Shown: piece after piece, positions 1 through 64,000 of the stretch
Position numbering within the stretch: position 1 is the stretch's first letter
Layout: the number at the start of each line of letters is the position of its first letter
NCBI RefSeq assembly: GCF_013376005.1
Contig: NZ_JABMJK010000014.1
Location: 1-64,000, forward strand
Length of the DNA: 64,000 bases
Direction of reading: 5' to 3'
DNA from: Duganella sp. SG902
Lineage (GTDB): Bacteria; Pseudomonadota; Gammaproteobacteria; Burkholderiales; Burkholderiaceae_D
Made by a program: the position numbers and the translations under genes
Notes under the pieces: model-generated
Seen by the model: only the letters and a program-made list of their open reading frames with translations
The model's database searches: none
What the model was told of the DNA's origin: nothing

Positions 1-26
1 TGCTCGTCGGTAAATCGTTTCTTCAT
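1..26 (-). CDS. IS3-family transposase OrfA, 5' end only (cut by window edge)
   Basis: The reverse complement of the first 26 bases reads ATG followed by codons for MKKRFTDE, the usual opening of IS3-family OrfA helix-turn-helix proteins. A strong Shine-Dalgarno (GGAGG) sits four bases upstream of the ATG. Only the first nine codons are in the window, so family and intactness cannot be confirmed. If correct, a mobile element borders the defence genes on the left. I could not place the element's terminal inverted repeat with confidence. Confidence 0.6.
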
Positions 27-148
27 CTAGCCTCCATGTGTAAAAATATCATGAAGACTAACCAGCCGCATGGCTACAAAGTTCCGATCAGGTCATACTC
101 AAAGTCGGAATGTCCCAGAGTCCGGAAAGCTGGATGGCATGCGCCCTC

Positions 149-274
149 TTAGCGCTTGCCGTCCGTCCTAGCGGCCAGTTTGGCGCACATCTCCGTAACC
201 CAGCCAAGCACCCAGACGCGATCCTCTTCACTCAGGGTATTCAAGGCACCAGCCAAATCCTCTTCGTTTATTAA
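149..274 (-). pseudogene. Short coding remnant without a start codon
   Basis: A stop-to-stop frame of 41 codons reads as protein-like sequence (acidic start, EEDRVWVLGWVTEMC near the middle, ending in DGKR and TAA). It has no start codon at its upstream end: an in-frame TAG lies directly before it, and the only Met is internal. It looks like the C-terminal tail of a disrupted small gene next to the IS3 element. I do not recognise the family. The rest of the 27-362 stretch holds no gene that I can support. Confidence 0.25.
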
Positions 275-290
275 CTAAACAATTTAAATG

Positions 291-320
291 TTGACATAGC
301 GAAATTACGTAAGCAACAAT
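291..320 (+). promoter_or_regulatory. Candidate promoter for the helicase fusion gene
   Basis: A perfect -35 hexamer TTGACA lies at 291-296 in an AT-rich stretch. AACAAT at 315-320 (18-bp spacer) is a mediocre -10. A second TTGACA at 323-328 has no convincing -10. Position and AT-richness fit a promoter for the gene starting at 363, but the -10 is weak. Confidence 0.3.
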
Positions 321-362
321 AATTGACAGCGATCGGGCCTTCCCAAAACTAAGGTTGGCGAA

Positions 363-3300
363 GTGCTACAGTGCATCTCGACCAATCAACTGACTTCTAC
401 AGCTTTGACCCTTAACTATTACAACCAAAACGCATCGAGCTTTTTTGAAAGCACGGTCAACGTTAATATGTCTGCCCTGCATGATCGTTTTTTATCAGCG
501 GTCAGCGCAGGCGGTAGCGTGCTTGATGCGGGTTGTGGATCTGGGCGGGATGCGAAAGCTTTTCTAGATCGCGGATATCGAGTGACCGCGTTTGACGCTT
601 CTTCGGAGCTCGCTCGCCTGGCTCAGGAGCACACGGGTATCGAGATTCAGGTGCGGAGTTTTTTCGACGTCGACGAGCAAGCTTGCTACGATGGCATTTG
701 GGCTTGTGCCAGTTTGCTGCATGTTCCGACTGAACATTTGCCGCGCGCGTTGCGATCCTTATGGAACGCACTTCGCCCAGGCGGCGCTTTCTACCTCAGC
801 TTTAAGCTCGGCACTGGCGAACGTGAGCATGACGGCCGTCATTTCACCGACGTGTCCGATGAGCAGCTGCGCGCTTGGTTCGCGGAGATGTCCGACGTCT
901 CCAGTATTGAGTCTTGGATCTCAAACGACCAAAGGCCCGGCCGCTCCGAACAATGGCTGAATGCCCTCGCTGTTCGTGCTCACATCACGAAGACGAATCT
1001 CATCACGGGTGGAGACGATCCTTTTCTGCCTCACCTAAGCAGCGCGATCAATCAAGCCTCGGAGGTTGATCTCGCGGTTGCCTTTGTCAAGACTACTGGG
1101 CTGCGTCTCCTTATGCCTGACCTGCAAAGTGCGTTGGAAGCCGCAACAGAATCAAAGCGAAAACCAGCTCGGGTTCGAGTTCTCACTAGTGACTATTTGG
1201 ATGTCACCGATCCCGAAGCGTTGCGACTGCTGATGCTGCTTCAGGAAAAGGGGGCGCAGGTTAAAGTCTACGAATCGGCTGGTAGTAGTTTTCACCTGAA
1301 GGCATACCTATTCACCAAGCGCCATGACGGGAGCGCTCACATCGGCACGGCATTCATTGGCTCCAGCAATATCAGCAAACAAGCGTTGCAGCATGGCTTG
1401 GAGTGGAATTACAAGATCGATTATCCCGGCGATGACGGATATCTTGAAGCACGCTCCCGGTTTGAGGAACTTTTTATCGATCCTCGCTGCGTTCCCTTGT
1501 CCGATGCATGGATAGATCAATACGAGGCACGTCGCGTTCCGCTGCCGCGAGCTGTCGCGCCGGGCAGTCTGGAGCAAGATCCACCGCCTGTACCGACCAC
1601 AGTACAAACTGCCGCACTGGCCGCTTTGTCCGAGACGCGCGACGAGGGCTTTCGTCGCGGCCTAGTGGTATTGGCTACTGGTCTCGGAAAGACTTGGCTT
1701 GCGGCCTTCGATTCCCTGCAGATGGGCGCTCGAAGAGTGCTGTTCGTCGCGCACCGCGAAGAGATTTTGAACCAGGCGGCCGATACCTTCGTGAGAATCC
1801 GCCCCAAGGCCCATGTGGGCTTCTATGCCGGAAAAACGCGGGATGTCGAAGTCGATATCCTGTGCGCGTCTATTCAGACGCTAGGTCAAGAGGTTCATTT
1901 AGAGCGCTTCTCGCCAGGTCATTTCGATTACATCGTGGTTGATGAGTTCCATCACGCGGCGGCGACCACGTATCGACGTCTTCTGGCCCACTTTACACCG
2001 CGATTCCTACTCGGGTTGACGGCGACACCAGACCGATCAGACCAGTCCGATATCTTGTCGCTCTGTGACGATAATCTCGTCTTCACTCGCGCGCTGTTCG
2101 ATGGCATTCAGTCCAAGCTACTCGTGCCTTTTCACTACTACGGCATCTTCGATAGCTCCGTGGACTACACCGAAATTCCGTGGCGCAGTGGGCGATTCGA
2201 TCCTACACAGCTGTCGAATAAATTAGCGACACTAGCCCGCGCAAAGCATGCGCTAAATGAGTGGCGTCGTTTAAAGCAGCAGCGCACGCTAGCGTTTTGC
2301 GTTTCGATCGCGCACGCTGAATTTATGGCATCCCAGTTCGAGAAGGAGGGGATCACCTGTGCCGCAGTCTATGCAGGTTCCAAACTCAGTCGCGCTGACG
2401 CACTGGAGCGTTTGCGCAATGGTCGTCTTGAAATTATCTTCTCGGTCGATTTATTCAACGAGGGCGTGGACCTGCCCGCCATCGATACGGTAATGATGTT
2501 GCGCCCGACCGAATCTAAGATTCTCTTCTTGCAGCAGCTGGGTCGGGGGTTGCGAAGGAGCGATGGTAAACAGCATCTGGTAGTGCTGGACTTCATCGGT
2601 AATCACAAGAGTTTCTTGCACAAGCCTCAGGCACTCTTTGGAATAGACCCAAGCTACAAAAATCTGGCCGACTTCGCTCGCAAGGCGGAAGGCAACAAGC
2701 TGGCGCTACCGGAGGGCTGCTTTGTCAATTACGACTTGCAGTTGATCGACTTCCTCAAATCGCTGGACAGCGACGGCATCAAAAACGAATACGCCGCATT
2801 ACGCGACAGCCTGGGTAGAAGGCCTGCGCTTGCGGAGTTCTACCGATCCGGCGCCAGTATGCAAGCGATGCGCAATGACTACGGTGATTGGTATTCGCTG
2901 GTGAACGAAATGGGCGATCTCGACTCCGACGATCAAGAGATCGCGGAGAGATACCGAGCCTTTTTGCGCGAGGTGGAAACCACCGCGATGACGAAGAGTT
3001 TCAAGATGGTTTTGCTTGAAGCTTTCCAAGAGCTTTCCGGATGGGAAACGCCACCAACCACTGCCGCGCTTGCTGATCGTTCATGGCAAGTGCTGCAACG
3101 TCGACGCGCGCTTCTTGGCGATTTGCCGACGGCACAACGCGAATTAGATAGCGGCACGAATTCAGCTTGGCATCGCTACTGGTTGGATAACCCAATCAAT
3201 GCTTGGGTCGGCAACAATAAAGCCGCAGGTAAGAATATCTTCTTCCAAGTCAAAGACGGGGTATTCCAGCCATGCTTTAACTTAACCGCCGCGCATGCGG

Positions 3301-4259
3301 AGAAGCTTGAACGAATGGTTCAGGAACTCGTCGACTTCAGGTTAGCCGCCTATGAGATCCGACGCGCGAGCAGCGACTTACCTGATAACGTTATACCGTT
3401 TAGCCAAACTAAAAAAGCCAGTTCCGGTACGGAGCTTCCCTATTTCCCCAATCTCAAGATCGCGTGTGGGCATTTCAAAACTGGCACAACGGACTTTGAA
3501 GAGTATCGGACCTTAGGTGCCAACTATAGCAACCTCAATGCTCAGCGTCACTTCATCGCACGAGCATCAGGGAACTCCATGGATGGTGGAAAACATCCAG
3601 TCCGCGATGGGGACTACCTTCTGCTTGAGCACATTACTCCGACGAGCGCCGGATCAATCACTGGCTCGCTCATGGTCATAGAGCGGCAAGACGAGGCCGG
3701 CGACGGCTCTCAGTATTTGCTTCGCAACGTGGTGAAGGCGAACGACGGCGGGTATATTCTTCGAGCCAGCAATCCAGACTACGCGGACATGTTGGCGAAC
3801 GAGCAAATGCATACGCTGGCACGGTTAAAGGCCATCATCAGCCCACTCGACTTGGCGCTAGGTGAAGCATTCATGCGCGAGGACATCGCGCCGCTGTTTG
3901 ACGAAACCTACAGTATCGGCAACTGGAACGCTGGACATATTTCGCTGCCAAATAAAAAGGCGATCGTGCTGCTAGTAACGATCAACAAGCAGGGCAAGGC
4001 TAAGGATCATCGATTCTTAGATCATTGGATTGACGATGAGACTTTTCACTGGCAAAGCCAGAACTCCACTTCGCCAGACAGTAGGAGGGGGCGAGACATT
4101 ATCGAGCACGAACAAAATGGCGTGGCGATCCATTTATTCGTGCGTGAATCGAAGTTGGAAAATGGCAAAGGCGCTCCGTTCGTTTATCACGGAAAGGTTC
4201 GTTATCAGAGCCACAGCGGTAGTAGCCCGATGAATGTCATCCTAAAGCTGGTGATTTAA
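363..4259 (+). CDS. SAM methyltransferase-PLD nuclease-SF2 helicase-DUF3427 fusion with S24-like insert (predicted defence protein)
   Basis: A 1,298-residue multidomain protein. Residues 1-205 are a class I SAM methyltransferase (DAGCGSGRD motif near residue 57). About 215-390 is a phospholipase D-like nuclease domain (HLKAYLF near 310, GSSNIS near 333). About 410-740 is a superfamily 2 helicase with Walker A ATGLGKTW near 440, DEFHH near 526, TATP near 553 and the arginine finger QQLGRGLRR near 725. The remainder matches DUF3427, ending in GSSPMNVILKL. Near residue 1070 there is a LexA/S24-like patch (GNSMDGG, then RDGDYLLLE). The start is GTG, with AAGG eight bases upstream; the methyltransferase fold needs residues upstream of the first ATG at 468. 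PLD-helicase-DUF3427 proteins are known from prokaryotic defence neighbourhoods; a nucleic-acid-directed defence role here is inference. The fused N-terminal methyltransferase is unusual. Confidence 0.85.
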   Translation: MLQCISTNQLTSTALTLNYYNQNASSFFESTVNVNMSALHDRFLSAVSAGGSVLDAGCGSGRDAKAFLDRGYRVTAFDASSELARLAQEHTGIEIQVRSFFDVDEQACYDGIWACASLLHVPTEHLPRALRSLWNALRPGGAFYLSFKLGTGEREHDGRHFTDVSDEQLRAWFAEMSDVSSIESWISNDQRPGRSEQWLNALAVRAHITKTNLITGGDDPFLPHLSSAINQASEVDLAVAFVKTTGLRLLMPDLQSALEAATESKRKPARVRVLTSDYLDVTDPEALRLLMLLQEKGAQVKVYESAGSSFHLKAYLFTKRHDGSAHIGTAFIGSSNISKQALQHGLEWNYKIDYPGDDGYLEARSRFEELFIDPRCVPLSDAWIDQYEARRVPLPRAVAPGSLEQDPPPVPTTVQTAALAALSETRDEGFRRGLVVLATGLGKTWLAAFDSLQMGARRVLFVAHREEILNQAADTFVRIRPKAHVGFYAGKTRDVEVDILCASIQTLGQEVHLERFSPGHFDYIVVDEFHHAAATTYRRLLAHFTPRFLLGLTATPDRSDQSDILSLCDDNLVFTRALFDGIQSKLLVPFHYYGIFDSSVDYTEIPWRSGRFDPTQLSNKLATLARAKHALNEWRRLKQQRTLAFCVSIAHAEFMASQFEKEGITCAAVYAGSKLSRADALERLRNGRLEIIFSVDLFNEGVDLPAIDTVMMLRPTESKILFLQQLGRGLRRSDGKQHLVVLDFIGNHKSFLHKPQALFGIDPSYKNLADFARKAEGNKLALPEGCFVNYDLQLIDFLKSLDSDGIKNEYAALRDSLGRRPALAEFYRSGASMQAMRNDYGDWYSLVNEMGDLDSDDQEIAERYRAFLREVETTAMTKSFKMVLLEAFQELSGWETPPTTAALADRSWQVLQRRRALLGDLPTAQRELDSGTNSAWHRYWLDNPINAWVGNNKAAGKNIFFQVKDGVFQPCFNLTAAHAEKLERMVQELVDFRLAAYEIRRASSDLPDNVIPFSQTKKASSGTELPYFPNLKIACGHFKTGTTDFEEYRTLGANYSNLNAQRHFIARASGNSMDGGKHPVRDGDYLLLEHITPTSAGSITGSLMVIERQDEAGDGSQYLLRNVVKANDGGYILRASNPDYADMLANEQMHTLARLKAIISPLDLALGEAFMREDIAPLFDETYSIGNWNAGHISLPNKKAIVLLVTINKQGKAKDHRFLDHWIDDETFHWQSQNSTSPDSRRGRDIIEHEQNGVAIHLFVRESKLENGKGAPFVYHGKVRYQSHSGSSPMNVILKLVI

Positions 4260-4266
4260 CTTGAAA

Positions 4267-4689
4267 TCATCTTCGCGAGGCCGGGCCAAGGAATGACCGC
4301 AGCTTTTCTTCCAGCTTTTCCCGCTCACGAAGCTCGCACTCCCAAACCACAAGTACCTGCCAGCCCGCTTCAGCCAACGCCTTGAAGGCCCGCTCATCCC
4401 GCGCCCTATTGCCGTTGAGCTTTTCGCTCCAGAATTCGACGCGGGACTTGGGCATGCGCGCTAAGCTACAATTTTCATGTCGGTGCCAGAAACAGCCATG
4501 CACAAAGATGACCTTCTTGCGTGACGGGAAAACCAGATCCGGAGATCCCGGCAGAGTGCGCACATGCAGACGGTAACGGTAGCCCGCAGCGAACACCATC
4601 TTTCGTACGATCATTTCGGGACGGGTGTCCTTCCCTTTCACGCGTGACATCACGGCGCTGCGCGCCGCTGGGTCCAGGGAGTCAACCAT
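4267..4689 (-). CDS. vsr: Very short patch repair endonuclease (Vsr)
   Basis: A 140-residue protein with the full Vsr signature: MSRVKGKDTRPE near the N-terminus, LPGSPDLVFPSRKKVIFVHG with the catalytic aspartate, GCFWHRH with zinc/active-site histidines, FWSEKLNGNRARD, and a C-terminal LVVWECEL. Vsr nicks T:G mismatches created when 5-methylcytosine deaminates, so it normally accompanies a C5 methyltransferase. Here one lies divergently at 4936. The start is supported by GGAGGAAG just upstream of the ATG. Length is normal for the family. Its 3' end is seven bases from the end of the helicase fusion, in convergent orientation. Confidence 0.95.
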   Translation of the reverse strand: MVDSLDPAARSAVMSRVKGKDTRPEMIVRKMVFAAGYRYRLHVRTLPGSPDLVFPSRKKVIFVHGCFWHRHENCSLARMPKSRVEFWSEKLNGNRARDERAFKALAEAGWQVLVVWECELREREKLEEKLRSFLGPASRR

Positions 4690-4785
4690 GTGCGCTTCCT
4701 CCTATCGGTCGGATGTCCCTAGGATCGGAGCTAGCACAAATTATTCAAGAGCATTTTGACAACGGACAAACAGATTTCATTGAGA

Positions 4786-4803
4786 ACTGTATAAAAACAC
4801 AGT
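4786..4803. promoter_or_regulatory. LexA-type SOS operator
   Basis: ACTGTATAAAAACACAGT is a perfect match to the CTGT-N8-ACAG LexA consensus, with additional outer A/T symmetry. It encloses a TATAAA that could serve as a -10. It lies 97 bp upstream of vsr and 133 bp upstream of the C5 methyltransferase. The consensus is established for gamma- and beta-proteobacterial LexA. Which gene it controls is inference; the only ATG directly behind it (4810) opens a five-codon frame. Confidence 0.6.
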
Positions 4804-4840
4804 AAAATCATGGCATTTGCTGATTGAGCTGGCGCCTGAG

Positions 4841-4869
4841 TTGGTTAGCGTAAGGCATTGCTTTATACT
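4841..4869 (+). promoter_or_regulatory. Candidate promoter for the C5 methyltransferase
   Basis: TATACT at 4864-4869 is a 5/6 match to the -10 hexamer. TTGGTT at 4841-4846 is a weak -35 at the ideal 17-bp spacing. The predicted start point near 4876 would give a leader of about 60 bases before the ATG at 4936. Confidence 0.4.
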
Positions 4870-4935
4870 GCCGCAAGCCCAGTCAGCGCCTAGTCTGGCT
4901 GGAGCCGCATTTATTCCGTCCGAGCGTTAAACACC

Positions 4936-6156
4936 ATGTACAAGCCCCCTCTCACCGCCGCGCTGCACGAAGCCCCTCTCGTGACGGCTACACGCAGCCT
5001 GGAATCCATCGAGCTGTTCGCGGGCGCGGGCGGGCTGGCGCTGGGGTTTTCGGGCAACGACGTGCGTCACCGCGCCGTGGTCGAGTGGAACTCGCACGCG
5101 TGCAACACCATCCGGCACAATAAGCTGAACCTGGTCGATCCGATCAGCCATTGGCCGGATGTGACGGAGGGTGACGTCAAGCATTTCAAGTACGACGCGT
5201 TTGAGGGTGTGGACCTGATCACCGGCGGGCCGCCCTGCCAGCCCTTCTCCATGGGCGGCAAGCATGGCGGTTTCCTGGACGAGCGCGACATGTTCCCGCA
5301 GGCGATACGCGCCGTGCGCGAGGCGCGTCCGCGCGCCTTCGTCTTCGAGAACGTGCAGGGTTTGACGCGGGCCGCCTTCGCGGATTACTTCGACTATATT
5401 CTGTTGCAGCTGGAGTTCCCGTCGCTGGTCGCCAAGTCGAAGGAGCAATGGGGCGATCACCTCGCGCGCTTGCGGAAGTGGAAGCAAAAGCCGAGCACCG
5501 TCAGCGAGTACAACGTCACCTTCAAGCTGGTGAACGCGGCGAACTACGGCGTGCCGCAGAAGCGCATGCGCGTGTTCTTTGTCGGCTTCCGCGCGGACGA
5601 GGGCAAGGTGTGGGAGGCGCCGGCTGAGACGCACAGCGCCGACGCGCTGTTGCTCTCGCAATGGGGCTCGAACGAGTATTGGGACCGGCATAAGGTGGCG
5701 GCCCGTCACAGGCCTGCCAAGCCGGCCGGCATCGAGAAGAAGATCAGCGCCCTGATCGACATGGATTACGGCGGCAATTTACTCGCGTGGCGCACCGTTC
5801 GCGATGCCATTTCCGATCTGCCGGATCCGGAGCGCTTCCCGGGCAAGGTCCAGGCGCATCGCTTCCAGCCTGGCGCGCGCACTTATCCCGGCCACACCGG
5901 CAGTCCCCTGGACGAGCCGGCCAAGGCCTTGAAGGCCGGCGACCACGGCGTGCCTGGCGGCGAGAACATGCTGCGGCGTGTGGATGGGTCCGTTCGCTAT
6001 TTCACGATCCGCGAATCGGCACGTATTCAAACCTTCCCGGACACGTTCCTGTTCGAGGGAACCTGGTCGGAGATCATGCGCCAGCTTGGCAACGCGGTGC
6101 CGGTGCGGCTGGCGTCGGTGATCGCCAAGAGCGTGTGCGACTTGCTTAGGGAGTAG
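4936..6156 (+). CDS. DNA (cytosine-5)-methyltransferase
   Basis: A 406-residue C5 cytosine methyltransferase. In order it shows motif I (ELFAGAGGLALGF near residue 28), motif IV with the catalytic cysteine (GGPPCQPFSMGG near 98), motif VI (FENVQG), motif VIII (YNVTFKLVNAANYGVPQKR) and the C-terminal motif X (QLGNAVPVRLA). It overlaps tail-to-tail by 11 bp with an Eco29kI-type restriction endonuclease and is divergent from vsr, so it most likely protects the host from that enzyme. If the pair keeps the Eco29kI specificity, the target would be CCGCGG; that is inference from the partner. No good ribosome-binding site is visible before the ATG at 4936. Confidence 0.93.
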   Translation: MYKPPLTAALHEAPLVTATRSLESIELFAGAGGLALGFSGNDVRHRAVVEWNSHACNTIRHNKLNLVDPISHWPDVTEGDVKHFKYDAFEGVDLITGGPPCQPFSMGGKHGGFLDERDMFPQAIRAVREARPRAFVFENVQGLTRAAFADYFDYILLQLEFPSLVAKSKEQWGDHLARLRKWKQKPSTVSEYNVTFKLVNAANYGVPQKRMRVFFVGFRADEGKVWEAPAETHSADALLLSQWGSNEYWDRHKVAARHRPAKPAGIEKKISALIDMDYGGNLLAWRTVRDAISDLPDPERFPGKVQAHRFQPGARTYPGHTGSPLDEPAKALKAGDHGVPGGENMLRRVDGSVRYFTIRESARIQTFPDTFLFEGTWSEIMRQLGNAVPVRLASVIAKSVCDLLRE

Positions 6157-7063
6157 GGTTGGGCGCGGGAGTGGCGTCGACCGCCTCCAGCTCGACCACG
6201 CCGTGTGCCGGCGTGTAGAAGCGATCCAGGTCCAACTGGTGCATGTCTTCGGTGAAGCGCGCGAAGATTTCGTGGATGTCGGCGTAAGGCCGGTGTGCTT
6301 CCAGGTGGGCGTTGATTTGCTCGATGATCGTGTCCCGCGATTTCTGATTTTCCGCCGTTGCGTCGGCCCATTCGCGGCCGGGGTGCATGGTGTCCCATGG
6401 CGAGCGCTTGTTGACGCGGGTTTCCGAACTGTCGCCATGCTTGCCCAGGCCGAAACATATCTTGGTTTCCGAATTCCAGATCGGCTTGAAGAAGTTGATC
6501 AGGTAGTCCTCGGCGGATTTCTGAAAGCCGGTCTGGACGATCAGGAAGCGGCATTCGAAGTCGTTGATGTCCAGTGTGGTGACGGCCTTGCGTATGCTGC
6601 GCGCATGCTCGTTGAGGCGCGCGGACAGCTTGGTGCCTTGGCTTACGGCGTCCTTGGCCGCCGGGTTGTCCGGATCGGCCTTGCCGACGTAGATCGGATG
6701 GTCGCGGCCCTTCAGCGCCGCGTAGGGCGCGAAGTCACCACGATAGTAGATGGCGTAGACGCCGGCGCCGTAGAACTCCGGAATTTTCGCCAACGGGCGC
6801 TTGGTTTGCGCTACCAAGGTCAGCGCCACGACGCGGCCGGATGTGTTGGGATCGGTGGGGTCGAAGATGGACTCGGGGCGAAGTATGGGATCCAGCTTGG
6901 TGGTTGCGTTTTTTAGCTGGGAGGTCACTTGCTCGAGACCGACACGGATTTTCTTGATGGCGCGGGGATCGTCGCCTGCTTCCGCAGCGGAGATGCGGTC
7001 TGTTAGCGTGCGCAGCTCCGACAGTAGGGAGTTTAGGGGGTGTTCCGTCTTCTTTGTCACCAT
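6146..7063 (-). CDS. Eco29kI-family type II restriction endonuclease (GIY-YIG nuclease)
   Basis: A 305-residue protein with a GIY-YIG nuclease core: GVYAIYYRG near residue 104, IYVGKADP near 127, then conserved arginine and histidine in SARLNEHARSIRK. The overall layout and length fit the Eco29kI family, whose founding member cuts CCGCGG. The N-terminal 60 residues look like a helical arm. It is convergent with, and overlaps, the C5 methyltransferase gene, forming a complete type II restriction-modification pair. AAGGA precedes the ATG. Family assignment is by motif and partner recognition; the cut site is not demonstrated. Confidence 0.85.
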   Translation of the reverse strand: MVTKKTEHPLNSLLSELRTLTDRISAAEAGDDPRAIKKIRVGLEQVTSQLKNATTKLDPILRPESIFDPTDPNTSGRVVALTLVAQTKRPLAKIPEFYGAGVYAIYYRGDFAPYAALKGRDHPIYVGKADPDNPAAKDAVSQGTKLSARLNEHARSIRKAVTTLDINDFECRFLIVQTGFQKSAEDYLINFFKPIWNSETKICFGLGKHGDSSETRVNKRSPWDTMHPGREWADATAENQKSRDTIIEQINAHLEAHRPYADIHEIFARFTEDMHQLDLDRFYTPAHGVVELEAVDATPAPNPTP

Positions 7064-7129
7064 CTAGTTCCTTCTCTTGCCGCTCAGATGATTTACCAAA
7101 TCAGCCAGTTGTCTTTGAACTTAAGCTGA

Positions 7130-7387
7130 CTATATCGAAGATAGAAGCTTAGCACCACAGGCCGTCTTATCGCCATCGTAAGCGACAGCTTGTCCATGGT
7201 GGTGACGCTCGCTACCTGCTGCCAGGATGGGGAAAGTCCCTTTGCATTTAGGGCATATCGTAGCATCGCCTTCCACAGCAACCGCCTTACCGAGCACGTT
7301 AAAGGTTGCCTGGGCTGAGATCACTGTGCCGCCGTGGGTGGTTTTATCACCGAGCCGAATTATTCCCTTCCCTTTTCTGTTCTTCAT
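7130..7387 (-). CDS. PAAR-domain T6SS spike-tip protein
   Basis: A small protein of about 85 residues with the PAAR layout: IRLGDKTTHGGTV at the start, a central AVEGDATICPKCKG, and a C-terminal AYDGDKTACGAKL. PAAR proteins cap the VgrG trimer of the type VI spike and often carry or recruit effectors; this one has no extension, so it would be a plain tip. I chose the ATG at 7387 because GAAAGG lies nine bases upstream. ATGs at 7393 and 7396 are also possible. It is the last gene of the vgrG-effector transcription unit. Confidence 0.85.
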   Translation of the reverse strand: MKNRKGKGIIRLGDKTTHGGTVISAQATFNVLGKAVAVEGDATICPKCKGTFPILAAGSERHHHGQAVAYDGDKTACGAKLLSSI

Positions 7388-7401
7388 CGACATCATCCTT
7401 T

Positions 7402-9030
7402 CTATCCGATGTACGGTGTTGCCGTTCCATGAAACACGCGACGGTAACGCCAATGTCCGGTTTGTTCCACAATTTGCTTGCGGAACCCAGCCACGGAATC
7501 GTGGACAAAGTTATCAAAGAATGCCGCCAAGGCAGGATCGATTGCCGATTGCGTGGCAACGCGATTTCGCAGCTCTGGAGCCTCTGGCTCCAGGACAGGC
7601 ATATTAGTCTCTGTGCCGTCACGATCATAAGCACGCCCGGGCCTTTGGACGTCCACTCTCTTTTTCCACGCTGTATAAGTCTGCATCTGATCAGCGGACC
7701 AACAAAAGTGCTGGTTCGCTTCCAGTAGATAACGACGCTCCTCGCCGCTTGCTTTCGTGGCCTGGCCTTTTGCATGATAAACCTGCCGTATCTGCCAACG
7801 CCACGCAAGGTACGGAAGCGCCCAATCTCCCATTGATCTTGGTGCTTCAGTGGAGATATTAAGAAATTGATCAAAGGCCTCTTGCAGGTCTCTTTGGACT
7901 ATAAAAATGTCTTTGTCCACATCTAATAGAAGATCTTTGGATAATGGAACCTTTGCAGCGACAGCACAATCATACATATGGTTTAGAGGAATCTGCGAGA
8001 GCTTCAGTGAATCGCTTGGTGATACTCCTAGCTCTCCAGGAAAATATCCTCCGCCTACATCGCTATGTGAGCCAGGATATGCAAACTCAATACAGTTGGG
8101 AGGGAGTTCGCAATTAACCGACACTGTGTCCAGCGGAAAATTTTTACGCAACTCATGCATTGCTACCAGATGAACGCAATTCTCCACGCACGGCAGGATT
8201 CGCAACCTATCAGGTGTGGCCCAATTTGCGTGCCCTCCCGTGTTACCAGTTTGGTAGTTCTTTACACCTTCCCATATCCCCACTGATGCAACGGTATCCA
8301 TTAATCCAAGAAAACGAAACCGCAAAGGAATTTCTGCCAGTTTGGAATTGGTTAACAACTCATTCAGCCAGTGGGAGAACACGCGTGCCTCGGTCGCACC
8401 ACGAGAAAATCCAAATACGTCAATAATGCACTCACAAATTGTAGGGGTCTGACTGACCTTCGCCCTATCCTGAATACTCTTCGCGCACACTGCCAAAAAT
8501 TTTTTGCGCCGGATTCCTTCCTCGTCATTGTCCACCAAATTACCATACAGTCCTCGCCTCTTGATCATCTTATCTTCAATGGATGTAGGGCTTGCAGTGC
8601 ACAAGGCTCTAGTGAGTTGGACTCCAAATAGTTCAGTATTGAAAAGGCTGTAGTGAATCGCGTTATAAACTTTCAATAGCGCAAAAATGATGCGTGAGTC
8701 ACCTCCCCGACCAAACGCACTGCCAAACCTAGTCTTACCCTCTTCTCCAATCAAGGGAAATGGCGTTCCCAAGCCGGGGATATAAATTGCATACATGCCG
8801 TTCCGGGGAATGTGAGGATATGTCTGATAAAGTCTCGCTACATTTGAACTGTCTAGTGCCTTGCTATTTATGTCTAAATGATTGCCAGTGCCATCGAAAA
8901 AAATTCCTATCTGTATCGTCATTTCGCAATCAGAGGCATGGGCATACGGTGTAGGCTTTGAAGATTTAAGGTTGTTCGTCGGGGCAACGCGAGTCGCCCG
9001 AAACTTCCAGCTTGTATCCTTCACTTCCAT
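7402..9030 (-). CDS. Tle1-type T6SS phospholipase effector (DUF2235)
   Basis: A 542-residue protein with the DUF2235 alpha/beta hydrolase features of Tle1 lipase effectors: IGIFFDGTGNHLD near residue 42 and the nucleophile elbow GFSRGATEAR near residue 207, where Ser is the predicted nucleophile. Further conserved segments are FLGLMDTVAS and YPGSHSDVGGGY, with candidate Asp and His. No signal peptide is seen, consistent with delivery by a T6SS. It sits downstream of vgrG, a DUF4123 adaptor and a DUF3304 gene and overlaps the latter by 10 bp, the usual effector-adaptor-immunity layout. Base composition is visibly lower in GC than the tss genes, typical of exchanged effector cargo. Confidence 0.85.
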   Translation of the reverse strand: MEVKDTSWKFRATRVAPTNNLKSSKPTPYAHASDCEMTIQIGIFFDGTGNHLDINSKALDSSNVARLYQTYPHIPRNGMYAIYIPGLGTPFPLIGEEGKTRFGSAFGRGGDSRIIFALLKVYNAIHYSLFNTELFGVQLTRALCTASPTSIEDKMIKRRGLYGNLVDNDEEGIRRKKFLAVCAKSIQDRAKVSQTPTICECIIDVFGFSRGATEARVFSHWLNELLTNSKLAEIPLRFRFLGLMDTVASVGIWEGVKNYQTGNTGGHANWATPDRLRILPCVENCVHLVAMHELRKNFPLDTVSVNCELPPNCIEFAYPGSHSDVGGGYFPGELGVSPSDSLKLSQIPLNHMYDCAVAAKVPLSKDLLLDVDKDIFIVQRDLQEAFDQFLNISTEAPRSMGDWALPYLAWRWQIRQVYHAKGQATKASGEERRYLLEANQHFCWSADQMQTYTAWKKRVDVQRPGRAYDRDGTETNMPVLEPEAPELRNRVATQSAIDPALAAFFDNFVHDSVAGFRKQIVEQTGHWRYRRVFHGTATPYIG

Positions 9031-9614
9031 GGATTTCCCCTTTCCCGCGCCCGTAACTCGGCCTCAGTGAACAATTCCTTTACAGGCCAACCGGCTGTCG
9101 CCATTGCCCCTCCATCCGTAGGCCCGTAGGGTACGGGGTGATACCTACTAAGAACTGAATGCATTGTGGAGACCACACGAACCCGACCTCTAGGAAAAAA
9201 ATGGACGTATACGTCGCCTGGGTCGTCATACTTTTCTACTGGCACTTTCGCTATGTAAAACCCTTTTACCGAAACGCTCCGATAGTCCCCAGCTTTTATC
9301 TCGGTGCGATTCTCATGTGACCAATCTTCGACTCTCCATCGAACATCCACAGTGAGGCCGGGTCGCCATTGCAGTGGAATCATTACGCAGCAAACTATTC
9401 CCCCGCCTCCTCCTTCCCTTCCAACTTTGCCACCGGCGTAATTGTTTATATAAAATTCCGAAACGGGGTAGTCTTTCCCAAGATGCTGAACTCCCACGAT
9501 GCCCGCCGCGCCAAGTTCATCGTCCCTGTTCCCCCAAGGAAGTTGGGTATAGCCCAGCCAAACAGCTGCGCCGGCAGCGACGGCCACCAGCAATCGCACG
9601 ACGTACCGTTTCAT
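9021..9614 (-). CDS. DUF3304 protein, predicted Tle1 immunity partner
   Basis: A 197-residue protein with an N-terminal hydrophobic signal/anchor (residues 5-22), then a DUF3304-like region (VGVQHLGKDYPVSEFYINN, followed by a Gly-rich turn and two adjacent cysteines in GIVCCVMIPLQW). DUF3304 genes recur beside T6SS phospholipase effectors in Burkholderiales, and an envelope-located inhibitor protecting against a periplasmic lipase is the likely role (inference). Its start overlaps the DUF4123 stop by 4 bp and its end overlaps the lipase start by 10 bp, so the three are translationally coupled. Confidence 0.75.
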   Translation of the reverse strand: MKRYVVRLLVAVAAGAAVWLGYTQLPWGNRDDELGAAGIVGVQHLGKDYPVSEFYINNYAGGKVGREGGGGGIVCCVMIPLQWRPGLTVDVRWRVEDWSHENRTEIKAGDYRSVSVKGFYIAKVPVEKYDDPGDVYVHFFPRGRVRVVSTMHSVLSRYHPVPYGPTDGGAMATAGWPVKELFTEAELRARERGNPWK

Positions 9615-10426
9615 TTCCTCACTCCGTTTAGCTGATTGGTCAGACGCTGCAAATCCTTGCGGCGCGCGACGGGGTCGGTTTGTTGAAGTACCGCTTTCAA
9701 GCCTGTGTGCTGCAGGAGCCGCCCTTCGGTGTCAAACACATCGCGGGCGAACAGCAGGAGCTCTGTATTTTCCTCATGGCCGGAGGAAAGCCATATCTGA
9801 CGCGCTTGCTCAGCACATTGATATGCTTCCAATGTCGAGTAATCTGGAGCGCCAGTCGGTCGCATTTTGCGCAGGTTGGCCAGTAATTGATCCGCGCCGA
9901 AGGCGTCTCTGAGGGCGGTAATTTGGATATCGCTTAACGACAAAGGAAAACTTAAATTCGACTGCGGCTCAGGGATGGTGAGTGGCTTTAGTTTTCCATC
10001 ACGCCCGTGAATCTTCCAGCTTTTGAGCGGCGCCACGAGGGAAGCCCACTGTTCTGTTGTCAGGTGAACCGAAAGTGCGGAAAGTACGGCGCAGTCAGCA
10101 AACCTCAGCGTCAGCTCGACGCCGTCCTCTGTCAGGATGTACACGAATCGTCGGAAGTGCGCCTGCAACTCCATCAACGTCAGCTCCGTCTCGATAAAGG
10201 AAATTCCCAACTGTGGAAACCCGCTGTTCACTAGCCCCATCACCGTATCGATACGATTACATTGCCATGCTCGTTCCACATCAACCAGGATGGGGCTAAC
10301 CGTCACCGCGTCACGCTCATAGATGGCAGCGACCCAGCTTGGTTTGCGACGTTTCTTTATCCAAGGCTTGTTTTCCGGGTAGCCGATCAACGTGGTATCG
10401 ATGAGAATGTACGGGGATGTCATCAT
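9611..10426 (-). CDS. DUF4123 T6SS effector adaptor/chaperone (Tap/TEC-like)
   Basis: A 271-residue protein with DUF4123 features in its first half (YILIDTTLIGYPE, SPILVDV near residue 47, FRRFVYILTEDG near 95, LRFADCAVLSAL near 110). DUF4123 proteins load effectors onto cognate VgrG spikes. The gene lies directly between vgrG and the effector module. The vgrG stop and this ATG share one base (TGATG), so I chose 10426; a TTG one codon earlier is possible. The C-terminal third is probably the effector-specific part. Confidence 0.8.
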   Translation of the reverse strand: MMTSPYILIDTTLIGYPENKPWIKKRRKPSWVAAIYERDAVTVSPILVDVERAWQCNRIDTVMGLVNSGFPQLGISFIETELTLMELQAHFRRFVYILTEDGVELTLRFADCAVLSALSVHLTTEQWASLVAPLKSWKIHGRDGKLKPLTIPEPQSNLSFPLSLSDIQITALRDAFGADQLLANLRKMRPTGAPDYSTLEAYQCAEQARQIWLSSGHEENTELLLFARDVFDTEGRLLQHTGLKAVLQQTDPVARRKDLQRLTNQLNGVRK

Positions 10427-13059
10427 CAAGCTCCAGATTTCGCAAACGGGCTGTGCGCATCAGCTGCAATCAACAAGCACGGAACGCATATCTTGTGTGG
10501 GATTTTGTCGCCGGGGAAGGAGACGCTACGGCTCTGACCTGGGAACGTTTGATGGCTGGACGCGTGCATCTCATGTTTGCCAGAGGTGTAGCCTTTAATG
10601 CCACCGGCGCTCAGTTCCAGCTCGGTGCCGCCACCATTGATACGTACACCTTTCTTCGCTTTGATCGTGATCCAATCGGTGTTGCTGATGATCTCCACTA
10701 CCTTTTTTGCCAGCACCTGCAGTTGGTCATCCTGAGCTTGCAGATCGACTTTCCCACTGGCTGCCGTCACCTTTATGCCGCCTTCATTGGCGAATAAACT
10801 CATGGCCTGTACCGAGCGGAATGCGGCGCTATCGCCAGAGGCGATTGAAGTGGCCGCGGCACTGACGATGTCCATCGTGGTTGCTGCGCCGATTGCGATA
10901 TTCCTGGCGCTGGTACACATTAGCCCGGCAGGTGCGCTAAGGGCGACTACGGCGGCCCCATTAGCCTCAAGGTCTTTCAACTTGTCGATCAGATCCGAAA
11001 AATCTTTGCTGGATGCTTTGTCGCCGGCATGCTGCTCCGCTTGTTCGCTAAGTTGGGATACGAGTTTCTGCAAGCCCTCGGCGATACGGATGAGCTCGGG
11101 GCGTCCGAGGTGCGCGCCTTTTTCCACCTCTTCGGGCTCGGCCGTTATCAGCACGCCTTGCTGACCACGCACCGACACGCTCATGTCGCTACGCAGTTCC
11201 GCCCCACTTCCACGCTGCGTTCCTTGCCCCTCCGCCCGGAGCGTCGACAGCCACCCTAGATTCAGCTGGCTCGCGCCGTGCTCACTGGCCAGTTGCGCGC
11301 TGATCTGGCCCTCGGTGTCATCCAGCCGCAGCTGGTTCGCGCGGCCACCGTTGATTTCGCGACTCTTGATGCCGGAGAGGTAGCGGCTACCGGGCAGTGC
11401 GCCGGCGCTGCTCAGCGCAGCCGGCTGGGCGTCCTGGTTGTAGAGCTGGCCGACAATCACCGGCTTATCGGGATCGCCGCCAAGGAAGGCGACCAACACC
11501 TCGGTGCCGATGCGCGGCAGGCCGATGGTGCCGCATTGCTGGAACGGGCCAGGGCCGTTGCCCGCCCAGTTGGAGGCGACGCGTACCCAGGCGGAATCGG
11601 TTTCGGTGTCGGAGGCGCCGCTGCCGGCGGCTTGTTCGTGGTCGGCCATGCGGGTGCCGGGGAAGCGGATTTTTACCCGGCCCAGTTGGTCGCAGTGCAC
11701 TTCCTCGCCTTCCGGGCCGACCACGACGGCGCTTTGCATCTGGGCTTGCGTCAGGTCGGCGCGTGCATCGTACGCGGGGACGATGGTCACGCCGCGCCGT
11801 ACGGCGGTGAACTGGACGTGCGTGCGCAGCGGGCCGCTTGCCACTTTGTCGATCACGTCCCTCTGCATCAGCAGTTCCTGCGCGCCGGCCATCCATCGGC
11901 TGCGGGAGAACAGGCGTTCCACGCGCGTGGCCAGGGCTTTCGGCAGGTTGTTCTGCGCCGTCACTTGCAAGGCGGTGACCACGAAGTCGCGATCCTCGGG
12001 AGAATGCTCGTCCACTTCCGGGTGCTCGCTCAGCGTGAAGTACTCCCCGGCACACAGATCGCGCACGCTGCCTTCGCCGTGGAAGCATTTGGATTCGTAG
12101 TCGTGCCGGCTCATGCGCAGTTGGCCGAGGCGGCACAGGTCCTCGTTATCGTCGCCGGCGTGGGGTGGCAGGATTTGATAATCGTCCAGCGTGGCCGCGA
12201 GTTCGTTGCCGCTGACGCCTTGGTCGATGCCGCTGGTGGTGTTGGCCATCATGAAATCGCGGCCTTGCGGATTCTTGTAGTCCCAGCTTTGACGGGTCAC
12301 CATGCCCGGTTGCAGGCTGCGCACGGCGCTCCAGGAAGTAATCGTGTCGCGTTCTTCGGTGGCGCTATCGCGGTGGTAGCGGATGGTGCCGGCAGCATTC
12401 TGGCGCAGGCTGTCGGCGTTATTGAACAGCACCAGGGTATGCATCATGTCGCCGGTGCGGATGTACCAGCCGATCCCACGCCGCTTGAGCAGTCTCCGGA
12501 TGAAGGCCGCATCCGATTCGTTGTGCTGCATGGTGAATTCGCGCTTGGGGTAGGTGCGCAGTTCGAATGCCTCATCCAGCTCGTGCCTGAAGCAGGAGCC
12601 CAGCACCGGGCTTTTGTGCCGCCATTCGTTGAGGATGCGCTGAACGATTTCCACTTCGTCCATGTTGCGGAACACGCGGGTGTTGGTGCGCTTTTCCAGT
12701 ATCGCCAACGCGTCGCGCAGCACCAGCTGGTAGCTCGCCAGGCCGCCATCGCTGTCGCCGGAGCTGGCTTCGGTGACGATGCCGCACACGCCGCGCAAGT
12801 CGCCACGGTCGGTGACGAATTCCAGCACGGCCGGCACGGCGATCAGTTTTTTCAACGGCAGCTGCGCGCTGACCGACACGCAAAGCACCCGGTATTCGAT
12901 GCCGCCGCAGATGGTCTCCGATCCGAACACGCGCTGCGGCAGCAGCATGTCGTCATTGAAGCCACCCGGCAGGTCGAGGCGCAGCCGCAAGGGGCGGTTG
13001 TCGGTGATCAGTTCCTTGATCGATCCCATGAAGCCGAAAAAATCGTTGTCGCTTTCCAC
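10426..13059 (-). CDS. vgrG: Type VI secretion spike protein VgrG (TssI) with DUF2345 extension
   Basis: An 877-residue VgrG. The N-terminal gp27-like part begins at residue 20 and continues through YQLVLRDALAILEKRTNTRVF. A gp5/OB-like segment has VVGPEGEEVHCDQLGRVK and the typical WVRVASNWAGNGPG, then IGTEVLVAFLGGDPDKPVI. After residue 600 a DUF2345 region forms repeated short beta strands. The start codon is GTG, with AAGGAG five bases upstream overlapping the tssG stop. It pierces target membranes and carries cargo. The C-terminal part (about 10426-11200) looks less GC-rich than the core, consistent with cargo-end exchange; that is a visual impression. Confidence 0.95.
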   Translation of the reverse strand: MESDNDFFGFMGSIKELITDNRPLRLRLDLPGGFNDDMLLPQRVFGSETICGGIEYRVLCVSVSAQLPLKKLIAVPAVLEFVTDRGDLRGVCGIVTEASSGDSDGGLASYQLVLRDALAILEKRTNTRVFRNMDEVEIVQRILNEWRHKSPVLGSCFRHELDEAFELRTYPKREFTMQHNESDAAFIRRLLKRRGIGWYIRTGDMMHTLVLFNNADSLRQNAAGTIRYHRDSATEERDTITSWSAVRSLQPGMVTRQSWDYKNPQGRDFMMANTTSGIDQGVSGNELAATLDDYQILPPHAGDDNEDLCRLGQLRMSRHDYESKCFHGEGSVRDLCAGEYFTLSEHPEVDEHSPEDRDFVVTALQVTAQNNLPKALATRVERLFSRSRWMAGAQELLMQRDVIDKVASGPLRTHVQFTAVRRGVTIVPAYDARADLTQAQMQSAVVVGPEGEEVHCDQLGRVKIRFPGTRMADHEQAAGSGASDTETDSAWVRVASNWAGNGPGPFQQCGTIGLPRIGTEVLVAFLGGDPDKPVIVGQLYNQDAQPAALSSAGALPGSRYLSGIKSREINGGRANQLRLDDTEGQISAQLASEHGASQLNLGWLSTLRAEGQGTQRGSGAELRSDMSVSVRGQQGVLITAEPEEVEKGAHLGRPELIRIAEGLQKLVSQLSEQAEQHAGDKASSKDFSDLIDKLKDLEANGAAVVALSAPAGLMCTSARNIAIGAATTMDIVSAAATSIASGDSAAFRSVQAMSLFANEGGIKVTAASGKVDLQAQDDQLQVLAKKVVEIISNTDWITIKAKKGVRINGGGTELELSAGGIKGYTSGKHEMHASSHQTFPGQSRSVSFPGDKIPHKICVPCLLIAADAHSPFAKSGA

Positions 13060-13068
13060 GGTCGCTCC

Positions 13069-14007
13069 TTAGCTGTGCAGCAGATACATCAACTCTTCGT
13101 GATCCTGTGTTCCCGGCCCGTCCAGCAGTCTTGCGTTCACGCCCAATCTGGCGCTGGCGTCGAGGCGTGCGCCGCATATGTCTTGCGCGCGTTGGATGAG
13201 GTGCACTTCCCATGTCATGCCCACGCCGCAGTGCAGTTCCAGCATGGCGCAAAGCTGACGCGCGCCGGCATGGCCGGGCAGGAAGCGCTGGTACTGATCC
13301 CGCTCCAGCGGGCCGATACGCAAACGCGCACGCCCATCGCAGCGATATGTGCGGCTGCCCAGCATGACGCCTGCGTCCAGGGCCACATTCGTACAACCCA
13401 ATTGCGCCTGATCCGATACCGGCAGTTCGCTCCAATCACCCACCAGTTGTTCCACCCTCACCGGCACGCCGAAGTACTCGGTGTACATGCCAGCCATCAG
13501 CGGCGCGGAGCTGGTACGGGCACGGATTTGCATGGCGTAGTAAGCCAGCGTTTCACGGTCGATGATTGCATTGCCGGCATGCGTGCCGGCCAGCGCGTTC
13601 AGCACGGCCAGATAATCTTCATCCGCACATTCCGGCCGGTGCCGGGCCCAAGCCTGATAGAACATCTGTACTGGCCGATGCGACATCAGATCAAGGAAGG
13701 CGCGCGGTGCGCCGTCGTTATGTTCACGCTCATGTCTCGCGATGCGGTCCGAGTAGTGCAGCGGCAGCACTCCCTGGCTGCCCAACAGACCAATGAAGGC
13801 TGGAGTAAGGCGCACGCCGTGATCGTCGGCGCCGATGTTTTCGATCTGGTTCGGCGGGAAGCTCATCGCCAGCCGGTTGCGGAAGCGCACACCGCCGGGA
13901 CGCCACTGCTCCAGCAGCCGCACCGCCTGGAAGAATTCGAAACGCTGCGGCGCGGCCAGCAATTGGCCGATCACGCCAGCGTCAGCGCGCCGTTGCGAGG
14001 TGGGCAT
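13069..14007 (-). CDS. tssG: T6SS baseplate subunit TssG
   Basis: A 312-residue TssG. The N-terminus has QRFEFFQAVRLLEQW followed by RFRNRLAMSFPPNQIENI, the family hallmark, and later FIGLLGSQGVLPLHYSD and PRAFLDLMSHRPVQMFYQAW. TssG forms the baseplate wedge with TssF, TssE and TssK. I chose the ATG at 14007 because AAGGAG lies eight bases upstream and the family begins shortly before the first motif; the longer open frame up to 14205 lies inside tssF. It overlaps tssF by 37 bp. Confidence 0.93.
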   Translation of the reverse strand: MPTSQRRADAGVIGQLLAAPQRFEFFQAVRLLEQWRPGGVRFRNRLAMSFPPNQIENIGADDHGVRLTPAFIGLLGSQGVLPLHYSDRIARHEREHNDGAPRAFLDLMSHRPVQMFYQAWARHRPECADEDYLAVLNALAGTHAGNAIIDRETLAYYAMQIRARTSSAPLMAGMYTEYFGVPVRVEQLVGDWSELPVSDQAQLGCTNVALDAGVMLGSRTYRCDGRARLRIGPLERDQYQRFLPGHAGARQLCAMLELHCGVGMTWEVHLIQRAQDICGARLDASARLGVNARLLDGPGTQDHEELMYLLHS

Positions 14008-15800
14008 CGCAGCAACTCCTTTCCGCTCATGTGGGACACGACCACCAGCCGCGTAAAGCTGTTCAGATGAACATGCAGCGCGAACAAGTGATCGAGGATT
14101 TGCGCAAACGCGTGGATGCCGGTGCCGGCATATGCTTGCTCGTCCAGCGACACCTGCACTTCGATGCCGCGCAGGTAGGCGTTCCCTTGCGCCTGCCGTA
14201 CCCAAGCCGTCGCTGGGCGGTGGGACAGCGCCATCACGCCATCAATCTGCCGCTGCGAGACCATGCTGCCGTCCCGCGCGTACAGGCGCAGCATGGCGGC
14301 CAGCGCCGGCAAACCTTCTTGCGTCAGCGATCGGTGGTTCAGCGCCAGCTGCGCGATCAGGCTCCACTGGCGAGGCCCTTCGCCGCACAGCCGGTGCGAC
14401 AGGGTTGGCCGCTGCAGCATGCGGATGGGGAAGCTGCCGAGCGGGCTTTCGGTGCTCAGGTCTCCAATGGCGCGGCCATATTGCAGGCCATGGGGCAGGT
14501 CGCGGTTGGTGCAGGTCAGCTGTACGGAGGCGATGCCGCCGTCGCCGTGTAGCGGCGAGAAGTCGCAGTCGACCAGCGTGAGCGTATGCTCATGGCCAGC
14601 GCTCATCAGGTCTTCGCGGTGCGCCAGCCAGTAGTGGCCTTTGCGGCTCTCCGCATCGCCGTGGCGCAGGGAATAGTAGGGGAAGAATTCCGTGACCGAG
14701 CCGCCATCCTCTGTCTTGTTCACCATCCGCACGCGGTCGATGCTGTAGATGTCGCAGGCGTTTCCTGGCATTTCATCGATCATGAGCGGGTAGCCGCTAC
14801 GCTCATGAGTCACGCGGATGGGTGTGGCCGATTGAGAAAACAGGTTGATGATAGGCGTGCAGCCCAGCAGCAGGTTGTCCGCGTCCAATGTGCGCAGTAC
14901 GCGTGCCATCGGCATGTCCGGGCGCACGTCGCGCAGCAGCAGGCGCAAGGTCAGTTGGGTGCAGTGTTCCGGCAGGCCTGCCGTCAGCGCGGCCAGATCG
15001 ATGTCGAAGAAGTCGAACTTCTCGGGGAAGGCGAAGTATTCGCTCAGCAGACGGTAGGCTGCATGTTCGGAGGGGGCGGCTGGCAGCAGCGCTTCATCGG
15101 CGGAGAGACCTGCCGGCGACAGCGGCACGCGCTCCAGCATGCGCCAATGGCCGTTCGCTTCCACGCAGGCGCAAGCTGTGTGCATGAACAACGCATCACG
15201 CAAGGTGGCGCGCAGCGAGGCCTCACCGTCGATGTAGACGCGCAGCGTGGCTAGGCCAGTGCCAGCCAAGCCACGCGCCGCCTTGCTGGCGATGCCGATG
15301 CGGATCGCGACGCCAGCGTCTTGCGGCAGCGCGAGCGTGGGCGGCGTCTGCGGATACGGTTCAAGGCCGGCGGAGCTGATGACCACCGGCGCCACCACGG
15401 CATCGTAGACGGTGCGAAAGCGGCACGCCACCGCCCCTTGCCCCATCGCCTTCAAGGCGGCGCCCCGCGGCAGCACCTTGACGGTGCTGATCTGGTTGTT
15501 GTGTGCACCGCTGTAGTCGATGCGGATGATCGAGCACGAAGGCATGGGCCGCAGATAGTGCGGGTACAGCATGCCGAGCAGCGCTTCGGTGAAGTTGGCG
15601 TAGCCGTCGTCCAGCAGCTTGGCCACGCGCGCGTTGAGGAAGGCGGAGGCCTGGATCAGCCGCTCCACGTGGGGATCGGCGCAGCTGTCGCCTCTAATTT
15701 GCAAGCTGCCGGCGAGCTTGGGATAGCGTCCCGCAAACTCGGCGCCGGCGCGCCGCAGCATGCTTAACTCGCGTTCATAGTACGGCAGCAGTTTTTCCAT
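13971..15800 (-). CDS. tssF: T6SS baseplate subunit TssF
   Basis: A 609-residue TssF starting MEKLLPYYERELSMLRR, then FAGRYPKLAGSL and VERLIQASAFLNARV, with ALLGMLYPHYLRPMPSC near residue 90. These are the standard N-terminal landmarks of the family, and the length is full. An in-frame ATG lies at 15809, but GAGGG is directly adjacent to it and nine bases from the ATG at 15800, which I prefer. The gene overlaps tssG. Upstream lies an unrelated YflT-domain gene instead of tssE or tssB/C, so the cluster appears truncated here. Confidence 0.93.
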   Translation of the reverse strand: MEKLLPYYERELSMLRRAGAEFAGRYPKLAGSLQIRGDSCADPHVERLIQASAFLNARVAKLLDDGYANFTEALLGMLYPHYLRPMPSCSIIRIDYSGAHNNQISTVKVLPRGAALKAMGQGAVACRFRTVYDAVVAPVVISSAGLEPYPQTPPTLALPQDAGVAIRIGIASKAARGLAGTGLATLRVYIDGEASLRATLRDALFMHTACACVEANGHWRMLERVPLSPAGLSADEALLPAAPSEHAAYRLLSEYFAFPEKFDFFDIDLAALTAGLPEHCTQLTLRLLLRDVRPDMPMARVLRTLDADNLLLGCTPIINLFSQSATPIRVTHERSGYPLMIDEMPGNACDIYSIDRVRMVNKTEDGGSVTEFFPYYSLRHGDAESRKGHYWLAHREDLMSAGHEHTLTLVDCDFSPLHGDGGIASVQLTCTNRDLPHGLQYGRAIGDLSTESPLGSFPIRMLQRPTLSHRLCGEGPRQWSLIAQLALNHRSLTQEGLPALAAMLRLYARDGSMVSQRQIDGVMALSHRPATAWVRQAQGNAYLRGIEVQVSLDEQAYAGTGIHAFAQILDHLFALHVHLNSFTRLVVVSHMSGKELLRCPPRNGALTLA

Positions 15801-15895
15801 CGTGGGCATCCCTCGGGGAGCGCGCGACCCGCAAACAGGCCGCGCAAGTCCCCGATGATGTCACGATGATTCAGGTGGTTCTTGAGCTTGCGCAA

Positions 15896-16804
15896 TCAGC
15901 GCGTGATGCGCTCCCACCCATGCTTCACGGCTTCCTTGAACTTGTCCCAGGCCGATTGCGGGTGGCGGCGCTCCCACGTCACGCGCAGTTCGGACTCCAC
16001 TTCGCCAAACGGCTTGTCCTTGTAGCCGGGGTTGCCGGCCATGGACTGGCCGTAGCGGTAGGCCGGGTCGTATTCCCGGTAGGTGCCGCCGGTGTAGGAC
16101 AGGGTCTTCTCCCAGTGCGAGCGGAAGTATTCGTCATCCGCGTCGTCGTCGGTGCCGCGCAGGATGTTGAGGGTGTCCTGATTCGGCTCGTTGCGCGGGT
16201 AGATGCGCATGCCGCTGCGCTGGACGGTGCTCTGGATGTCGGCCACGGCCTCGGCCGCCGCCGGCGCCACCAGCGACAGGTCGCCGCGCTGCTGCGAGCC
16301 CGGCGTGGCCACCTGCTCGGCGCGCGCGAACACCACCGCGTCCTCGCGCGGGCGGATGCCGTGCTGCTCGGGCGCGGCCTGCTGGGCGCCCAGGCTGGTC
16401 TGCTGCGCGCGCAGGCCGCCCTGCAGCGCCTCCGCGCCCCAGCCGCTGGCGCGCCACATGGTCTCGTGGTCGTCGATGTCGATCGGGTTGAAGTCCTCGA
16501 TGATGTCGGCCGCGCGTTCGGCCGCCTCCAGCGAGTGGGTGTGCACGGCCAGCACGGTGTGGCCGCGGTTCAGCGCCTCGGCGTAGACATGGCGGTCGGC
16601 GTGGTCCTTGCCGATCAATTCGCTGAACAGCTGCTTGACGTTGCCGAGGATGGAGGCGTCGTCGTTGATGCGCGCGGTGCCGGCCACGCTGCCCGAGTCG
16701 TGGATCTGGATACTTGCGGCATCGTAGCCATTGTGTACCAGTTCGTTCTTGGCGAGGTTGGCCTCGGCGCGGGTTTCAAATACGGCTGCCAGTGTGTGTG
16801 TCAT
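15896..16804 (-). CDS. YflT-domain (general stress protein 17M-like) protein
   Basis: A 302-residue protein. The first 105 residues start THTLAAVFETRAEANLAKNE and include VYAEALNRGHTVLAVHT, resembling the YflT/general-stress-17M domain (residue switching, alternating beta-alpha). The rest is low-complexity, Ala/Gln/Arg-rich, ending in an acidic-to-basic tail with WDKFKEAVKHGWERI. No signal peptide or membrane segment. Such proteins appear in stress-related contexts, with unknown biochemical role. AGGAG lies six bases before the ATG. It is transcribed divergently from the solute-binding protein gene at 16993. Confidence 0.6.
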   Translation of the reverse strand: MTHTLAAVFETRAEANLAKNELVHNGYDAASIQIHDSGSVAGTARINDDASILGNVKQLFSELIGKDHADRHVYAEALNRGHTVLAVHTHSLEAAERAADIIEDFNPIDIDDHETMWRASGWGAEALQGGLRAQQTSLGAQQAAPEQHGIRPREDAVVFARAEQVATPGSQQRGDLSLVAPAAAEAVADIQSTVQRSGMRIYPRNEPNQDTLNILRGTDDDADDEYFRSHWEKTLSYTGGTYREYDPAYRYGQSMAGNPGYKDKPFGEVESELRVTWERRHPQSAWDKFKEAVKHGWERITR

Positions 16805-16992
16805 GATGAGCTCCTGGTGAAAGACGCAAGATTCCGATGGTCGTCTCAGTCTAAGGTTTCTGCAAGAATGCCAGCGCCCGTTTGCCTATAGGCAAGCTCT
16901 ACGGTGCGCGGCGGACGTGTCAGGGCGCAGGATGCCAGTTGCGGGTGCGCCTGCCTGTGCGTGCGCCAACATACGGCGGCTATAATTGGGGC

Positions 16993-17718
16993 ATGCACAG
17001 TCCCTCACGCCTCCTGCCCCTCGCCCTCTGGATCACAGCCGCCCGCGCCCTGGCGGGGCCGGGGGAGCTGGTGATGCTGGCGCCCATCGACCAGTCGATG
17101 CCGCTCGCGCGCTTCCAGAATGGCGCCATCAGCGGCGGCATCGTCAAGGACGTGGGCGACGCGCTGGCCCAGCGCCTGAACCGCCGCGTGGTGTACCTGA
17201 ACGCGGACACGCCGGACGTCACGCCCTTCCTCAGCGGCGGCCGCGCCGACGGCATGTGCTATGTGATGCCGTTCTGGATCGATGGCGATTACAACTGGAC
17301 TCCGCCCTTCCTGCCGGACGCGGAGATGATCGCCGCCCGCCACGACGCGCCGCACCTGCGCTCGCTCAAGGATTTGAAGGACAAGCCGGTCGGCACGGTG
17401 GTCGGCTACCGCTACCCGCGCGTGCACCAGGTGCTGGGCGACCGCTTCCAGCGGGTGGACGCCGCCAATATGGACCGCAACATCGAGCAGATGGTGGCCG
17501 GCAAGGTGCCGTACACGATCATCAGCGAGGCCACGCTGGCGTACCAGCAGCGCATCCACCCGGGCCTGAAGGTGCGCGCGGAGCTGGTGTTCTCGGCCTA
17601 CAAGGCGCAGTGCGCGTTCTCCAAGCAGTCCGAGGTGCCGTTCGAGGAGGTCAGCAAGGCGATCGATGCGCTCATCAAGGATGGCAGCATCGCCCAGATC
17701 CTGGCTCGCTACCGCTAG
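16993..17718 (+). CDS. Periplasmic solute-binding protein (SBP_bac_3 type)
   Basis: A 241-residue secreted protein. Residues 1-22 form a signal peptide (LLPLALWITAARALA, cleavage after an Ala). The mature part resembles family 3 extracellular solute-binding proteins (GGIVKDVGDALAQRLNRRV, then LKDLKDKPVGTVVGYRYPRV and a C-terminal FEEVSKAIDALIKDGSIAQILARY). No ABC permease or ATPase genes adjoin it, so it may be an orphan sensor-like binding protein. The start at 16993 is chosen because the signal peptide begins there. The stop overlaps, in convergent orientation, the stop of the sulfide dehydrogenase gene by a shared CTAG. Confidence 0.75.
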   Translation: MHSPSRLLPLALWITAARALAGPGELVMLAPIDQSMPLARFQNGAISGGIVKDVGDALAQRLNRRVVYLNADTPDVTPFLSGGRADGMCYVMPFWIDGDYNWTPPFLPDAEMIAARHDAPHLRSLKDLKDKPVGTVVGYRYPRVHQVLGDRFQRVDAANMDRNIEQMVAGKVPYTIISEATLAYQQRIHPGLKVRAELVFSAYKAQCAFSKQSEVPFEEVSKAIDALIKDGSIAQILARYR

Positions 17719-18980
17719 CCCAGCGTGTCGGCCCAGATGTTGCGGGCCCAGTTCATCGCGTACTCGCCTTCCAGCGCGCTGGCGGCGGACGACACACCGC
17801 CGGAGCCGGAGACCACCAGCAGGGTTTTCTTTTCCGCGTTGTAGGCGTGGACGGAGGCGACGTGGATGACGTCGCGGTCGGACACGTAGCTGTAGCAGGT
17901 GTTGGTCAGCATGGGCTGCGCGTAGGGCGCGCGGCCGCTCAGCAGGTCGACCACGGCGGCGGCGCACACCTTGACGTGCTGGTTGGCCATGTGTGCCGAT
18001 TTGGGCATCAGCGGCGCCACGGCGATGGCGTCGCCCAGCACGTGGATGTTGGCGGCCTGCGTGGATTCGAAGCTGAGGAAGTCCACCGCGCACCAGCGCG
18101 CGTTGGCGTTGGCCAGCCCGGTCTGCACGGCGATGCTCCCTGCGCGCTGCGGCGGGATGACGTTGAGGACGTCGGCCCGGACCTTGTCGCCCAGTTCCGA
18201 AATGGCGGTGCGCGCGCCGGCGTCCACGTCGGCGGTGCGGAACGATGGGCGGTATTCGATGATGCCGCCGTAGCGCTCTTTCCAGATCTTCTTGAACAGC
18301 GGGCCTTTGGAGACCACGTCGTCGTTGGCGTCCAGGATCAGGACTTTGGATTTCGGCTTGTGGCGGCTGAAGTAGAACGCCACTTGCGACGCCCTTTCGT
18401 AGGGGCCGGGCGGGCAGCGGTACGGCGCCGGCGGGATGGTCATGGCGTAGGTGCCGCCGTCCGGCATGGCTTGCAGCTGCGCGCGCAGGGCCACGGTCTG
18501 GGCGCCGGCTTTCCATGCGTGCAGGATGTTGTCCTGCGCACCGGGCTTCAGCATGCCGGGCAGCTGGTCCCACATGAAGTCGACGCCGGGCGAGACGATC
18601 AGGCGGTCGTAGTTCAGGGTCTGGCCACCGGCCAGCGCCAGCGTGCGTTTCTCCGGGTTGATGGCGGTGACGGTGTCGCGCACGATGCGCACGCCGTGCC
18701 TGTCGGCCAGCGCGTTGATGGACATGGTCAGGTCGCCGATCTGCCGCGAGCCGCCCAGCACCAGGTTGGAGAGCGGGCAGGAGATGAAGCTGGCGTTCGG
18801 TTCGATCAGGGTGACGTCTATGCTGCCGCCACTCCACAGACGCACGTAGCGGGCGGCGGTGGCGCCGCCGTAGCCGCCGCCGATGACCACGACTTGCGGC
18901 CTGGCCTGGCCGGTGATGGTGCCGCAGCCGGTCAGCAGCGCGCTGGCGCCGGCGGCATGGAGGAATTGGCGGCGTTTCAT
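17715..18980 (-). CDS. FAD-dependent sulfide dehydrogenase, flavocytochrome c type (FccB/SoxF-like)
   Basis: A 421-residue flavoprotein. The N-terminus MKRRQFLHAAG is Tat-like, followed by LLTGC, which also reads as a lipobox. The dinucleotide fold is VVVIGGGYGGATAARYV. Cysteines in FISCPLSN and NTCYSYVS match the positions of the redox disulfide in FccB. It oxidises sulfide to sulfur and passes electrons to a cytochrome c partner, almost certainly the small cytochrome directly upstream (4-bp overlap). It is the last gene of the eight-gene Sox-like operon. The name SoxF is an alternative for the same family. Confidence 0.85.
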   Translation of the reverse strand: MKRRQFLHAAGASALLTGCGTITGQARPQVVVIGGGYGGATAARYVRLWSGGSIDVTLIEPNASFISCPLSNLVLGGSRQIGDLTMSINALADRHGVRIVRDTVTAINPEKRTLALAGGQTLNYDRLIVSPGVDFMWDQLPGMLKPGAQDNILHAWKAGAQTVALRAQLQAMPDGGTYAMTIPPAPYRCPPGPYERASQVAFYFSRHKPKSKVLILDANDDVVSKGPLFKKIWKERYGGIIEYRPSFRTADVDAGARTAISELGDKVRADVLNVIPPQRAGSIAVQTGLANANARWCAVDFLSFESTQAANIHVLGDAIAVAPLMPKSAHMANQHVKVCAAAVVDLLSGRAPYAQPMLTNTCYSYVSDRDVIHVASVHAYNAEKKTLLVVSGSGGVSSAASALEGEYAMNWARNIWADTLG

Positions 18981-19291
18981 TTGGCGGCCTCCGGTTTCTT
19001 CTGGGCGGCGAAGTAGGCCGCCAGCTGCGCGATCTGTTCGTCGCTGTAGCCCTTGGCGATCTGGCTCATGATGGTGGATTCGCGCTGGCCGGTCTTGAAG
19101 GCCTGCAGGCTGGCCGACAAGGCTTGCTGCGATTGGCCGGCCAGCGCGGGCAGCGTGCCGCCCTGGGTTTTGCCGTCGGTGCCGTGGCAGGCGGCGCAGG
19201 TGGCGGCCAGGCGCACGCCCGGCGGTATGGCGGGTGGCTGGGCGGCGGCGACGCTGGCGGCGGCCAGCAGGCCAAGGGCGGTCAGTTTCAT
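18977..19291 (-). CDS. Small class I c-type cytochrome (FccA/SoxE-like)
   Basis: A 104-residue secreted monohaem cytochrome. It has a signal peptide (LGLLAAASVAAAQ), haem-binding CAACHG near residue 33, and an axial methionine candidate in STIMSQIAKGYSDEQIAQLAAYFA near residue 78. It overlaps by 4 bp with soxA upstream and the flavoprotein downstream, so it is probably the cytochrome subunit of the sulfide dehydrogenase or the electron acceptor of the thiosulfotransferase. The single haem is shorter than dihaem FccA of Chromatiaceae. Confidence 0.85.
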   Translation of the reverse strand: MKLTALGLLAAASVAAAQPPAIPPGVRLAATCAACHGTDGKTQGGTLPALAGQSQQALSASLQAFKTGQRESTIMSQIAKGYSDEQIAQLAAYFAAQKKPEAAK

Positions 19292-20052
19292 GGTCGTACT
19301 CCCGGTGATTCCATCTTCATGCCCTGGTCGCGGACGGCGAGCCAGGCTTCCAGTTCAACGAGTTCCTGCGCGCCGAAGGGCGGCACTTCGGCGCGCACGC
19401 CGCTCATGCAGTTGCGCAGGCGGCGCTGCAGGCTGCCGACGCCCTGCCATTCCAGCCGGTAGATCGGGTAGGCGCTGGCATGCGCCTGCGGGATGGTGCT
19501 GCCGGCCAGGCGCTTGCCCCATTGCTGGTCGTGGCACTGCGCGCAGGAGAGGTTGAGTTGGCCGATGCGCTGGTTATACAGCTGCTGGCCACGCGCGGCG
19601 CTGGCGCGGGTGCCGGCGTCCCTCGGCGGCGTCACCGGCATGCCGCGCGATTGCATGGCGACGTAGGCTTCCATGCCCAGGAGGTCTTCGCTTTCGGCAC
19701 GCCAGGGCGCGGCTTGCTGCTTGCGTTCGCGGCAGATGTTGATGCGCAGGCCCAGGTTGATGGTTTTGCCGCTGTCCGCGTGGAAGGCGGGGAAGCGGGC
19801 GGCCACGCCGCGCATGCTGTCGCGCGCGTCGCCATGGCAGCTGGCGCAGGATTTGCCGGCGCCGCCGGCTGGCGTGTTCCATTGCGCCTCGCCGCCGCTG
19901 ATCCACAGCATGGCGGGGTTTTGCGCGTCGTCGCGCTGCATGGCCTGGGTGGCGGGGCTCATGAAGTCCGCGCCGGAGCGGCGTTCGTCGGCCGCCAGCG
20001 CGAACGCGGCCACCATGGCTAGGGTCAGAGCGAGGGCTGGTGCGGGCCTCAT
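19288..20052 (-). CDS. soxA: L-cysteine S-thiosulfotransferase subunit SoxA
   Basis: A 254-residue dihaem SoxA. It has a signal peptide (ALALTLAMVAAFALA), first haem site CASCHGDA near residue 66, second haem site CAQCH near 176, and the active-site cysteine in RNCMSGVRAE near 220. With SoxX it conjugates reduced sulfur onto a carrier cysteine on SoxYZ in the periplasm. The start at 20052 overlaps the soxZ stop by 4 bp; the longer frame upstream lies within soxZ. Length and motifs are normal. Confidence 0.93.
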   Translation of the reverse strand: MRPAPALALTLAMVAAFALAADERRSGADFMSPATQAMQRDDAQNPAMLWISGGEAQWNTPAGGAGKSCASCHGDARDSMRGVAARFPAFHADSGKTINLGLRINICRERKQQAAPWRAESEDLLGMEAYVAMQSRGMPVTPPRDAGTRASAARGQQLYNQRIGQLNLSCAQCHDQQWGKRLAGSTIPQAHASAYPIYRLEWQGVGSLQRRLRNCMSGVRAEVPPFGAQELVELEAWLAVRDQGMKMESPGVRP

Positions 20053-20372
20053 GCCGCCACCGTGAGGGTCATTTTTTCGGTGTGGGCGAAGCCGTTGTCG
20101 CCTTCCCACTTGAATTCCAGCGTGCCGCTTTCCGTCGCCACGGTGAAGAAGGCGATGTAGGGATTGGCGGCGATGGCCTGGTGCAGTTCCGCGCCGAAGA
20201 CCTGCTCGCCGTTGTAGCGGCAGGCGAAGCTGCGGATGATGTCGCGCGCCAGCAGCTTGCCGTCGGTGCCGACGCGGTAGCCGGTTTCCATCGGGTGGCC
20301 GATCAGGGCGCGGATTTCGATGATCTCGCCTTGCTTCGCGCTGGCCGGCATGTGGATCAGGGCGCGTGCCAT
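20049..20372 (-). CDS. soxZ: Sulfur carrier partner SoxZ
   Basis: A 107-residue SoxZ with the characteristic ALIHMPASAKQGEIIEIRALIGHPMETGYR at its N-terminus and a C-terminal beta region FKWEGDNGFAHTEKM. SoxZ has no signal peptide and is co-exported bound to SoxY. The ATG shares one base with the soxY stop. Nothing is unusual in this subunit, in contrast with its SoxY partner. Confidence 0.93.
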   Translation of the reverse strand: MARALIHMPASAKQGEIIEIRALIGHPMETGYRVGTDGKLLARDIIRSFACRYNGEQVFGAELHQAIAANPYIAFFTVATESGTLEFKWEGDNGFAHTEKMTLTVAA

Positions 20373-20803
20373 CAGGGGGCCTCGCCTTCTATGCAGGCGG
20401 CCAGCGCGACGATGACGTCCACGCCGTGCGACCAGTAGCTGCCGTCGCTCATGCGCGCCACCGCCATCAGGCGCTGCGAGGTGGCGAGGCGGATGCGGGT
20501 GGACACTTCAGCCTTGCCGCTGCGCGGGCTGAGGGTGAACACCGCCACGTCGGTTTGCGGATTGCGCTCGGTGAAGATGGCGATGGCGCGCACCTGCTCC
20601 ACCGGGCTGTCGACGGAGATCGTGACGGGGACGGCGTTGCCGTTGTCGATCAGTTGGGCGATGTCGAATTTGACTTTGCCGGTTTGCGGCCTGGCGCCGC
20701 CGGTGAAGTTGTTGATGGCGGCGGCCATTTCCGCCGGCGTGGCGGAGGCCGGGCGGACCAGCGCCAGCAGCGCGCCGGCGGCAAGCAGGTCGCGGCGCTT
20801 CAT
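20372..20803 (-). CDS. SoxY-related carrier with AACIE C-terminus
   Basis: A 143-residue SoxY-like protein. It has a Tat-type leader MKRRDLLAAGALLAL and the SoxY fold (AINNFTGGARPQTGKVKFD, then the VPVTISVDSP region). Canonical SoxY ends in GGCGG, whose cysteine carries the sulfur chain. This one ends in LAACIEGEAP, a single cysteine on an AACIE arm. I recall that NCBI uses the product name 'SoxY-related AACIE arm protein' for such sequences. The start at 20803 overlaps the soxX stop by 4 bp. Carrier function on this cysteine is inference; the lost glycines should change arm flexibility and partner choice. Confidence 0.88.
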   Translation of the reverse strand: MKRRDLLAAGALLALVRPASATPAEMAAAINNFTGGARPQTGKVKFDIAQLIDNGNAVPVTISVDSPVEQVRAIAIFTERNPQTDVAVFTLSPRSGKAEVSTRIRLATSQRLMAVARMSDGSYWSHGVDVIVALAACIEGEAP

Positions 20804-21264
20804 GGCGCGGGCTCCTTCAGCGTTTGCAGCCACGCCACCACGTCTTCGATTTGCTGGGCGTTGAGGATGGTCTGGTCCTTGTAGCTGGCGGCCACGCGGG
20901 TCAGGCCTTCGGTCTTGTAGTAGGCGGGCATGATGGTGGCGGGGTTGAAGCGGCTGGCGTCGACGATGCGCTCGCGCAGCTGGCCGGCGCTCCAGCGCTG
21001 GCCGGCGCCGCGCAGGTCCGGCGCCAGGTTGCCTTGAAAGCGTTCTTCAGGAATGGGGCCGGGGTGGCACAGCAGGCAGAGACTGAGCTGGCGGTTGGCC
21101 ACGATGGCGCGGCCGCGCGCCGGGTCGCCCGCGGCCGCGCCGGGCAAAAGCGATGCGTCGCCGTCCGCCGTGAGCGTGGGCGGCGAGGCGCTGGGCGCGA
21201 CGGCGGGCAGCAGCAGGGCGAGGGCGAATGCCCTTGCAGTGCCGCCGCGCCTGCGCGCCGTCAT
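20800..21264 (-). CDS. soxX: Sulfur oxidation c-type cytochrome SoxX
   Basis: A 154-residue monohaem cytochrome. It has a long basic N-region then a hydrophobic signal (AFALALLLPAVAP), the haem motif CLLCHPGP near residue 63, and FNPATIMPAYY near 110 with the distal methionine, followed by a C-terminal helix DVVAWLQTLKEP. These match SoxX, the partner of SoxA. Upstream lies the molybdenum hydroxylase subunit gene with a two-base gap; downstream the SoxY-like gene overlaps by 4 bp. Confidence 0.9.
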   Translation of the reverse strand: MTARRRGGTARAFALALLLPAVAPSASPPTLTADGDASLLPGAAAGDPARGRAIVANRQLSLCLLCHPGPIPEERFQGNLAPDLRGAGQRWSAGQLRERIVDASRFNPATIMPAYYKTEGLTRVAASYKDQTILNAQQIEDVVAWLQTLKEPAP

Positions 21265-21266
21265 GG

Positions 21267-23444
21267 CTAGGCCTTCTTCACCAGGCTGGTGTTTTTCAAC
21301 GGCAGGTCGCGCACCCGCTTGCCGGTGGCGGCGAAGATGGCGTTCAGCACCGCCGGCGCGGCCACCGCGATCGTCGGCTCGCCCACGCCACCCCAGAAGC
21401 CGCCGGACGGCATGATGATGGACTCCACCTTCGGCATGTCCTCCAGCTTCAGCACCTGGTAGGTGTCGAAGTTCTGCTGCTCCATCTGCCCATCCTTGAG
21501 CGTGCACTCCCCATACAGCGCGGCGGACAGGCCATACACGAACGAGCCCTCCACCTGCGCCTCGATCTGCTGCGGGTTCACCGCATAACCGGGATCGGTG
21601 GCGGCGATGATGCGGTGGATCTTCACCTTGCCGGTCTTGCGGTCCACCGACACCTCGGCGCATGCCGCCACGTAGCTGCCGAAGCCCATGGTCTGGGCCA
21701 AGCCGCGATACACGCCCTTCGGCGCCGGCTTGCCCCAGCCGGCCTTCTCCGCCACCGCGTTCAGCACCGCCAGGTGCTTGGGATGGTCGGCCATCAGCTT
21801 GCGGCGGAAGGCCAGCGGGTCCTGTTTGGTCGCATGCGCCAGTTCGTCCATGAAGCATTCGAGGTAGATCGTGTTCTGGTTCAGGTTCACGCCGCGCCAG
21901 AAGCCCGCCGGCACCGGCGGATTGCGCATCGCGTGGTCGACCAGCAGGTTGGGGAAGCTGTAGCCGATGGACGCTTCCGGCCCCGGCGCGTTCAGCCCCT
22001 GGAACACCACCGGGTCCTTGCCATCCTTGAGCGTGGAGCCCAGCGACGCCAGGATCGACTGGCCGGCGATGCGCATGTGCAGCGCCGTCACGTTGCCCTT
22101 GGCATCCAGCCCCGCCGTCAGCTTGCACTGGGTGATCGGGTGATAGCGGCCGTGCAGCATGTCCTCCTCGCGCGACCAGATCAGCTTCATCGGCGTGCCC
22201 GGCATCTCCTTCGCGATCTTCACCACCTGCGTCACCCAGTCGTGCGTGGCGCCGCGACGGCCAAAGCCGCCGCCCAGGTGCATCTTGTAGACATCGCACT
22301 TGGCCGCGGGCAGGCCCGCCGCTTCGGCGGTGGCGGCCAGCGCCGCCTCGCCGTTCTGCGTCGGCGTCCAGACCTCGCAGCGCTCCGGCGTCCAGATCGC
22401 GGTGGCGTTCATGGTCTCCATGGTGGCGTGGTTCTGCCAAGGGAAGGAATACACCGCCTCGATCTTGCGCGCGGCCGACTTGATGGCCGCCCTGGCGTCG
22501 CCGTTCGCATTGCCGACCACCGCGTCCGGCGCGTCCAGCGCGGCCTTCAGCGTGGCGGCGACGTCCTTCTGCGACAGCTTGGCGTTCGGTCCCTTGTCCC
22601 ACTCGATCGGCAGCGCATCCAGCGCGGACTTGGCGCGCCACCAGGAGTCTGCCACCACCACCACGGCGCTGTCGCCCAGCTTGAACACCTTCTTGATGCC
22701 GGGCCGCTTTTCAATCACCGCCGCGTCGAAGCTCTTCACCGTGCCGCCAAACACCGGGCAATCCTTGATGGCCGCGTTGAGCAGGCCGGGCATCTTGATG
22801 TCCATGCCGTAGACTTGCGCGCCGGTGGTCTTGTCCACCGTGTCCAGGCGCGCCAGGCGCTTGCCGGCCAGCTTCCAGTCCTTGGGATCCTTCAGCGCCA
22901 CCTCGGTGGGCGGCGTCAGCTTGGCGGCGGCGTCGGCCACCTTGCCGTAGCTGACGGTGCGGCCGCTCGGCTTGTGCGTGATGACGCCAGCCGACGCCGC
23001 GCATTCGGAGGCCGACACCTGCCACGCGTCGGCCGCCGCCTGGACCAGCATGGTGCGCGCGATGGCGCCGCCCTTGCGCACATACTCGTGCGACTCGCGC
23101 ACGCCGCGGCTGCCGCCGGTGGAGAACGAGCCCCACGCGCGCTTGCGCGCCAGGTTCTGGCCCGGCGATGGGTATTCGGTGGTGACCTTGCTCCAGTCGG
23201 CGTCGAGTTCCTCCGCCACCAGCTGCGCCAGGCCGGTCAGCGTGCCCTGCCCCATCTCGGAACGGGCGATGCGGATCACCACCGTGTCGTCGGGCTTGAC
23301 CACCACCCAGGCGTTGACCTCCGGCGTGGCGCCGGACGCGCCCTTGGCGATGGGCGGCTGCTCCGCCGCCAGCGCGTCAAATGGAATGTGGAAGGCGACC
23401 ACCAGGCCGCCGGCCATCTTGAGGAAGTCACGGCGCGCGTTCAT
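21267..23444 (-). CDS. Molybdopterin-binding hydroxylase large subunit (xanthine oxidase family, IorB-like)
   Basis: A 725-residue protein of the single-chain beta-subunit type seen in isoquinoline 1-oxidoreductase. It has a Tat leader ([11 protein letters not shown]), [20 protein letters not shown] near residue 63, the cofactor-contacting GGGFGRRG near 390, and the C-terminal [16 protein letters not shown] with the catalytic glutamate. It would hydroxylate or oxidise a small substrate using a molybdopterin cytosine dinucleotide cofactor in the periplasm. Starting at 23444 it overlaps the 2Fe-2S subunit stop by 4 bp, and it is followed two bases later by soxX. Placement at the head of a Sox operon lacking SoxB/SoxCD suggests a sulfur-linked substrate (inference). 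Confidence 0.88.
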
Positions 23445-23944
23445 GCCTTGCTCCCTTCGATGCGTTCGATCGCCAGGCCGGCCGACGCCGGATCGCCGCC
23501 GCGCACCGCCACGTGGATGGCCTTGCGCACGCGGTTGTAGGTGCCGCATCGACAGATGTTGGTCATGGCCGCGTCGATGTCGGCGTCGGTGCATTTGGGC
23601 TTCTCGCGGATCAGCGCGGCGGCGGCCATGATCATGCCGGACTGGCAGAAGCCGCACTGCGGCACGTCCAGCGCGGCCCAGGCTTTTTGTATGGGGTGCG
23701 AGCCGTCGGCGGACAGGCCCTCGATGGTGGTGATCTTCTGCGCGTTGGTCACGGCCGCGGCCGGGTACACGCAGCTGCGCACCGGCTGGCCGTCGATATG
23801 CACGGTGCAGGCGCCGCATTGGGCCATGCCGCAACCATACTTGGTGCCGGTGAGGCCGAGCTGCTCGCGGATCACCCACAGCAGCGGCGTATCGTCCTCC
23901 GCCTCATATTCCCTGACGACGCCATTGACGTTGAGCTTGGCCAT
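23441..23944 (-). CDS. 2Fe-2S small subunit of molybdenum hydroxylase (IorA-like)
   Basis: A 167-residue protein with two 2Fe-2S sites: the plant-ferredoxin type [21 protein letters not shown] near residue 40 and the helical type CGFCQSGM with [13 protein letters not shown] near 100-140. It delivers electrons from the molybdopterin subunit. The start at 23944 is backed by AGGAG seven bases upstream; the open frame reaching 24031 has no such signal. First gene of the eight-gene operon. It has no own leader and is presumably exported with the Tat-bearing large subunit. Confidence 0.92.
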
Positions 23945-23984
23945 GCGCGATCTCCTGTTTGTAGTTTGCCAAAATCGACCGCTG

Positions 23985-24012
23985 GTCATACTACCACTAT
24001 TTCGCTTTTCAA
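23985..24012 (-). promoter_or_regulatory. Candidate promoter of the hydroxylase-Sox operon
   Basis: On the minus strand, TTGAAA (complement of 24007-24012) and TATGAC (complement of 23985-23990) are spaced by 16 bp, giving a start point near 23978, about 34 bases before the ATG. Both hexamers are only 4-5/6 matches. The FNR-type box at 24018-24031 lies just upstream of it. Confidence 0.35.
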
Positions 24013-24017
24013 AAGTT

Positions 24018-24031
24018 TTGACTTGGATCAA
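24018..24031. promoter_or_regulatory. FNR/Anr-type box between the Sox-like operon and ompW
   Basis: TTGACTTGGATCAA matches the FNR consensus TTGAT-N4-ATCAA at nine of ten defined positions. A -10-like TACACT at 24054-24059 predicts a start point near 24066, placing the box centre at -41.5, the classic class II FNR activation position for ompW. OmpW genes in enterics are known FNR targets. The same box is near -46 of the divergent operon promoter candidate. Confidence 0.6.
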
Positions 24032-24096
24032 GGTTTTTACTGCGCCGCATCAATACACTTTTTCCTGTTACTTAACGACGACAAAGAGGAAGTGAA

Positions 24097-24705
24097 ATGA
24101 GCAAGACCATCGCAGCAATCCTGGCCACCCTGACCCTGATGAGCGGCGCCGCCTCGGCGCAGGAAAGCCCGTGGCTGGTGCGCGCCCGCGCCGTGCACCT
24201 GGACCCGGCGGACAAATCCGATCCGGTGGCCGGCGTCGGCGCGTCGGACCGCATCGGCGTCAGCAACAAGACCATCCCGGAAGTGGACATCTCCTATTTC
24301 TTCAACAAGAACATCGCGGCCGAGCTGGTGCTCACCTATCCGCAAAAGCACGACGTGTCGCTGGATGGCGCCAAGGTCGGCACCGTCAAGCACCTGCCGC
24401 CGACGCTGCTGCTGCAATACCACTTCCTGCCGGACGCGCAGTTCCGTCCCTACGTGGGCGCGGGCGTGAACTACACCACCTTCTCGGACAACAAGCTGCT
24501 GAACGGCGCCGCCAGCCTCGAGCATGACAGCGTCGGCCTGGCGCTGCAGGCGGGCGCCGACGTGGCGATCGACAAGCACTGGTCGCTCAACTTCGACGTG
24601 AAGAAAGTCCAGATCCGCAGCGACCTGCTGATCGGCGGCGCCAAGGCCAGCCGCGTGAAGATCGACCCGCTGATGCTGGCCGTCGGGGTGGGCTACCGCT
24701 TCTGA
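24097..24705 (+). CDS. ompW: OmpW-family outer-membrane protein
   Basis: A 202-residue small beta-barrel. It has a signal peptide (IAAILATLTLMSGAASAQ), then alternating strands with family landmarks: SWLVRARAVHLDP-like first strand, GVSNKTIPEVDISYFFNKNIAAELV, FRPYVGAGVNYTTF, and a C-terminal phenylalanine (GVGYRF) as the barrel-assembly signal. OmpW is an eight-stranded channel for hydrophobic molecules. GAGGAAG lies just before the ATG. The upstream FNR-type box suggests induction under low oxygen. Confidence 0.93.
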   Translation: MSKTIAAILATLTLMSGAASAQESPWLVRARAVHLDPADKSDPVAGVGASDRIGVSNKTIPEVDISYFFNKNIAAELVLTYPQKHDVSLDGAKVGTVKHLPPTLLLQYHFLPDAQFRPYVGAGVNYTTFSDNKLLNGAASLEHDSVGLALQAGADVAIDKHWSLNFDVKKVQIRSDLLIGGAKASRVKIDPLMLAVGVGYRF

Positions 24706-24811
24706 CGTTGCTTCACCGCTACACTGGCGGCACTGGGGTGGCACGGATGAGCGGATTCGGGAACAATCAATGTTCCACCAGATTCGCTCGCCGTGCACAG
24801 AAAGGCCGCCC

Positions 24812-26392
24812 ATGTCGCTCACTCATCTCAAAATCGGAACCCGTCTTGGCATCGGCTTCGGCATCGTGCTGGTGCTGCTGGTGGCCACGGTGGTGCTCGG
24901 GCTCAGCGCCATGCGCCACATCGGCAACCGCACGCACGACATCATCGCCGACAAGAACGTCAAGATGGAGGCGGCCAACAAGATGGTGGACAACGTCCGC
25001 GGCATCACGCTCGCGCTGACCAACATCGTGGTGGTGCCCGGCACGCCGCAAATGAACGCCGAGCTGGAACGCATCGCCCAGGCGCGCAAGCGCTATGGCG
25101 ACGCGCGCAAGATCCTGGCCGACATGGCCACCGAGGACAAGGAAAAAGCCCTGCTGGCCAGGCTGGACGAGCTGCTCAAGAAGGGCGCGGTGGAAAACGA
25201 CAAGGTGATCGAGCTGCGCAAGGATGGCGAGATCCAGGACGCCACCACGCAGCTGACCCAGGTGGCGGCGCCCAGCCTGGGCGGCGTGCTGGGCGTGCTG
25301 GACGAGATCCTGGCCTACGAGACCGCCAGCGCGCGCCAGGCCGGCGACGACGCCAAGGCCACGCTGGACAACACGCAAACGCTGATGACGGTGCTGGGCC
25401 TGCTGGCGCTGGTGCTGGGCGGCGGCGTGGCGTGGTTCATCACGCGCTCGATCACGGTGCCGCTGAACGAGGCGGTGCGGGTGGCGGAAACGGTGGCGGC
25501 CGGCGACCTGTCGTCGCACATCGAGGTGCGCTCCGGCGACGAGACCGGGCGCCTGCTGGGCGCGCTCAAGGCCATGAACGACAGCCTGCTGCAGGTGGTG
25601 GGCCGGGTGCTGCAGGGCACCGATACCATCTCCACCGCGTCGAGCGAGATCGCCGCCGGCAACCTCGACCTGTCGTCGCGCACCGAGCACCAGGCCAGCT
25701 CGCTGGAGCAGACCGCATCGTCGATGGAGGAGCTGACCTCCACCGTCAAGCAGAACGCCGACAACGCGCGCCAGGCCGACACGCTGGCGCGCGCCGCCTC
25801 GGAGGTGGCCAGCAAGGGCGGCGTGATCGTCTCGCAGGCGGTGCGCACCATGGGCAGCATCAACGACTCGTCGCGCCGTATCGTCGACATCATCGGCGTG
25901 ATCGACGGCATCGCCTTCCAGACCAATATCCTGGCGCTGAACGCGGCGGTGGAGGCGGCGCGCGCCGGCGAGCAGGGGCGCGGCTTCGCCGTGGTCGCCA
26001 GCGAGGTGCGCAACCTGGCGCAGCGCAGCTCGGCCGCCGCGCGCGAGATCAAGGAGCTGATCGACGCCTCGGTGGCCAACGTGGAGGACGGCTCGCGCCT
26101 GGTCAACGAGGCCGGCAAGACCATGGACGACATCGTGGCCAGCATCCAGCGCGTGACCGACATCATGGGCGAGATCACCTCCGCCAGCAGCGAGCAGACC
26201 AGCGGCATCGAGCAGATCAACCTGGCCATCACCGAGATGGACGAGGTCACGCAGCAGAACGCCGCGCTGGTGGAACAGGCGGCGGCGGCGTCGCAGAGCA
26301 TGCAGGATCAGGCGGCGGCGCTGGCCGAGGTGGTGGGCTTCTTCAACACGGGCATGGCGCGCGGGACCGCTATAATGTTACCAAATCGATAG
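24812..26392 (+). CDS. Methyl-accepting chemotaxis protein (4HB sensor)
   Basis: A 526-residue chemoreceptor. TM1 is near residues 9-32, followed by a four-helix-bundle periplasmic region (about 33-185), TM2 near 190-212, HAMP (RSITVPLNEAVRVAETVAAGDLSS) near 212-265, and a long signalling coiled coil with the invariant hairpin GIAFQTNILALNAAVEAARAGEQGRGFAVVA. No C-terminal CheR-tether pentapeptide is visible. The ligand is unknown; the 4HB domain does not predict it. The start at 24812 is preferred over 24770 because the membrane leader begins there. Confidence 0.93.
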   Translation: MSLTHLKIGTRLGIGFGIVLVLLVATVVLGLSAMRHIGNRTHDIIADKNVKMEAANKMVDNVRGITLALTNIVVVPGTPQMNAELERIAQARKRYGDARKILADMATEDKEKALLARLDELLKKGAVENDKVIELRKDGEIQDATTQLTQVAAPSLGGVLGVLDEILAYETASARQAGDDAKATLDNTQTLMTVLGLLALVLGGGVAWFITRSITVPLNEAVRVAETVAAGDLSSHIEVRSGDETGRLLGALKAMNDSLLQVVGRVLQGTDTISTASSEIAAGNLDLSSRTEHQASSLEQTASSMEELTSTVKQNADNARQADTLARAASEVASKGGVIVSQAVRTMGSINDSSRRIVDIIGVIDGIAFQTNILALNAAVEAARAGEQGRGFAVVASEVRNLAQRSSAAAREIKELIDASVANVEDGSRLVNEAGKTMDDIVASIQRVTDIMGEITSASSEQTSGIEQINLAITEMDEVTQQNAALVEQAAAASQSMQDQAAALAEVVGFFNTGMARGTAIMLPNR

Positions 26393-26409
26393 CCCACCCT
26401 GGAAAGCCC

Positions 26410-26835
26410 ATGCGCAACACCCTGATTGTTTTGATGCCCCTGCTATTGGCCGCCTGCGTGGATGACTCCGCGTCCTACTACGCGGACGGCCCGGTCGGCA
26501 ACCACGCGCTGACCATCCACCGGGCGCAAAAGCATTTCTGGAGCAGCGACAGCCGGGTCGAGCTGATCATGCAGCGCCTGCCGGACTGCATCCGCCGCAT
26601 CGAGCTGACCGAGATGCCGGCCGAGGACGTGGAAATCGAACTGCTGTCGGGCGGCGACAATGTCTGGACCCTGCGCGCGGGGCAGGAGATGTGGCAGGTC
26701 GAAACCCAGACCTGCACCCAGTATCCCGATGTGAAGGGCGACGGCGGCGAACTGATGGGCGTGTTCCGTTCGGACGGCAACAAGTTCGTGTATGAGGCCG
26801 CCGTGGTCGAAACCGTCCCCGCCGACAGCAAATAA
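26410..26835 (+). CDS. Small predicted lipoprotein of unknown function
   Basis: A 141-residue protein with a clear lipoprotein signal: NTLIVLMPLLLAAC, cysteine at position 16 followed by Val-Asp-Asp. The Asp near +2 leaves sorting (inner or outer membrane) open. The mature region has two further cysteines (LPDCIRRIE and TQTCTQYP), perhaps a disulfide, and no family that I recognise. It begins 17 bases after the chemoreceptor stop and could be co-transcribed with it. Confidence 0.75.
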   Translation: MRNTLIVLMPLLLAACVDDSASYYADGPVGNHALTIHRAQKHFWSSDSRVELIMQRLPDCIRRIELTEMPAEDVEIELLSGGDNVWTLRAGQEMWQVETQTCTQYPDVKGDGGELMGVFRSDGNKFVYEAAVVETVPADSK

Positions 26836-26840
26836 GCGTC

Positions 26841-26860
26841 GCTCCCGCGCAGGCGGGAGC
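26841..26860. terminator. Hairpin between convergent genes
   Basis: GCTCCCGC and GCGGGAGC form an 8-bp perfect stem around a four-base loop, between the lipoprotein gene and the convergent second chemoreceptor gene. No U-run follows on either strand, so intrinsic termination is uncertain. Confidence 0.4.
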
Positions 26861-26883
26861 CCATACGGCGTCTCCGGGCGGCG

Positions 26884-28509
26884 CTAGCGCACCAGCGCCA
26901 TCTGGCGCGACGCCGACCGCGCGGCCGGCCGCGCACGCGGCGCCGCCGCCACCTGCTGCTCATTACCCAGCTTGAAGCGCGCCACCAGCGAGGCCAGCGT
27001 GGCCGCCTGTTCCTGCATGCTGCCGGCCGCCGCCGCCGCCTGCTCCACCAGCGCCGCGTTCTGCTGCGTCACCGAATCCATCTCCGTGATCGCCATGTTG
27101 ACGTGGCCGATGCCGGTGCTCTGCTCGCTCGAGGCATCGGTGATCGACGACATGATCTGCGTCACGCGCGACACGCTGGCGACCACCTGGTCCATGGTGG
27201 CGCCGGCCTCGGCCACCAGCGCGCTGCCGGCGCCGATGCTGTCCACCGAGGCGTTGATCAGCTCCTTGATCTCCTTGGCCGCCGCCGCCGAGCGCTGCGC
27301 CAGGTTGCGCACCTCGGACGCCACCACCGCGAAGCCGCGGCCCTGCTCGCCCGCGCGCGCCGCCTCCACGGCCGCGTTCAAGGCCAGGATATTGGTCTGG
27401 AAGGCGATGCCGTCGATCACGCTGATGATGTCGACGATGCGCGTGGCCGAGGCGTTGATGGTCTCCATGGTCTGCACCACCTGCGACACCACCTTGCCGC
27501 CGCGCTCGGCCACCTCCGAGGCCGACTGCACCAGCTTGTTGGCCTGCACCGCGTTGTCGGCGTTCTGGTTCACGGTCGAGGTCAGCTCCTCCATCGAGGC
27601 GGCCGTCTCCTCCAGCGAGCTGGCCTGCGACTCGGTGCGCGCCGACAGGTCCATATTGCCGGTCGCGATCTCGCTCGACGCGGTGGCGATGGTCTCGGCG
27701 CTCTGGCGGATTTCACCGATGGTCTCGGCGAGGCGCTGCTGCATGGTCTTCACCGAGCGCAGGATGCTGCCGGTGTCCGACTCGTGGGTGCGGATCTCGA
27801 CGCTGAGGTCGCCGTCGGCGATCGTCCGCGTGATCTGGCCGACGTACTCGGGGTCGCCGCCGATGGTGTGGCGCAGGCTCTTGTTGACGAAGCTGACGAT
27901 CACCCACAGCAGCGCGCACACCGCCGCCAGCCAGCCGGCCGACTTCAACAGCGCGGCGCGGAAGGCGTCATCGATGTCGTCGGTGTAGACGCCGGTGGTC
28001 AGCGCCCAGTTCCACGGATCGTAGCGCACCACGCGGCTGAGCTTGGGCACCGGCTCGGTCGAACCGGGCCGCGACCAGTAATAGCTGACGAAGCCGCCGC
28101 CTTCCGGCAGGGCGGCCGTGGCGGCGATCGCGCGGTAGACGTAGGTGCCCTTGGGGTCCTTCAGGTCGGTGAGGTCCTTGCCATTGTTTTCCGGCTTGAT
28201 GGGATGCATCAGCGACAGCGTGCCGTTGCTGATGGTGAAATAGCCGTCCTTGGCGTAGCGCAGCGCGCGGATCACATCCATCGCCTGCTTTTGCGCCTCT
28301 TCCTTGCTCAGGGTGCCGGCGGCGGCCTTGTCGCCGAACTGCTTGACGATGTTGAGCGCCATGTCGTCGACGTTGCGCAAATCGTTCTTGCGCTCCTCCA
28401 GACGGATGTTGCGGGTCTGGATGGTTTCAAACACAAAAATCGCCGTGATGCACAGCAGGCTGCAAATCAGCGGCACCCACAATTTCTGCTGAAATGACAA
28501 TTTATTCAT
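26884..28509 (-). CDS. Methyl-accepting chemotaxis protein with single Cache sensor
   Basis: A 541-residue chemoreceptor. TM1 is near residues 10-28. A periplasmic sCache_2-like domain follows, with LRYAKDGYFTISNGTLSLMHP and YDPWNWALTTGVYTDD near 95-175. TM2 is near 188-207, then HAMP and the conserved signalling tip IDGIAFQTNILALNAAVEAA. The C-terminal tail is Ala/Arg-rich and lacks a CheR-binding pentapeptide. sCache_2 domains typically bind small organic acids, but the ligand here is not predictable. The start at 28509 is chosen because the membrane leader begins there. Confidence 0.92.
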   Translation of the reverse strand: MNKLSFQQKLWVPLICSLLCITAIFVFETIQTRNIRLEERKNDLRNVDDMALNIVKQFGDKAAAGTLSKEEAQKQAMDVIRALRYAKDGYFTISNGTLSLMHPIKPENNGKDLTDLKDPKGTYVYRAIAATAALPEGGGFVSYYWSRPGSTEPVPKLSRVVRYDPWNWALTTGVYTDDIDDAFRAALLKSAGWLAAVCALLWVIVSFVNKSLRHTIGGDPEYVGQITRTIADGDLSVEIRTHESDTGSILRSVKTMQQRLAETIGEIRQSAETIATASSEIATGNMDLSARTESQASSLEETAASMEELTSTVNQNADNAVQANKLVQSASEVAERGGKVVSQVVQTMETINASATRIVDIISVIDGIAFQTNILALNAAVEAARAGEQGRGFAVVASEVRNLAQRSAAAAKEIKELINASVDSIGAGSALVAEAGATMDQVVASVSRVTQIMSSITDASSEQSTGIGHVNMAITEMDSVTQQNAALVEQAAAAAGSMQEQAATLASLVARFKLGNEQQVAAAPRARPAARSASRQMALVR

Positions 28510-28603
28510 GATGCTGGTCTCCCTGATTGTCTTATGGAAACCAGCATACAACCAAAGCGGACCGTGTGGGCTCCGCTGTGGTTTATTTGAAACTCACTGA
28601 ACC

Positions 28604-28891
28604 TTAACGGGCGCTGCTTTCCTTGTTCTGCTTGGCGGCCAGCTGGGCTTTCACCTCGGCGTTTTTGGCGCGCGGCGTCATGAAGGAAGGGTCCGGGTAG
28701 GCGTCGTTGATGTCCAGCAGGCCGGCCTTGCGGGCGGCGATGACTTCGGCCTTGACCTGTTCGCGGGTCAGGGTGCTGGCGGTGTTGTCGCGGAAGGCCT
28801 GGTCGAAGGCGGCTTCGTTGGTGTCGGCGGCGAACGTGGCGCCGGCGGCGGTCAGCAGGGCAACGGCGGCGAGGATGGCTTTGGTGTTCAT
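28604..28891 (-). CDS. DUF4148 small exported protein
   Basis: A 95-residue protein with a signal peptide (AILAAVALLTAAGATFA) and a DUF4148-like mature part: LTREQVKAEVIAARKAGLLD then DAYPDPSFM. DUF4148 proteins are abundant in Burkholderiales and have no established function. AAGGAG precedes the ATG. It stands alone between a chemoreceptor gene and the M28 peptidase gene. Confidence 0.85.
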   Translation of the reverse strand: MNTKAILAAVALLTAAGATFAADTNEAAFDQAFRDNTASTLTREQVKAEVIAARKAGLLDINDAYPDPSFMTPRAKNAEVKAQLAAKQNKESSAR

Positions 28892-29069
28892 GGTGATGCT
28901 CCTTAAGAGGAATGCGATGGAGTCATCTTAGTATTAAAAATTCCGATTAAAAAGCGCAAATATTCGCTCAAAACCATTCATTTATCCGATCTGTGCCATG
29001 CACATGGTAGTGTTCTTAAGCAACGAAATGTGTCAGAATGGTGAATTCATATTAACAATCCTTCGCCAC

Positions 29070-30659
29070 ATGAAATTGCCCCAGTCGACAGCGATCCTGG
29101 CGTTATGCGCATGCGCAGCGCGCGCCGCGGCATTGCCGATCGACGGCGCGCAGTTGGTCGAACAGATCAGCACGCTGGCATCGGACGAGTTCGAAGGCCG
29201 CGCGCCCGGCACCCAGGGCGAGAAAATGACCATCGACTACCTGCAGGAGCAATTCAAGAAACTCGGGCTGGAGCCGGGCAACCCGGACGGCACCTACCTG
29301 CAGGCGGTGCCGCTGGTCGGCATCTCCAGCCACCCCACCCTGAGCTACGGCGGCAAGCAGCTGAAATTCGGCGACGACTACGTGGCGTGGACCGCGCGGC
29401 CGCAGCCCAACCTGGACATCAGCGAATCCGAACTGGTGTTCGTCGGCTACGGCGTGCAGGCGCCCGAATTCAAATGGGACGACTACAAGGGCGCCGATCT
29501 CAAGGGCAAGACCCTGGTGATGCTGATCAACGACCCGCCGGTGCCCGATCCCAGGCGGCCCAAGCAGCTGGACGCCAACGTCTTCGGCGGCCACGCGGTC
29601 ACCTGGTACGGGCGTTGGAACTACAAATACGAGATCGCGGCCAAGCTGGGCGCGGCGGCGGCGCTGATCGTGCACGAGACCAAGGCGGCCGGCTACCCGT
29701 ACGAAGTGGTGGTCAATGGCTGGGGCCGTGAAAACTTCGCGCTCAAGGACAAGGAGCCGGAACCCTACCTGCCGGCGATGGCGGGCTGGCTGCAGCAGGA
29801 CCGCGCGTGCGAGCTGTTCAAGGCGGCCGGGCTGGACTTCAAGGAGCTCAAGCAGCGCGCCGCCGCGCGCGACTTCAAGCCGGTGCCGCTGGGCATCAAG
29901 ATCAACCTCACCGCCGTGAACGCCACGCGGGAGGTGGCGTCGCACAACGTGGTGGCGCGCATCCCGGGTTCCGACCCCAGGCTGAAGAACGAAGTCATCG
30001 TCTACACCGCGCACTGGGACCATTTCGGCATCGACGAAACCCTGCCGGGGCCGCGCACGCAGCAAATCTTCCACGGCGCGGTCGACAACGCCAGCGGCGT
30101 GGCGGCGCTGCTGCAAATCGCCAAGGCCTACAAGGCGCTGCCGGCGGCGCCCAGGCGCAGCATCCTGTTCGTGGCCACCACGGCCGAGGAGCGCGGCCTG
30201 CTGGGCGCGCAATACTACGTGCGCCACCCGCTGTACCCGATCGGCAAAACGGTCCTGAACATCAACATCGACGGCGTCAACCTGTGGGGGCGCACGCGCG
30301 AGGTTGAGCTGAGCGGCATGGGCAAATCCAGCGCGGACGACATCGTGGCGGCGATCGCGGCGCGGCAAGGGCGGGTGGTCAAGCCCGACAGCAACGTCAG
30401 CTATGGCAGCTACTACCGTGGCGACCAGCTGGAATTCGCGCGCGTGGGCGTGCCGACCATCTACCTGCGCAGCAGCGCCAGCAAGACCCTGTACTACACC
30501 GCGCACCAGTACCACACCGTCAACGACACCGTGCAAGCCAGCTGGAACACCGCCGGCGCGGTGGAAGACATCACCCTGCTGTTCCAGGCCGGCCACCAGG
30601 CCGCGCAAGCCAAGGACGCGCCGAAATGGAAGGACAACGCCGAATTCCAGCGCCGCTGA
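29070..30659 (+). CDS. Secreted M28-family zinc peptidase with PA domain
   Basis: A 529-residue exported metallopeptidase. The signal peptide begins at the ATG at 29070 (STAILALCACAARAAA); an upstream in-frame ATG at 28998 would add a non-leader extension. A protease-associated insert lies near residues 130-270. The M28 core has YTAHWDHFGID near 310, VDNASGVAALL near 338, TTAEERGLLGAQYY near 370, and the last zinc histidine in QYHTVNDT near 480. These give the His-Asp-Glu-Asp-His di-zinc set of aminopeptidases and carboxypeptidases of this family. The substrate is unknown. It ends directly at the long palindrome. Confidence 0.9.
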   Translation: MKLPQSTAILALCACAARAAALPIDGAQLVEQISTLASDEFEGRAPGTQGEKMTIDYLQEQFKKLGLEPGNPDGTYLQAVPLVGISSHPTLSYGGKQLKFGDDYVAWTARPQPNLDISESELVFVGYGVQAPEFKWDDYKGADLKGKTLVMLINDPPVPDPRRPKQLDANVFGGHAVTWYGRWNYKYEIAAKLGAAAALIVHETKAAGYPYEVVVNGWGRENFALKDKEPEPYLPAMAGWLQQDRACELFKAAGLDFKELKQRAAARDFKPVPLGIKINLTAVNATREVASHNVVARIPGSDPRLKNEVIVYTAHWDHFGIDETLPGPRTQQIFHGAVDNASGVAALLQIAKAYKALPAAPRRSILFVATTAEERGLLGAQYYVRHPLYPIGKTVLNINIDGVNLWGRTREVELSGMGKSSADDIVAAIAARQGRVVKPDSNVSYGSYYRGDQLEFARVGVPTIYLRSSASKTLYYTAHQYHTVNDTVQASWNTAGAVEDITLLFQAGHQAAQAKDAPKWKDNAEFQRR

Positions 30660-30749
30660 TCCGGGGTCAGGTCCTCCATTTCTACACGAGCCCTGCAGTA
30701 GGCGCGCCTACTGCAGGGCTCGTGTAGAAATGGAGGACCTGACCCCGGA
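30660..30749. repeat. 90-bp perfect palindrome between convergent genes
   Basis: Two 45-base arms are exact reverse complements with no spacer, centred at 30704.5 on GGCGCGCC. It begins at the base after the M28 stop codon (30657-30659) and ends two bases before the stop of the convergent thioredoxin-like gene (30752). It could act as a bidirectional terminator or as a REP-like mobile palindrome. No U-run follows. Confidence 0.9.
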
Positions 30750-30751
30750 GT

Positions 30752-32059
30752 TTAGGCGCGGAGGGCGGCGGGGAGGCTGGCGTGTTTCGACGCCAGTTTT
30801 TGCAATTGGCTGAGGTTGCGCTGTTGGCGGGCATCGTCGCCGGCGGCCTGGAGGTCGGCCAGCACGCCTTCGACCGCCCGCGCGACGCGCGCGCTGTCTT
30901 GCGGCGCCAGCTCCAGCAGGCTGTTCAGGTAGGTCACGCCCCATTGGATGCGCGTGGCCGCCCCCACCGATGCTTGCCATGCCTTGCCATACCAGTCCAG
31001 CACGCCGGCGACGTCGTTGCGCCGCTTGGCGCCGGCCGCCAGGCTCAGCATGAAGTAGTACGGCGAGTGCGAACGCGGCAATTCGGCCAGCAGCACTTGC
31101 TCGGCCTGCGCCGTCAAGCCGGCGTCGTTCAACGCGCTCACCGCGGTGTTGACCAGGGTGTGGCGTTGGTAGGGATCGGTCGATTCGGCCAGCGCTTGCT
31201 CCACCCGCGCCCGCACCCGTTCCTGCAGGCCCTGCGACGGCGCCAGCAGGCGCGCCATCCGCAGTTGCAGGCGCGCGGCCATCAGGCGGTCCGGCAGGCT
31301 GAACCAGAGATCGTCGGCCCATTGCGCGGCCACGCCACCGAGGGCGGCCGCCAGCTCTTCGCGCCGGCCGGCGATCTTCACCAGTTGCAGGCCGTGGTCG
31401 TTGAATATGTCGAGGTTGGCGCGCGCCATGCGCGCGTCGGCCAGGATGGCCAGCAGGGCCGCCGCGTCGCCCACGCCGGAGGCCAGTTGCGCGTGCAGGC
31501 CGAGCCGCGCGGCGGCATCGGCGTGGCCGCCGGCCGACGCCGTCCCGGCCAGCGCGGACAGGGTCGGCGCCAACGCGCGCGTCCCCAGCAGCCTGGCTTC
31601 GTCGGTATCCCAGGAGTAGTGGCTCAGCAGCGACCACTCGTCCGCGCTCAGCGCGCGCGCGCCGGCCAGGGCCGCTTCCAGCGCGGCGGCGGCCGAGGAG
31701 CCGGCCCGGTGCACGGCCAGCGCGGTGTCGAAGGCGCTGACGAACAACTCGCCATCGAGCTCGCATGGCAGGCGGGTGATCTCGCCGCCATCCGGCGCGA
31801 ACAGCACCAGCGTCGGGTAGCTGCGCAGCCCGTGGCGCGCGGCCTGCGCCTGGGCGCCGGCGCCGTCGCCATCGAGCTGGTAGCACAGCACGGATGCCGT
31901 GCGCGCCGCGAACTCGTCACGCGCGAAGATGTCGGATTTGACGCGGTTGCACGGCGGGCACCACACGGCCCCCCAGTACAGGAACAGGGGACGCCGCTGT
32001 TCCCGCGCCAACGCCTGCGCCTGCGCCAGCGTGCCGCCCAGCCATTCTATCGCCGCCAT
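30752..32059 (-). CDS. Thioredoxin-domain protein with long helical C-terminus
   Basis: A 435-residue protein. The first 120 residues are a thioredoxin fold with the redox motif WGAVWCPPCNRVK near residue 32 and a cis-proline candidate in LRSYPTLVLF near 80. The rest is Ala/Leu-rich helical repeats without clear TPR consensus. No signal peptide at the chosen ATG (32059), which begins the thioredoxin fold, so it is probably cytoplasmic. It is five bases downstream of folE, suggesting an operon. Substrate unknown. Confidence 0.75.
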   Translation of the reverse strand: MAAIEWLGGTLAQAQALAREQRRPLFLYWGAVWCPPCNRVKSDIFARDEFAARTASVLCYQLDGDGAGAQAQAARHGLRSYPTLVLFAPDGGEITRLPCELDGELFVSAFDTALAVHRAGSSAAAALEAALAGARALSADEWSLLSHYSWDTDEARLLGTRALAPTLSALAGTASAGGHADAAARLGLHAQLASGVGDAAALLAILADARMARANLDIFNDHGLQLVKIAGRREELAAALGGVAAQWADDLWFSLPDRLMAARLQLRMARLLAPSQGLQERVRARVEQALAESTDPYQRHTLVNTAVSALNDAGLTAQAEQVLLAELPRSHSPYYFMLSLAAGAKRRNDVAGVLDWYGKAWQASVGAATRIQWGVTYLNSLLELAPQDSARVARAVEGVLADLQAAGDDARQQRNLSQLQKLASKHASLPAALRA

Positions 32060-32064
32060 GCGCC

Positions 32065-32625
32065 TCAGTCCTTGGCCAGCGCCAGGAATTCGGTGCGCAT
32101 CGCCAGGTTGGGCTGCAGTTCGCCCAGCATGGCCGAGGTGACGGTCTCCTCGCCCGGCGTGCGGATGCCGCGGCTTTCCATGCACAGGTGGCGGCATTTG
32201 ACCACCACGCCCACCGCCTTCGGCTCCAGCACTTCCATCAGCGCGTTGGCGATCTGCATGGTCATGCGTTCCTGCACCTGCAGGCGCTTGGCGAAGCAGT
32301 CGACCAGCCGGGTCAGCTTGGACAGGCCGACGATCTTGCCGTTCGGGATGTAGCCGATGGTGGCCTTGCCGAAGAACGGCGCCAGGTGGTGCTCGCAGTG
32401 GCTGTACACCGGGATGTTGCGCACGATGATGAATTCGTTGTACTGCTCGGCGCCGTCCTCAAACGCCTTCAGCAGGGTGGCCGGGTCCTGGTCGTAGCCC
32501 GAGGTCCAGTGCTTCCACGCCTTGGCAACGCGGGCCGGCGTTTCCAGCAGGCCCGGACGGTCCGGGTCTTCGCCGATGCTGGCGATCAGTCGGCGCCAGT
32601 CGTTTTCCGTAAATTCTTGAGACAT
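32065..32625 (-). CDS. folE: GTP cyclohydrolase I
   Basis: A 186-residue FolE. Zinc and catalytic residues are visible in PVYSHCEHHLAPFFG near residue 72 and KCRHLCMESRG near 142. It converts GTP to dihydroneopterin triphosphate, the first step of folate (and queuosine/pterin) synthesis, in the cytoplasm. It lies between nudC and the thioredoxin-like gene on the same strand. Length is normal. Confidence 0.96.
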   Translation of the reverse strand: MSQEFTENDWRRLIASIGEDPDRPGLLETPARVAKAWKHWTSGYDQDPATLLKAFEDGAEQYNEFIIVRNIPVYSHCEHHLAPFFGKATIGYIPNGKIVGLSKLTRLVDCFAKRLQVQERMTMQIANALMEVLEPKAVGVVVKCRHLCMESRGIRTPGEETVTSAMLGELQPNLAMRTEFLALAKD

Positions 32626-32676
32626 GTTGAAACACCTTTTTTTAAAATTGCCCGACAGTATATCGGACCTGCGGCC

Positions 32677-33495
32677 CTACCGCTTGGGCCGGTGGGCGTC
32701 CACCAGCCTGGCCGCGATCGATACCTTGACCGGCAACTCCGGCCATTCGTCGTCCGTGCCGAACCAGCGGGCGTCGGCGATTTCAGCGGGGTCGATGCGG
32801 ATCTCGCCGTCGAGGTAGTCGGCGGTGTAGGCGATCATCAGCGAATGCGGGAACGGCCACGACTGGCTGCCGAAGTAGCGCAGGTTGTGCACGCGCAGCC
32901 CGACCTCCTCGTACACCTCGCGGTGGATGGCCTCCTCCACCGATTCGCCAGCCTCGAGGAAGCCGGCCAGCGCGGTGTAGCGCTTGTACGGCGAGTTGGT
33001 GTGCAGGGCCAGCAGCACCTGCTCGCCCTTGCGCACCAGCACCATCATGGCCGGCGAGATGCGCGGATAGGCGCCGTGCCCGCAAGCCGGGCATTTGTAG
33101 CAGCGCTCGCCCTCGAGCAACCGCAACGGCGTCGCGCACGCGCCGCAGTAGCGATGGGTGCGCGCCCATTCGGCCAGCTGGTAGGCGCGCCCGGCCAGGC
33201 CGAGGAAGCCGTCGTCCAGCGCGCCGAACAGCGAACGCAGGCCGTGGTAGCCGAAATCCGGCCCCGGCAGCGCCGGCTGGTCCAGCCACGCGGCCTGGTA
33301 GTACCGCCCTTCCCACAGCCCCAGCGGATGGATGCGCTCGGGCGCCAGATTCAGCGCGGCCAGCTCGCTTGCGTCCGGCAAGCCCAGATTGCTGTTGCGC
33401 AAAAGCAACTCGCCGCGATGGTACACAAATGTCAACGTATCGGCATGGTTTTGCGGACGGATCAGCGGGGTAAATGTGGCGGGAGTTTGCAGCAT
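32677..33495 (-). CDS. nudC: NAD+ diphosphatase (NudC)
   Basis: A 272-residue NudC. It has a zinc ribbon with cysteines in YCGACATP and CYKCPACGHGAYPR near residues 115-140, the Nudix box around GFLEAGESVEEAIHREVYEEVG near 173-194, and the family marker FGSQSWPFPHSLM. It hydrolyses NADH/NAD+ and removes NAD caps from RNA. It is upstream of folE by 51 bp on the same strand. Confidence 0.95.
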   Translation of the reverse strand: MLQTPATFTPLIRPQNHADTLTFVYHRGELLLRNSNLGLPDASELAALNLAPERIHPLGLWEGRYYQAAWLDQPALPGPDFGYHGLRSLFGALDDGFLGLAGRAYQLAEWARTHRYCGACATPLRLLEGERCYKCPACGHGAYPRISPAMMVLVRKGEQVLLALHTNSPYKRYTALAGFLEAGESVEEAIHREVYEEVGLRVHNLRYFGSQSWPFPHSLMIAYTADYLDGEIRIDPAEIADARWFGTDDEWPELPVKVSIAARLVDAHRPKR

Positions 33496-33704
33496 GGCCG
33501 TGAAAATAAAGGATAAGCGCGAAACCGCATCTTACAGTGTTTCCAGAATACTTATTTCCGGATCAAAAATAGGCGGCGAAACCGCCCCGTCAATCAACGC
33601 TAAGTCATTGTTTTCAGGCCAAGATTTGAGGGCTGAATCGGTGTTTTTTCTCTGGATAAGCCCGTTTGGCGGTACTATATTCTTCCGTCAGGAGAATATT
33701 CAAC

Positions 33705-36700
33705 ATGCCATCTTTAATCCCTGGTTTAACCACCGAACAAATCGCCGGCCTGCAGAGCAATCAGATCGCTTTATTGACGACTGCGGACATCGGCTTGCTC
33801 TCGACCCTGCAGATGACCGCCTGGGGCACGGAGCAGCTCGCCTTCTTCAGCAGCAATCAGATCCGGGCATTGTCGGTGCAGAACCTGCAAACGCTGAGCA
33901 CAGACCAGCTCGGCTACGGATTCAACACGCGCCAGGTGCAGGCGCTGGCCAGCAACCAGTTGACCGGACTGACGACCAACCAGTTGACGGCCGGCCTCAA
34001 TACCGACCAGTTCGCCGCCCTGACCACCGCGCAACTGAACGCCCTGACGGCCAGCCAGTTCGCCATCATCGCCACCGATGACATCGCCGCCCTGCGCACC
34101 GCGCAAGTGGCCGCCATCAACACCAACCTGTTCCACACGCTGACCAGCAAGCAAATCGTCGCCCTGACCTCCGACCAGTTTGCCGCGCTGCAGACCAGCC
34201 AGATCGCCAACCTGACCACGGCGCAGCTGGCCGCGATTGAAACCGAGGACATCGGCGCGCTCGGCACCAGGCAGCTGAACGCGCTCGCCATCACCCAGCT
34301 GGACGCCCTGAGCACCGCGCAGATGGCGGCGCTCAGCACCAAACAGATCGCCAACCTCGGCACGCTGCAGATCAACTCGCTGAGCACGGCGCAACTGGCC
34401 GCCATCGGCACCGACGGCCTGTCCAACCTCAAGACCCAGCAACTGGCCGCGCTCAACACGCAGCAATTCGCCGCGCTCAACAGCGACCAGATCGTCGCCC
34501 TGACCACCGCCCAGGCGGCCGCGCTGACCACCCAGCAATTGGGCCAGATGTCCAGCGCGCAGCTGTCCGCCATGGAGTCGCAAGACCTGCGCGCGCTGAA
34601 GAGCCAGCAACTGGGCGCCCTCGGCACCGCCGCCATCGCGGCGCTGGCCACCGACCAGATCACCGCGCTGACCACCGCGCAAGTCGCGGCGCTGACCAGC
34701 GCGCAGGTGCGCAGCCTGGGCACGGCCCAGATCGTCGCCCTGAGCACGGCGCAAGCCGCCGCATTGACCACGGCGCAAGTGCAGGCCCTGAGCAGCCAGC
34801 AAGTGGCCGCGATGGAGACGCAAGACATCGCCGCGCTGAAGACTGCGCAGCTGAACGCGCTGGGCAGCGCCCAGTTGAACGCGCTCGGCAGCGACCAGCT
34901 GGCGGCCCTGACCACGCAGCAGGCGTCCAACCTGGCCACCCAGCTCATCGCCGCCCTTGGCACCGCGCAAGTGGCCGCGCTGGAACTGCCGGACCTGGCC
35001 GCGCTGAAGAGCCAACAGATCGCCGCCTTCACCACGGCCGGCGTCGCCGCCCTGACCACCGACCAGATCGTCGCCCTGAAGACCGCGCAGACCAACGCGC
35101 TGAGCTCGCAGCAGCTGGCCGCCCTCGGCAGCGACCAGGTGCGCGCGCTGGAAACCCAGGACCTGGCCGCCATCCGCACCAGCCAGCTGAACGGCATCAG
35201 CAGCGCCAACATCGCCGCCCTGGGCACTGATCAGGTGGCCGCGCTGACCACCGCGCAGATTTCCAATTTCAGCAACAGCCAGTTGGCCGCGCTCGACAGC
35301 GACCAGATCATCGGCCTGACCACCCTGCAGGCGGGCGCCCTGACCACCGCGCAGATCGCCGGCCTGAGCAGCGCCCAGGTGGCCGCGCTGGAAACCCGCG
35401 ACCTGCGCGCGCTGAAGACCAGCCAGATCGTGGCCCTGACCACGGCGCAGATCGCCGCGCTGGGCACCGACCAGATCGCCGGGCTGAGCACGCAACAAAT
35501 CGCCGCGCTGACCACGCGCCAGTTCGTCATCCTGAGCACCGACCAGATCGTTGCGCTGAGCACCCAGCACATGGTGGCGCTGACCACCCAGCAGCTGAGC
35601 CAGATGACCAGCACCCAGCTGGCCGCGCTGGAGACCCAGGACTTCGCCGCGCTCAAGAGCCAGCAAGTGGCCGCGCTGGGCACCGCCACCACCTCGGTGC
35701 TGAGCACCGATCAGCTGGCCGCGCTGAGCACCGCGCAAATCGCCGCCATGCCCAGCGCGCAGATCCGCACCCTGAGCACCGACCAGATCGTCGCCCTCAA
35801 CACGGCGCAGATCGCCGCCCTGCAGACCGCGCAAGTCCAGGCGCTGAGCAGCGGCCAGATCGCCGCGATTGAAACCCGCGACCTGGCCGCCATGCGCACC
35901 GCGCAGTTGACCGTGCTGAGCAGCGCACAACTGGCCGCGCTCGGCAGCGACCAGATCGCCGCGCTGACCACGGCGCAGGCATCGAATCTCGGCACCCAGC
36001 AGATCGCCACGCTGAGCACGGCGCAACTGGCGGCGCTGGAAACGCAAGACCTGGCCGCCCTGCGCAGCCAGCAGATCGCCGCCATCAGCAGCGCCGGCAT
36101 CGCCGCGTTGGGCACCGCACAGGTGGCCTCGCTGACCTCGGCCCAGATCGGCGCGCTGCAAACCCGCCAGCTGGCCGCCCTGGATACCGACCAGGTCGCC
36201 GTCCTGAGCGCGGCGCAAGCCGCCGGCCTTGGCACCCAGCAGATCGCCGCGCTGTCGACGCTGCAAGCGGCCGCGCTCGGCACCGACACGCTGTCCAGCC
36301 TGAAAACCCAGCAGATCGCCGCGCTGGCCACCGGCGCCGTGGCCGCGCTGAGCACCAACCAGATCGTTGCCTTGAGCACGCTGCAAGCCAATGCGCTGAG
36401 CTCGCAACAACTGGCGGCGCTGTCGACCGACCAGCTGGCCGCCATGGAAACCCGCGACCTGGCGGCCCTGCGCACCAGCCAGTTGAACGGCTTGGGCACC
36501 GCCGGCATCGCCGCCCTCAGCACCGCGCAAGTGGCCGCGCTGGGCACCGCTTTGCTGTCCAGCCTGACCACGCGCCAGCTGGCCGCGCTCGACAGCGACC
36601 AGATCGTCAGCCTGACCACCGCGCAAGCGGCCTCGCTGACCACGCAGCAAATCGCCAGCCTCGGCACGGCGCAGATCGCCGCGCTGGAAACCGCCGACCT

Positions 36701-39700
36701 GGCCGCGCTGAGGACCGCGCAAATCGTCGCCCTCACCACCGCCCAGCTGGTGGCGCTGGGCACCGGACAAATCGTCGGCCTGAGCTCGCAGCAAGTGGCG
36801 GCGCTGACCACGCGCCAGGTGGCCGCCTTGTCGAGCGACCAGATCCTGTCCCTGCAGGCGTCGGCGCTGGCCGCGCTGCAATCGCAGCAGGTGGCGGCGC
36901 TGAGCAGCAACTCGGTGGCGGCCTTGACCACGGCCCAGATCGCCGCGCTGAGCACCGCCGTGCTGAGCTCGTTCACCACCGGCCAGATCGCCCTGCTGAG
37001 CACCGACCAGATCGTGGCCCTGAGCACGCTGCAAAGCGCCGCCCTGACCACCCGCCAGGTGGCCGCGCTGACCACCGACCAGGTCAACGCGCTGGAGACC
37101 CAGGATCTGGCCGCCTTCAACACGGCCCAAGTCGTCGCGCTGGGCAGCACCCAGATCGGCGCCCTGAACACCGCGCAAATCGCCGGCCTGCGCTCGCAGC
37201 AGGTGGCCGCGCTGGCCACCCGCCAGCTGGCCGCGCTGTCGACCGACCAGGTGGCCGCGCTGGAAACCCAAGACCTGGCCGCCCTCAACTCGCAACAGGC
37301 GCTGGCCCTGGGCAGCAACGCCGTGGCCGCGCTGACCACCGCGCAGGTGGCCGCGCTGACCTCGACCGTGCTGTCCGCCCTGAACAGCACGCAGATCGGC
37401 GCCCTGACCAGCGACCAGATCGTGGCCCTGAGCACCGCGCAAGCCGGCGTGCTGACCTCGCGCCAGGTGGCCGCGCTGTCCACCGACCAGCTGGGCGCGC
37501 TGGAAACGCAGGACCTGGCCGCCTTCAAGACCAGCCAGATCGCCGCCCTCGGCAGCGCGCAGATCGCCGCGCTGAGCAGCGACCAGGCCGCCGCGCTGAC
37601 CTCGCAGCAGGTCGCAGCGCTGAGCTCGCAACAAATCGCCGTGCTGGCCAGCGACCAGATCGTGGTCATGTCCAGTTCCGACCTGGCCGCCCTGCAATCG
37701 AAACAGGTGGGCGCGCTGGCCACCGGCACCCTGGCCGCGCTGACCACCGCGCAAGTGGCGGCGCTGACCAGCACCGTGCTGGCCGCCCTGAACACCGCGC
37801 AAGCCGCCGCCCTCACCACCGACCAGATCGTCGCGCTGGCGACCGCCCAGATCGGCGTGCTGAGCACGGCCGACCTGGCCACGCTGTCCACCGACCAGGT
37901 CAACGCGCTGGAAACGCGCGACTTCGCCGCGCTGAAAACCAGCCAGATCGCGGGCCTGACCTCGGACCAGATCGGTTCGCTGAACACCAGCCTGATCGTG
38001 GCGCTCACCACCAGCCAGGCCGCCGCGCTGACGCTGGCGCAACTGAACGCCCTCTCCACCGACCAGCTGGCCGCGATGGAAACCCAGGACTTCGCCGCGC
38101 TCAAGACCAGCCAGCTGCTGGGCCTGGGCACCAAGGGCCTCGCCACCCTGACGCCGGCCCAGGTGGCCGCGCTGGGCACGGCGCAGATCGTGCAGCTGAG
38201 CTCGGACCAAGTGCAGGTCTTGAGCAGCGCCCAGCTGGCCGCCCTGACCACGGCGCAGGTCGGCGCGCTCACCACCGCCCAGGTCGGCTACCTGCTGACC
38301 CAGCAAGTGGCGGTGCTGACCACCGCCGACTGGGCCGCGCTGAAAACCAGCCAGCTCAACGCGCTGAGCACCAGCCAGATCGCCGCCGTCACCACCGACC
38401 AGATCGTGGCGCTGAGCTCGCAACAGGCCGCCGCGCTCACCACACGCCAGCTGGCCACGTTCTCGACCGACCAGCTGAACGCCATGGAAAGCGCCGACCT
38501 CGGCGCGCTCACCTCGGCCCAGATCGCCAGCCTCGGCACCACCAATATCGCCGCGCTGGAACTGGCCCTGCTGGCCGTGCTGAAAACCCAGCAGACCGCC
38601 GCCCTGACCACCGCGCAAATCCAGGCGCTGGGCACGGCGCAGATCGCCGGCCTGAGCACGCTGCAGGCGTCCAACCTGACCAGCGCGCAAATCGCCGCCC
38701 TCGGCAGCGACCAGGTGCGGGCGCTGGAAACCGCCGACCTCAACGCGCTGAAGAGCACGCAGATCACCGCCCTGGGCAGTGAACAGGTGGCCCAGCTGAC
38801 CACCGACCAGATCGTCGCCCTGAATTCGCAGCAGGTGGCCGCGCTGGCCACGCGCCAGCTGGCCGCGCTCGACAGCGACCAGATCGCCGCGCTGGAAACG
38901 CGCGACCTGATCGCGCTGCAGACCGCGCAAATCGCCAGCCTCGGCACCGACAAGCTGAACGCGCTGACCAGCGCCCAGGTGCAGGCGCTGAGCACGGCGC
39001 AGATCGCCGCGCTGGGCACCAGCCAGTTGCGCAACCTGAGCACCGACCAGGTGGCCGCCCTGAACACCCTGCAAATCAGCAACCTGCTGACCGCGCAGAT
39101 CGCCGCCCTGACCACCGACCAGCTGGCCGCCTTCGGCACCCACGACCTGGCCGCGCTGAAGACCTCGCAAATCGCCGCGCTGACCACCGGCCAGATCAGC
39201 GAACTGAGCACCGACCAGATCGCCGCCCTGAACGCGCAGCAAGTGGCGGCCCTGAGCAGCCGCCAGTTGAACGCGCTGACCACCGACCAGATCGTGGCGC
39301 TGGAAACGCGCGACCTGATCGCGCTGACCACGGCGCAGATGAGCAGTCTCAACACCGACAGCCTGAACGCCCTCACCAGCACGCAGCTGCAGGCGCTGGG
39401 CACGGCCCAGCTCGGCGCCCTGAGCACCGGCCAGCTAGGCGCGCTGGACACCGCGCAGATCGCGGCGCTGAGCACGCTGCAGGCGTCCAACCTGAGCACC
39501 GCCCACATCGCCGCGCTGAGCAGCGACCAGTTGCAAGCGCTGGAAACGCAGGACCTGGCCGTGCTGAAAACCGCGCAGATCGCCGCGCTGGGCACGGCGC
39601 AGATCAGCCTGTTGAGCACCAACCAGATCGTGGCCCTGAATTCGCAGCAAGTGGCTGTCCTGAGCAGCCGCCAGCTGGGCGCGCTGACCAGCGACCAGAT

Positions 39701-42700
39701 CGTGGCCATCGAAACGCGCGACCTGGCGGCGCTGACCACGCTGCAAATCGCCGGCTTCAGCACCGACAACCTGAACGCGCTGACCACCGCGCAATTGCAG
39801 GCGCTCAACACGGCGCAGATCGCCGCCCTGAGCAGCAACCAGCTGCGCGCGCTGGACACCGCCCAGATCGTCGCCTTGAGCACGCTGCAGGCGTCCAGCC
39901 TGACCTCGCAACAAATCGCCGCGCTGACCAGCGACCAGCTGCAAGCGCTGGAAACCGCCGACTTCGCCGCGCTGAAAACCGCGCAGCTGGCGGTCCTGTC
40001 CACCAGCCAGATCGGCCTGCTGAGCAGCGACCAGATCGTCGCACTGACCACCCAGCAGATCGCCAGCCTGAGCACGCGCCAGCTGGCCGCGCTGGAAACC
40101 AGCCAGGTGATCGCGATTGAAACACGCGACCTGGCCGCCCTGACCACCGCGCAAATGAGCGGCCTCGGCAGCGAAAGCCTCAACGCCCTCGGCAGTGAGC
40201 AGGTACGCGCCCTGAACAGCGCCCAGCTGAACGCCCTCAACAGCGCGCAACTGCAGTCCTTGTCCACCGCGCAAGTGGCGCTGTTGAGCACCGCCCAGGC
40301 GACCAACCTGAGCACCACGCAAGTCCAGCTGCTCGGCAGCGACCAGCTGGTCGCCCTGGGCACCGACACCCTGGCCGTACTGAAAACCCAGCAGGTCGCC
40401 GCCCTGAAAACCAGCCAGATCGCCAGCCTCAACGCCGCGCAGATCGCCGCGCTGAGCACCCTGCAGGTCAGCAACCTCGGCACGCAGCAAGTGGCCGCGC
40501 TCGGCACCGACCAGCTGAACGCGCTGGAATCGCAAGACCTGCAAGCGCTGCGCACGGCGCAGATCGCCGCGCTGGGCACCAGCCAGATCGCCGGCCTGAG
40601 CACCGGGCAGGCCGCCGCCCTCAGCACCCTGCAGATCAGCAACCTGAGCACCACGCAACTGGCGGCGGTCGGCAGCGCGCAACTGCAAGCGTTCTCCACC
40701 ACCGACATCGTGGCGCTGAAGACCGCGCAAGTGACGGCGCTCACCACCAGCCAGCTGGACGCCCTGCTGAGCGACCAGTTCCGCGCCCTCAACACGGCGC
40801 AGATCAACGCGCTGGGCACGGCGCAATTCCAGTCGCTGGGCAGCGAGCAGATCGTGGCCCTGACCACGCTGCAGGCCGCCAACCTCAACTCCGCGCAACT
40901 GCAGGCGCTCAGCGCCAGCCAGCTGGCCGCGCTGGAAACCGAAGACCTGGCGGCGATGAAGACCGCGCAAGTCAACGCCTTCAAGACCAGCCAGATCGTC
41001 CTGCTCAACAGCGATCAGATCGCCGGCCTGAGCACGCTGCAAGTGTCGACCCTGGCCTCGCAGCAAGTGGCCGCGCTGGGCACCGCCCAGGTGCAGGCGC
41101 TGGAAACCCAGGACCTGGCCGCGCTGAAGACGGCGCAACTGCAAGTGCTGGGCAGCGACCAGCTGGACGCCATCACCACCACCCAGCTGCAAGCGCTGAC
41201 GGCGGCCCAGCTGGCGTCGCTGGCCACGGCGCAGATCCAGGCGTTGCTGACCACGCAGATCGCCGCGCTGACCACGCAACAAGTGGGCGCCCTGGCCACC
41301 GGCCAGATCGCCAGCCTGAGCACCAGCCAGCTGGCCGCCTTCACCACCGATGAAATCGCCGCGCTGAAGAGCGCGCAGGTGGCGTCGCTGCTGACCGCGC
41401 AAGTGGTGCGCCTGAGCACCGACCAGGTATTCGCGCTGACCAGCAACCAGGTGGCCGCCATGACCACCGGCCAGCTGTCCTCGCTGAGCTCCGACCAGGT
41501 GGGCGCCTTCGGCACCGAGGACCTGGCCGCGCTGAGCGCCGCGCAACTGGCCGCGCTCGGCTCGCTGGCCAACCTCAGCACCGACCAGATCCAGGCCCTC
41601 ACCACGGCCCAGATCGGCGGCCTGACCACGGCCCAGATCGCCGCGCTGAACACCGCGCAAATCGTCGCCCTGACCACGCGCCAGATCGGCGCCCTCAGCA
41701 CCAACGGCGTTGGCGTGCTGAGCAGCGACCAGCTGAAAGCGCTGGAACTGGAAGACTTGGCCGCGATGAAGACGTCGCAGATCAACGCCCTGAGCACCAC
41801 CCAGGTGACGCAGCTGAGCACCGACCAGATCGCCGCCCTGACCACGCTGCAGTTCGGCACCCTGCTGACGCAGCAGGTGGCCGCGCTCGGCACCGCGCAG
41901 ATCAAGGCCCTGTCGGCCGACGACATCGCGGCGTTGAAAACCGCGCAAGCCGCCACCCTCGGCAGCGACCAGCTCGGCGTGCTGTCCGACCTTCAGGTGC
42001 AAGCCCTGTCCGGCACCAACCTGAACGCCCTCGGCAGCGCGCAAGTGCGGGCGCTGAGCACCGACCAGATCGTCGCCCTGACCACGCAGCAATACGCCCT
42101 GCTCGGCAGCGCGCAAGTGGCCGCCCTCAGCACCAAGCAACTGAGCGCGATCGAGCAGGATGACCTGGCCGCGCTGAAAACCGCCCAGATCGCCATCCTC
42201 GGCACCGACCAGATCCAGGCGCTGGCGCCGGACCGCATCGCCGCGCTGACCACCGCGCAGGCGCAGGCGCTGAGCAGCACCCAGCTGCAGGCGCTGGGCT
42301 CGGCCCAAGTGCAGGCGCTGAGCACGGCCGACCTGTTCGCGCTGAAGTCGGCGCAGATCGCCGCCCTCAACACCAACCAGCTGAACGCGCTGCTGGACTA
42401 CCAGCTGCAAAGCTTCGGCCTGGTCCAACTGGGCGCGCTCAGCAGCACGCAGCTGCAGGCGCTCGGCAGCGACCAGATCATCCAGCTAACCACCACGCAG
42501 TACGGCTACCTGACCACCGCGCAGGTCGCGCTGCTGACCACCGCCCAGCTCGGCGCCATCGAGCTGGAAGACCTGGCCGCGCTCAAGACCGCGCAGTTGC
42601 TGGCCCTCGGCAGCGACCAGATCCAGTCGCTGACGGTGGACCGCATCGCCGCGCTGACCACGCTGCAGGCCCAGTCGCTGGCCACCCAGCAACTGGCGGT

Positions 42701-45700
42701 GCTGACCACGGCGCAAGTGCAGGCGCTGGAAACCGACGACCTGGCCGCGCTGAGATCCAGCCAGCTGCAGGCGCTGAGCAGCGCCCAGCTCAACGCGCTG
42801 AGCTTCAGCCAGGTGCAAAACCTCGGCAGCGCCCAGTTGAACGCCCTGACCAGCGCGCAATTCCATGCCCTGGGCAGCGACCAGATCATCGCCCTCAGCA
42901 CCACGCAAGCCAGCCAGCTGGCCAGCGCGCAGTTGATCGCGCTGAGCTCCGACCAACTGGCCGCGCTGGAACTGGAAGACCTGGCCGCGCTGCTCAGCAA
43001 CCAGATCGCCGCGCTGACCACGCAACAGTTCAGCCAGCTCGACCTGGCGCACGTCGGCGCGCTGACCACGGCGCAAGCCATCGCCGTGACCACGGCGCAA
43101 CTGGCGGCGCTGTCCACCAGCCAGTTCCAGGCGCTCAGCACCGACAACCTGGCGGCCCTGAAAACCGCGCAGATCGCCGCGCTGACCACCAACCAGCTGA
43201 TCACGCTGACCCAGGACCAGCTGCAAAACCTGACCACCGACCAGATCGACGCGCTGACCTCGGCCCAGGCCTCGTCGCTGACGACCGACCAGATCGCCTC
43301 CCTGACCTCGACCCAGGTCGACAACCTGGGCACGCGCCAGTTGAACGCGCTGACCAGCGCGCAGATCGCCGCCATCAGCACCGACAACTTCACCACGCTG
43401 TCGAGCGTGCAGATCGGCGCGCTCAACGCGGCCCAGTTCGGCGCCATCACCACCGACCAGATGGTGGCCCTGAGCAGCGAACAGGCCGTGGCGCTGACCA
43501 CCGCGCAGATCGCCGCATTCAGCAGCGACCAGCTGGACGCGCTGGAAACGCGCGACTTCGTGGTGCTGAAAACGGCGCAGATCGCCGCCATCAGCGCTGC
43601 CAACGTGGCGGCGCTGACCACCGACATCGTCAGCGTGCTGACCACCGCGCAGTTCGCCGGCCTGAACACCGACCAGATCGCCGCCCTGCAGACCGACCAG
43701 ATCGTGGCGCTGACCAGCGCCCAGGTCACCACGCTGAGCTCGGCCCAGATCGGCGCCCTCAGCCCTGATCAGGTGAGCGCGTTGGCGACCGAAGACTTCG
43801 TCTCGCTGCGCAGCAGCCAGCTGGCCGCCTTCAACACCGCGCAGTTCGCGGCGCTGACCAGCGACCAGCTGAACGCGCTGTCCACCAGCGCCTTCACCGC
43901 GCTGACCACGGCCATGCTGAGCCAGCTGACCGCCAGCCAGTTCAGCCAGCTGAGCACGGCGCAGATCGGCGCCCTGACCACGGCGCAGGCTGTGTCGCTG
44001 AGCACCGACCAGCTGGCTGCGCTGACCAGCGACCAGTTCCCGGTCCTCAGCACCAGCGCCATCCGTGTGTTGCAGTCCGACCAGTTCGGCGCGCTGAGCA
44101 CCGATCAGATCGTGGCGCTGGCCACCCAGCAAGTGCGCGCCCTGAACAGCATGCAACTGGGCGGCCTGACCACCGACCAGGTGGCGGCGCTGGAAACCCG
44201 CGACCTCGCGGCCTTGACCACCGCGCAACTGAACCTGCTGAACACCGACCAGGTGCAGGCACTGCTGACCGACCAGCTGGCCTCGCTGTCCACCGCGCAG
44301 CTCAGCACCCTGAGCACCGACCAGATCAGCGCCGGCCTCAACACCGACCAAATCGTCGCCCTGACCACGCAGCAAGCCGCCGCCCTGGCCACCAAACAGG
44401 TCGCGGCCCTGACCACCGACCAGATCGTCGCGCTGGAAACGCAGGACTTGTCCTCGTTCAGCACGCGCCAGATGGTGGCGCTGACCAGCGACCAGGTGAG
44501 CGCGCTGCGCAGCGACCAATTGAACGCGCTGACCACGGCCGAACTGGCCGCGCTCACCACCAGCCAGCTGATCAACGGTCTGAGCACCGACCAGCTGGTG
44601 GCGCTGGACACCGCCCACCTGAACGCGCTGACCACCAACCAGCTGACCTACGGCATCAGCAGCGACGCCATCGCCACGCTGACCACCGACCAGCTGCAAT
44701 CGCTGCGCACCGCGCAGACCGCCTACCTGGGCACGGCGCAGGTGGCCGCGCTGACCACCGACCAGATCGTCGCCCTGAGCAGCCAGCAGGTCGCCACCCT
44801 GACCACCCAGCAGGTGACCTCGCTGACCACCGACCAGATCGTCGCGCTGGAAACGGCCGACCTGGCCTCGTTCACCACGCGCCAGATGGTGGCGCTGAAC
44901 ACCGACCAGGTGGCGGCCCTGACCAGCGACCAGTTGAACAGCCTGACCACCACCGAGCTGGCGGCACTCACCACCAGCCAGCTCAGCCTCGGCCTCACCA
45001 CCGACCAGCTGGTCACGCTGGATAGCGCCCACATCAGCGCGCTGACCACCAACCAGCTGGCCTACGGTGTCGGCGTGGCGTCGATCGCCGCCTTGACCAC
45101 CGACCAGATCCAGGCGCTGCGCACCACGCAAGCGGCGACCCTGACCACGCTGCAAGTGCAGGCGTTGACCACCGACCAGATCGTCGCGCTGACCACCGCG
45201 CAGGCGTCCACCCTGAGCACCCAGCAGGTCGCGTCGCTGACCAACGACCAACTGGCCGCGCTGGAAACGGCCGACCTCAACGCCTTCAGCACGCGCCAGG
45301 TGGTGGCCCTGCAGGTCACCCAGGTGGCCTCGCTGAGCAGCGACCAGCTGAACAGCCTGAGCACCACGCAACTGACGGCGCTGACCACCAACCAGCTCGT
45401 CAACGGCCTCACCAGCGGGCAGGCACGCGCGCTGAGCACCGACCAGATCTACGCCCTCAGCACCCAGCAGCTGGCCTACGGCTTCAGCGTCGACAACCTG
45501 AACGCGCTGACCAGCGACCAGATCCAGTCGCTGCGCACCGTGCAGATCGCCGGCCTGACCACGCTGCAGGCGAGCGGCCTGAGCACCGACCAGATCGCGG
45601 CGCTGGCCACCGCGCAGATGACCGGCCTCAACACCGCGCAAATGCAGGCGCTGACCGGCGACCAACTGGCCGCCATCAACACCGCGCAGCTCGCCGCGCT

Positions 45701-47516
45701 CGACACCCAGGACCTGGCCGCGCTGAGCGCCAGCCAGTTCACCGGCCTCAGCACCGACCAGACCGTGGCGCTGACCACGGCCCAGGTGCGCGGCCTGAAG
45801 ACGCTGCAAATCAACGCCATCGGCGCCAGCCAGATCGGCGTCTTCACCAGCGACCAGCTGCAGGCGCTGAGCACCCAGCAGGCCGCCGCGCTGAGCGTGG
45901 ACGCCGTCACCGGCCTCTCGACCGCGCAGCTGAACGTGCTGACCACGGCCGACGTCGCCGCGCTGGGCACGCTGCAGATCTCCAGCATCGACACCGCCAA
46001 GCTGGTCGGCCTGAACACCGACCAGATCCAGGCCCTGACCAGCGCGCAACTGGGCGCCATCACCAACGACCAACTGATCGCCTTCGGCACCGGCCAGGTC
46101 GCGGCGCTGCGCACCGCGCAGATCGGCTACCTGAGCACCATCCAGCTGGGCGCGCTGACCAACACCCAGGTGCAGGCGCTGACCACCGACCAGATCGCCT
46201 CGATCAAGCTGACCCAGATCCCGGCGCTGACCGTCGATCAAATGGGCGTGCTGCAAAGCGACCAGCTGCGCGCGCTGACCACTGGCCAGATCCAAACGCT
46301 GTCGGCCTCGCAGCTGACCGCGTTGAGCAGCGCCCAGGCCGGCGCCCTGACCACGGCGCAGATGGGCGCGCTGAAGGTGGCCCAGATCAGCACGCTGGAC
46401 GCGACCCAGATCAACGGCTTCAGCACCGACCAGCTGGGCGCGTGGAGCACCACCCAGTTCGGCGCGCTGACCAACGCCCAGATCGGCTACCTGTCGACCG
46501 ACCAGATCGCCGGCCTGACCACCACGCAAGTGGCCGGCATCAAGACCAGCCAGCTGATCGTGTTCAGCAACGCCCAGCTGCAAGCCTTCACCGCCACCCA
46601 GGTGCCGGCGCTGGCCACGGCCGGGCTGACCTCGCTGAGCGTGGCGCAGGCCGACGCCTTCAGCGGCGCGCAGGTGGCGGCAATGTCGGTCACGCAGACC
46701 ATGGCGCTGCCGTCCGGTTCGGTGAACTACGCCACCCCGCTGATCCTCGACCTGGACGGCAATGGCGTACAAACCCTGAGCATCGCGGCCGGCGTGCAGT
46801 TCGACATCCGCGGCGAAGGCAAGCCGGTGCAGACCGGCTGGGTGGACGCCCGTGACGGCCTGCTGGCCCTGGATCGCAACGGCGACGGCGTCATCAACGA
46901 CGGCGGCGAACTGTTCGGCGGCGCCACCACGCTGGCGGACGGCGGCAAGGCGGCCGACGGCTACAGCGCCCTGCGCGCGCTGGACAGCAACGGCGACGGC
47001 CAGATCACCAGCGCCGACAGCGCCTACGCTGCCCTGCGCGTGTGGGTGGACGGCAACTCGGACGGCATCAGCCAGACCGGCGAGCTGAAAACCCTGGAGC
47101 AGCTCAACATTGCCGCCATCAGCACCCAGGCCGACCACGCGCTGGCCCAGCAAAACGGCAACATCGTGGGCCTGACGTCGAGCTACACCAGCACCGACGG
47201 CAGCGTGCACGCCAGCGCCGACGTCTGGTTCCTGGCGCAAAAACAGGCGGCAACATCCACTGCCACCTTGCAACAGCAGGTGTCGGGCCTGAGCCATGCG
47301 ATCGGCGGCTACGCTGCCGCGGACGCGGCACCTGCGGCGCAAACGCAACAGCTGGACGTGCTGAAGCCTGCGGCCGGCGTGGATACGCAGACGCTGAGCG
47401 ACGCCCTCAAGCACTACAGCGCCGCCCAGGGCCTGCAAGGCCTGACCGCCGTCTTCACCGGCAAGCCGCAACAACAGGAGCACGCCACCAGTTGGTTCGC
47501 CGCCCCGAACCGCTAA
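33705..47516 (+). CDS. Giant octapeptide-repeat protein with C-terminal calcium-binding loops
   Basis: A protein of about 4,603 residues. Residues 8 to about 4,335 are some 540 uninterrupted octads of the form L-[TS]-[TS]-x-Q-[IVL]-x-A, for example LTTAQIAALSTDQIVA. An acidic octad (LETQDLAA type) recurs every seven or ten octads and is nearly always followed by LKTxQ. From about 4,340 a non-repeat domain starts with LILDLDGNGVQTL, then EF-hand-like loops DRNGDGVIND, DSNGDGQIT and DGNSDGIS, as in the C-termini of large RTX-type adhesins. No Sec signal and no membrane segment; with the calcium loops this suggests type I or other one-step secretion (inference). No RTX nonapeptides and no transporter genes are nearby. 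GGAG lies ten bases before the ATG at 33705. Function is not known to me: surface adhesin, matrix or S-layer-like fibre are the obvious guesses. Confidence 0.88.
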   Translation: MPSLIPGLTTEQIAGLQSNQIALLTTADIGLLSTLQMTAWGTEQLAFFSSNQIRALSVQNLQTLSTDQLGYGFNTRQVQALASNQLTGLTTNQLTAGLNTDQFAALTTAQLNALTASQFAIIATDDIAALRTAQVAAINTNLFHTLTSKQIVALTSDQFAALQTSQIANLTTAQLAAIETEDIGALGTRQLNALAITQLDALSTAQMAALSTKQIANLGTLQINSLSTAQLAAIGTDGLSNLKTQQLAALNTQQFAALNSDQIVALTTAQAAALTTQQLGQMSSAQLSAMESQDLRALKSQQLGALGTAAIAALATDQITALTTAQVAALTSAQVRSLGTAQIVALSTAQAAALTTAQVQALSSQQVAAMETQDIAALKTAQLNALGSAQLNALGSDQLAALTTQQASNLATQLIAALGTAQVAALELPDLAALKSQQIAAFTTAGVAALTTDQIVALKTAQTNALSSQQLAALGSDQVRALETQDLAAIRTSQLNGISSANIAALGTDQVAALTTAQISNFSNSQLAALDSDQIIGLTTLQAGALTTAQIAGLSSAQVAALETRDLRALKTSQIVALTTAQIAALGTDQIAGLSTQQIAALTTRQFVILSTDQIVALSTQHMVALTTQQLSQMTSTQLAALETQDFAALKSQQVAALGTATTSVLSTDQLAALSTAQIAAMPSAQIRTLSTDQIVALNTAQIAALQTAQVQALSSGQIAAIETRDLAAMRTAQLTVLSSAQLAALGSDQIAALTTAQASNLGTQQIATLSTAQLAALETQDLAALRSQQIAAISSAGIAALGTAQVASLTSAQIGALQTRQLAALDTDQVAVLSAAQAAGLGTQQIAALSTLQAAALGTDTLSSLKTQQIAALATGAVAALSTNQIVALSTLQANALSSQQLAALSTDQLAAMETRDLAALRTSQLNGLGTAGIAALSTAQVAALGTALLSSLTTRQLAALDSDQIVSLTTAQAASLTTQQIASLGTAQIAALETADLAALRTAQIVALTTAQLVALGTGQIVGLSSQQVAALTTRQVAALSSDQILSLQASALAALQSQQVAALSSNSVAALTTAQIAALSTAVLSSFTTGQIALLSTDQIVALSTLQSAALTTRQVAALTTDQVNALETQDLAAFNTAQVVALGSTQIGALNTAQIAGLRSQQVAALATRQLAALSTDQVAALETQDLAALNSQQALALGSNAVAALTTAQVAALTSTVLSALNSTQIGALTSDQIVALSTAQAGVLTSRQVAALSTDQLGALETQDLAAFKTSQIAALGSAQIAALSSDQAAALTSQQVAALSSQQIAVLASDQIVVMSSSDLAALQSKQVGALATGTLAALTTAQVAALTSTVLAALNTAQAAALTTDQIVALATAQIGVLSTADLATLSTDQVNALETRDFAALKTSQIAGLTSDQIGSLNTSLIVALTTSQAAALTLAQLNALSTDQLAAMETQDFAALKTSQLLGLGTKGLATLTPAQVAALGTAQIVQLSSDQVQVLSSAQLAALTTAQVGALTTAQVGYLLTQQVAVLTTADWAALKTSQLNALSTSQIAAVTTDQIVALSSQQAAALTTRQLATFSTDQLNAMESADLGALTSAQIASLGTTNIAALELALLAVLKTQQTAALTTAQIQALGTAQIAGLSTLQASNLTSAQIAALGSDQVRALETADLNALKSTQITALGSEQVAQLTTDQIVALNSQQVAALATRQLAALDSDQIAALETRDLIALQTAQIASLGTDKLNALTSAQVQALSTAQIAALGTSQLRNLSTDQVAALNTLQISNLLTAQIAALTTDQLAAFGTHDLAALKTSQIAALTTGQISELSTDQIAALNAQQVAALSSRQLNALTTDQIVALETRDLIALTTAQMSSLNTDSLNALTSTQLQALGTAQLGALSTGQLGALDTAQIAALSTLQASNLSTAHIAALSSDQLQALETQDLAVLKTAQIAALGTAQISLLSTNQIVALNSQQVAVLSSRQLGALTSDQIVAIETRDLAALTTLQIAGFSTDNLNALTTAQLQALNTAQIAALSSNQLRALDTAQIVALSTLQASSLTSQQIAALTSDQLQALETADFAALKTAQLAVLSTSQIGLLSSDQIVALTTQQIASLSTRQLAALETSQVIAIETRDLAALTTAQMSGLGSESLNALGSEQVRALNSAQLNALNSAQLQSLSTAQVALLSTAQATNLSTTQVQLLGSDQLVALGTDTLAVLKTQQVAALKTSQIASLNAAQIAALSTLQVSNLGTQQVAALGTDQLNALESQDLQALRTAQIAALGTSQIAGLSTGQAAALSTLQISNLSTTQLAAVGSAQLQAFSTTDIVALKTAQVTALTTSQLDALLSDQFRALNTAQINALGTAQFQSLGSEQIVALTTLQAANLNSAQLQALSASQLAALETEDLAAMKTAQVNAFKTSQIVLLNSDQIAGLSTLQVSTLASQQVAALGTAQVQALETQDLAALKTAQLQVLGSDQLDAITTTQLQALTAAQLASLATAQIQALLTTQIAALTTQQVGALATGQIASLSTSQLAAFTTDEIAALKSAQVASLLTAQVVRLSTDQVFALTSNQVAAMTTGQLSSLSSDQVGAFGTEDLAALSAAQLAALGSLANLSTDQIQALTTAQIGGLTTAQIAALNTAQIVALTTRQIGALSTNGVGVLSSDQLKALELEDLAAMKTSQINALSTTQVTQLSTDQIAALTTLQFGTLLTQQVAALGTAQIKALSADDIAALKTAQAATLGSDQLGVLSDLQVQALSGTNLNALGSAQVRALSTDQIVALTTQQYALLGSAQVAALSTKQLSAIEQDDLAALKTAQIAILGTDQIQALAPDRIAALTTAQAQALSSTQLQALGSAQVQALSTADLFALKSAQIAALNTNQLNALLDYQLQSFGLVQLGALSSTQLQALGSDQIIQLTTTQYGYLTTAQVALLTTAQLGAIELEDLAALKTAQLLALGSDQIQSLTVDRIAALTTLQAQSLATQQLAVLTTAQVQALETDDLAALRSSQLQALSSAQLNALSFSQVQNLGSAQLNALTSAQFHALGSDQIIALSTTQASQLASAQLIALSSDQLAALELEDLAALLSNQIAALTTQQFSQLDLAHVGALTTAQAIAVTTAQLAALSTSQFQALSTDNLAALKTAQIAALTTNQLITLTQDQLQNLTTDQIDALTSAQASSLTTDQIASLTSTQVDNLGTRQLNALTSAQIAAISTDNFTTLSSVQIGALNAAQFGAITTDQMVALSSEQAVALTTAQIAAFSSDQLDALETRDFVVLKTAQIAAISAANVAALTTDIVSVLTTAQFAGLNTDQIAALQTDQIVALTSAQVTTLSSAQIGALSPDQVSALATEDFVSLRSSQLAAFNTAQFAALTSDQLNALSTSAFTALTTAMLSQLTASQFSQLSTAQIGALTTAQAVSLSTDQLAALTSDQFPVLSTSAIRVLQSDQFGALSTDQIVALATQQVRALNSMQLGGLTTDQVAALETRDLAALTTAQLNLLNTDQVQALLTDQLASLSTAQLSTLSTDQISAGLNTDQIVALTTQQAAALATKQVAALTTDQIVALETQDLSSFSTRQMVALTSDQVSALRSDQLNALTTAELAALTTSQLINGLSTDQLVALDTAHLNALTTNQLTYGISSDAIATLTTDQLQSLRTAQTAYLGTAQVAALTTDQIVALSSQQVATLTTQQVTSLTTDQIVALETADLASFTTRQMVALNTDQVAALTSDQLNSLTTTELAALTTSQLSLGLTTDQLVTLDSAHISALTTNQLAYGVGVASIAALTTDQIQALRTTQAATLTTLQVQALTTDQIVALTTAQASTLSTQQVASLTNDQLAALETADLNAFSTRQVVALQVTQVASLSSDQLNSLSTTQLTALTTNQLVNGLTSGQARALSTDQIYALSTQQLAYGFSVDNLNALTSDQIQSLRTVQIAGLTTLQASGLSTDQIAALATAQMTGLNTAQMQALTGDQLAAINTAQLAALDTQDLAALSASQFTGLSTDQTVALTTAQVRGLKTLQINAIGASQIGVFTSDQLQALSTQQAAALSVDAVTGLSTAQLNVLTTADVAALGTLQISSIDTAKLVGLNTDQIQALTSAQLGAITNDQLIAFGTGQVAALRTAQIGYLSTIQLGALTNTQVQALTTDQIASIKLTQIPALTVDQMGVLQSDQLRALTTGQIQTLSASQLTALSSAQAGALTTAQMGALKVAQISTLDATQINGFSTDQLGAWSTTQFGALTNAQIGYLSTDQIAGLTTTQVAGIKTSQLIVFSNAQLQAFTATQVPALATAGLTSLSVAQADAFSGAQVAAMSVTQTMALPSGSVNYATPLILDLDGNGVQTLSIAAGVQFDIRGEGKPVQTGWVDARDGLLALDRNGDGVINDGGELFGGATTLADGGKAADGYSALRALDSNGDGQITSADSAYAALRVWVDGNSDGISQTGELKTLEQLNIAAISTQADHALAQQNGNIVGLTSSYTSTDGSVHASADVWFLAQKQAATSTATLQQQVSGLSHAIGGYAAADAAPAAQTQQLDVLKPAAGVDTQTLSDALKHYSAAQGLQGLTAVFTGKPQQQEHATSWFAAPNR
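33726..46690 (+). repeat. About 540 tandem 24-bp coding repeats
   Basis: In-frame 24-bp units encoding the octapeptide run without interruption over roughly 13 kb. Units differ at the DNA level but keep CTG-ACC/AGC-ACC-GCG-CAG-ATC type codons. A few units carry a 27-bp variant with an extra glycine codon (near the start and again near 44.3-45.5 kb). Higher-order spacing of 168 and 240 bp is visible through the acidic units. Confidence 0.9.
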
Positions 47517-47584
47517 CGTCATCCCGGCGAAAGCCGGGATCCATGGCACGCTCAGCATGGATTCCGGCTTTCGCCGGAATGACG
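47517..47584. repeat. Dispersed inverted repeat (CGTCATnCCGGCGAA family), copy 1
   Basis: Two nearly complementary arms of about 29 bases (starting CGTCATCCCGGCGAAAGCC and ending in the complementary GGCTTTCGCCGGAATGACG) surround a ten-base spacer. The left end abuts the TAA of the giant repeat gene. A second member lies at 55255-55357. Confidence 0.85.
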
Positions 47585-47659
47585 TAACTGGTGAATGGTT
47601 GAGCAGCGGGGGTTTTACAGTCTTGCTCCAGAGCCAAAAGTTGCCCCTTACCCAGCGAC

Positions 47660-47688
47660 AAAAAGGTATGATAGGGCCTACCTTTTTT
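47660..47688 (+). other. A/T-flanked hairpin upstream of the glycosyltransferase gene
   Basis: AAAAAGGTA and TACCTTTTT form a 9-bp stem with a ten-base loop, followed by one more T. It resembles an intrinsic terminator for the giant gene, and it also contains TATGAT, a 5/6 match to a -10 hexamer, so it could instead be part of the promoter region of the gene at 47710. Confidence 0.4.
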
Positions 47689-47709
47689 GGTTCGTTCCCA
47701 AGCTCAGCT

Positions 47710-50700
47710 ATGACCGTACAAGCCCCCGCAGCACCCGTTCCCGATAACAGCCCGCTGGGCACCGTCATGGGCATGGCCGCCCAGGGCGTTCTTTCCATCG
47801 GCGACCTGTTCGGCGCAGCGGCTGTCCTGCAGGAAAGCGGGCAGTTGCCGGCCGCCATTGCCCTGTACCGCACCTGGATCGAGCACACGCCGTCGCCGCT
47901 GGCCTATGCCGCCTGCTTCAACCTGGCCGTGGTGCTGTCCAATGCCGGCGACGACGCCGGCGCCGAGGCCGTGCTGCGCAAGGCCATGGCGCAAAACCCG
48001 CATTTCGTCGAGGCCCGCCTCAACCTGGGCACCCTGCTGGAACGCACCGGCCGCCCGGACGACGCGCTGGCCATGTGGAAGTCCATCCTGTCCGACCCGA
48101 TCGAACCGGATATCAAGACCAACACCACGCTCTACATCCAGACCCTGAACAACCTTGGCCGCCTGCTGGAAATCCAGAAGCGCTACCCGGAAGCGGAAGC
48201 CATGCTGGCCCTCAGCCTGCGCGTCGATCCGCAACAGGCCAATGTGATGACGCACTGGGTCCACCTGCGCCAGAAGCAGTGCGAATGGCCGGTGTACGCC
48301 GGCCTGGAACACATCTCGGTCGCCACCATGATGGAAGGCACCTCGGCGCTGGCCATGCTCAGCGCCTCGGCCGACCCGGCCATGCAGCTGGCCGCGGCCA
48401 AGCGCTTCGTCAACGAAAAGATCAACGCCGCCGTGGCGCCGCTGACCGGCGCCCACGGCTATGGCCACAACCGCCTGCGCATCGGCTACCTGTCCTCGGA
48501 CTTCTGCTCGCACGCGGTGTCCATCCTGACCGCCGAACTATATGAGCTGCACGACCGTAACAAGTTCGAGGTGTACGCCTTCAGCTGGAGCCGCGAGGAC
48601 GGCTCGCCGATCCGCGCGCGCGTGGTCAAGGCCATGGACCACTACATCCGCATCGATAAACTGAGCGACGAGCAGGCCGCGCGCACCATCCGCGCCCACG
48701 AGATCGACATCCTGGTCGACCTGCACGGCTTGACGCTGGGCGCGCGCCCGCAGATCCTGGCCTACCGCCCGGCGCCGGTGCAGCTGACCTACCTCGGCTT
48801 CCCCGGCAGCACCGGCCTGCCCGGCATCGATTACGTGATCGCCGACGAATTCCTGATCACGCCGGAGATGACCGAGCACTTCACCGAGAAGCCGCTGTAC
48901 CTGCCGGACTGCTTCCAGATCAACGACCGCCAGCGCGCCATCGCGCCCAAGCCGACCCGCGCCTCGGTCAACCTGCCGGAAGACGCGTTTGTCTTCTGCT
49001 CGTTCAACAACAACTTCAAGTTCACGCCCGACCTGTTCGAGGTCTGGATGAACATCCTGCGCCGCGTGCCGAATTCGGTCCTGTGGCTGGTGGCCGATTA
49101 TCCGGAAGTGCGCGAGAACCTGTTCCGCTACGCCGAGCAGGCCGGCATCGACCGCAATCGCCTGATCTTCAACACCCGCGCGGTGCCGGCCGAATACCTG
49201 GCGCGCTACCAGCTGGCCGACCTGTTCCTGGACACCTTCCCGTTCAACGCCGGCACCACCGCCAGCGACGCCCTGTGGGCCGGCCTGCCGCTGCTGACCT
49301 GCGCCGGCCAGACCTTCTCGTCGCGCATGGCGGGCAGCCTGCTGCGCGCGGTCGACCTGCCGCAGCTGATCACCTACAATTTCGCCGACTACGAAGAGAA
49401 GGCGGTGGAACTGGCCAACAACCCGCAGCGCATCGCCGCCATGAAGCGCCAGCTGCAGGCCAACCGCATGACCTGCGCGCTGTTCGACAGCCCGCGCTTC
49501 GTGCGCAATATGGAGGCGGCGCTGCTGAAGGTGGCCAAGCCGGCCGCGCCGCGCCTGGCCACGCCGGCGCATGCGGTGCGGCCGTCGGAAGAGTCGCCGG
49601 CCGCGCCAGTGCGCATCGACCAGATCCCGATCGTGGCCGTGTCCTACAACGCGCCGGACCTGATCGAAGCGCTGCTGCGCACCCTGCGCCAGCACTACAC
49701 CAACCGCGTCTACATCATCGACGGTTCGAATCCGGACGTGGCGGAGCAGATCCGCGCCATCACGGACGGCCATGAGAATGTGGAGTTCATCCCCTTCGGC
49801 TACAACATCCACCACGGCCCCGGCATGTCGTGGGCCATCAACCACCTTGGCCTGTCGGGCGAGGTGCTGTTCCTGGATTCCGACGTCGAGATCCTGAAAG
49901 CCGGCTTCCTGGAATCGCTGCACAGCCATCTGAAGCCGGGCATGTACGGCGTCGGCAATGTCCAGTGGGTCAACGAGTCGGGCCACAGCCGCGAGGCCGG
50001 CACTGCGGACGCCATCCCTTATCTGCACCCGGCCTGCATGCTGGTGAACGTGGAAGTGATGCGTCAGTGGCCGCTGCCGATCAAGCACGGCGCGCCGCTG
50101 CTGCCGGCCATGATCGCGCTGCACCAGGCCGGCGCCTCCAATCTGCTGCAAGGCGTGGACTGGGTGCGCGATGACTTCAGCCGCGAGCCGAAACGCCACT
50201 ACATCAAGCATGACTGGCAAGGCACCGTGATCCGCACCGGCGGCTATCACTACGACCTGCCCAGCAGCGGCGGCGAATTCAATGCCGACCTGCTCGGCCT
50301 CGTGCCGACCAACGCGCGCAAAGTGGTGGAACTGGGTTGCCGCGACGGCTCCTTCGCAAAAGCCTACCGCGCCCGCAACCCGCTGGCCAACTACACCGGT
50401 ATCGAGGCCGATCCGGCGCCGGCGCAAGCCGCGCGGCCGCACTGCGACTTCGTGTTCAACGAGCATATCGAACAAGCCGGCGCCGACCTGTGGGACCACG
50501 TGCGCGGCGCCGATTGCTGGGTGCTGGACGAAGCGCTGGAAACGCTCGACGATCCATGGAGCCTGCTGCAAAAAATCCGCACCAACATCGCACCGGGCGG
50601 CAAGATCGTGGTCGCCCTGCGCAACTTCCAGCACTGGAGCATGCAGGCGCGCCTGAACGCCGGCGACCTGCGCTACGGCCCTGGCGGCATCGAGAAGGCC

Positions 50701-50916
50701 AGCAAGCGTATCTTCACGCGCGGCGTGATGCTGGAGATGCTGCAGCAGAGCGGCTTCCAGATCAGCGGCGGCAGCGCGCGCATCGTTGACGAGCCGGCAC
50801 GTGAAAAATACCTGCCGGCCATCCGCATGATGGCCGGCGCCAGCGGCGTCGATCCGGTGGTGGCGGTGGAGGATGCGCTGCCGTGGCAGTACATCATGAT
50901 CGCCGTCGCCGCCTGA
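47710..50916 (+). CDS. TPR-GT41 (SPINDLY-type O-GlcNAc transferase-like)-GT2-like-methyltransferase fusion
   Basis: A 1,068-residue fusion. Residues 40-190 are TPR-like (FVEARLNLGTLLERTGRPDDAL). About 255-600 is a GT41 catalytic domain: LRIGYLSSDFCSHAV, VDLHGLTLGARPQI, QLTYLGFPGSTGLPGIDYVIAD, and FPFNAGTTASDALWAGLPLLT for nucleotide-sugar binding. About 638-830 resembles GT2 (IPIVAVSYNAPDL, VLFLDSDVEIL). About 870-1,060 is a SAM methyltransferase (VVELGCRDGSF). GT41 enzymes glycosylate Ser/Thr (or Asn) of proteins in the cytoplasm. The start at 47710 excludes the inverted repeat upstream. It is the first gene of a six-gene plus-strand glycosylation operon and directly follows the giant Ser/Thr-rich repeat gene, a possible acceptor (inference). 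Confidence 0.9.
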   Translation: MTVQAPAAPVPDNSPLGTVMGMAAQGVLSIGDLFGAAAVLQESGQLPAAIALYRTWIEHTPSPLAYAACFNLAVVLSNAGDDAGAEAVLRKAMAQNPHFVEARLNLGTLLERTGRPDDALAMWKSILSDPIEPDIKTNTTLYIQTLNNLGRLLEIQKRYPEAEAMLALSLRVDPQQANVMTHWVHLRQKQCEWPVYAGLEHISVATMMEGTSALAMLSASADPAMQLAAAKRFVNEKINAAVAPLTGAHGYGHNRLRIGYLSSDFCSHAVSILTAELYELHDRNKFEVYAFSWSREDGSPIRARVVKAMDHYIRIDKLSDEQAARTIRAHEIDILVDLHGLTLGARPQILAYRPAPVQLTYLGFPGSTGLPGIDYVIADEFLITPEMTEHFTEKPLYLPDCFQINDRQRAIAPKPTRASVNLPEDAFVFCSFNNNFKFTPDLFEVWMNILRRVPNSVLWLVADYPEVRENLFRYAEQAGIDRNRLIFNTRAVPAEYLARYQLADLFLDTFPFNAGTTASDALWAGLPLLTCAGQTFSSRMAGSLLRAVDLPQLITYNFADYEEKAVELANNPQRIAAMKRQLQANRMTCALFDSPRFVRNMEAALLKVAKPAAPRLATPAHAVRPSEESPAAPVRIDQIPIVAVSYNAPDLIEALLRTLRQHYTNRVYIIDGSNPDVAEQIRAITDGHENVEFIPFGYNIHHGPGMSWAINHLGLSGEVLFLDSDVEILKAGFLESLHSHLKPGMYGVGNVQWVNESGHSREAGTADAIPYLHPACMLVNVEVMRQWPLPIKHGAPLLPAMIALHQAGASNLLQGVDWVRDDFSREPKRHYIKHDWQGTVIRTGGYHYDLPSSGGEFNADLLGLVPTNARKVVELGCRDGSFAKAYRARNPLANYTGIEADPAPAQAARPHCDFVFNEHIEQAGADLWDHVRGADCWVLDEALETLDDPWSLLQKIRTNIAPGGKIVVALRNFQHWSMQARLNAGDLRYGPGGIEKASKRIFTRGVMLEMLQQSGFQISGGSARIVDEPAREKYLPAIRMMAGASGVDPVVAVEDALPWQYIMIAVAA

Positions 50917-50945
50917 CGCCTGTTACCGAATACACGGACTTTTAC

Positions 50946-51830
50946 ATGAGCTATCCCAAAGTCAGCATCGTCATCCCGTCCTACAAGCCGCAGCATTTCG
51001 AGATGTGCCTGCGCTCGGCCATCGGCCAGTCGTACCTGAATATCGAGATCCTCGTCAGCGACAACTGCCCGACCGAGGAGATCCGCGACATCTGCGCCCG
51101 CTACGCGCACAACGGCGTGATCTACCAGCGCTCCAGCGTCTACCGCGAGCAGAACGTCAACGCCGCGCTGGCCGGCGCCAAGGGAGAGTTCATCAAGCCG
51201 CTGTTCGACGACGACCTGCTGCACCCGTTCTGCATCGAGCGCATGGTGGCCGCCATGCAGCCGCGCCCCGACGTGCAGATGGTGTTTTCGGCTTCGCAGG
51301 TGATCAACTCCGACAACGAGCGCATCGAAACGCGCCGCCCGTATGAGGCCAGCGGCACGCTGTCCGGCCTGGACGTGCACCGCCGCGTCACGCTGGGCAT
51401 GGAGAACTTCATCGGTGAATTCACCACCGTGATGTTCCGCCGCCAGACCATGTGGGACGTCGGCCTGCACCAGCTGTACAAGATGGGCGACCACGATTTC
51501 CTCACCGGCCTGGCCGACCTGATCGCCTACCTGAACCTGACCAGGGACGGCAGCATGTTCTACATCGACGAGGAGCTGACCTACTTCCGCAAGGACCCGC
51601 GCCTGCAGTCGAACTCCAATCCGACCTCCAACCCGTTCTTCGGCAACTGCTTCTCGGACTACATTGACCTGCTGCGCGTGTCGCTCGACGCGCAGATCAT
51701 CAGCTCCGACGAGTACCGCTCGATGCACCCGCAGGTGGACGCGGTGTTCCTGCGCCTGAATAACCTGTTCCCGCAAGTCGGCGAGGCGCGCGAACGCTAC
51801 CTGGCCCGCATGGCCAAACTGGACCAGTAA
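50946..51830 (+). CDS. Family 2 glycosyltransferase
   Basis: A 294-residue GT-A fold enzyme. KVSIVIPSYKPQHFEMCLRS opens the fold, NIEILVSDNCPTEE follows, and the metal-binding motif is in FIKPLFDDDLLHPFCIERM near residue 98. It presumably adds one sugar, perhaps the amino sugar made by the next genes. It starts 29 bases after the GT41 fusion and ends nine bases before the ketoisomerase gene. Acceptor and donor are not predictable. Confidence 0.88.
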   Translation: MSYPKVSIVIPSYKPQHFEMCLRSAIGQSYLNIEILVSDNCPTEEIRDICARYAHNGVIYQRSSVYREQNVNAALAGAKGEFIKPLFDDDLLHPFCIERMVAAMQPRPDVQMVFSASQVINSDNERIETRRPYEASGTLSGLDVHRRVTLGMENFIGEFTTVMFRRQTMWDVGLHQLYKMGDHDFLTGLADLIAYLNLTRDGSMFYIDEELTYFRKDPRLQSNSNPTSNPFFGNCFSDYIDLLRVSLDAQIISSDEYRSMHPQVDAVFLRLNNLFPQVGEARERYLARMAKLDQ

Positions 51831-51839
51831 GGAGAAGCG

Positions 51840-52262
51840 ATGTCCCACCTTGACGAAGCCCGGCTGATCGACCTGCCCAAGTTCCACGACCCGCGCGGCA
51901 ACCTGTCGGTGATCGAGGGCGGACATCACGTCCCCTTCGACATCAAGCGCGTGTACTACCTGTACGACGTGCCGGGCGGCTCCTCGCGCGCCGGCCACGG
52001 CCACCTGCACCTGCAGCAGTTCTTCATCGCCATGTCGGGCAGTTTCGACGTCATCGTGGACGACGGCTACAACCGCAAGAAGATCCACCTGAACCGCTCC
52101 TACTACGGCCTGTACGTGCCCGGCATGATGTGGCGCGAGGTGGAGAACTTCTCCTCGGGCGGCGTGTGCCTGGTGCTGGCCTCGACCCACTACGACCCGT
52201 CCGACTACTATTTCGACTACGACGAATTCGTGGTCGCCGCGCGCAATCATCACCCTACCTGA
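51840..52262 (+). CDS. dTDP-sugar 3,4-ketoisomerase, FdtA/QdtA (WxcM-like cupin)
   Basis: A 140-residue cupin. LPKFHDPRGNLSVIEG near the start, RVYYLYDVPGGSSRAGHGHLHLQQFF near residues 37-62 with the active-site histidines, and VPGMMWREVENFS later are family hallmarks. FdtA/QdtA convert dTDP-4-keto-6-deoxyglucose to the 3-keto isomer that the adjacent aminotransferase aminates. GGAG precedes the ATG. FdtA and QdtA differ in product stereochemistry, which I cannot decide from motifs alone. Confidence 0.88.
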   Translation: MSHLDEARLIDLPKFHDPRGNLSVIEGGHHVPFDIKRVYYLYDVPGGSSRAGHGHLHLQQFFIAMSGSFDVIVDDGYNRKKIHLNRSYYGLYVPGMMWREVENFSSGGVCLVLASTHYDPSDYYFDYDEFVVAARNHHPT

Positions 52263-52269
52263 ACGCATC

Positions 52270-53577
52270 ATGATGAATCCTCAACTGACCCGCTTTTACG
52301 AACGCTTCGGCGCCGGCGACGGCCTGTTCTATCCCGGCCACGCCTCGGCGCTGGTGGTCCTGGGCGGCAAGAAGATTTTGTTCGACCCGATCGTGCTGTC
52401 GCAGCCCTACGACAATGCGTGGGTGTTCTACCCACCGCAGATCGTCGACCCGCGCTGGTACGAGGTCGATGCCGTGGTGGTGTCGCATATCCACCAGGAC
52501 CACTACGACTTGCCGTTCCTGCGCAAGCTGCCGCCGCAGGTCAAGCTGATCGTCGTCGGCGACCGCCCCGGTTTCGAGAGCGACATCAAGGAAAAGGTCG
52601 GCCGCGAAGTCACCGTGGTGCCGCCGGAAACCGTCAACGAGATCTTCCCCGGCGTGAAGCTGTACGCGATCAACCACGAAAGCAACGGCATCGATTCCTC
52701 GGCCATCGTCTACAACGACAACTTCTGCGTCTACCACGGCAACGACAACTACCTGCAGCCGGCATCGATGCGCAAGTTCACCGAGATCAATCCGCACATC
52801 AACGTCGCCTGCGTGCCTTACGCCTACATCCACTGGTATCCCTTCCTGATGGAGTACGACAACGACCAGGAGGGCAAGCTGCACAAGGAGCGCGAGCGCG
52901 CCCGCCTGGTCAACCACTACATGGACGACTTCCTCAACAACGTCGACATCCTGAAGCCAGACGTCGCCATCCCCTTCGGCGCCAACCTGCTGATCGACGA
53001 CGGTAATATGCGCTCGGACATCAACATGGCGGTGCAGACGCCGGTCGAGCTGACCGACTACGCCCGCAAGGTGCGTCCGGAAACCGCCAAGCGCGTGCAG
53101 CCCATGCTGGCCGGCGACTACTACGGCATCGGCCCGAACGGCCCTGAACTGACCATCGCCCGCACCTATGAGGCGGAGAGCTACCGCGACGACGCCCAGG
53201 CCTTCCTGGCTTCGCGCCCGCAGAAAACCCCGAGTGTCGACGGCCCGCCCGTCGATCTGGACCAGTTCCTGCAAACGCTGAACAAGCGCCTCGAAGGCTG
53301 CGGCGCGCCGATCGACAATATCGTGCGCATGGACCTGAACTACCGAGGCGGCAAGGTGCTGATCGAGATCGACTGCCTGACCTACAAGGCGCGCGCGGTG
53401 GACAGCTTCACCGAAGGCCGCCCGTATCACCACTTCAAGCTGGACCCGGTGGCCTCGTCCGACTGGCTGAACGGCGACGCCTTCCTGGAAATCCTCGGCA
53501 CCCGCCGCTTCACGCTCAAGCGCGTGCCGGACCTGTACCTGCCGGACCTGCTGCGACTTGTGAACACGGTGTTTTAA
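52270..53577 (+). CDS. MBL-fold metallohydrolase of unknown role in a sugar cluster
   Basis: A 435-residue protein with the metallo-beta-lactamase metal site [16 protein letters not shown] near residue 65, and [21 protein letters not shown] at the N-terminus, as in UlaG-like and CMP-Neu5Ac-hydroxylase-like MBL proteins. The C-terminal 130 residues form an alpha/beta region without a recognised family. It sits between the ketoisomerase and aminotransferase genes. It may remove or rearrange a group on the nucleotide sugar or acyl donor; no direct evidence. Two adjacent ATGs (52270 and 52273) are possible starts. Confidence 0.75.
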
Positions 53578-53594
53578 AACAGATTGGAACTATC

Positions 53595-54707
53595 ATGAGC
53601 GTACCCTTCCTCGACCTGAAAGCCATCAACCTGACGCAAGCCGCCGAGCTGGAAGCCGCCTTCAAGCGCGTGCTCAACTCCGGCTGGTACATCCTCGGCT
53701 CCGAAACGGCGGCCTTTGAAGCCAGCTTCGCGGAATACTGCAACAGCGCGCACGGCATCGGCGTGGCCAACGGCCTCGATGCCATCTTCCTGATTTTGAA
53801 GGGCTACGGCATCGGTCCCGGCGACGAAGTGATCGTGCCGTCCAACACCTTCATCGCCACCTGGCTGGCGGTCAGCCACTGCGGCGCCAAGCCGGTGCCT
53901 GTGGAGCCGGTGGAAGGCACCTACAACATCGATCCGTCGAAGGTGGAAGCGGCCGTCACTGGCAAGACCAAGGCCATCATCGCCGTCCACCTGTACGGCC
54001 AGCCGGCCGACATGGGTCCTATGAAGGACATCGCCAAGCGCCGCGGCCTGAAGCTGATCGAAGACGCGGCGCAGGCGCACGGCGCGCGCTACCACGGCGG
54101 CGTCACCGGCCAGTTGGGTGACGCGGCGGCTTTCAGCTTCTACCCAGGCAAAAACCTTGGCGCGCTGGGCGACGGCGGCGCCGTCACAACCAGCGACGAC
54201 GCGCTGGCGGAGCGCATCCGCACCTACCGCAACTACGGCTCCAAGATCAAGTACTACAACGACGTCCCCGGCTACAACTCGCGCCTGGACGAACTGCAGG
54301 CGGCCCTGCTGGCGGTCAAGCTCACCACGCTGGACGAAGGCAACGCACAGCGCCGCGCCATCGCCGCCTACTACCAGCAGCACCTGGCCGGCATCGCCGG
54401 ACTGACGCTGCCAGAAATCCCGTCGTGGGCGGAACCGGTGTGGCACTTGTACGTGGTGCGTCACGCGCAGCGCGACCTGCTGGCCAAGAAGCTGGCGGAA
54501 AAACAGATCGGCACCATCGTGCACTATCCGGTGCCGCCGCATTTGCAGCCGGCGTATGCGGAAATGGGCTACAAGGAAGGCGACTTCCCGATTGCGGAAG
54601 CGATCCACCGCGAAGTTCTGAGCCTGCCGGTGTCGCCAACCATGACGCTGGAAGATGCCGCCGAAGTGGTGGCTGGCGTCAAAGCCGTGCTGGCGGAATT
54701 GGGCTGA
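53595..54707 (+). CDS. PLP-dependent DegT/DnrJ/EryC1 sugar aminotransferase (FdtB-like)
   Basis: A 370-residue aminotransferase with [44 protein letters not shown] near residue 78, [12 protein letters not shown] near 155, and the PLP lysine in [16 protein letters not shown] near 186. It transfers an amino group to a keto-sugar nucleotide. Paired with the FdtA-type isomerase, the expected product is a dTDP-3-amino-3,6-dideoxyhexose. One base separates its stop from the GNAT gene, which is the natural N-acyltransferase partner. Confidence 0.92.
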
Positions 54708-54708
54708 G

Positions 54709-55254
54709 ATGTTCCGCAAGCCGCGTTCAGTGCGCGGACGGCAGCTGCTGTTCCGCGACGCCACCGTGGCGGATGCCGAGTTTATCCTCGCACTGCGCAC
54801 GGACGAAAAGAAAGGCGAGTTTTTATCGGCCACCGTGCCGGACGTGCAAGCGCAGCGCGACTGGCTGGCGCGTTACGCGGCCGATGATGCGCAGGTCTAC
54901 TTCATCATCTGCAAATTGGATGGCACACCGGTCGGAACCGTGCGGCTGTATGATCAGCGCGGCGATTCGTTCTGCTGGGGATCGTGGATCAAGAGCGATG
55001 GCGCGCCCAGTGGTTTCGGCGTCGAGTCGGCGCTAATGGTGTACGACTTCGCGCTGCAAACCGGCTTCACCCGCGCGCACTTCGATGTCCGCAAGGGGAA
55101 TACGTCCGTGATCCAGTTCCACGAACGCTTCGGCGCCGTGCAGGTGGGCGAGACCGATGAGGACAATCTCTACGAAATGAGCAACGCCGCCATCAAGGCG
55201 GCGCTGCAGCAGTATCGCAAATACCTGCCGGACGGCGCGGCCGTCGCGTTCTAA
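54709..55254 (+). CDS. GNAT-family N-acyltransferase
   Basis: A 181-residue GNAT: LLFRDATVADAEFILALR at the start, GTPVGTVRLYD, a Gly-rich acyl-CoA/ACP-binding turn (SGFGVESALMVYDFAL), then VRKGNTSVIQFHERFGAVQVGE. The context implies N-acylation of the 3-amino sugar from the preceding aminotransferase, as FdtC/QdtC do. FdtC-type enzymes are usually left-handed beta-helix proteins, so a GNAT here is a non-homologous substitute and may use a longer acyl donor. The start at 54709 follows the previous stop by one base. Confidence 0.85.
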   Translation: MFRKPRSVRGRQLLFRDATVADAEFILALRTDEKKGEFLSATVPDVQAQRDWLARYAADDAQVYFIICKLDGTPVGTVRLYDQRGDSFCWGSWIKSDGAPSGFGVESALMVYDFALQTGFTRAHFDVRKGNTSVIQFHERFGAVQVGETDEDNLYEMSNAAIKAALQQYRKYLPDGAAVAF

Positions 55255-55357
55255 CGTCATTCCGGCGAAGGCGGACGGTCCGCCGCTGCGGTCCATGGAA
55301 TATATGCTTTAACACGGCGGATGCGTTCTATGGATTCCAGCCTTCGCCGGAATGACG
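55255..55357. repeat. Dispersed inverted repeat (CGTCATnCCGGCGAA family), copy 2
   Basis: The outer arms CGTCATTCCGGCGAAGG and CCTTCGCCGGAATGACG are exact complements, with about 70 bases of partly structured sequence between them. The left end abuts the TAA of the GNAT gene and the right end is five bases before the stop of the convergent ligase gene. It probably also serves as terminator for both operons. Confidence 0.85.
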
Positions 55358-55362
55358 GGGTT

Positions 55363-56703
55363 TCACTCGCGGCGGATCTTTTTCTGGCGGACGCTGTGCA
55401 GCGGGCCTTCCGCCAGCACCACCTTGGCAGGCACCTTGAACGGCGCCAGGTGCGCCAGGCATTCCTGGCGGATGCGCTTCTTCAGGCTGTCCACGCTTTC
55501 CGGGCTGTCCACCACCACCTTGGCCACCACGATGTTGCCGAGCATGGCGTGCTTCTCACCGAACACCGCCACGTCCTGCACGTTGTCCATTTCCAGAATC
55601 ACGCTCTCGACTTCCGACGGATACACCTTCTGGCCGGCCACGTTGATCAGGTCCGTCACGCGGCCGAGGATGCGGAAGTAATCGCCATCGACCTCCACCT
55701 GATCCTGCGTGTTGAACCAGCCGTCCGCATCAAACTCCGATGGCGCATTCAGGTAGCCCACCATCGCGTACTGCGATTTAATCCACAACACGCCATCCAC
55801 CACCTTGGTCTGGAAGCCCTCGCCGCCCACGCGCACCCAAAGCGAACCATCCTCGCGCGACTGCGAACGCAGGACGCCCACTTCGGACAAGCCATAGGTC
55901 TGCAGCAGGTCGACGCCAGGGAACTGCGCACGCACGCGGTCCAGCGTCGATTGCGGCATCACTTCCGTGCCGTAGGTGATGCGCTTGAGCGACGACAGGT
56001 CGTACTGATGCTGCAGGTTGGACGCCATCATCAGCGTCAGGAACGACGGCGTGGCCGGCAGCAGCTCCACCTTGTATTTCTCGATCGCCGCGCAGATGTT
56101 CGGCACCGAGCGGTCGGCCACCGTCACCACCGTGCCCAAGCTCGACGTGATCGCCAGGATGGTGTTGATGCCGCCGAAGTGGTCGATCATCAGGAACGGA
56201 ATCGCCACCACTGGCGCGCGCTGCTTGCGGAACTTCTCGGCCACCTGGTGGAAGTCGTGCAGGATGCCTTTCGGCTTGCCGGTCGAGCCGGACGAGAACA
56301 GCACCATGCCCGGCGTGCCGCGCTGGCGGAATTCGTTGAGCAGCGCGTTGTCGGTCTTCAGGCCGCGATGGGTGATGGTGGCGTCGCGGCCGGCCGCGTC
56401 AAACTCCACGTACCACTCGCAACCCGAAACGCCCAGCGCCACCGACTCTTCCACCACCGAGGTGCGCGTCAGCGGGATCACGATGCTGCCGTTGCGGCAC
56501 AGCGCCATGATCATGCAGAACACTTCCGGCGAATAGTCGCCCAGCACCACCACCGTCTCGCCGCGCTGGATGCCGGCGTCCTGCACGCGCTGGTAGAAAT
56601 CGTCGATCAACGCAACGACGCCGCCATAGCTGACCTCACGGCCTTCGTGGATGAAAGCGATGCGCTCGGGCGCGCTCTGGAACCGCTCGATCAGCCATTC
56701 CAT
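55363..56703 (-). CDS. AMP-forming acyl-CoA/acyl-ACP ligase
   Basis: A 446-residue ANL-superfamily enzyme. The phosphate-binding motif is LFSSGSTGKPKGI near residue 137; TYGLSEVGV near 262, GWFNTQDQVEVDGDYFRILGRVTDLI near 338-362 and the C-terminal lysine in VRQKKIRRE complete the family set. It activates a carboxylic acid, most likely loading the ACP encoded two bases upstream. It is about 60-100 residues shorter than typical acyl-CoA synthetases, mainly in the N-terminal domain. It is the last gene of the minus-strand acyl operon. Confidence 0.88.
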   Translation of the reverse strand: MEWLIERFQSAPERIAFIHEGREVSYGGVVALIDDFYQRVQDAGIQRGETVVVLGDYSPEVFCMIMALCRNGSIVIPLTRTSVVEESVALGVSGCEWYVEFDAAGRDATITHRGLKTDNALLNEFRQRGTPGMVLFSSGSTGKPKGILHDFHQVAEKFRKQRAPVVAIPFLMIDHFGGINTILAITSSLGTVVTVADRSVPNICAAIEKYKVELLPATPSFLTLMMASNLQHQYDLSSLKRITYGTEVMPQSTLDRVRAQFPGVDLLQTYGLSEVGVLRSQSREDGSLWVRVGGEGFQTKVVDGVLWIKSQYAMVGYLNAPSEFDADGWFNTQDQVEVDGDYFRILGRVTDLINVAGQKVYPSEVESVILEMDNVQDVAVFGEKHAMLGNIVVAKVVVDSPESVDSLKKRIRQECLAHLAPFKVPAKVVLAEGPLHSVRQKKIRRE

Positions 56704-56705
56704 GA

Positions 56706-56939
56706 TTACACTCCCAGATCGTTCAGCACCAGCTTGATCAGTTTGTAGGAGGTGATATTGCCCGCGTCTTCGTCGGGGATGGTCACCTTGAATTCCTCTT
56801 CCAGCGCCAGCACCAGGTTCATATGGCGCAGCGAGTCCCAGTTCGGCACGTTGTCCATGCTGGAATCTTCATTGATGGTGGCGGCGTCCACGTTCAGCAT
56901 GGTGGCCATTACTTGTTTCAGGGCGTCTTCATTCAACAT
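56706..56939 (-). CDS. Acyl carrier protein (first of two)
   Basis: A 77-residue acidic ACP. The phosphopantetheine serine is in NWDSLRHMNLVLALEEEF near residue 36, with the usual four-helix pattern. It overlaps the FkbH-like gene upstream by 11 bp and lies two bases before the ligase gene. FkbH-type enzymes commonly charge such stand-alone ACPs with small hydroxyacyl groups. Confidence 0.92.
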   Translation of the reverse strand: MLNEDALKQVMATMLNVDAATINEDSSMDNVPNWDSLRHMNLVLALEEEFKVTIPDEDAGNITSYKLIKLVLNDLGV

Positions 56940-58725
56940 AAGTCATCTCTATCCATGGGTTGGCGGGTGCGGCGAAATCGGCCGCGGCGATGGCGTATCT
57001 TCGCACACCTTCGCTGGTTTCTTCTTGCAAGGGCATGCCCAGGCGGGCATAGAAATCGGCCACTTGCGCGTTCTTGGCGCTCGGGATGTATTCCGCACGC
57101 AGTTCGGTGCAGCCGCGCTGCATGGCGTCGGCGGCGATGCGGGTCCAAATGCCCGTTTCGACACCGCGGCCGATCACACGGCAGCTCATAAGGAAATTCT
57201 CGATAATGGCCGCCCGGCCTTCGTAGCGCATCACGGCCACGCCGGTCAGGCCGGCATTGCCGAATTTATCGCTGACCACCAGCGAGTAGACGGCATGCGT
57301 ATCGCTACCCATCATCTGCTCGATCTCGGCCACGCTGTAGCGGGTGGTGGTGAGGTTGAACTGGTTGGACTTCTGCGACAGCTCGCTGATGCGGGCCGCG
57401 CTGGCGCGCGCATTGCGCGTCAGCTCCACCTTCAGTTCCAGCGATGCCAGATACTCTTCCTGCGAGCCGAATTGCGCCTTCAGTTCTTCCGCACCGGCGC
57501 GCTGGCGGTATTGTTCGGTCTTGCCCTTGCTGTCGGCCGCGATGCCGCCGGCCAGGAACAGGGACTTGATCTCGGCCACCACGCGCGGGTAGTCGGAGAG
57601 CGTGGCCGGCACCTGCACGGTTTTCACCATCGGCAGCTGCTGGCGCACGGCTTCGCATTCAAACGAGGAATCGTCGAGGAACACGAAGCTGTCCAGGCCC
57701 ACGTTCAGTTCCTGCGCCAGGGCGCGCAGGTTGGACGGCTTGTCTTCCCAGTTGACCTTTTTGGCCACCAGTTGGGATTCTTTCAGCACCATGTCCGGAT
57801 GCTTGTGCAGCACTTCGTCGACATCGGCCGGGTTGTTCTTGGTGACCAGCGCCAGCAGGATGCCCTGGCGTTCCAGCGCGGCGAATTCCTGTTGCATGCG
57901 CCAGAAGATATTGCCAGGATAATCGTAGGGACCGAGCTTGATGCCGTTCAGCAGATCCTCGCCGATCACGCCGCTCCACAGGGTGTTGTCGCAGTCCAGC
58001 GCCAGCACCTTGTAGAAGTGGGCGCCGAAGCCGCGCGCGGCGGCGGCGATGCGGCGCGCCAGTTCGTTCATGTAGGCGCCCGTGTACGGCGCCTTGCTGC
58101 GGAAGTAGAAGCGCGCGTCGAAGGCGGCTTGCTGGCCGACCGCGCGCACGATGTCTTCCGTATCGATCATGCGGATGTTGGCGAACGGCGCAGCCTCCTC
58201 GCGCAACGCGGCGTTGAAGCGCGCCAGCACAATCGCCACCGCGTCCTGTCCGCCTGCGTCGGCCGCCACGCCCATGCGGTGGAAGGTGCCGAGGTAAATC
58301 GCCGGCACCGCGCGCGCCTTGTCGAACACCATGCGGTAGCGCTGGCGCAGCTCCGCCTCCTTGGCATCGATGATGGCCGGGTCCAGGCTGTCCAGCTGCG
58401 CTTCAAACGATGGCAGCAGGTTGTCGAAGAATGGCAGCAGCACGATCTGCTCCACGCCGGCCTGCGCGAACAGGTCGATGTCGCCAATCGGATCGTCGTA
58501 GTTTCCAGCCACCAGTTCAATCCGCGCCCCGTTCAATAGCCCGTGCTTGCGCAGGTAGATGTTCAGCAGGTCCACCGTCGCGGAGGACGAGACGCCGATC
58601 TTCACGGTGCGCGGCTGGTCTTCTTTTTCCAGCGCGGTGACGGCCTGCGTCAACTGCATCATGGTGCTGTCGGCCTTGCCCAGCACTGCGAGTGCGGCCC
58701 CGCGCGGATCAAGCGAGTCACTCAT
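56929..58725 (-). CDS. FkbH-like HAD-superfamily acyl-loading protein with C-terminal GNAT-like domain
   Basis: A 598-residue protein. An N-terminal SGNH-like region (VKIGVSSSATVDLLNIYLRKHGL) is followed by the HAD core with ALDCDNTLWSGVIGED near residue 242, LALVTKNNPADVDEVL near 300 and SFVFLDDSSFECEAVR near 350, and a GNAT-like C-terminal half (TRNARASAARISELSQKSNQFNLT, then VVSDKFGNAGLTGVAVMRY). FkbH proteins dephosphorylate and load glyceryl-type units on ACPs in polyketide and sugar-acylation pathways. The start at 58725 overlaps the MaoC-SDR stop by 4 bp. Confidence 0.88.
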   Translation of the reverse strand: MSDSLDPRGAALAVLGKADSTMMQLTQAVTALEKEDQPRTVKIGVSSSATVDLLNIYLRKHGLLNGARIELVAGNYDDPIGDIDLFAQAGVEQIVLLPFFDNLLPSFEAQLDSLDPAIIDAKEAELRQRYRMVFDKARAVPAIYLGTFHRMGVAADAGGQDAVAIVLARFNAALREEAAPFANIRMIDTEDIVRAVGQQAAFDARFYFRSKAPYTGAYMNELARRIAAAARGFGAHFYKVLALDCDNTLWSGVIGEDLLNGIKLGPYDYPGNIFWRMQQEFAALERQGILLALVTKNNPADVDEVLHKHPDMVLKESQLVAKKVNWEDKPSNLRALAQELNVGLDSFVFLDDSSFECEAVRQQLPMVKTVQVPATLSDYPRVVAEIKSLFLAGGIAADSKGKTEQYRQRAGAEELKAQFGSQEEYLASLELKVELTRNARASAARISELSQKSNQFNLTTTRYSVAEIEQMMGSDTHAVYSLVVSDKFGNAGLTGVAVMRYEGRAAIIENFLMSCRVIGRGVETGIWTRIAADAMQRGCTELRAEYIPSAKNAQVADFYARLGMPLQEETSEGVRRYAIAAADFAAPANPWIEMTYVE

Positions 58726-59930
58726 CGCATCGCCATCCCGCCGTTGACGGCAATGGTGTCGCCGGTGATGAAGCCAGCATCCTCGGACACCAGATAGGCA
58801 ACGGCGGCCGCCACGTCCGACGGCTTGGCCAGGCGGCGCAACGGCGTCTGGCGCGCGATCATCAGTTGTGCCTTCTCGGGAATGTCCCCGATCAGCGTGG
58901 TCTCGCACATGCCCGGCGACACGCAGTTCACCGTGATGCCCTGCGGCCCTAGTTCAGCCGCCATGTAGTTGGAAAACACCTGCAGCGCGCCCTTGGCCAT
59001 GGCGTAGCCGGTCCAGGTGACGGACGGCGGACCGTCCAGCACCTGCGAAGTGATGTTGACGATGCGGCCCCACTTGCGGGCAGCCATCTCCGGCACCACG
59101 GCGCTGGTCATCAGGAACGCGCCCTTGACCTGCACATCCATCTGCTGCTGCACGTCGTCCCACGCGGTGGCGCTGAACGGCTTTGGATTGATGCGCGGCG
59201 ACGCGTTGTTCACCAACACGCTGACTGCGCCAAACGCCTTCACCGCCGCCTGGTACAGCGCCTGCGCGCCTGCCTCGGTGGCGATGTCCGCCTGCACCGC
59301 CAGCGCGCGGCCCTTGCCTTCGCCGGCGGCCGCATTGATGTCCGCCACGATCTGCGCCGCGCGGTCGGCCTGTCCGCGATAGTTAACCACCACGCTGTAG
59401 CCGTCCGCCGCCAGACGCTGGCAAATCGCCTTGCCAATGCCGCCGGCGCCGCCGGTGACGATGGCCACGCGCGGGCGCGCATCGGCGGCCGGCGCGGCCT
59501 CCGGCTCGGCGGTGACCAGCACCTTCACCTTGCCGACGCCGGTCAGGATCACCTGCTGGTTCTGGTTGACGATGCGGGTATCCAGCTCCAGCAGGCGCTC
59601 GCGCTCATGCTTCTTCAGCACCGTGGCGCTGATGGTCAGCACGTCGCCCAGCCGCACCGGCAGCAGGAACTCCATGTTCTGCGACACCCACAGCGCGCCG
59701 GTGCCCGGCAGCTTGGTGCCGATTACGGTCGAGATGAAGGAAGCGCCCAGCATGCCGTGCACCACGATGTCCTTGAACGCCGTGGTTTCCGCATACGCAC
59801 GGTCCACGTGCAGCGGATTATCGTCGCCGGTCATCTCGACGAACTTGCGCACGTCCGCTTCGGTAATGTGTTTGGTCAGCGTCTGCGTTTCACCAACCTG
59901 GATCGCGTCGAAATCTTTAAACATGCTCAT
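58722..59930 (-). CDS. MaoC dehydratase-SDR ketoreductase fusion
   Basis: A 402-residue fusion. Residues 1-145 are a MaoC/hotdog hydratase (FVEMTGDDNPLHVDRAYAE with the catalytic Asp/His, VVHGMLGASFISTVIG). Residues 153-402 are a short-chain dehydrogenase with VAIVTGGAGGIGKAI and the catalytic YAMAK near 325, ending in TGDTIAVNGGMAMR. Together these are the ketoreductase and dehydratase steps of fatty-acid-like elongation, acting on an ACP-bound acyl group. AGGAAGG precedes the ATG at 59930, which overlaps the KAS III stop by 4 bp. Confidence 0.88.
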   Translation of the reverse strand: MSMFKDFDAIQVGETQTLTKHITEADVRKFVEMTGDDNPLHVDRAYAETTAFKDIVVHGMLGASFISTVIGTKLPGTGALWVSQNMEFLLPVRLGDVLTISATVLKKHERERLLELDTRIVNQNQQVILTGVGKVKVLVTAEPEAAPAADARPRVAIVTGGAGGIGKAICQRLAADGYSVVVNYRGQADRAAQIVADINAAAGEGKGRALAVQADIATEAGAQALYQAAVKAFGAVSVLVNNASPRINPKPFSATAWDDVQQQMDVQVKGAFLMTSAVVPEMAARKWGRIVNITSQVLDGPPSVTWTGYAMAKGALQVFSNYMAAELGPQGITVNCVSPGMCETTLIGDIPEKAQLMIARQTPLRRLAKPSDVAAAVAYLVSEDAGFITGDTIAVNGGMAMR

Positions 59931-60955
59931 GCTTCCTTCCTGGCCATCTTCCAGCGCCACACCGAGGCGCCGAAGTTGAAACCGGCGCCCACGGCGGCCA
60001 GCACCACGGTATCGCCATCCTTCACCAGCTTCTTCTCCACCGCCTCGCTCATGGCGATCGCCAGCGACGCGGCGCCGGTATTGCCCACGCGCGCCACGTT
60101 GGTGTACGTCTGTTCCAGCTTGTAGCCCATCTTGCGCACGATGTATTCGATCATGCGCAGATTCGCCTGGTGGAACAGCATGAAGTCGACGTCGGCCGGC
60201 GCCACGCCGCTCTTCTCGCAAGCCTTGCGGATCACGCGCGGCAGGTGGGTGATGGCCTGCTTCCAGGTGGCGATGCCGTTCATTTCCATGTAGTCCACCG
60301 CGCCGTCGAAGGCACGGCCGATGATCGGATGGCTGGAACCGCCGCCGCGCATGCGCACCGACTCGTAGTTCGAGCTGTCGGTATGGAAAGCGGAGGAGAT
60401 GATGCCGTCGGCCGGGTCGTCGCTGCGGCTCAGCACTGCCGCGCCGGCGCCATCACTCAGATAGATGGCGGTGTTGACGTCGGAACGGTCGATGTAGCGC
60501 GACAGGAACTCAACGCCGATCACCACCGCGTTGCGCACCGACGGGTCCACGCGCATGCGGTCCGAGGCCACCGTCAGGCCGGTGACGAAGCCGGTGCAAT
60601 TAGCCTGCAGGTCGAAGATCTGCGCGTTCGGCGCCTTCAGCTCCATCTGCACCTTGGCCGACAGCGGCGGATAGATGTAGTCGCCCGAGAAGGTGCAGGC
60701 GATGATCAGGTCCACCTCGTCCATGCTGATGCCGGCCATGTCGATGGCGCGTTGCGCCGCCAGCACCGCGTACTGCGACGCCGATTCGTCCGGACCGGCG
60801 ATGTAGCGCTGCTCGATGCCGGTTTTCTCGACGATCCATTCGGGGGTGACGTCCAGGTTGCGGCACAGCGTCGCGTTATCCTCCGCGTGTTCCGGCAAGT
60901 GATGGCCGACGCCGGTGATGGTAATGCCCGGGAAGGGAAATGGAGTAGTGCTCAC
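59927..60955 (-). CDS. 3-oxoacyl-ACP synthase III (FabH-like), GTG start
   Basis: A 342-residue KAS III. The catalytic cysteine is in IFDLQANCTGFVTGL near residue 118, the histidine in MLFHQANLRMIEYI near 250, and the asparagine in VARVGNTGAASLAIAM near 282. It condenses an acyl-CoA starter with malonyl-ACP. The start is GTG at 60955, overlapping the MBL hydrolase stop as GTGA; no ATG exists before the conserved N-terminus. Its presence with two ACPs, ketoreductases and a dehydratase points to a short dedicated acyl chain rather than housekeeping lipid synthesis. Confidence 0.9.
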   Translation of the reverse strand: MSTTPFPFPGITITGVGHHLPEHAEDNATLCRNLDVTPEWIVEKTGIEQRYIAGPDESASQYAVLAAQRAIDMAGISMDEVDLIIACTFSGDYIYPPLSAKVQMELKAPNAQIFDLQANCTGFVTGLTVASDRMRVDPSVRNAVVIGVEFLSRYIDRSDVNTAIYLSDGAGAAVLSRSDDPADGIISSAFHTDSSNYESVRMRGGGSSHPIIGRAFDGAVDYMEMNGIATWKQAITHLPRVIRKACEKSGVAPADVDFMLFHQANLRMIEYIVRKMGYKLEQTYTNVARVGNTGAASLAIAMSEAVEKKLVKDGDTVVLAAVGAGFNFGASVWRWKMARKEA

Positions 60956-61626
60956 GATGCTGCCAACCCTAAAAAGTTTAACAATGCGGCGTTGCCGGTG
61001 CGGACCGACAGGCCGTCGGCCGCGTTGCCGTGGCCGGGATAAATGGTGCGCTCCGGCGTCAGGTCCTGCCAGTAGCCGAGGATAGTCTGCTTCAGCACCG
61101 TGTGGTCCTCGCCCGGCAGGTGAGACAGGCCGACGCCGCGCGCATACAGCGTGTCGCCGGTGAACCACGCGCTGCCGAATTCAATGATGCAGGAACCGGG
61201 CGTGTGGCCCGGCGCCGGCAGGTAGCGCAGCGGCGTGCCGGCGATGTCGGCTTCGTAGCCCGGTTCCACCAGCGTGGCCTCGGGCAGCACCACCTTGCGC
61301 TGGATTTTCATCGCCATCAGCAGGAAGTTGGAGGCCTTCATCAACTTAGCGTCGGCCTTGGGCACGAACACCGCGCAGCCGTATTTTTTCTGGAAGTGCG
61401 AGGCGCTGCCGGTGTGGTCGAAATGGCCGTGGGTGCAATACACTGCGTGCGGCCGCAGGCCATGTTCGCTCAACTCTGCGTCGATGGTTTCGCCATCGAG
61501 CCCGGCGTCGATCAGGATGCCGCCGCCTTCCACTGCCGCTTCGCAAAAATAGGCGTTGGAAGAGAACTCGCCGCTGGTCACGCGCCAGACATTGCCGCCG
61601 CCCCAGTTGCCGACCACGCTCGCCAT
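60952..61626 (-). CDS. MBL-fold hydrolase (glyoxalase II-like), possible thioesterase
   Basis: A 224-residue MBL hydrolase with the metal motif YCTHGHFDHTGSA near residue 65, YLPAPGHTPGSCIIEF near 135 and FTGDTLYARGVG near 155, resembling hydroxyacylglutathione hydrolases. In this operon it may release acyl groups from ACP or CoA (inference). It starts one base after the SDR stop and its stop overlaps the KAS III GTG. Confidence 0.82.
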   Translation of the reverse strand: MASVVGNWGGGNVWRVTSGEFSSNAYFCEAAVEGGGILIDAGLDGETIDAELSEHGLRPHAVYCTHGHFDHTGSASHFQKKYGCAVFVPKADAKLMKASNFLLMAMKIQRKVVLPEATLVEPGYEADIAGTPLRYLPAPGHTPGSCIIEFGSAWFTGDTLYARGVGLSHLPGEDHTVLKQTILGYWQDLTPERTIYPGHGNAADGLSVRTGNAALLNFLGLAAS

Positions 61627-61627
61627 G

Positions 61628-62350
61628 TCAGTTCACTCCACCCATGTAGATGGTCTGCGCGGTGATGTAGGAGCTGCGCTCGGAGGCCAGGAAATCCACG
61701 ATGTTGAAGATGTCGTCCGGCTCCGCGTAGCGCGGGATCGGCAGGCCGGCGATCACCGCGTCGATCTTGTCGCCCGGGAGCTGCGCCAGCATGTCGGTCT
61801 TGATGGCGGTGATGGACAGCGTGTTGCAGGTGATGTTGAGCGGCGCCAGTTCCTTGGCCATGACGTTGGACAGCGTCGCCAGGCCGGCCTTGCAGGCGGC
61901 GTACACCGAATCGCCGATCGGCTCCAGGCTCACCGCCATCGAGCCGATGTTGATGATGCGGCCCCACTTCCCCTTGCGCATCAGCTTCGAGGCCTCGCGC
62001 GACACCATGAAGGCGCCCATCAGGTTGGTGTTGATCATGGCCTGCGCCTGCGCCGGCGGCATGATCATCGCGTACTGCGAGGTCAGCACGGCGGCGTTGT
62101 TGACCACAATGTGCACCGCGTCCGACACCTTCTTCAGCGCCGCAAAGCCCTGCTGCACCGAGGCCGGGTCGCCGATGTCGACCTGGAAGTGGTGATAGTC
62201 CGGATGTTCGATGGTGGCCTCGCCGCGCGCGAAGCCGGCCACGCGGCCGCCGTTGCGCAGGATATGCTCGGCCAGCAGGCGGCCCACACCGCGCCGGCTG
62301 CCGGTGATCAGCGCCAGCTTGCCAGCATAGGTGGAGCCGGTTGGGTTCAT
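61628..62350 (-). CDS. Short-chain dehydrogenase/reductase (3-oxoacyl-ACP reductase type)
   Basis: A 240-residue classical SDR with LALITGSRRGVGRLLAEH at the N-terminus, NNAAVL, INIGSMAV, and the catalytic YAACK near residue 152, ending in a FabG-like TAQTIYMGG. It probably reduces an ACP-bound ketoacyl, possibly with different chain or stereochemistry from the SDR half of the MaoC fusion. The start overlaps the ACP stop by 4 bp. Confidence 0.87.
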   Translation of the reverse strand: MNPTGSTYAGKLALITGSRRGVGRLLAEHILRNGGRVAGFARGEATIEHPDYHHFQVDIGDPASVQQGFAALKKVSDAVHIVVNNAAVLTSQYAMIMPPAQAQAMINTNLMGAFMVSREASKLMRKGKWGRIINIGSMAVSLEPIGDSVYAACKAGLATLSNVMAKELAPLNITCNTLSITAIKTDMLAQLPGDKIDAVIAGLPIPRYAEPDDIFNIVDFLASERSSYITAQTIYMGGVN

Positions 62351-62649
62351 GCCTTTTCCGACAGCAGCAGCTCGATGTAGGCGGTCAGCGAGCGCACGTC
62401 GGTGAACGGCGACACCGGCTGGCTCATGGCGCGGTCGTCGGTCAGGCTGATATCGCGGCCGGCCTGCTCGGACACGGCGCCCTCGACGTCGACGATCACC
62501 GACACCAGCGACAGCGAATCGAGCACCGCGTCGGCGCCGAACAAACGGGTGTCCAGGCCGACGGTCAGCTGCTCGTCCGGGCCGCGTTCGTCGTTGATGT
62601 TGTTCAGGGCCTGCAGGATGATGGCGTGGATGGCGTCTTGGTTCAGCAT
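62347..62649 (-). CDS. Acyl carrier protein (second of two)
   Basis: A 100-residue ACP with the phosphopantetheine serine in DAVLDSLSLVSVIVDVE near residue 44. It is longer and quite different from the 77-residue ACP at 56706, so the two likely serve different enzymes in the pathway. The start at 62649 follows the GNAT gene stop by about 20 bases, and its stop overlaps the SDR start. Confidence 0.88.
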   Translation of the reverse strand: MLNQDAIHAIILQALNNINDERGPDEQLTVGLDTRLFGADAVLDSLSLVSVIVDVEGAVSEQAGRDISLTDDRAMSQPVSPFTDVRSLTAYIELLLSEKA

Positions 62650-62669
62650 GGGGTGGTCCTTGTAATGAA

Positions 62670-63272
62670 TTATTCGGCGGCGCGGCGGGCGGCCGCGATC
62701 AGCACGTTCATGCGCGGCAGCGCGGTCTTGCGGTATTCGTCGGCCAGCATGCCAAGGTAGACGGCGTCCTCGAACGAACCGTCCTTCTGGCACAGGTGCT
62801 GGCGCAGGCGGCCCTCTTCCTTCATGCCCAGGTACTTCTGCCACTTGATCATCAACGTGTTGTTGGCGGCGATGATGCCGCACACGCGCAGCAGGCCCAG
62901 ACGGTCGAACGCCAGCTCGTACAGCAGCTTCATGGCCTCGACGGCGGCCGGGACGCCCTGCGTGGCCGCCTCGTCGCCGATCAGGAAGCGTCCTGGCTCG
63001 CCGTGACGGTTGGCGCGGTCGATGCCGACCAGCGACAGCATGCCGACCGGATGGCCGTTTTTCAGCTCGATGATGTAGTTGTATTCCGAGGCCGGGCGGC
63101 TGGCGATCCATGCGGCCTGCTGCTCCACGCTGGCGGCGCCGGCGTTGAGGAAGCGGGCGCGCTGGGCGTTGCGCCAGCCCAGCGTCAGCGCGGCGTCTTC
63201 CGGCCGCAGCGGGCGCAGGTTGACGAATTCACCGCTCAGCACTTCGGTGTTCGGTACAACGGCTTGGGACAT
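62670..63272 (-). CDS. GNAT-family N-acyltransferase
   Basis: A 200-residue GNAT: FVNLRPLRPEDAALTLGWRN near the start, YNYIIELKNGHPVGMLSLVGID, AVEAMKLLYELAFDRLGL, and AANNTLMIKWQKYLGMKEEGRLRQ near 145-165, resembling PseH/RimJ-like acetyltransferases of sugar clusters. It probably transfers the acyl group from the neighbouring ACP to the amino sugar. AGGAAG precedes the ATG at 63272. It lies between an ACP gene and a methyltransferase gene. Confidence 0.85.
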   Translation of the reverse strand: MSQAVVPNTEVLSGEFVNLRPLRPEDAALTLGWRNAQRARFLNAGAASVEQQAAWIASRPASEYNYIIELKNGHPVGMLSLVGIDRANRHGEPGRFLIGDEAATQGVPAAVEAMKLLYELAFDRLGLLRVCGIIAANNTLMIKWQKYLGMKEEGRLRQHLCQKDGSFEDAVYLGMLADEYRKTALPRMNVLIAAARRAAE

Positions 63273-63280
63273 AAGGCTTC

Positions 63281-64000
63281 CTAGTAGACGATGAAGGCGG
63301 CGGCCTCCGGCACCGGCACGCCGGGCGCCGACGGCTTGTAGGCCATGCCGATGAACGATTGTTCCAGCGTGAAGCCGGCTTCGATCAAGTGGGCCAGCAC
63401 TTCGCCGCCGTTGCGGTACAGGTAAATGTGGTCGGCATGGGCCGCGTTCAGCGCCGCCGTGATGAAGGCCTTGGCGCCCGGCGCCATGTTGCGGCGCAGA
63501 CCGCGCAGGAAGGCCACCGGATCGTCCAGGTGCTCCAGCACTTCCACGCATACCAGCCAGTCGGCCTTCGGTTCCAGCGGTTCGGCGGTGACGTCGCGCA
63601 GCTCGGTGCGATAGCGGTCGGCCACGCCCAGCGCCTTCAGTTGTGTTTCTGTAAACCGCTGCGACGACGGGCTGATGTCCAGCCCCACGCCGCGCACCTG
63701 CGGCAGGGCACGCAGCAGCAGGCCGGAATACAGGCCGGTGCCGATGCCAACTTCCATGAAGGAAGTGGCGCCGGCCACACGCATGGCCTGCACGAAGGCG
63801 CTGTTGAAGAACTGGATCTGGCGGTAGTGGTGCGGCCACAGGAAGTGCGACAGCAGCAGGCCTGGCAGGTATTCCTGCATCATGTGCGCTTCGTTGAAAT
63901 ACACCTCGCTCGACGCCTGCTCGTGGGTCTTGGCCTTGTATTCGCGTTCACGCTCGAACACCGCCTGCAGTCGCATCGACTGCATGGCGAACACCGCATA
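63281..64000 (-). CDS. Class I SAM-dependent methyltransferase (possibly cut by window edge)
   Basis: At least 237 residues. The SAM-binding motif is SFMEVGIGTGLYSGLLLRAL near residue 80, with VRGVGLDISPSSQRF next, then VCVEVLEHLDDPVAF near 148. The frame stays open to the window end. Candidate starts are GTG at 63994 and ATG at 63985, but the true start may lie outside. It stands eight bases before the GNAT gene, at the head of the acyl operon as seen here. O-methylation of the sugar or acyl group is a plausible role by analogy with Pseudomonas flagellin viosamine islands. Confidence 0.83.
   Translation of the reverse strand, partial: YAVFAMQSMRLQAVFEREREYKAKTHEQASSEVYFNEAHMMQEYLPGLLLSHFLWPHHYRQIQFFNSAFVQAMRVAGATSFMEVGIGTGLYSGLLLRALPQVRGVGLDISPSSQRFTETQLKALGVADRYRTELRDVTAEPLEPKADWLVCVEVLEHLDDPVAFLRGLRRNMAPGAKAFITAALNAAHADHIYLYRNGGEVLAHLIEAGFTLEQSFIGMAYKPSAPGVPVPEAAAFIVY

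Follow-up and report, generated by a model that had tools for sequence, protein, structure and literature searches.

What would a bacterium build from a protein of 4,603 residues that consists almost wholly of one repeated octapeptide? The question is raised by a plus-strand open reading frame in the window, that is, the whole 64,000-nucleotide stretch of Duganella sp. SG902 DNA analysed here (the first 64,000 positions of contig NZ_JABMJK010000014.1, contig C14 below). The frame can start at a TTG codon (33666) or an ATG codon (33705) and its stop codon ends at 47516; a ribosome-binding-like AGGAGA can be read in the sequence at 33690..33695 (plus strand), nine bases before the ATG. Counted from the ATG (33705..47516, plus strand), the product has 4,603 amino acids and was recognised as a giant ALTTAQ-repeat protein from the frame and its match to PF20080. 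We refer to it as the giant, or paralogue A.

The octad array of the giant protein

A circular eight-state profile trained on the giant protein parsed 537 complete octads with 10 register shifts over residues 8-4335 (33726..46709, plus strand), scoring 5543 against at most 18 on five shuffled copies. This agrees well with the first-pass annotation, which had described about 540 octapeptides in a protein of some 4,600 residues followed by a calcium domain. The eight-residue repeat is recovered by the profile, but the exact pattern given at that stage occurs at 112 places only, the rest being close variants. In the consensus L-[TS]-[TS]-x-Q-[LIV]-x-A, position 1 is Leu in 86% of octads, positions 2 and 3 are Thr/Ser in 53% and 88%, and positions 5, 6 and 8 are Gln in 79%, Leu/Ile/Val in 83% and Ala in 65%, respectively. 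The strongest long period of the array is 17 octads, or 136 residues, a feature absent from the first reading; octads with Asp at position 5 (e.g., LETQDLAA) return mostly at a spacing of 7 or 10 octads. Facing the array on the minus strand (33771-47888) are open reading frames of 1,823, 997 and 1,800 residues, probably a by-product of repetitive GC-rich codons.

By profile, the giant's octads are those of an existing Pfam family, PF20080 (ALTTAQ repeat), which matched the protein in 164 stretches at 2736.8 bits (cut-off 26.4). The octads are the same, and PF20080 has so far been a repeat family only. NCBIfam gave no match to the giant at E up to 1, and the RTX glycine/aspartate-rich nonapeptide family is absent among its five Pfam hits at the same threshold.

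Elsewhere, the window carries a Vsr endonuclease gene adjoining one for a C-5 cytosine DNA methylase (4267-6156), type VI secretion genes on the minus strand (7130-15809; PAAR, a Tle1-like phospholipase effector, VgrG and TssF), a flavocytochrome c sulfide dehydrogenase flavoprotein gene (17715-18980, minus strand) and a Cytochrom_C match (20800-22641).

Predicted fold and relatives of known structure

Residues 1674-2081 were modelled by AlphaFold2 with an alignment consisting of eight other stretches of the same protein. In the model (mean pLDDT 95, pTM 0.80) each octad forms a single helix five or six residues long; confidence is similar in four of the five models, and the remaining one is poor (34.6). 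The predicted structure of the octad array is thus an all-alpha solenoid with one short helix per octad. The continuous solenoid proposed earlier is upheld by the ordered, solenoidal model of this stretch, and the idea of a two-octad, 16-residue coil akin to ice-nucleation proteins finds no support in it. Ice-nucleation proteins are beta-solenoids built of 16-residue coils, a reading rejected in view of the helical model; nor does any ice-nucleation family occur among the giant's Pfam matches.

Within the PDB, one entry alone is clearly related by sequence: HeliScrew4 (9zem; E 9.7e-18 and 6.6e-15), whose octads are of the giant's type and retain Thr/Ser at position 2. It differs in being 120 residues long and in having Pro at position 3 in 10 of the 11 octads of the alignment, whereas natural ALTTAQ octads mostly have Thr/Ser there. 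Judging from its name and its regular, idealised sequence, HeliScrew4 is probably a designed protein. The first-pass statement that no characterised protein carries this repeat holds only in part: a Pfam family exists and the same octad type has been solved, but our literature search, which ran outside most subscription journals and bioRxiv preprints, found no paper naming ALTTAQ, PF20080 or HeliScrew.

The nearest solved folds to the array model are mesothelin, the top Foldseek match, and armadillo proteins, and HeliScrew4 is absent among the fold matches listed (structure library to April 2026). The mesothelin ectodomain resembles the model as a fold of short helices but its TM scores are 0.19-0.45 among the matches at E 0.001 or below, with no sequence or functional kinship shown. 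As far as the model goes, the mesothelin and armadillo scores do not separate kinship from a common arrangement.

Across 27,989 octads of 100 proteins (plus-strand open reading frames of at least 25 octads in the relative loci described below plus six paralogues, kept if at least 20 octads were parsed), the median Thr/Ser share is 0.90 at position 3 and 0.66 at position 2. At position 3 it is 0.61 and 0.62 in paralogues E and F and reaches its lowest value, 0.27, in one protein. Since HeliScrew4 has Pro at this position, the fold seems not to need Thr/Ser there, which would leave the place free for another use. Thr/Ser at position 3 may also serve helix capping.

The C-terminal calcium module

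Four EF-hand-like calcium loops, reported in the first-pass annotation, are present after residue 4335 and align with the loops of the FrpC self-processing module. When the last 374 residues were modelled, confidence was high at residues 112-285 and low in the tail. The calcium domain (46725..47246, plus strand) was matched by Foldseek to FrpC 6sjw with E 8.6e-18, 46% identity and a TM of 0.83 of the target; the sequence comparison gave E 2.9e-38. By its predicted structure, the C-terminal domain is an FrpC-type module fold with four EF-hand-like sites, an identity that had gone unnoticed.

The available text of the mBio paper on the FrpC module (PMC7078468) reports four sites for calcium and a cleavage, effected by the Asp side chain, between Asp414 and Pro415. 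The giant shares the fold and the four calcium loops of this module (6sjw, 6sjx) but carries Thr (46737-46739, plus strand) where FrpC has the scissile Asp, ahead of a Pro that is conserved, and the residue aligned with FrpC D478 is Gly. Among 52 family members, in which the module start was located by a pattern requiring the Pro, that Pro is preceded by Thr in 33, by Ser in 19 and by Asp in none. Given Thr/Ser instead of the scissile Asp and Gly at the D478 position, a calcium-folding cap is expected rather than a clip-and-link module, and the giant's module should not clip itself. The tail that follows (47247..47513, plus strand), modelled with low confidence and ending in ...SWFAAPNR, is a candidate type I secretion signal. 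A viral or phage origin was considered and rejected: the C-terminal part has no relative in the viral contigs scan and the BFVD fold matches are weak.

Glycosyltransferase and sugar genes downstream of the giant

Between the giant's stop codon and the glycosyltransferase gene lies a facing pair of REP-like palindromes (47517-47542, minus strand; 47559-47584, plus strand). The element (GGATTCC..TTCGCCGGAATGACG) has three matches in the window, including one at 55332-55357, with none expected by chance. The gene that follows (47557..50916, plus strand), whose start is uncertain because its first codons lie in the REP-like element, has profile matches for TPR, GT41 and methyltransferase domains and a weak GT2-like match. 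It scores 289.7 bits against PF13844 (GT41; cut-off 25), and the GT41 part aligns with human OGT, XcOGT and SPINDLY. Lys488 (codon 49018-49020) is aligned with the YKIDP lysine of human OGT, which we take to be the catalytic Lys842; this lysine is kept in all six enzymes checked. The available text of PMC4683255 gives Lys842 as the catalytic lysine of human OGT. By profile and active-site lysine, the downstream gene is a GT41 glycosyltransferase, with predicted transfer activity.

Profile matches on the plus strand then identify, in order, a GT2 glycosyltransferase (50883..51830), an FdtA-like protein (51840..52262; WxcM C-terminal type, by family a sugar ketoisomerase), a metallo-beta-lactamase-fold protein, a DegT/DnrJ sugar aminotransferase (53595..54707) and a GNAT acetyltransferase (54655..55254), the last a candidate sugar N-acetyltransferase. 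Two further TPR-GT41 proteins are encoded farther along the same contig, and a search of the genome at E up to 0.001 found no GT41s beyond these three. All three genes lie between ALTTAQ paralogues A and B on contig C14, the first directly after the giant, a link that the first-pass annotation did not make.

Paralogues in the Duganella genome

The 6.8-Mb genome (47 contigs) contains at least five ALTTAQ genes besides the giant: paralogues B and C on the window's contig (L010/L011), D on C2, and E and F on C5. Long periods of 134, 216 and 217 residues were found in paralogues D, C and B, respectively. The repeat units of B (217 residues) and C (216 residues) are 77% and 63% identical to one another within each array, which suggests that the arrays expanded recently; paralogue C is interrupted by a run of N in the assembly. 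Directly after paralogue B lie an HlyB-like gene (TIGR01846, 638.7 bits, below the NCBIfam cut-off of 725.55) and an HlyD gene (TIGR01843, 314.2 bits, above the cut-off of 208.65). Secretion without a Sec leader, as suggested for the giant from the start, is plausible in view of this pair and of similar ones beside some relatives, but no type I genes were found adjoining gene A itself.

Paralogue D is situated between fliR and the flgJ region of a flagellar cluster (L012/L013, L104; C2 566-596 kb), with two flagellin-N-domain genes at distances of about 1 kb and about 21 kb. Flagellin-domain genes are present on C2, C9 and C22, and none was found on the window's contig.

Relatives and their gene neighbourhoods

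A scan with a repeat segment returned 153 relatives, the best 80 of which were kept and gave 75 loci, some genomes contributing two. Most loci are from Betaproteobacteria (Duganella, Rugamonas, Massilia, Aquabacterium and Sphaerotilus); the others are from Pseudomonas, Methylomonas, Rhodobacter, Rhizobium, Sinorhizobium, Nitrospirillum and one Spartobacteria MAG. The calcium module was detected in 45 of the 75 loci. None was found in the alphaproteobacterial relatives, whose proteins end in octads where the end was read. Among 69 C-termini of ALTTAQ relatives, 26 share a last stretch of the form G-hydrophobic-LA-x-P-x-K/R; in other groups the final residues are PLI/PLL or still belong to the octads.

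Within flanks of up to 10 kb, GT41 was found in 28, an HlyB-like match in 11 and an HlyD-like match in 10 of the 75 loci. When the count was confined to gene ends flanked by 2.5 kb or more of sequence (63 of 75 loci; GT41s cut by the end of a stretch drop out), GT41 lies within 2.5 kb in 16, upstream or downstream and on either strand, in four relative orientations. An HlyB match follows the giant by 200-320 bases in seven loci (L044, L050, L055, L057, L065, L069 and L080). The Duganella sacchari locus (L027) carries the giant and a GT41 with 98% identity over the columns compared. In Pseudomonas viridiflava (L029), the order runs from GDP-mannose dehydratase-type genes through a methyltransferase gene and the giant to GT41, after which a TolC/HlyD/ABC set lies in convergent orientation. 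In Rhizobium anhuiense (L085), the giant is followed by GT41 and then by UDP-galactopyranose mutase. The neighbours in the last two loci are unlike, so the sugar genes beside the giant-GT41 pair vary between species.

Co-occurrence of ALTTAQ repeats and GT41

ALTTAQ carriers were called at E 1e-9 in two genome samples. GT41 is present in 18 of 18 genomes with ALTTAQ versus 61 of 127 without in the family sample (145 genomes; Fisher p 1.2e-5), and in 8 of 8 versus 120 of 390 in the phylum sample (398 genomes; p 1e-4); related genomes are not independent, so these p-values are too small. Six of the eight ALTTAQ genomes in the phylum sample come from one family. Since the window's genome belongs to both samples, the rule that ALTTAQ comes with GT41 is supported by 25 distinct genomes, and no ALTTAQ genome without GT41 was found among them at E 1e-9. 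Two loci chosen as ALTTAQ-free (L124 and L149) nevertheless have octad open reading frames, so the 1e-9 search misses some carriers; their genomes (G108 and G134) both have GT41, and counting them as carriers adds two to the co-occurrence. Caulobacter, considered as a control, was left out on account of a PF20080 match at E 0.001, there being none at 1e-9.

Phylogeny of the GT41 domains

A tree of 90 GT41 domains was built by a quick method from hits that span at least 850 bases and contain no stop. Linkage was called within 8 kb; two rows of the window's island (L009), which lie beyond that distance, and the window's own row were labelled ALTTAQ-linked by hand. A main group of 45 rows (support 89; an inner 41 rows, 96) holds 33 of the 39 ALTTAQ-linked GT41s, together with nine of the 11 rows with ALTTAQ elsewhere or out of range, two from genomes in which ALTTAQ was undetected and one that is flagellin-linked. 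Its enzymes come from alpha-, beta- and gammaproteobacteria. A separate group of 19 (support 100) contains eight of the nine flagellin-linked GT41s and none that is ALTTAQ-linked. The main group leaves out six ALTTAQ-linked rows, of which one (L084) has a very long branch. For three rows scored as ALTTAQ-linked, a flagellin-type gene is likewise present within 8 kb. The clustering of ALTTAQ-linked rows, to which near-copies contribute, was matched in none of 500 shuffles. Flagellin linkage is a lower bound, as three of the four flagellin-type queries were recovered (one looks like FlgL), and ALTTAQ-free rows come from the window's family only, which puts the placing of alpha- and gammaproteobacterial ALTTAQ-free GT41s beyond this tree. 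One main-group GT41 (L105, G106) is from a single-contig genome without detected ALTTAQ and constitutes an exception to the pairing when read from GT41 to ALTTAQ.

Discussion

A giant octad protein, a GT41 enzyme and a type I exporter recur together, which suggests a secreted fibre that is heavily glycosylated; this three-part context is new within the literature that we searched. Outside most subscription journals and bioRxiv preprints, no paper on O-glycosylated type I giant proteins in Massilia or Duganella was found, nor any recognised as dealing with this family. We infer glycosylation, modified residues, sugar, export and role alike, and think it fairly likely that the giant is a secreted repeat protein, O-glycosylated in the cytoplasm and exported by a type I system. 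GT41 enzymes of the OGT/SPINDLY type modify Thr/Ser in the cytoplasm. The TPR-GT41 enzyme encoded just downstream would O-glycosylate many Thr/Ser of the unfolded chain in that compartment, and the donor would be an amino-deoxy sugar made through the downstream FdtA, DegT and acetyltransferase genes. The giant would then leave the cell C-terminus first via the type I system whose HlyB/HlyD genes adjoin paralogue B on the same contig. Outside the cell, calcium would fold the FrpC-like module, which would seed folding of the octads into a long rod with short helices stacked one per octad and sugars on its surface. The product would probably act as a surface or matrix fibre, in adhesion, in aggregation or as a protective coat.

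Parts of this scheme have counterparts in known systems. HMW1C, for instance, is a GT41-type enzyme. According to the available text (PMC3012730), it N-glycosylates the HMW1 adhesin; the likeness lies in a glycosyltransferase that serves one large adhesin, and the differences are that Asn is modified instead of Thr/Ser and that HMW1 uses two-partner secretion. FlmG of Caulobacter, with an N-terminal TPR and a C-terminal transferase, O-glycosylates flagellin in the cytoplasm before export, as far as the available text describes it (PMC7591256), and provides the model used here. Its substrate, however, is flagellin and its route is flagellar export, and the flagellin-linked GT41s mostly form another group of the tree. 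SiiE and MpAFP are likewise giant, repetitive and associated with calcium, and SiiE is type I-exported; in the text available on them they are composed of Ig-like beta domains, in contrast to the octad helices of the ALTTAQ giants.

The giant could instead be type I-secreted but unglycosylated, and the GT41s would then be part of a gene island, for surface polysaccharide or for flagellin glycosylation, that simply accompanies the giant genes. We regard this as a good deal less probable, even though many family genomes without ALTTAQ have GT41 (61 of 127), sugar genes are numerous in the island, and some GT41s are flagellin-linked, three of them also near ALTTAQ. A passenger island fits poorly with the fact that no GT41-less genome occurs among the 25 distinct ALTTAQ genomes (E 1e-9), with a linkage that recurs in alpha-, beta- and gammaproteobacteria in differing orientations, and with a largely separate GT41 tree group; moreover, no flagellin-domain gene was found on the window's contig. 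The position of paralogue D between fliR and the flgJ region, near flagellin-N-domain genes, would suit a fibre or sheath that belongs to the flagellum and is exported along with it or on it. That is very unlikely, since the open reading frames scanned around A, B, C, E and F included no recognisable flagellar gene, FliR and FlgJ were unmatched in the 75 relative loci at E 1e-5, and the recurring transporter is of type I.

Two further readings start from the predicted folds. Many of the solved folds among the matches listed are armadillo-like, as would befit a cytoplasmic scaffold whose solenoid binds partners inside the cell; we give this little credence. The C-terminal module might also remain self-processing through a Thr/Ser-Pro variant of the chemistry and link the fibre to a surface amine: its calcium loops are kept, and only Thr or Ser precedes the conserved Pro in 52 of 52 members. 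This strikes us as highly improbable, as the mechanism proposed in the available FrpC text uses the Asp414 side chain (PMC7078468) and the D478-aligned residue is Gly in the giant.

Returning to the secreted, cytoplasmically O-glycosylated fibre, a broader form of the proposal has, in our estimate, an even chance of being right: the ALTTAQ giants would be the substrates of a dedicated, cross-class subfamily of OGT/SPINDLY-type enzymes, with hundreds of Thr/Ser glycosylated in the cytoplasm, followed by type I export and assembly into a sugar-coated all-alpha rod. A repeat family to which no function had been assigned, accompanied by GT41 in every genome in which it was found, offers a concrete substrate to test. 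If the proposal is true, an all-helical octad fibre would join the bacterial surface repertoire, and the sugar-coated all-alpha rod would be a new architecture for a bacterial surface fibre. It would also provide a natural scaffold with regularly spaced Thr/Ser, beside a solved protein of the same octad type.
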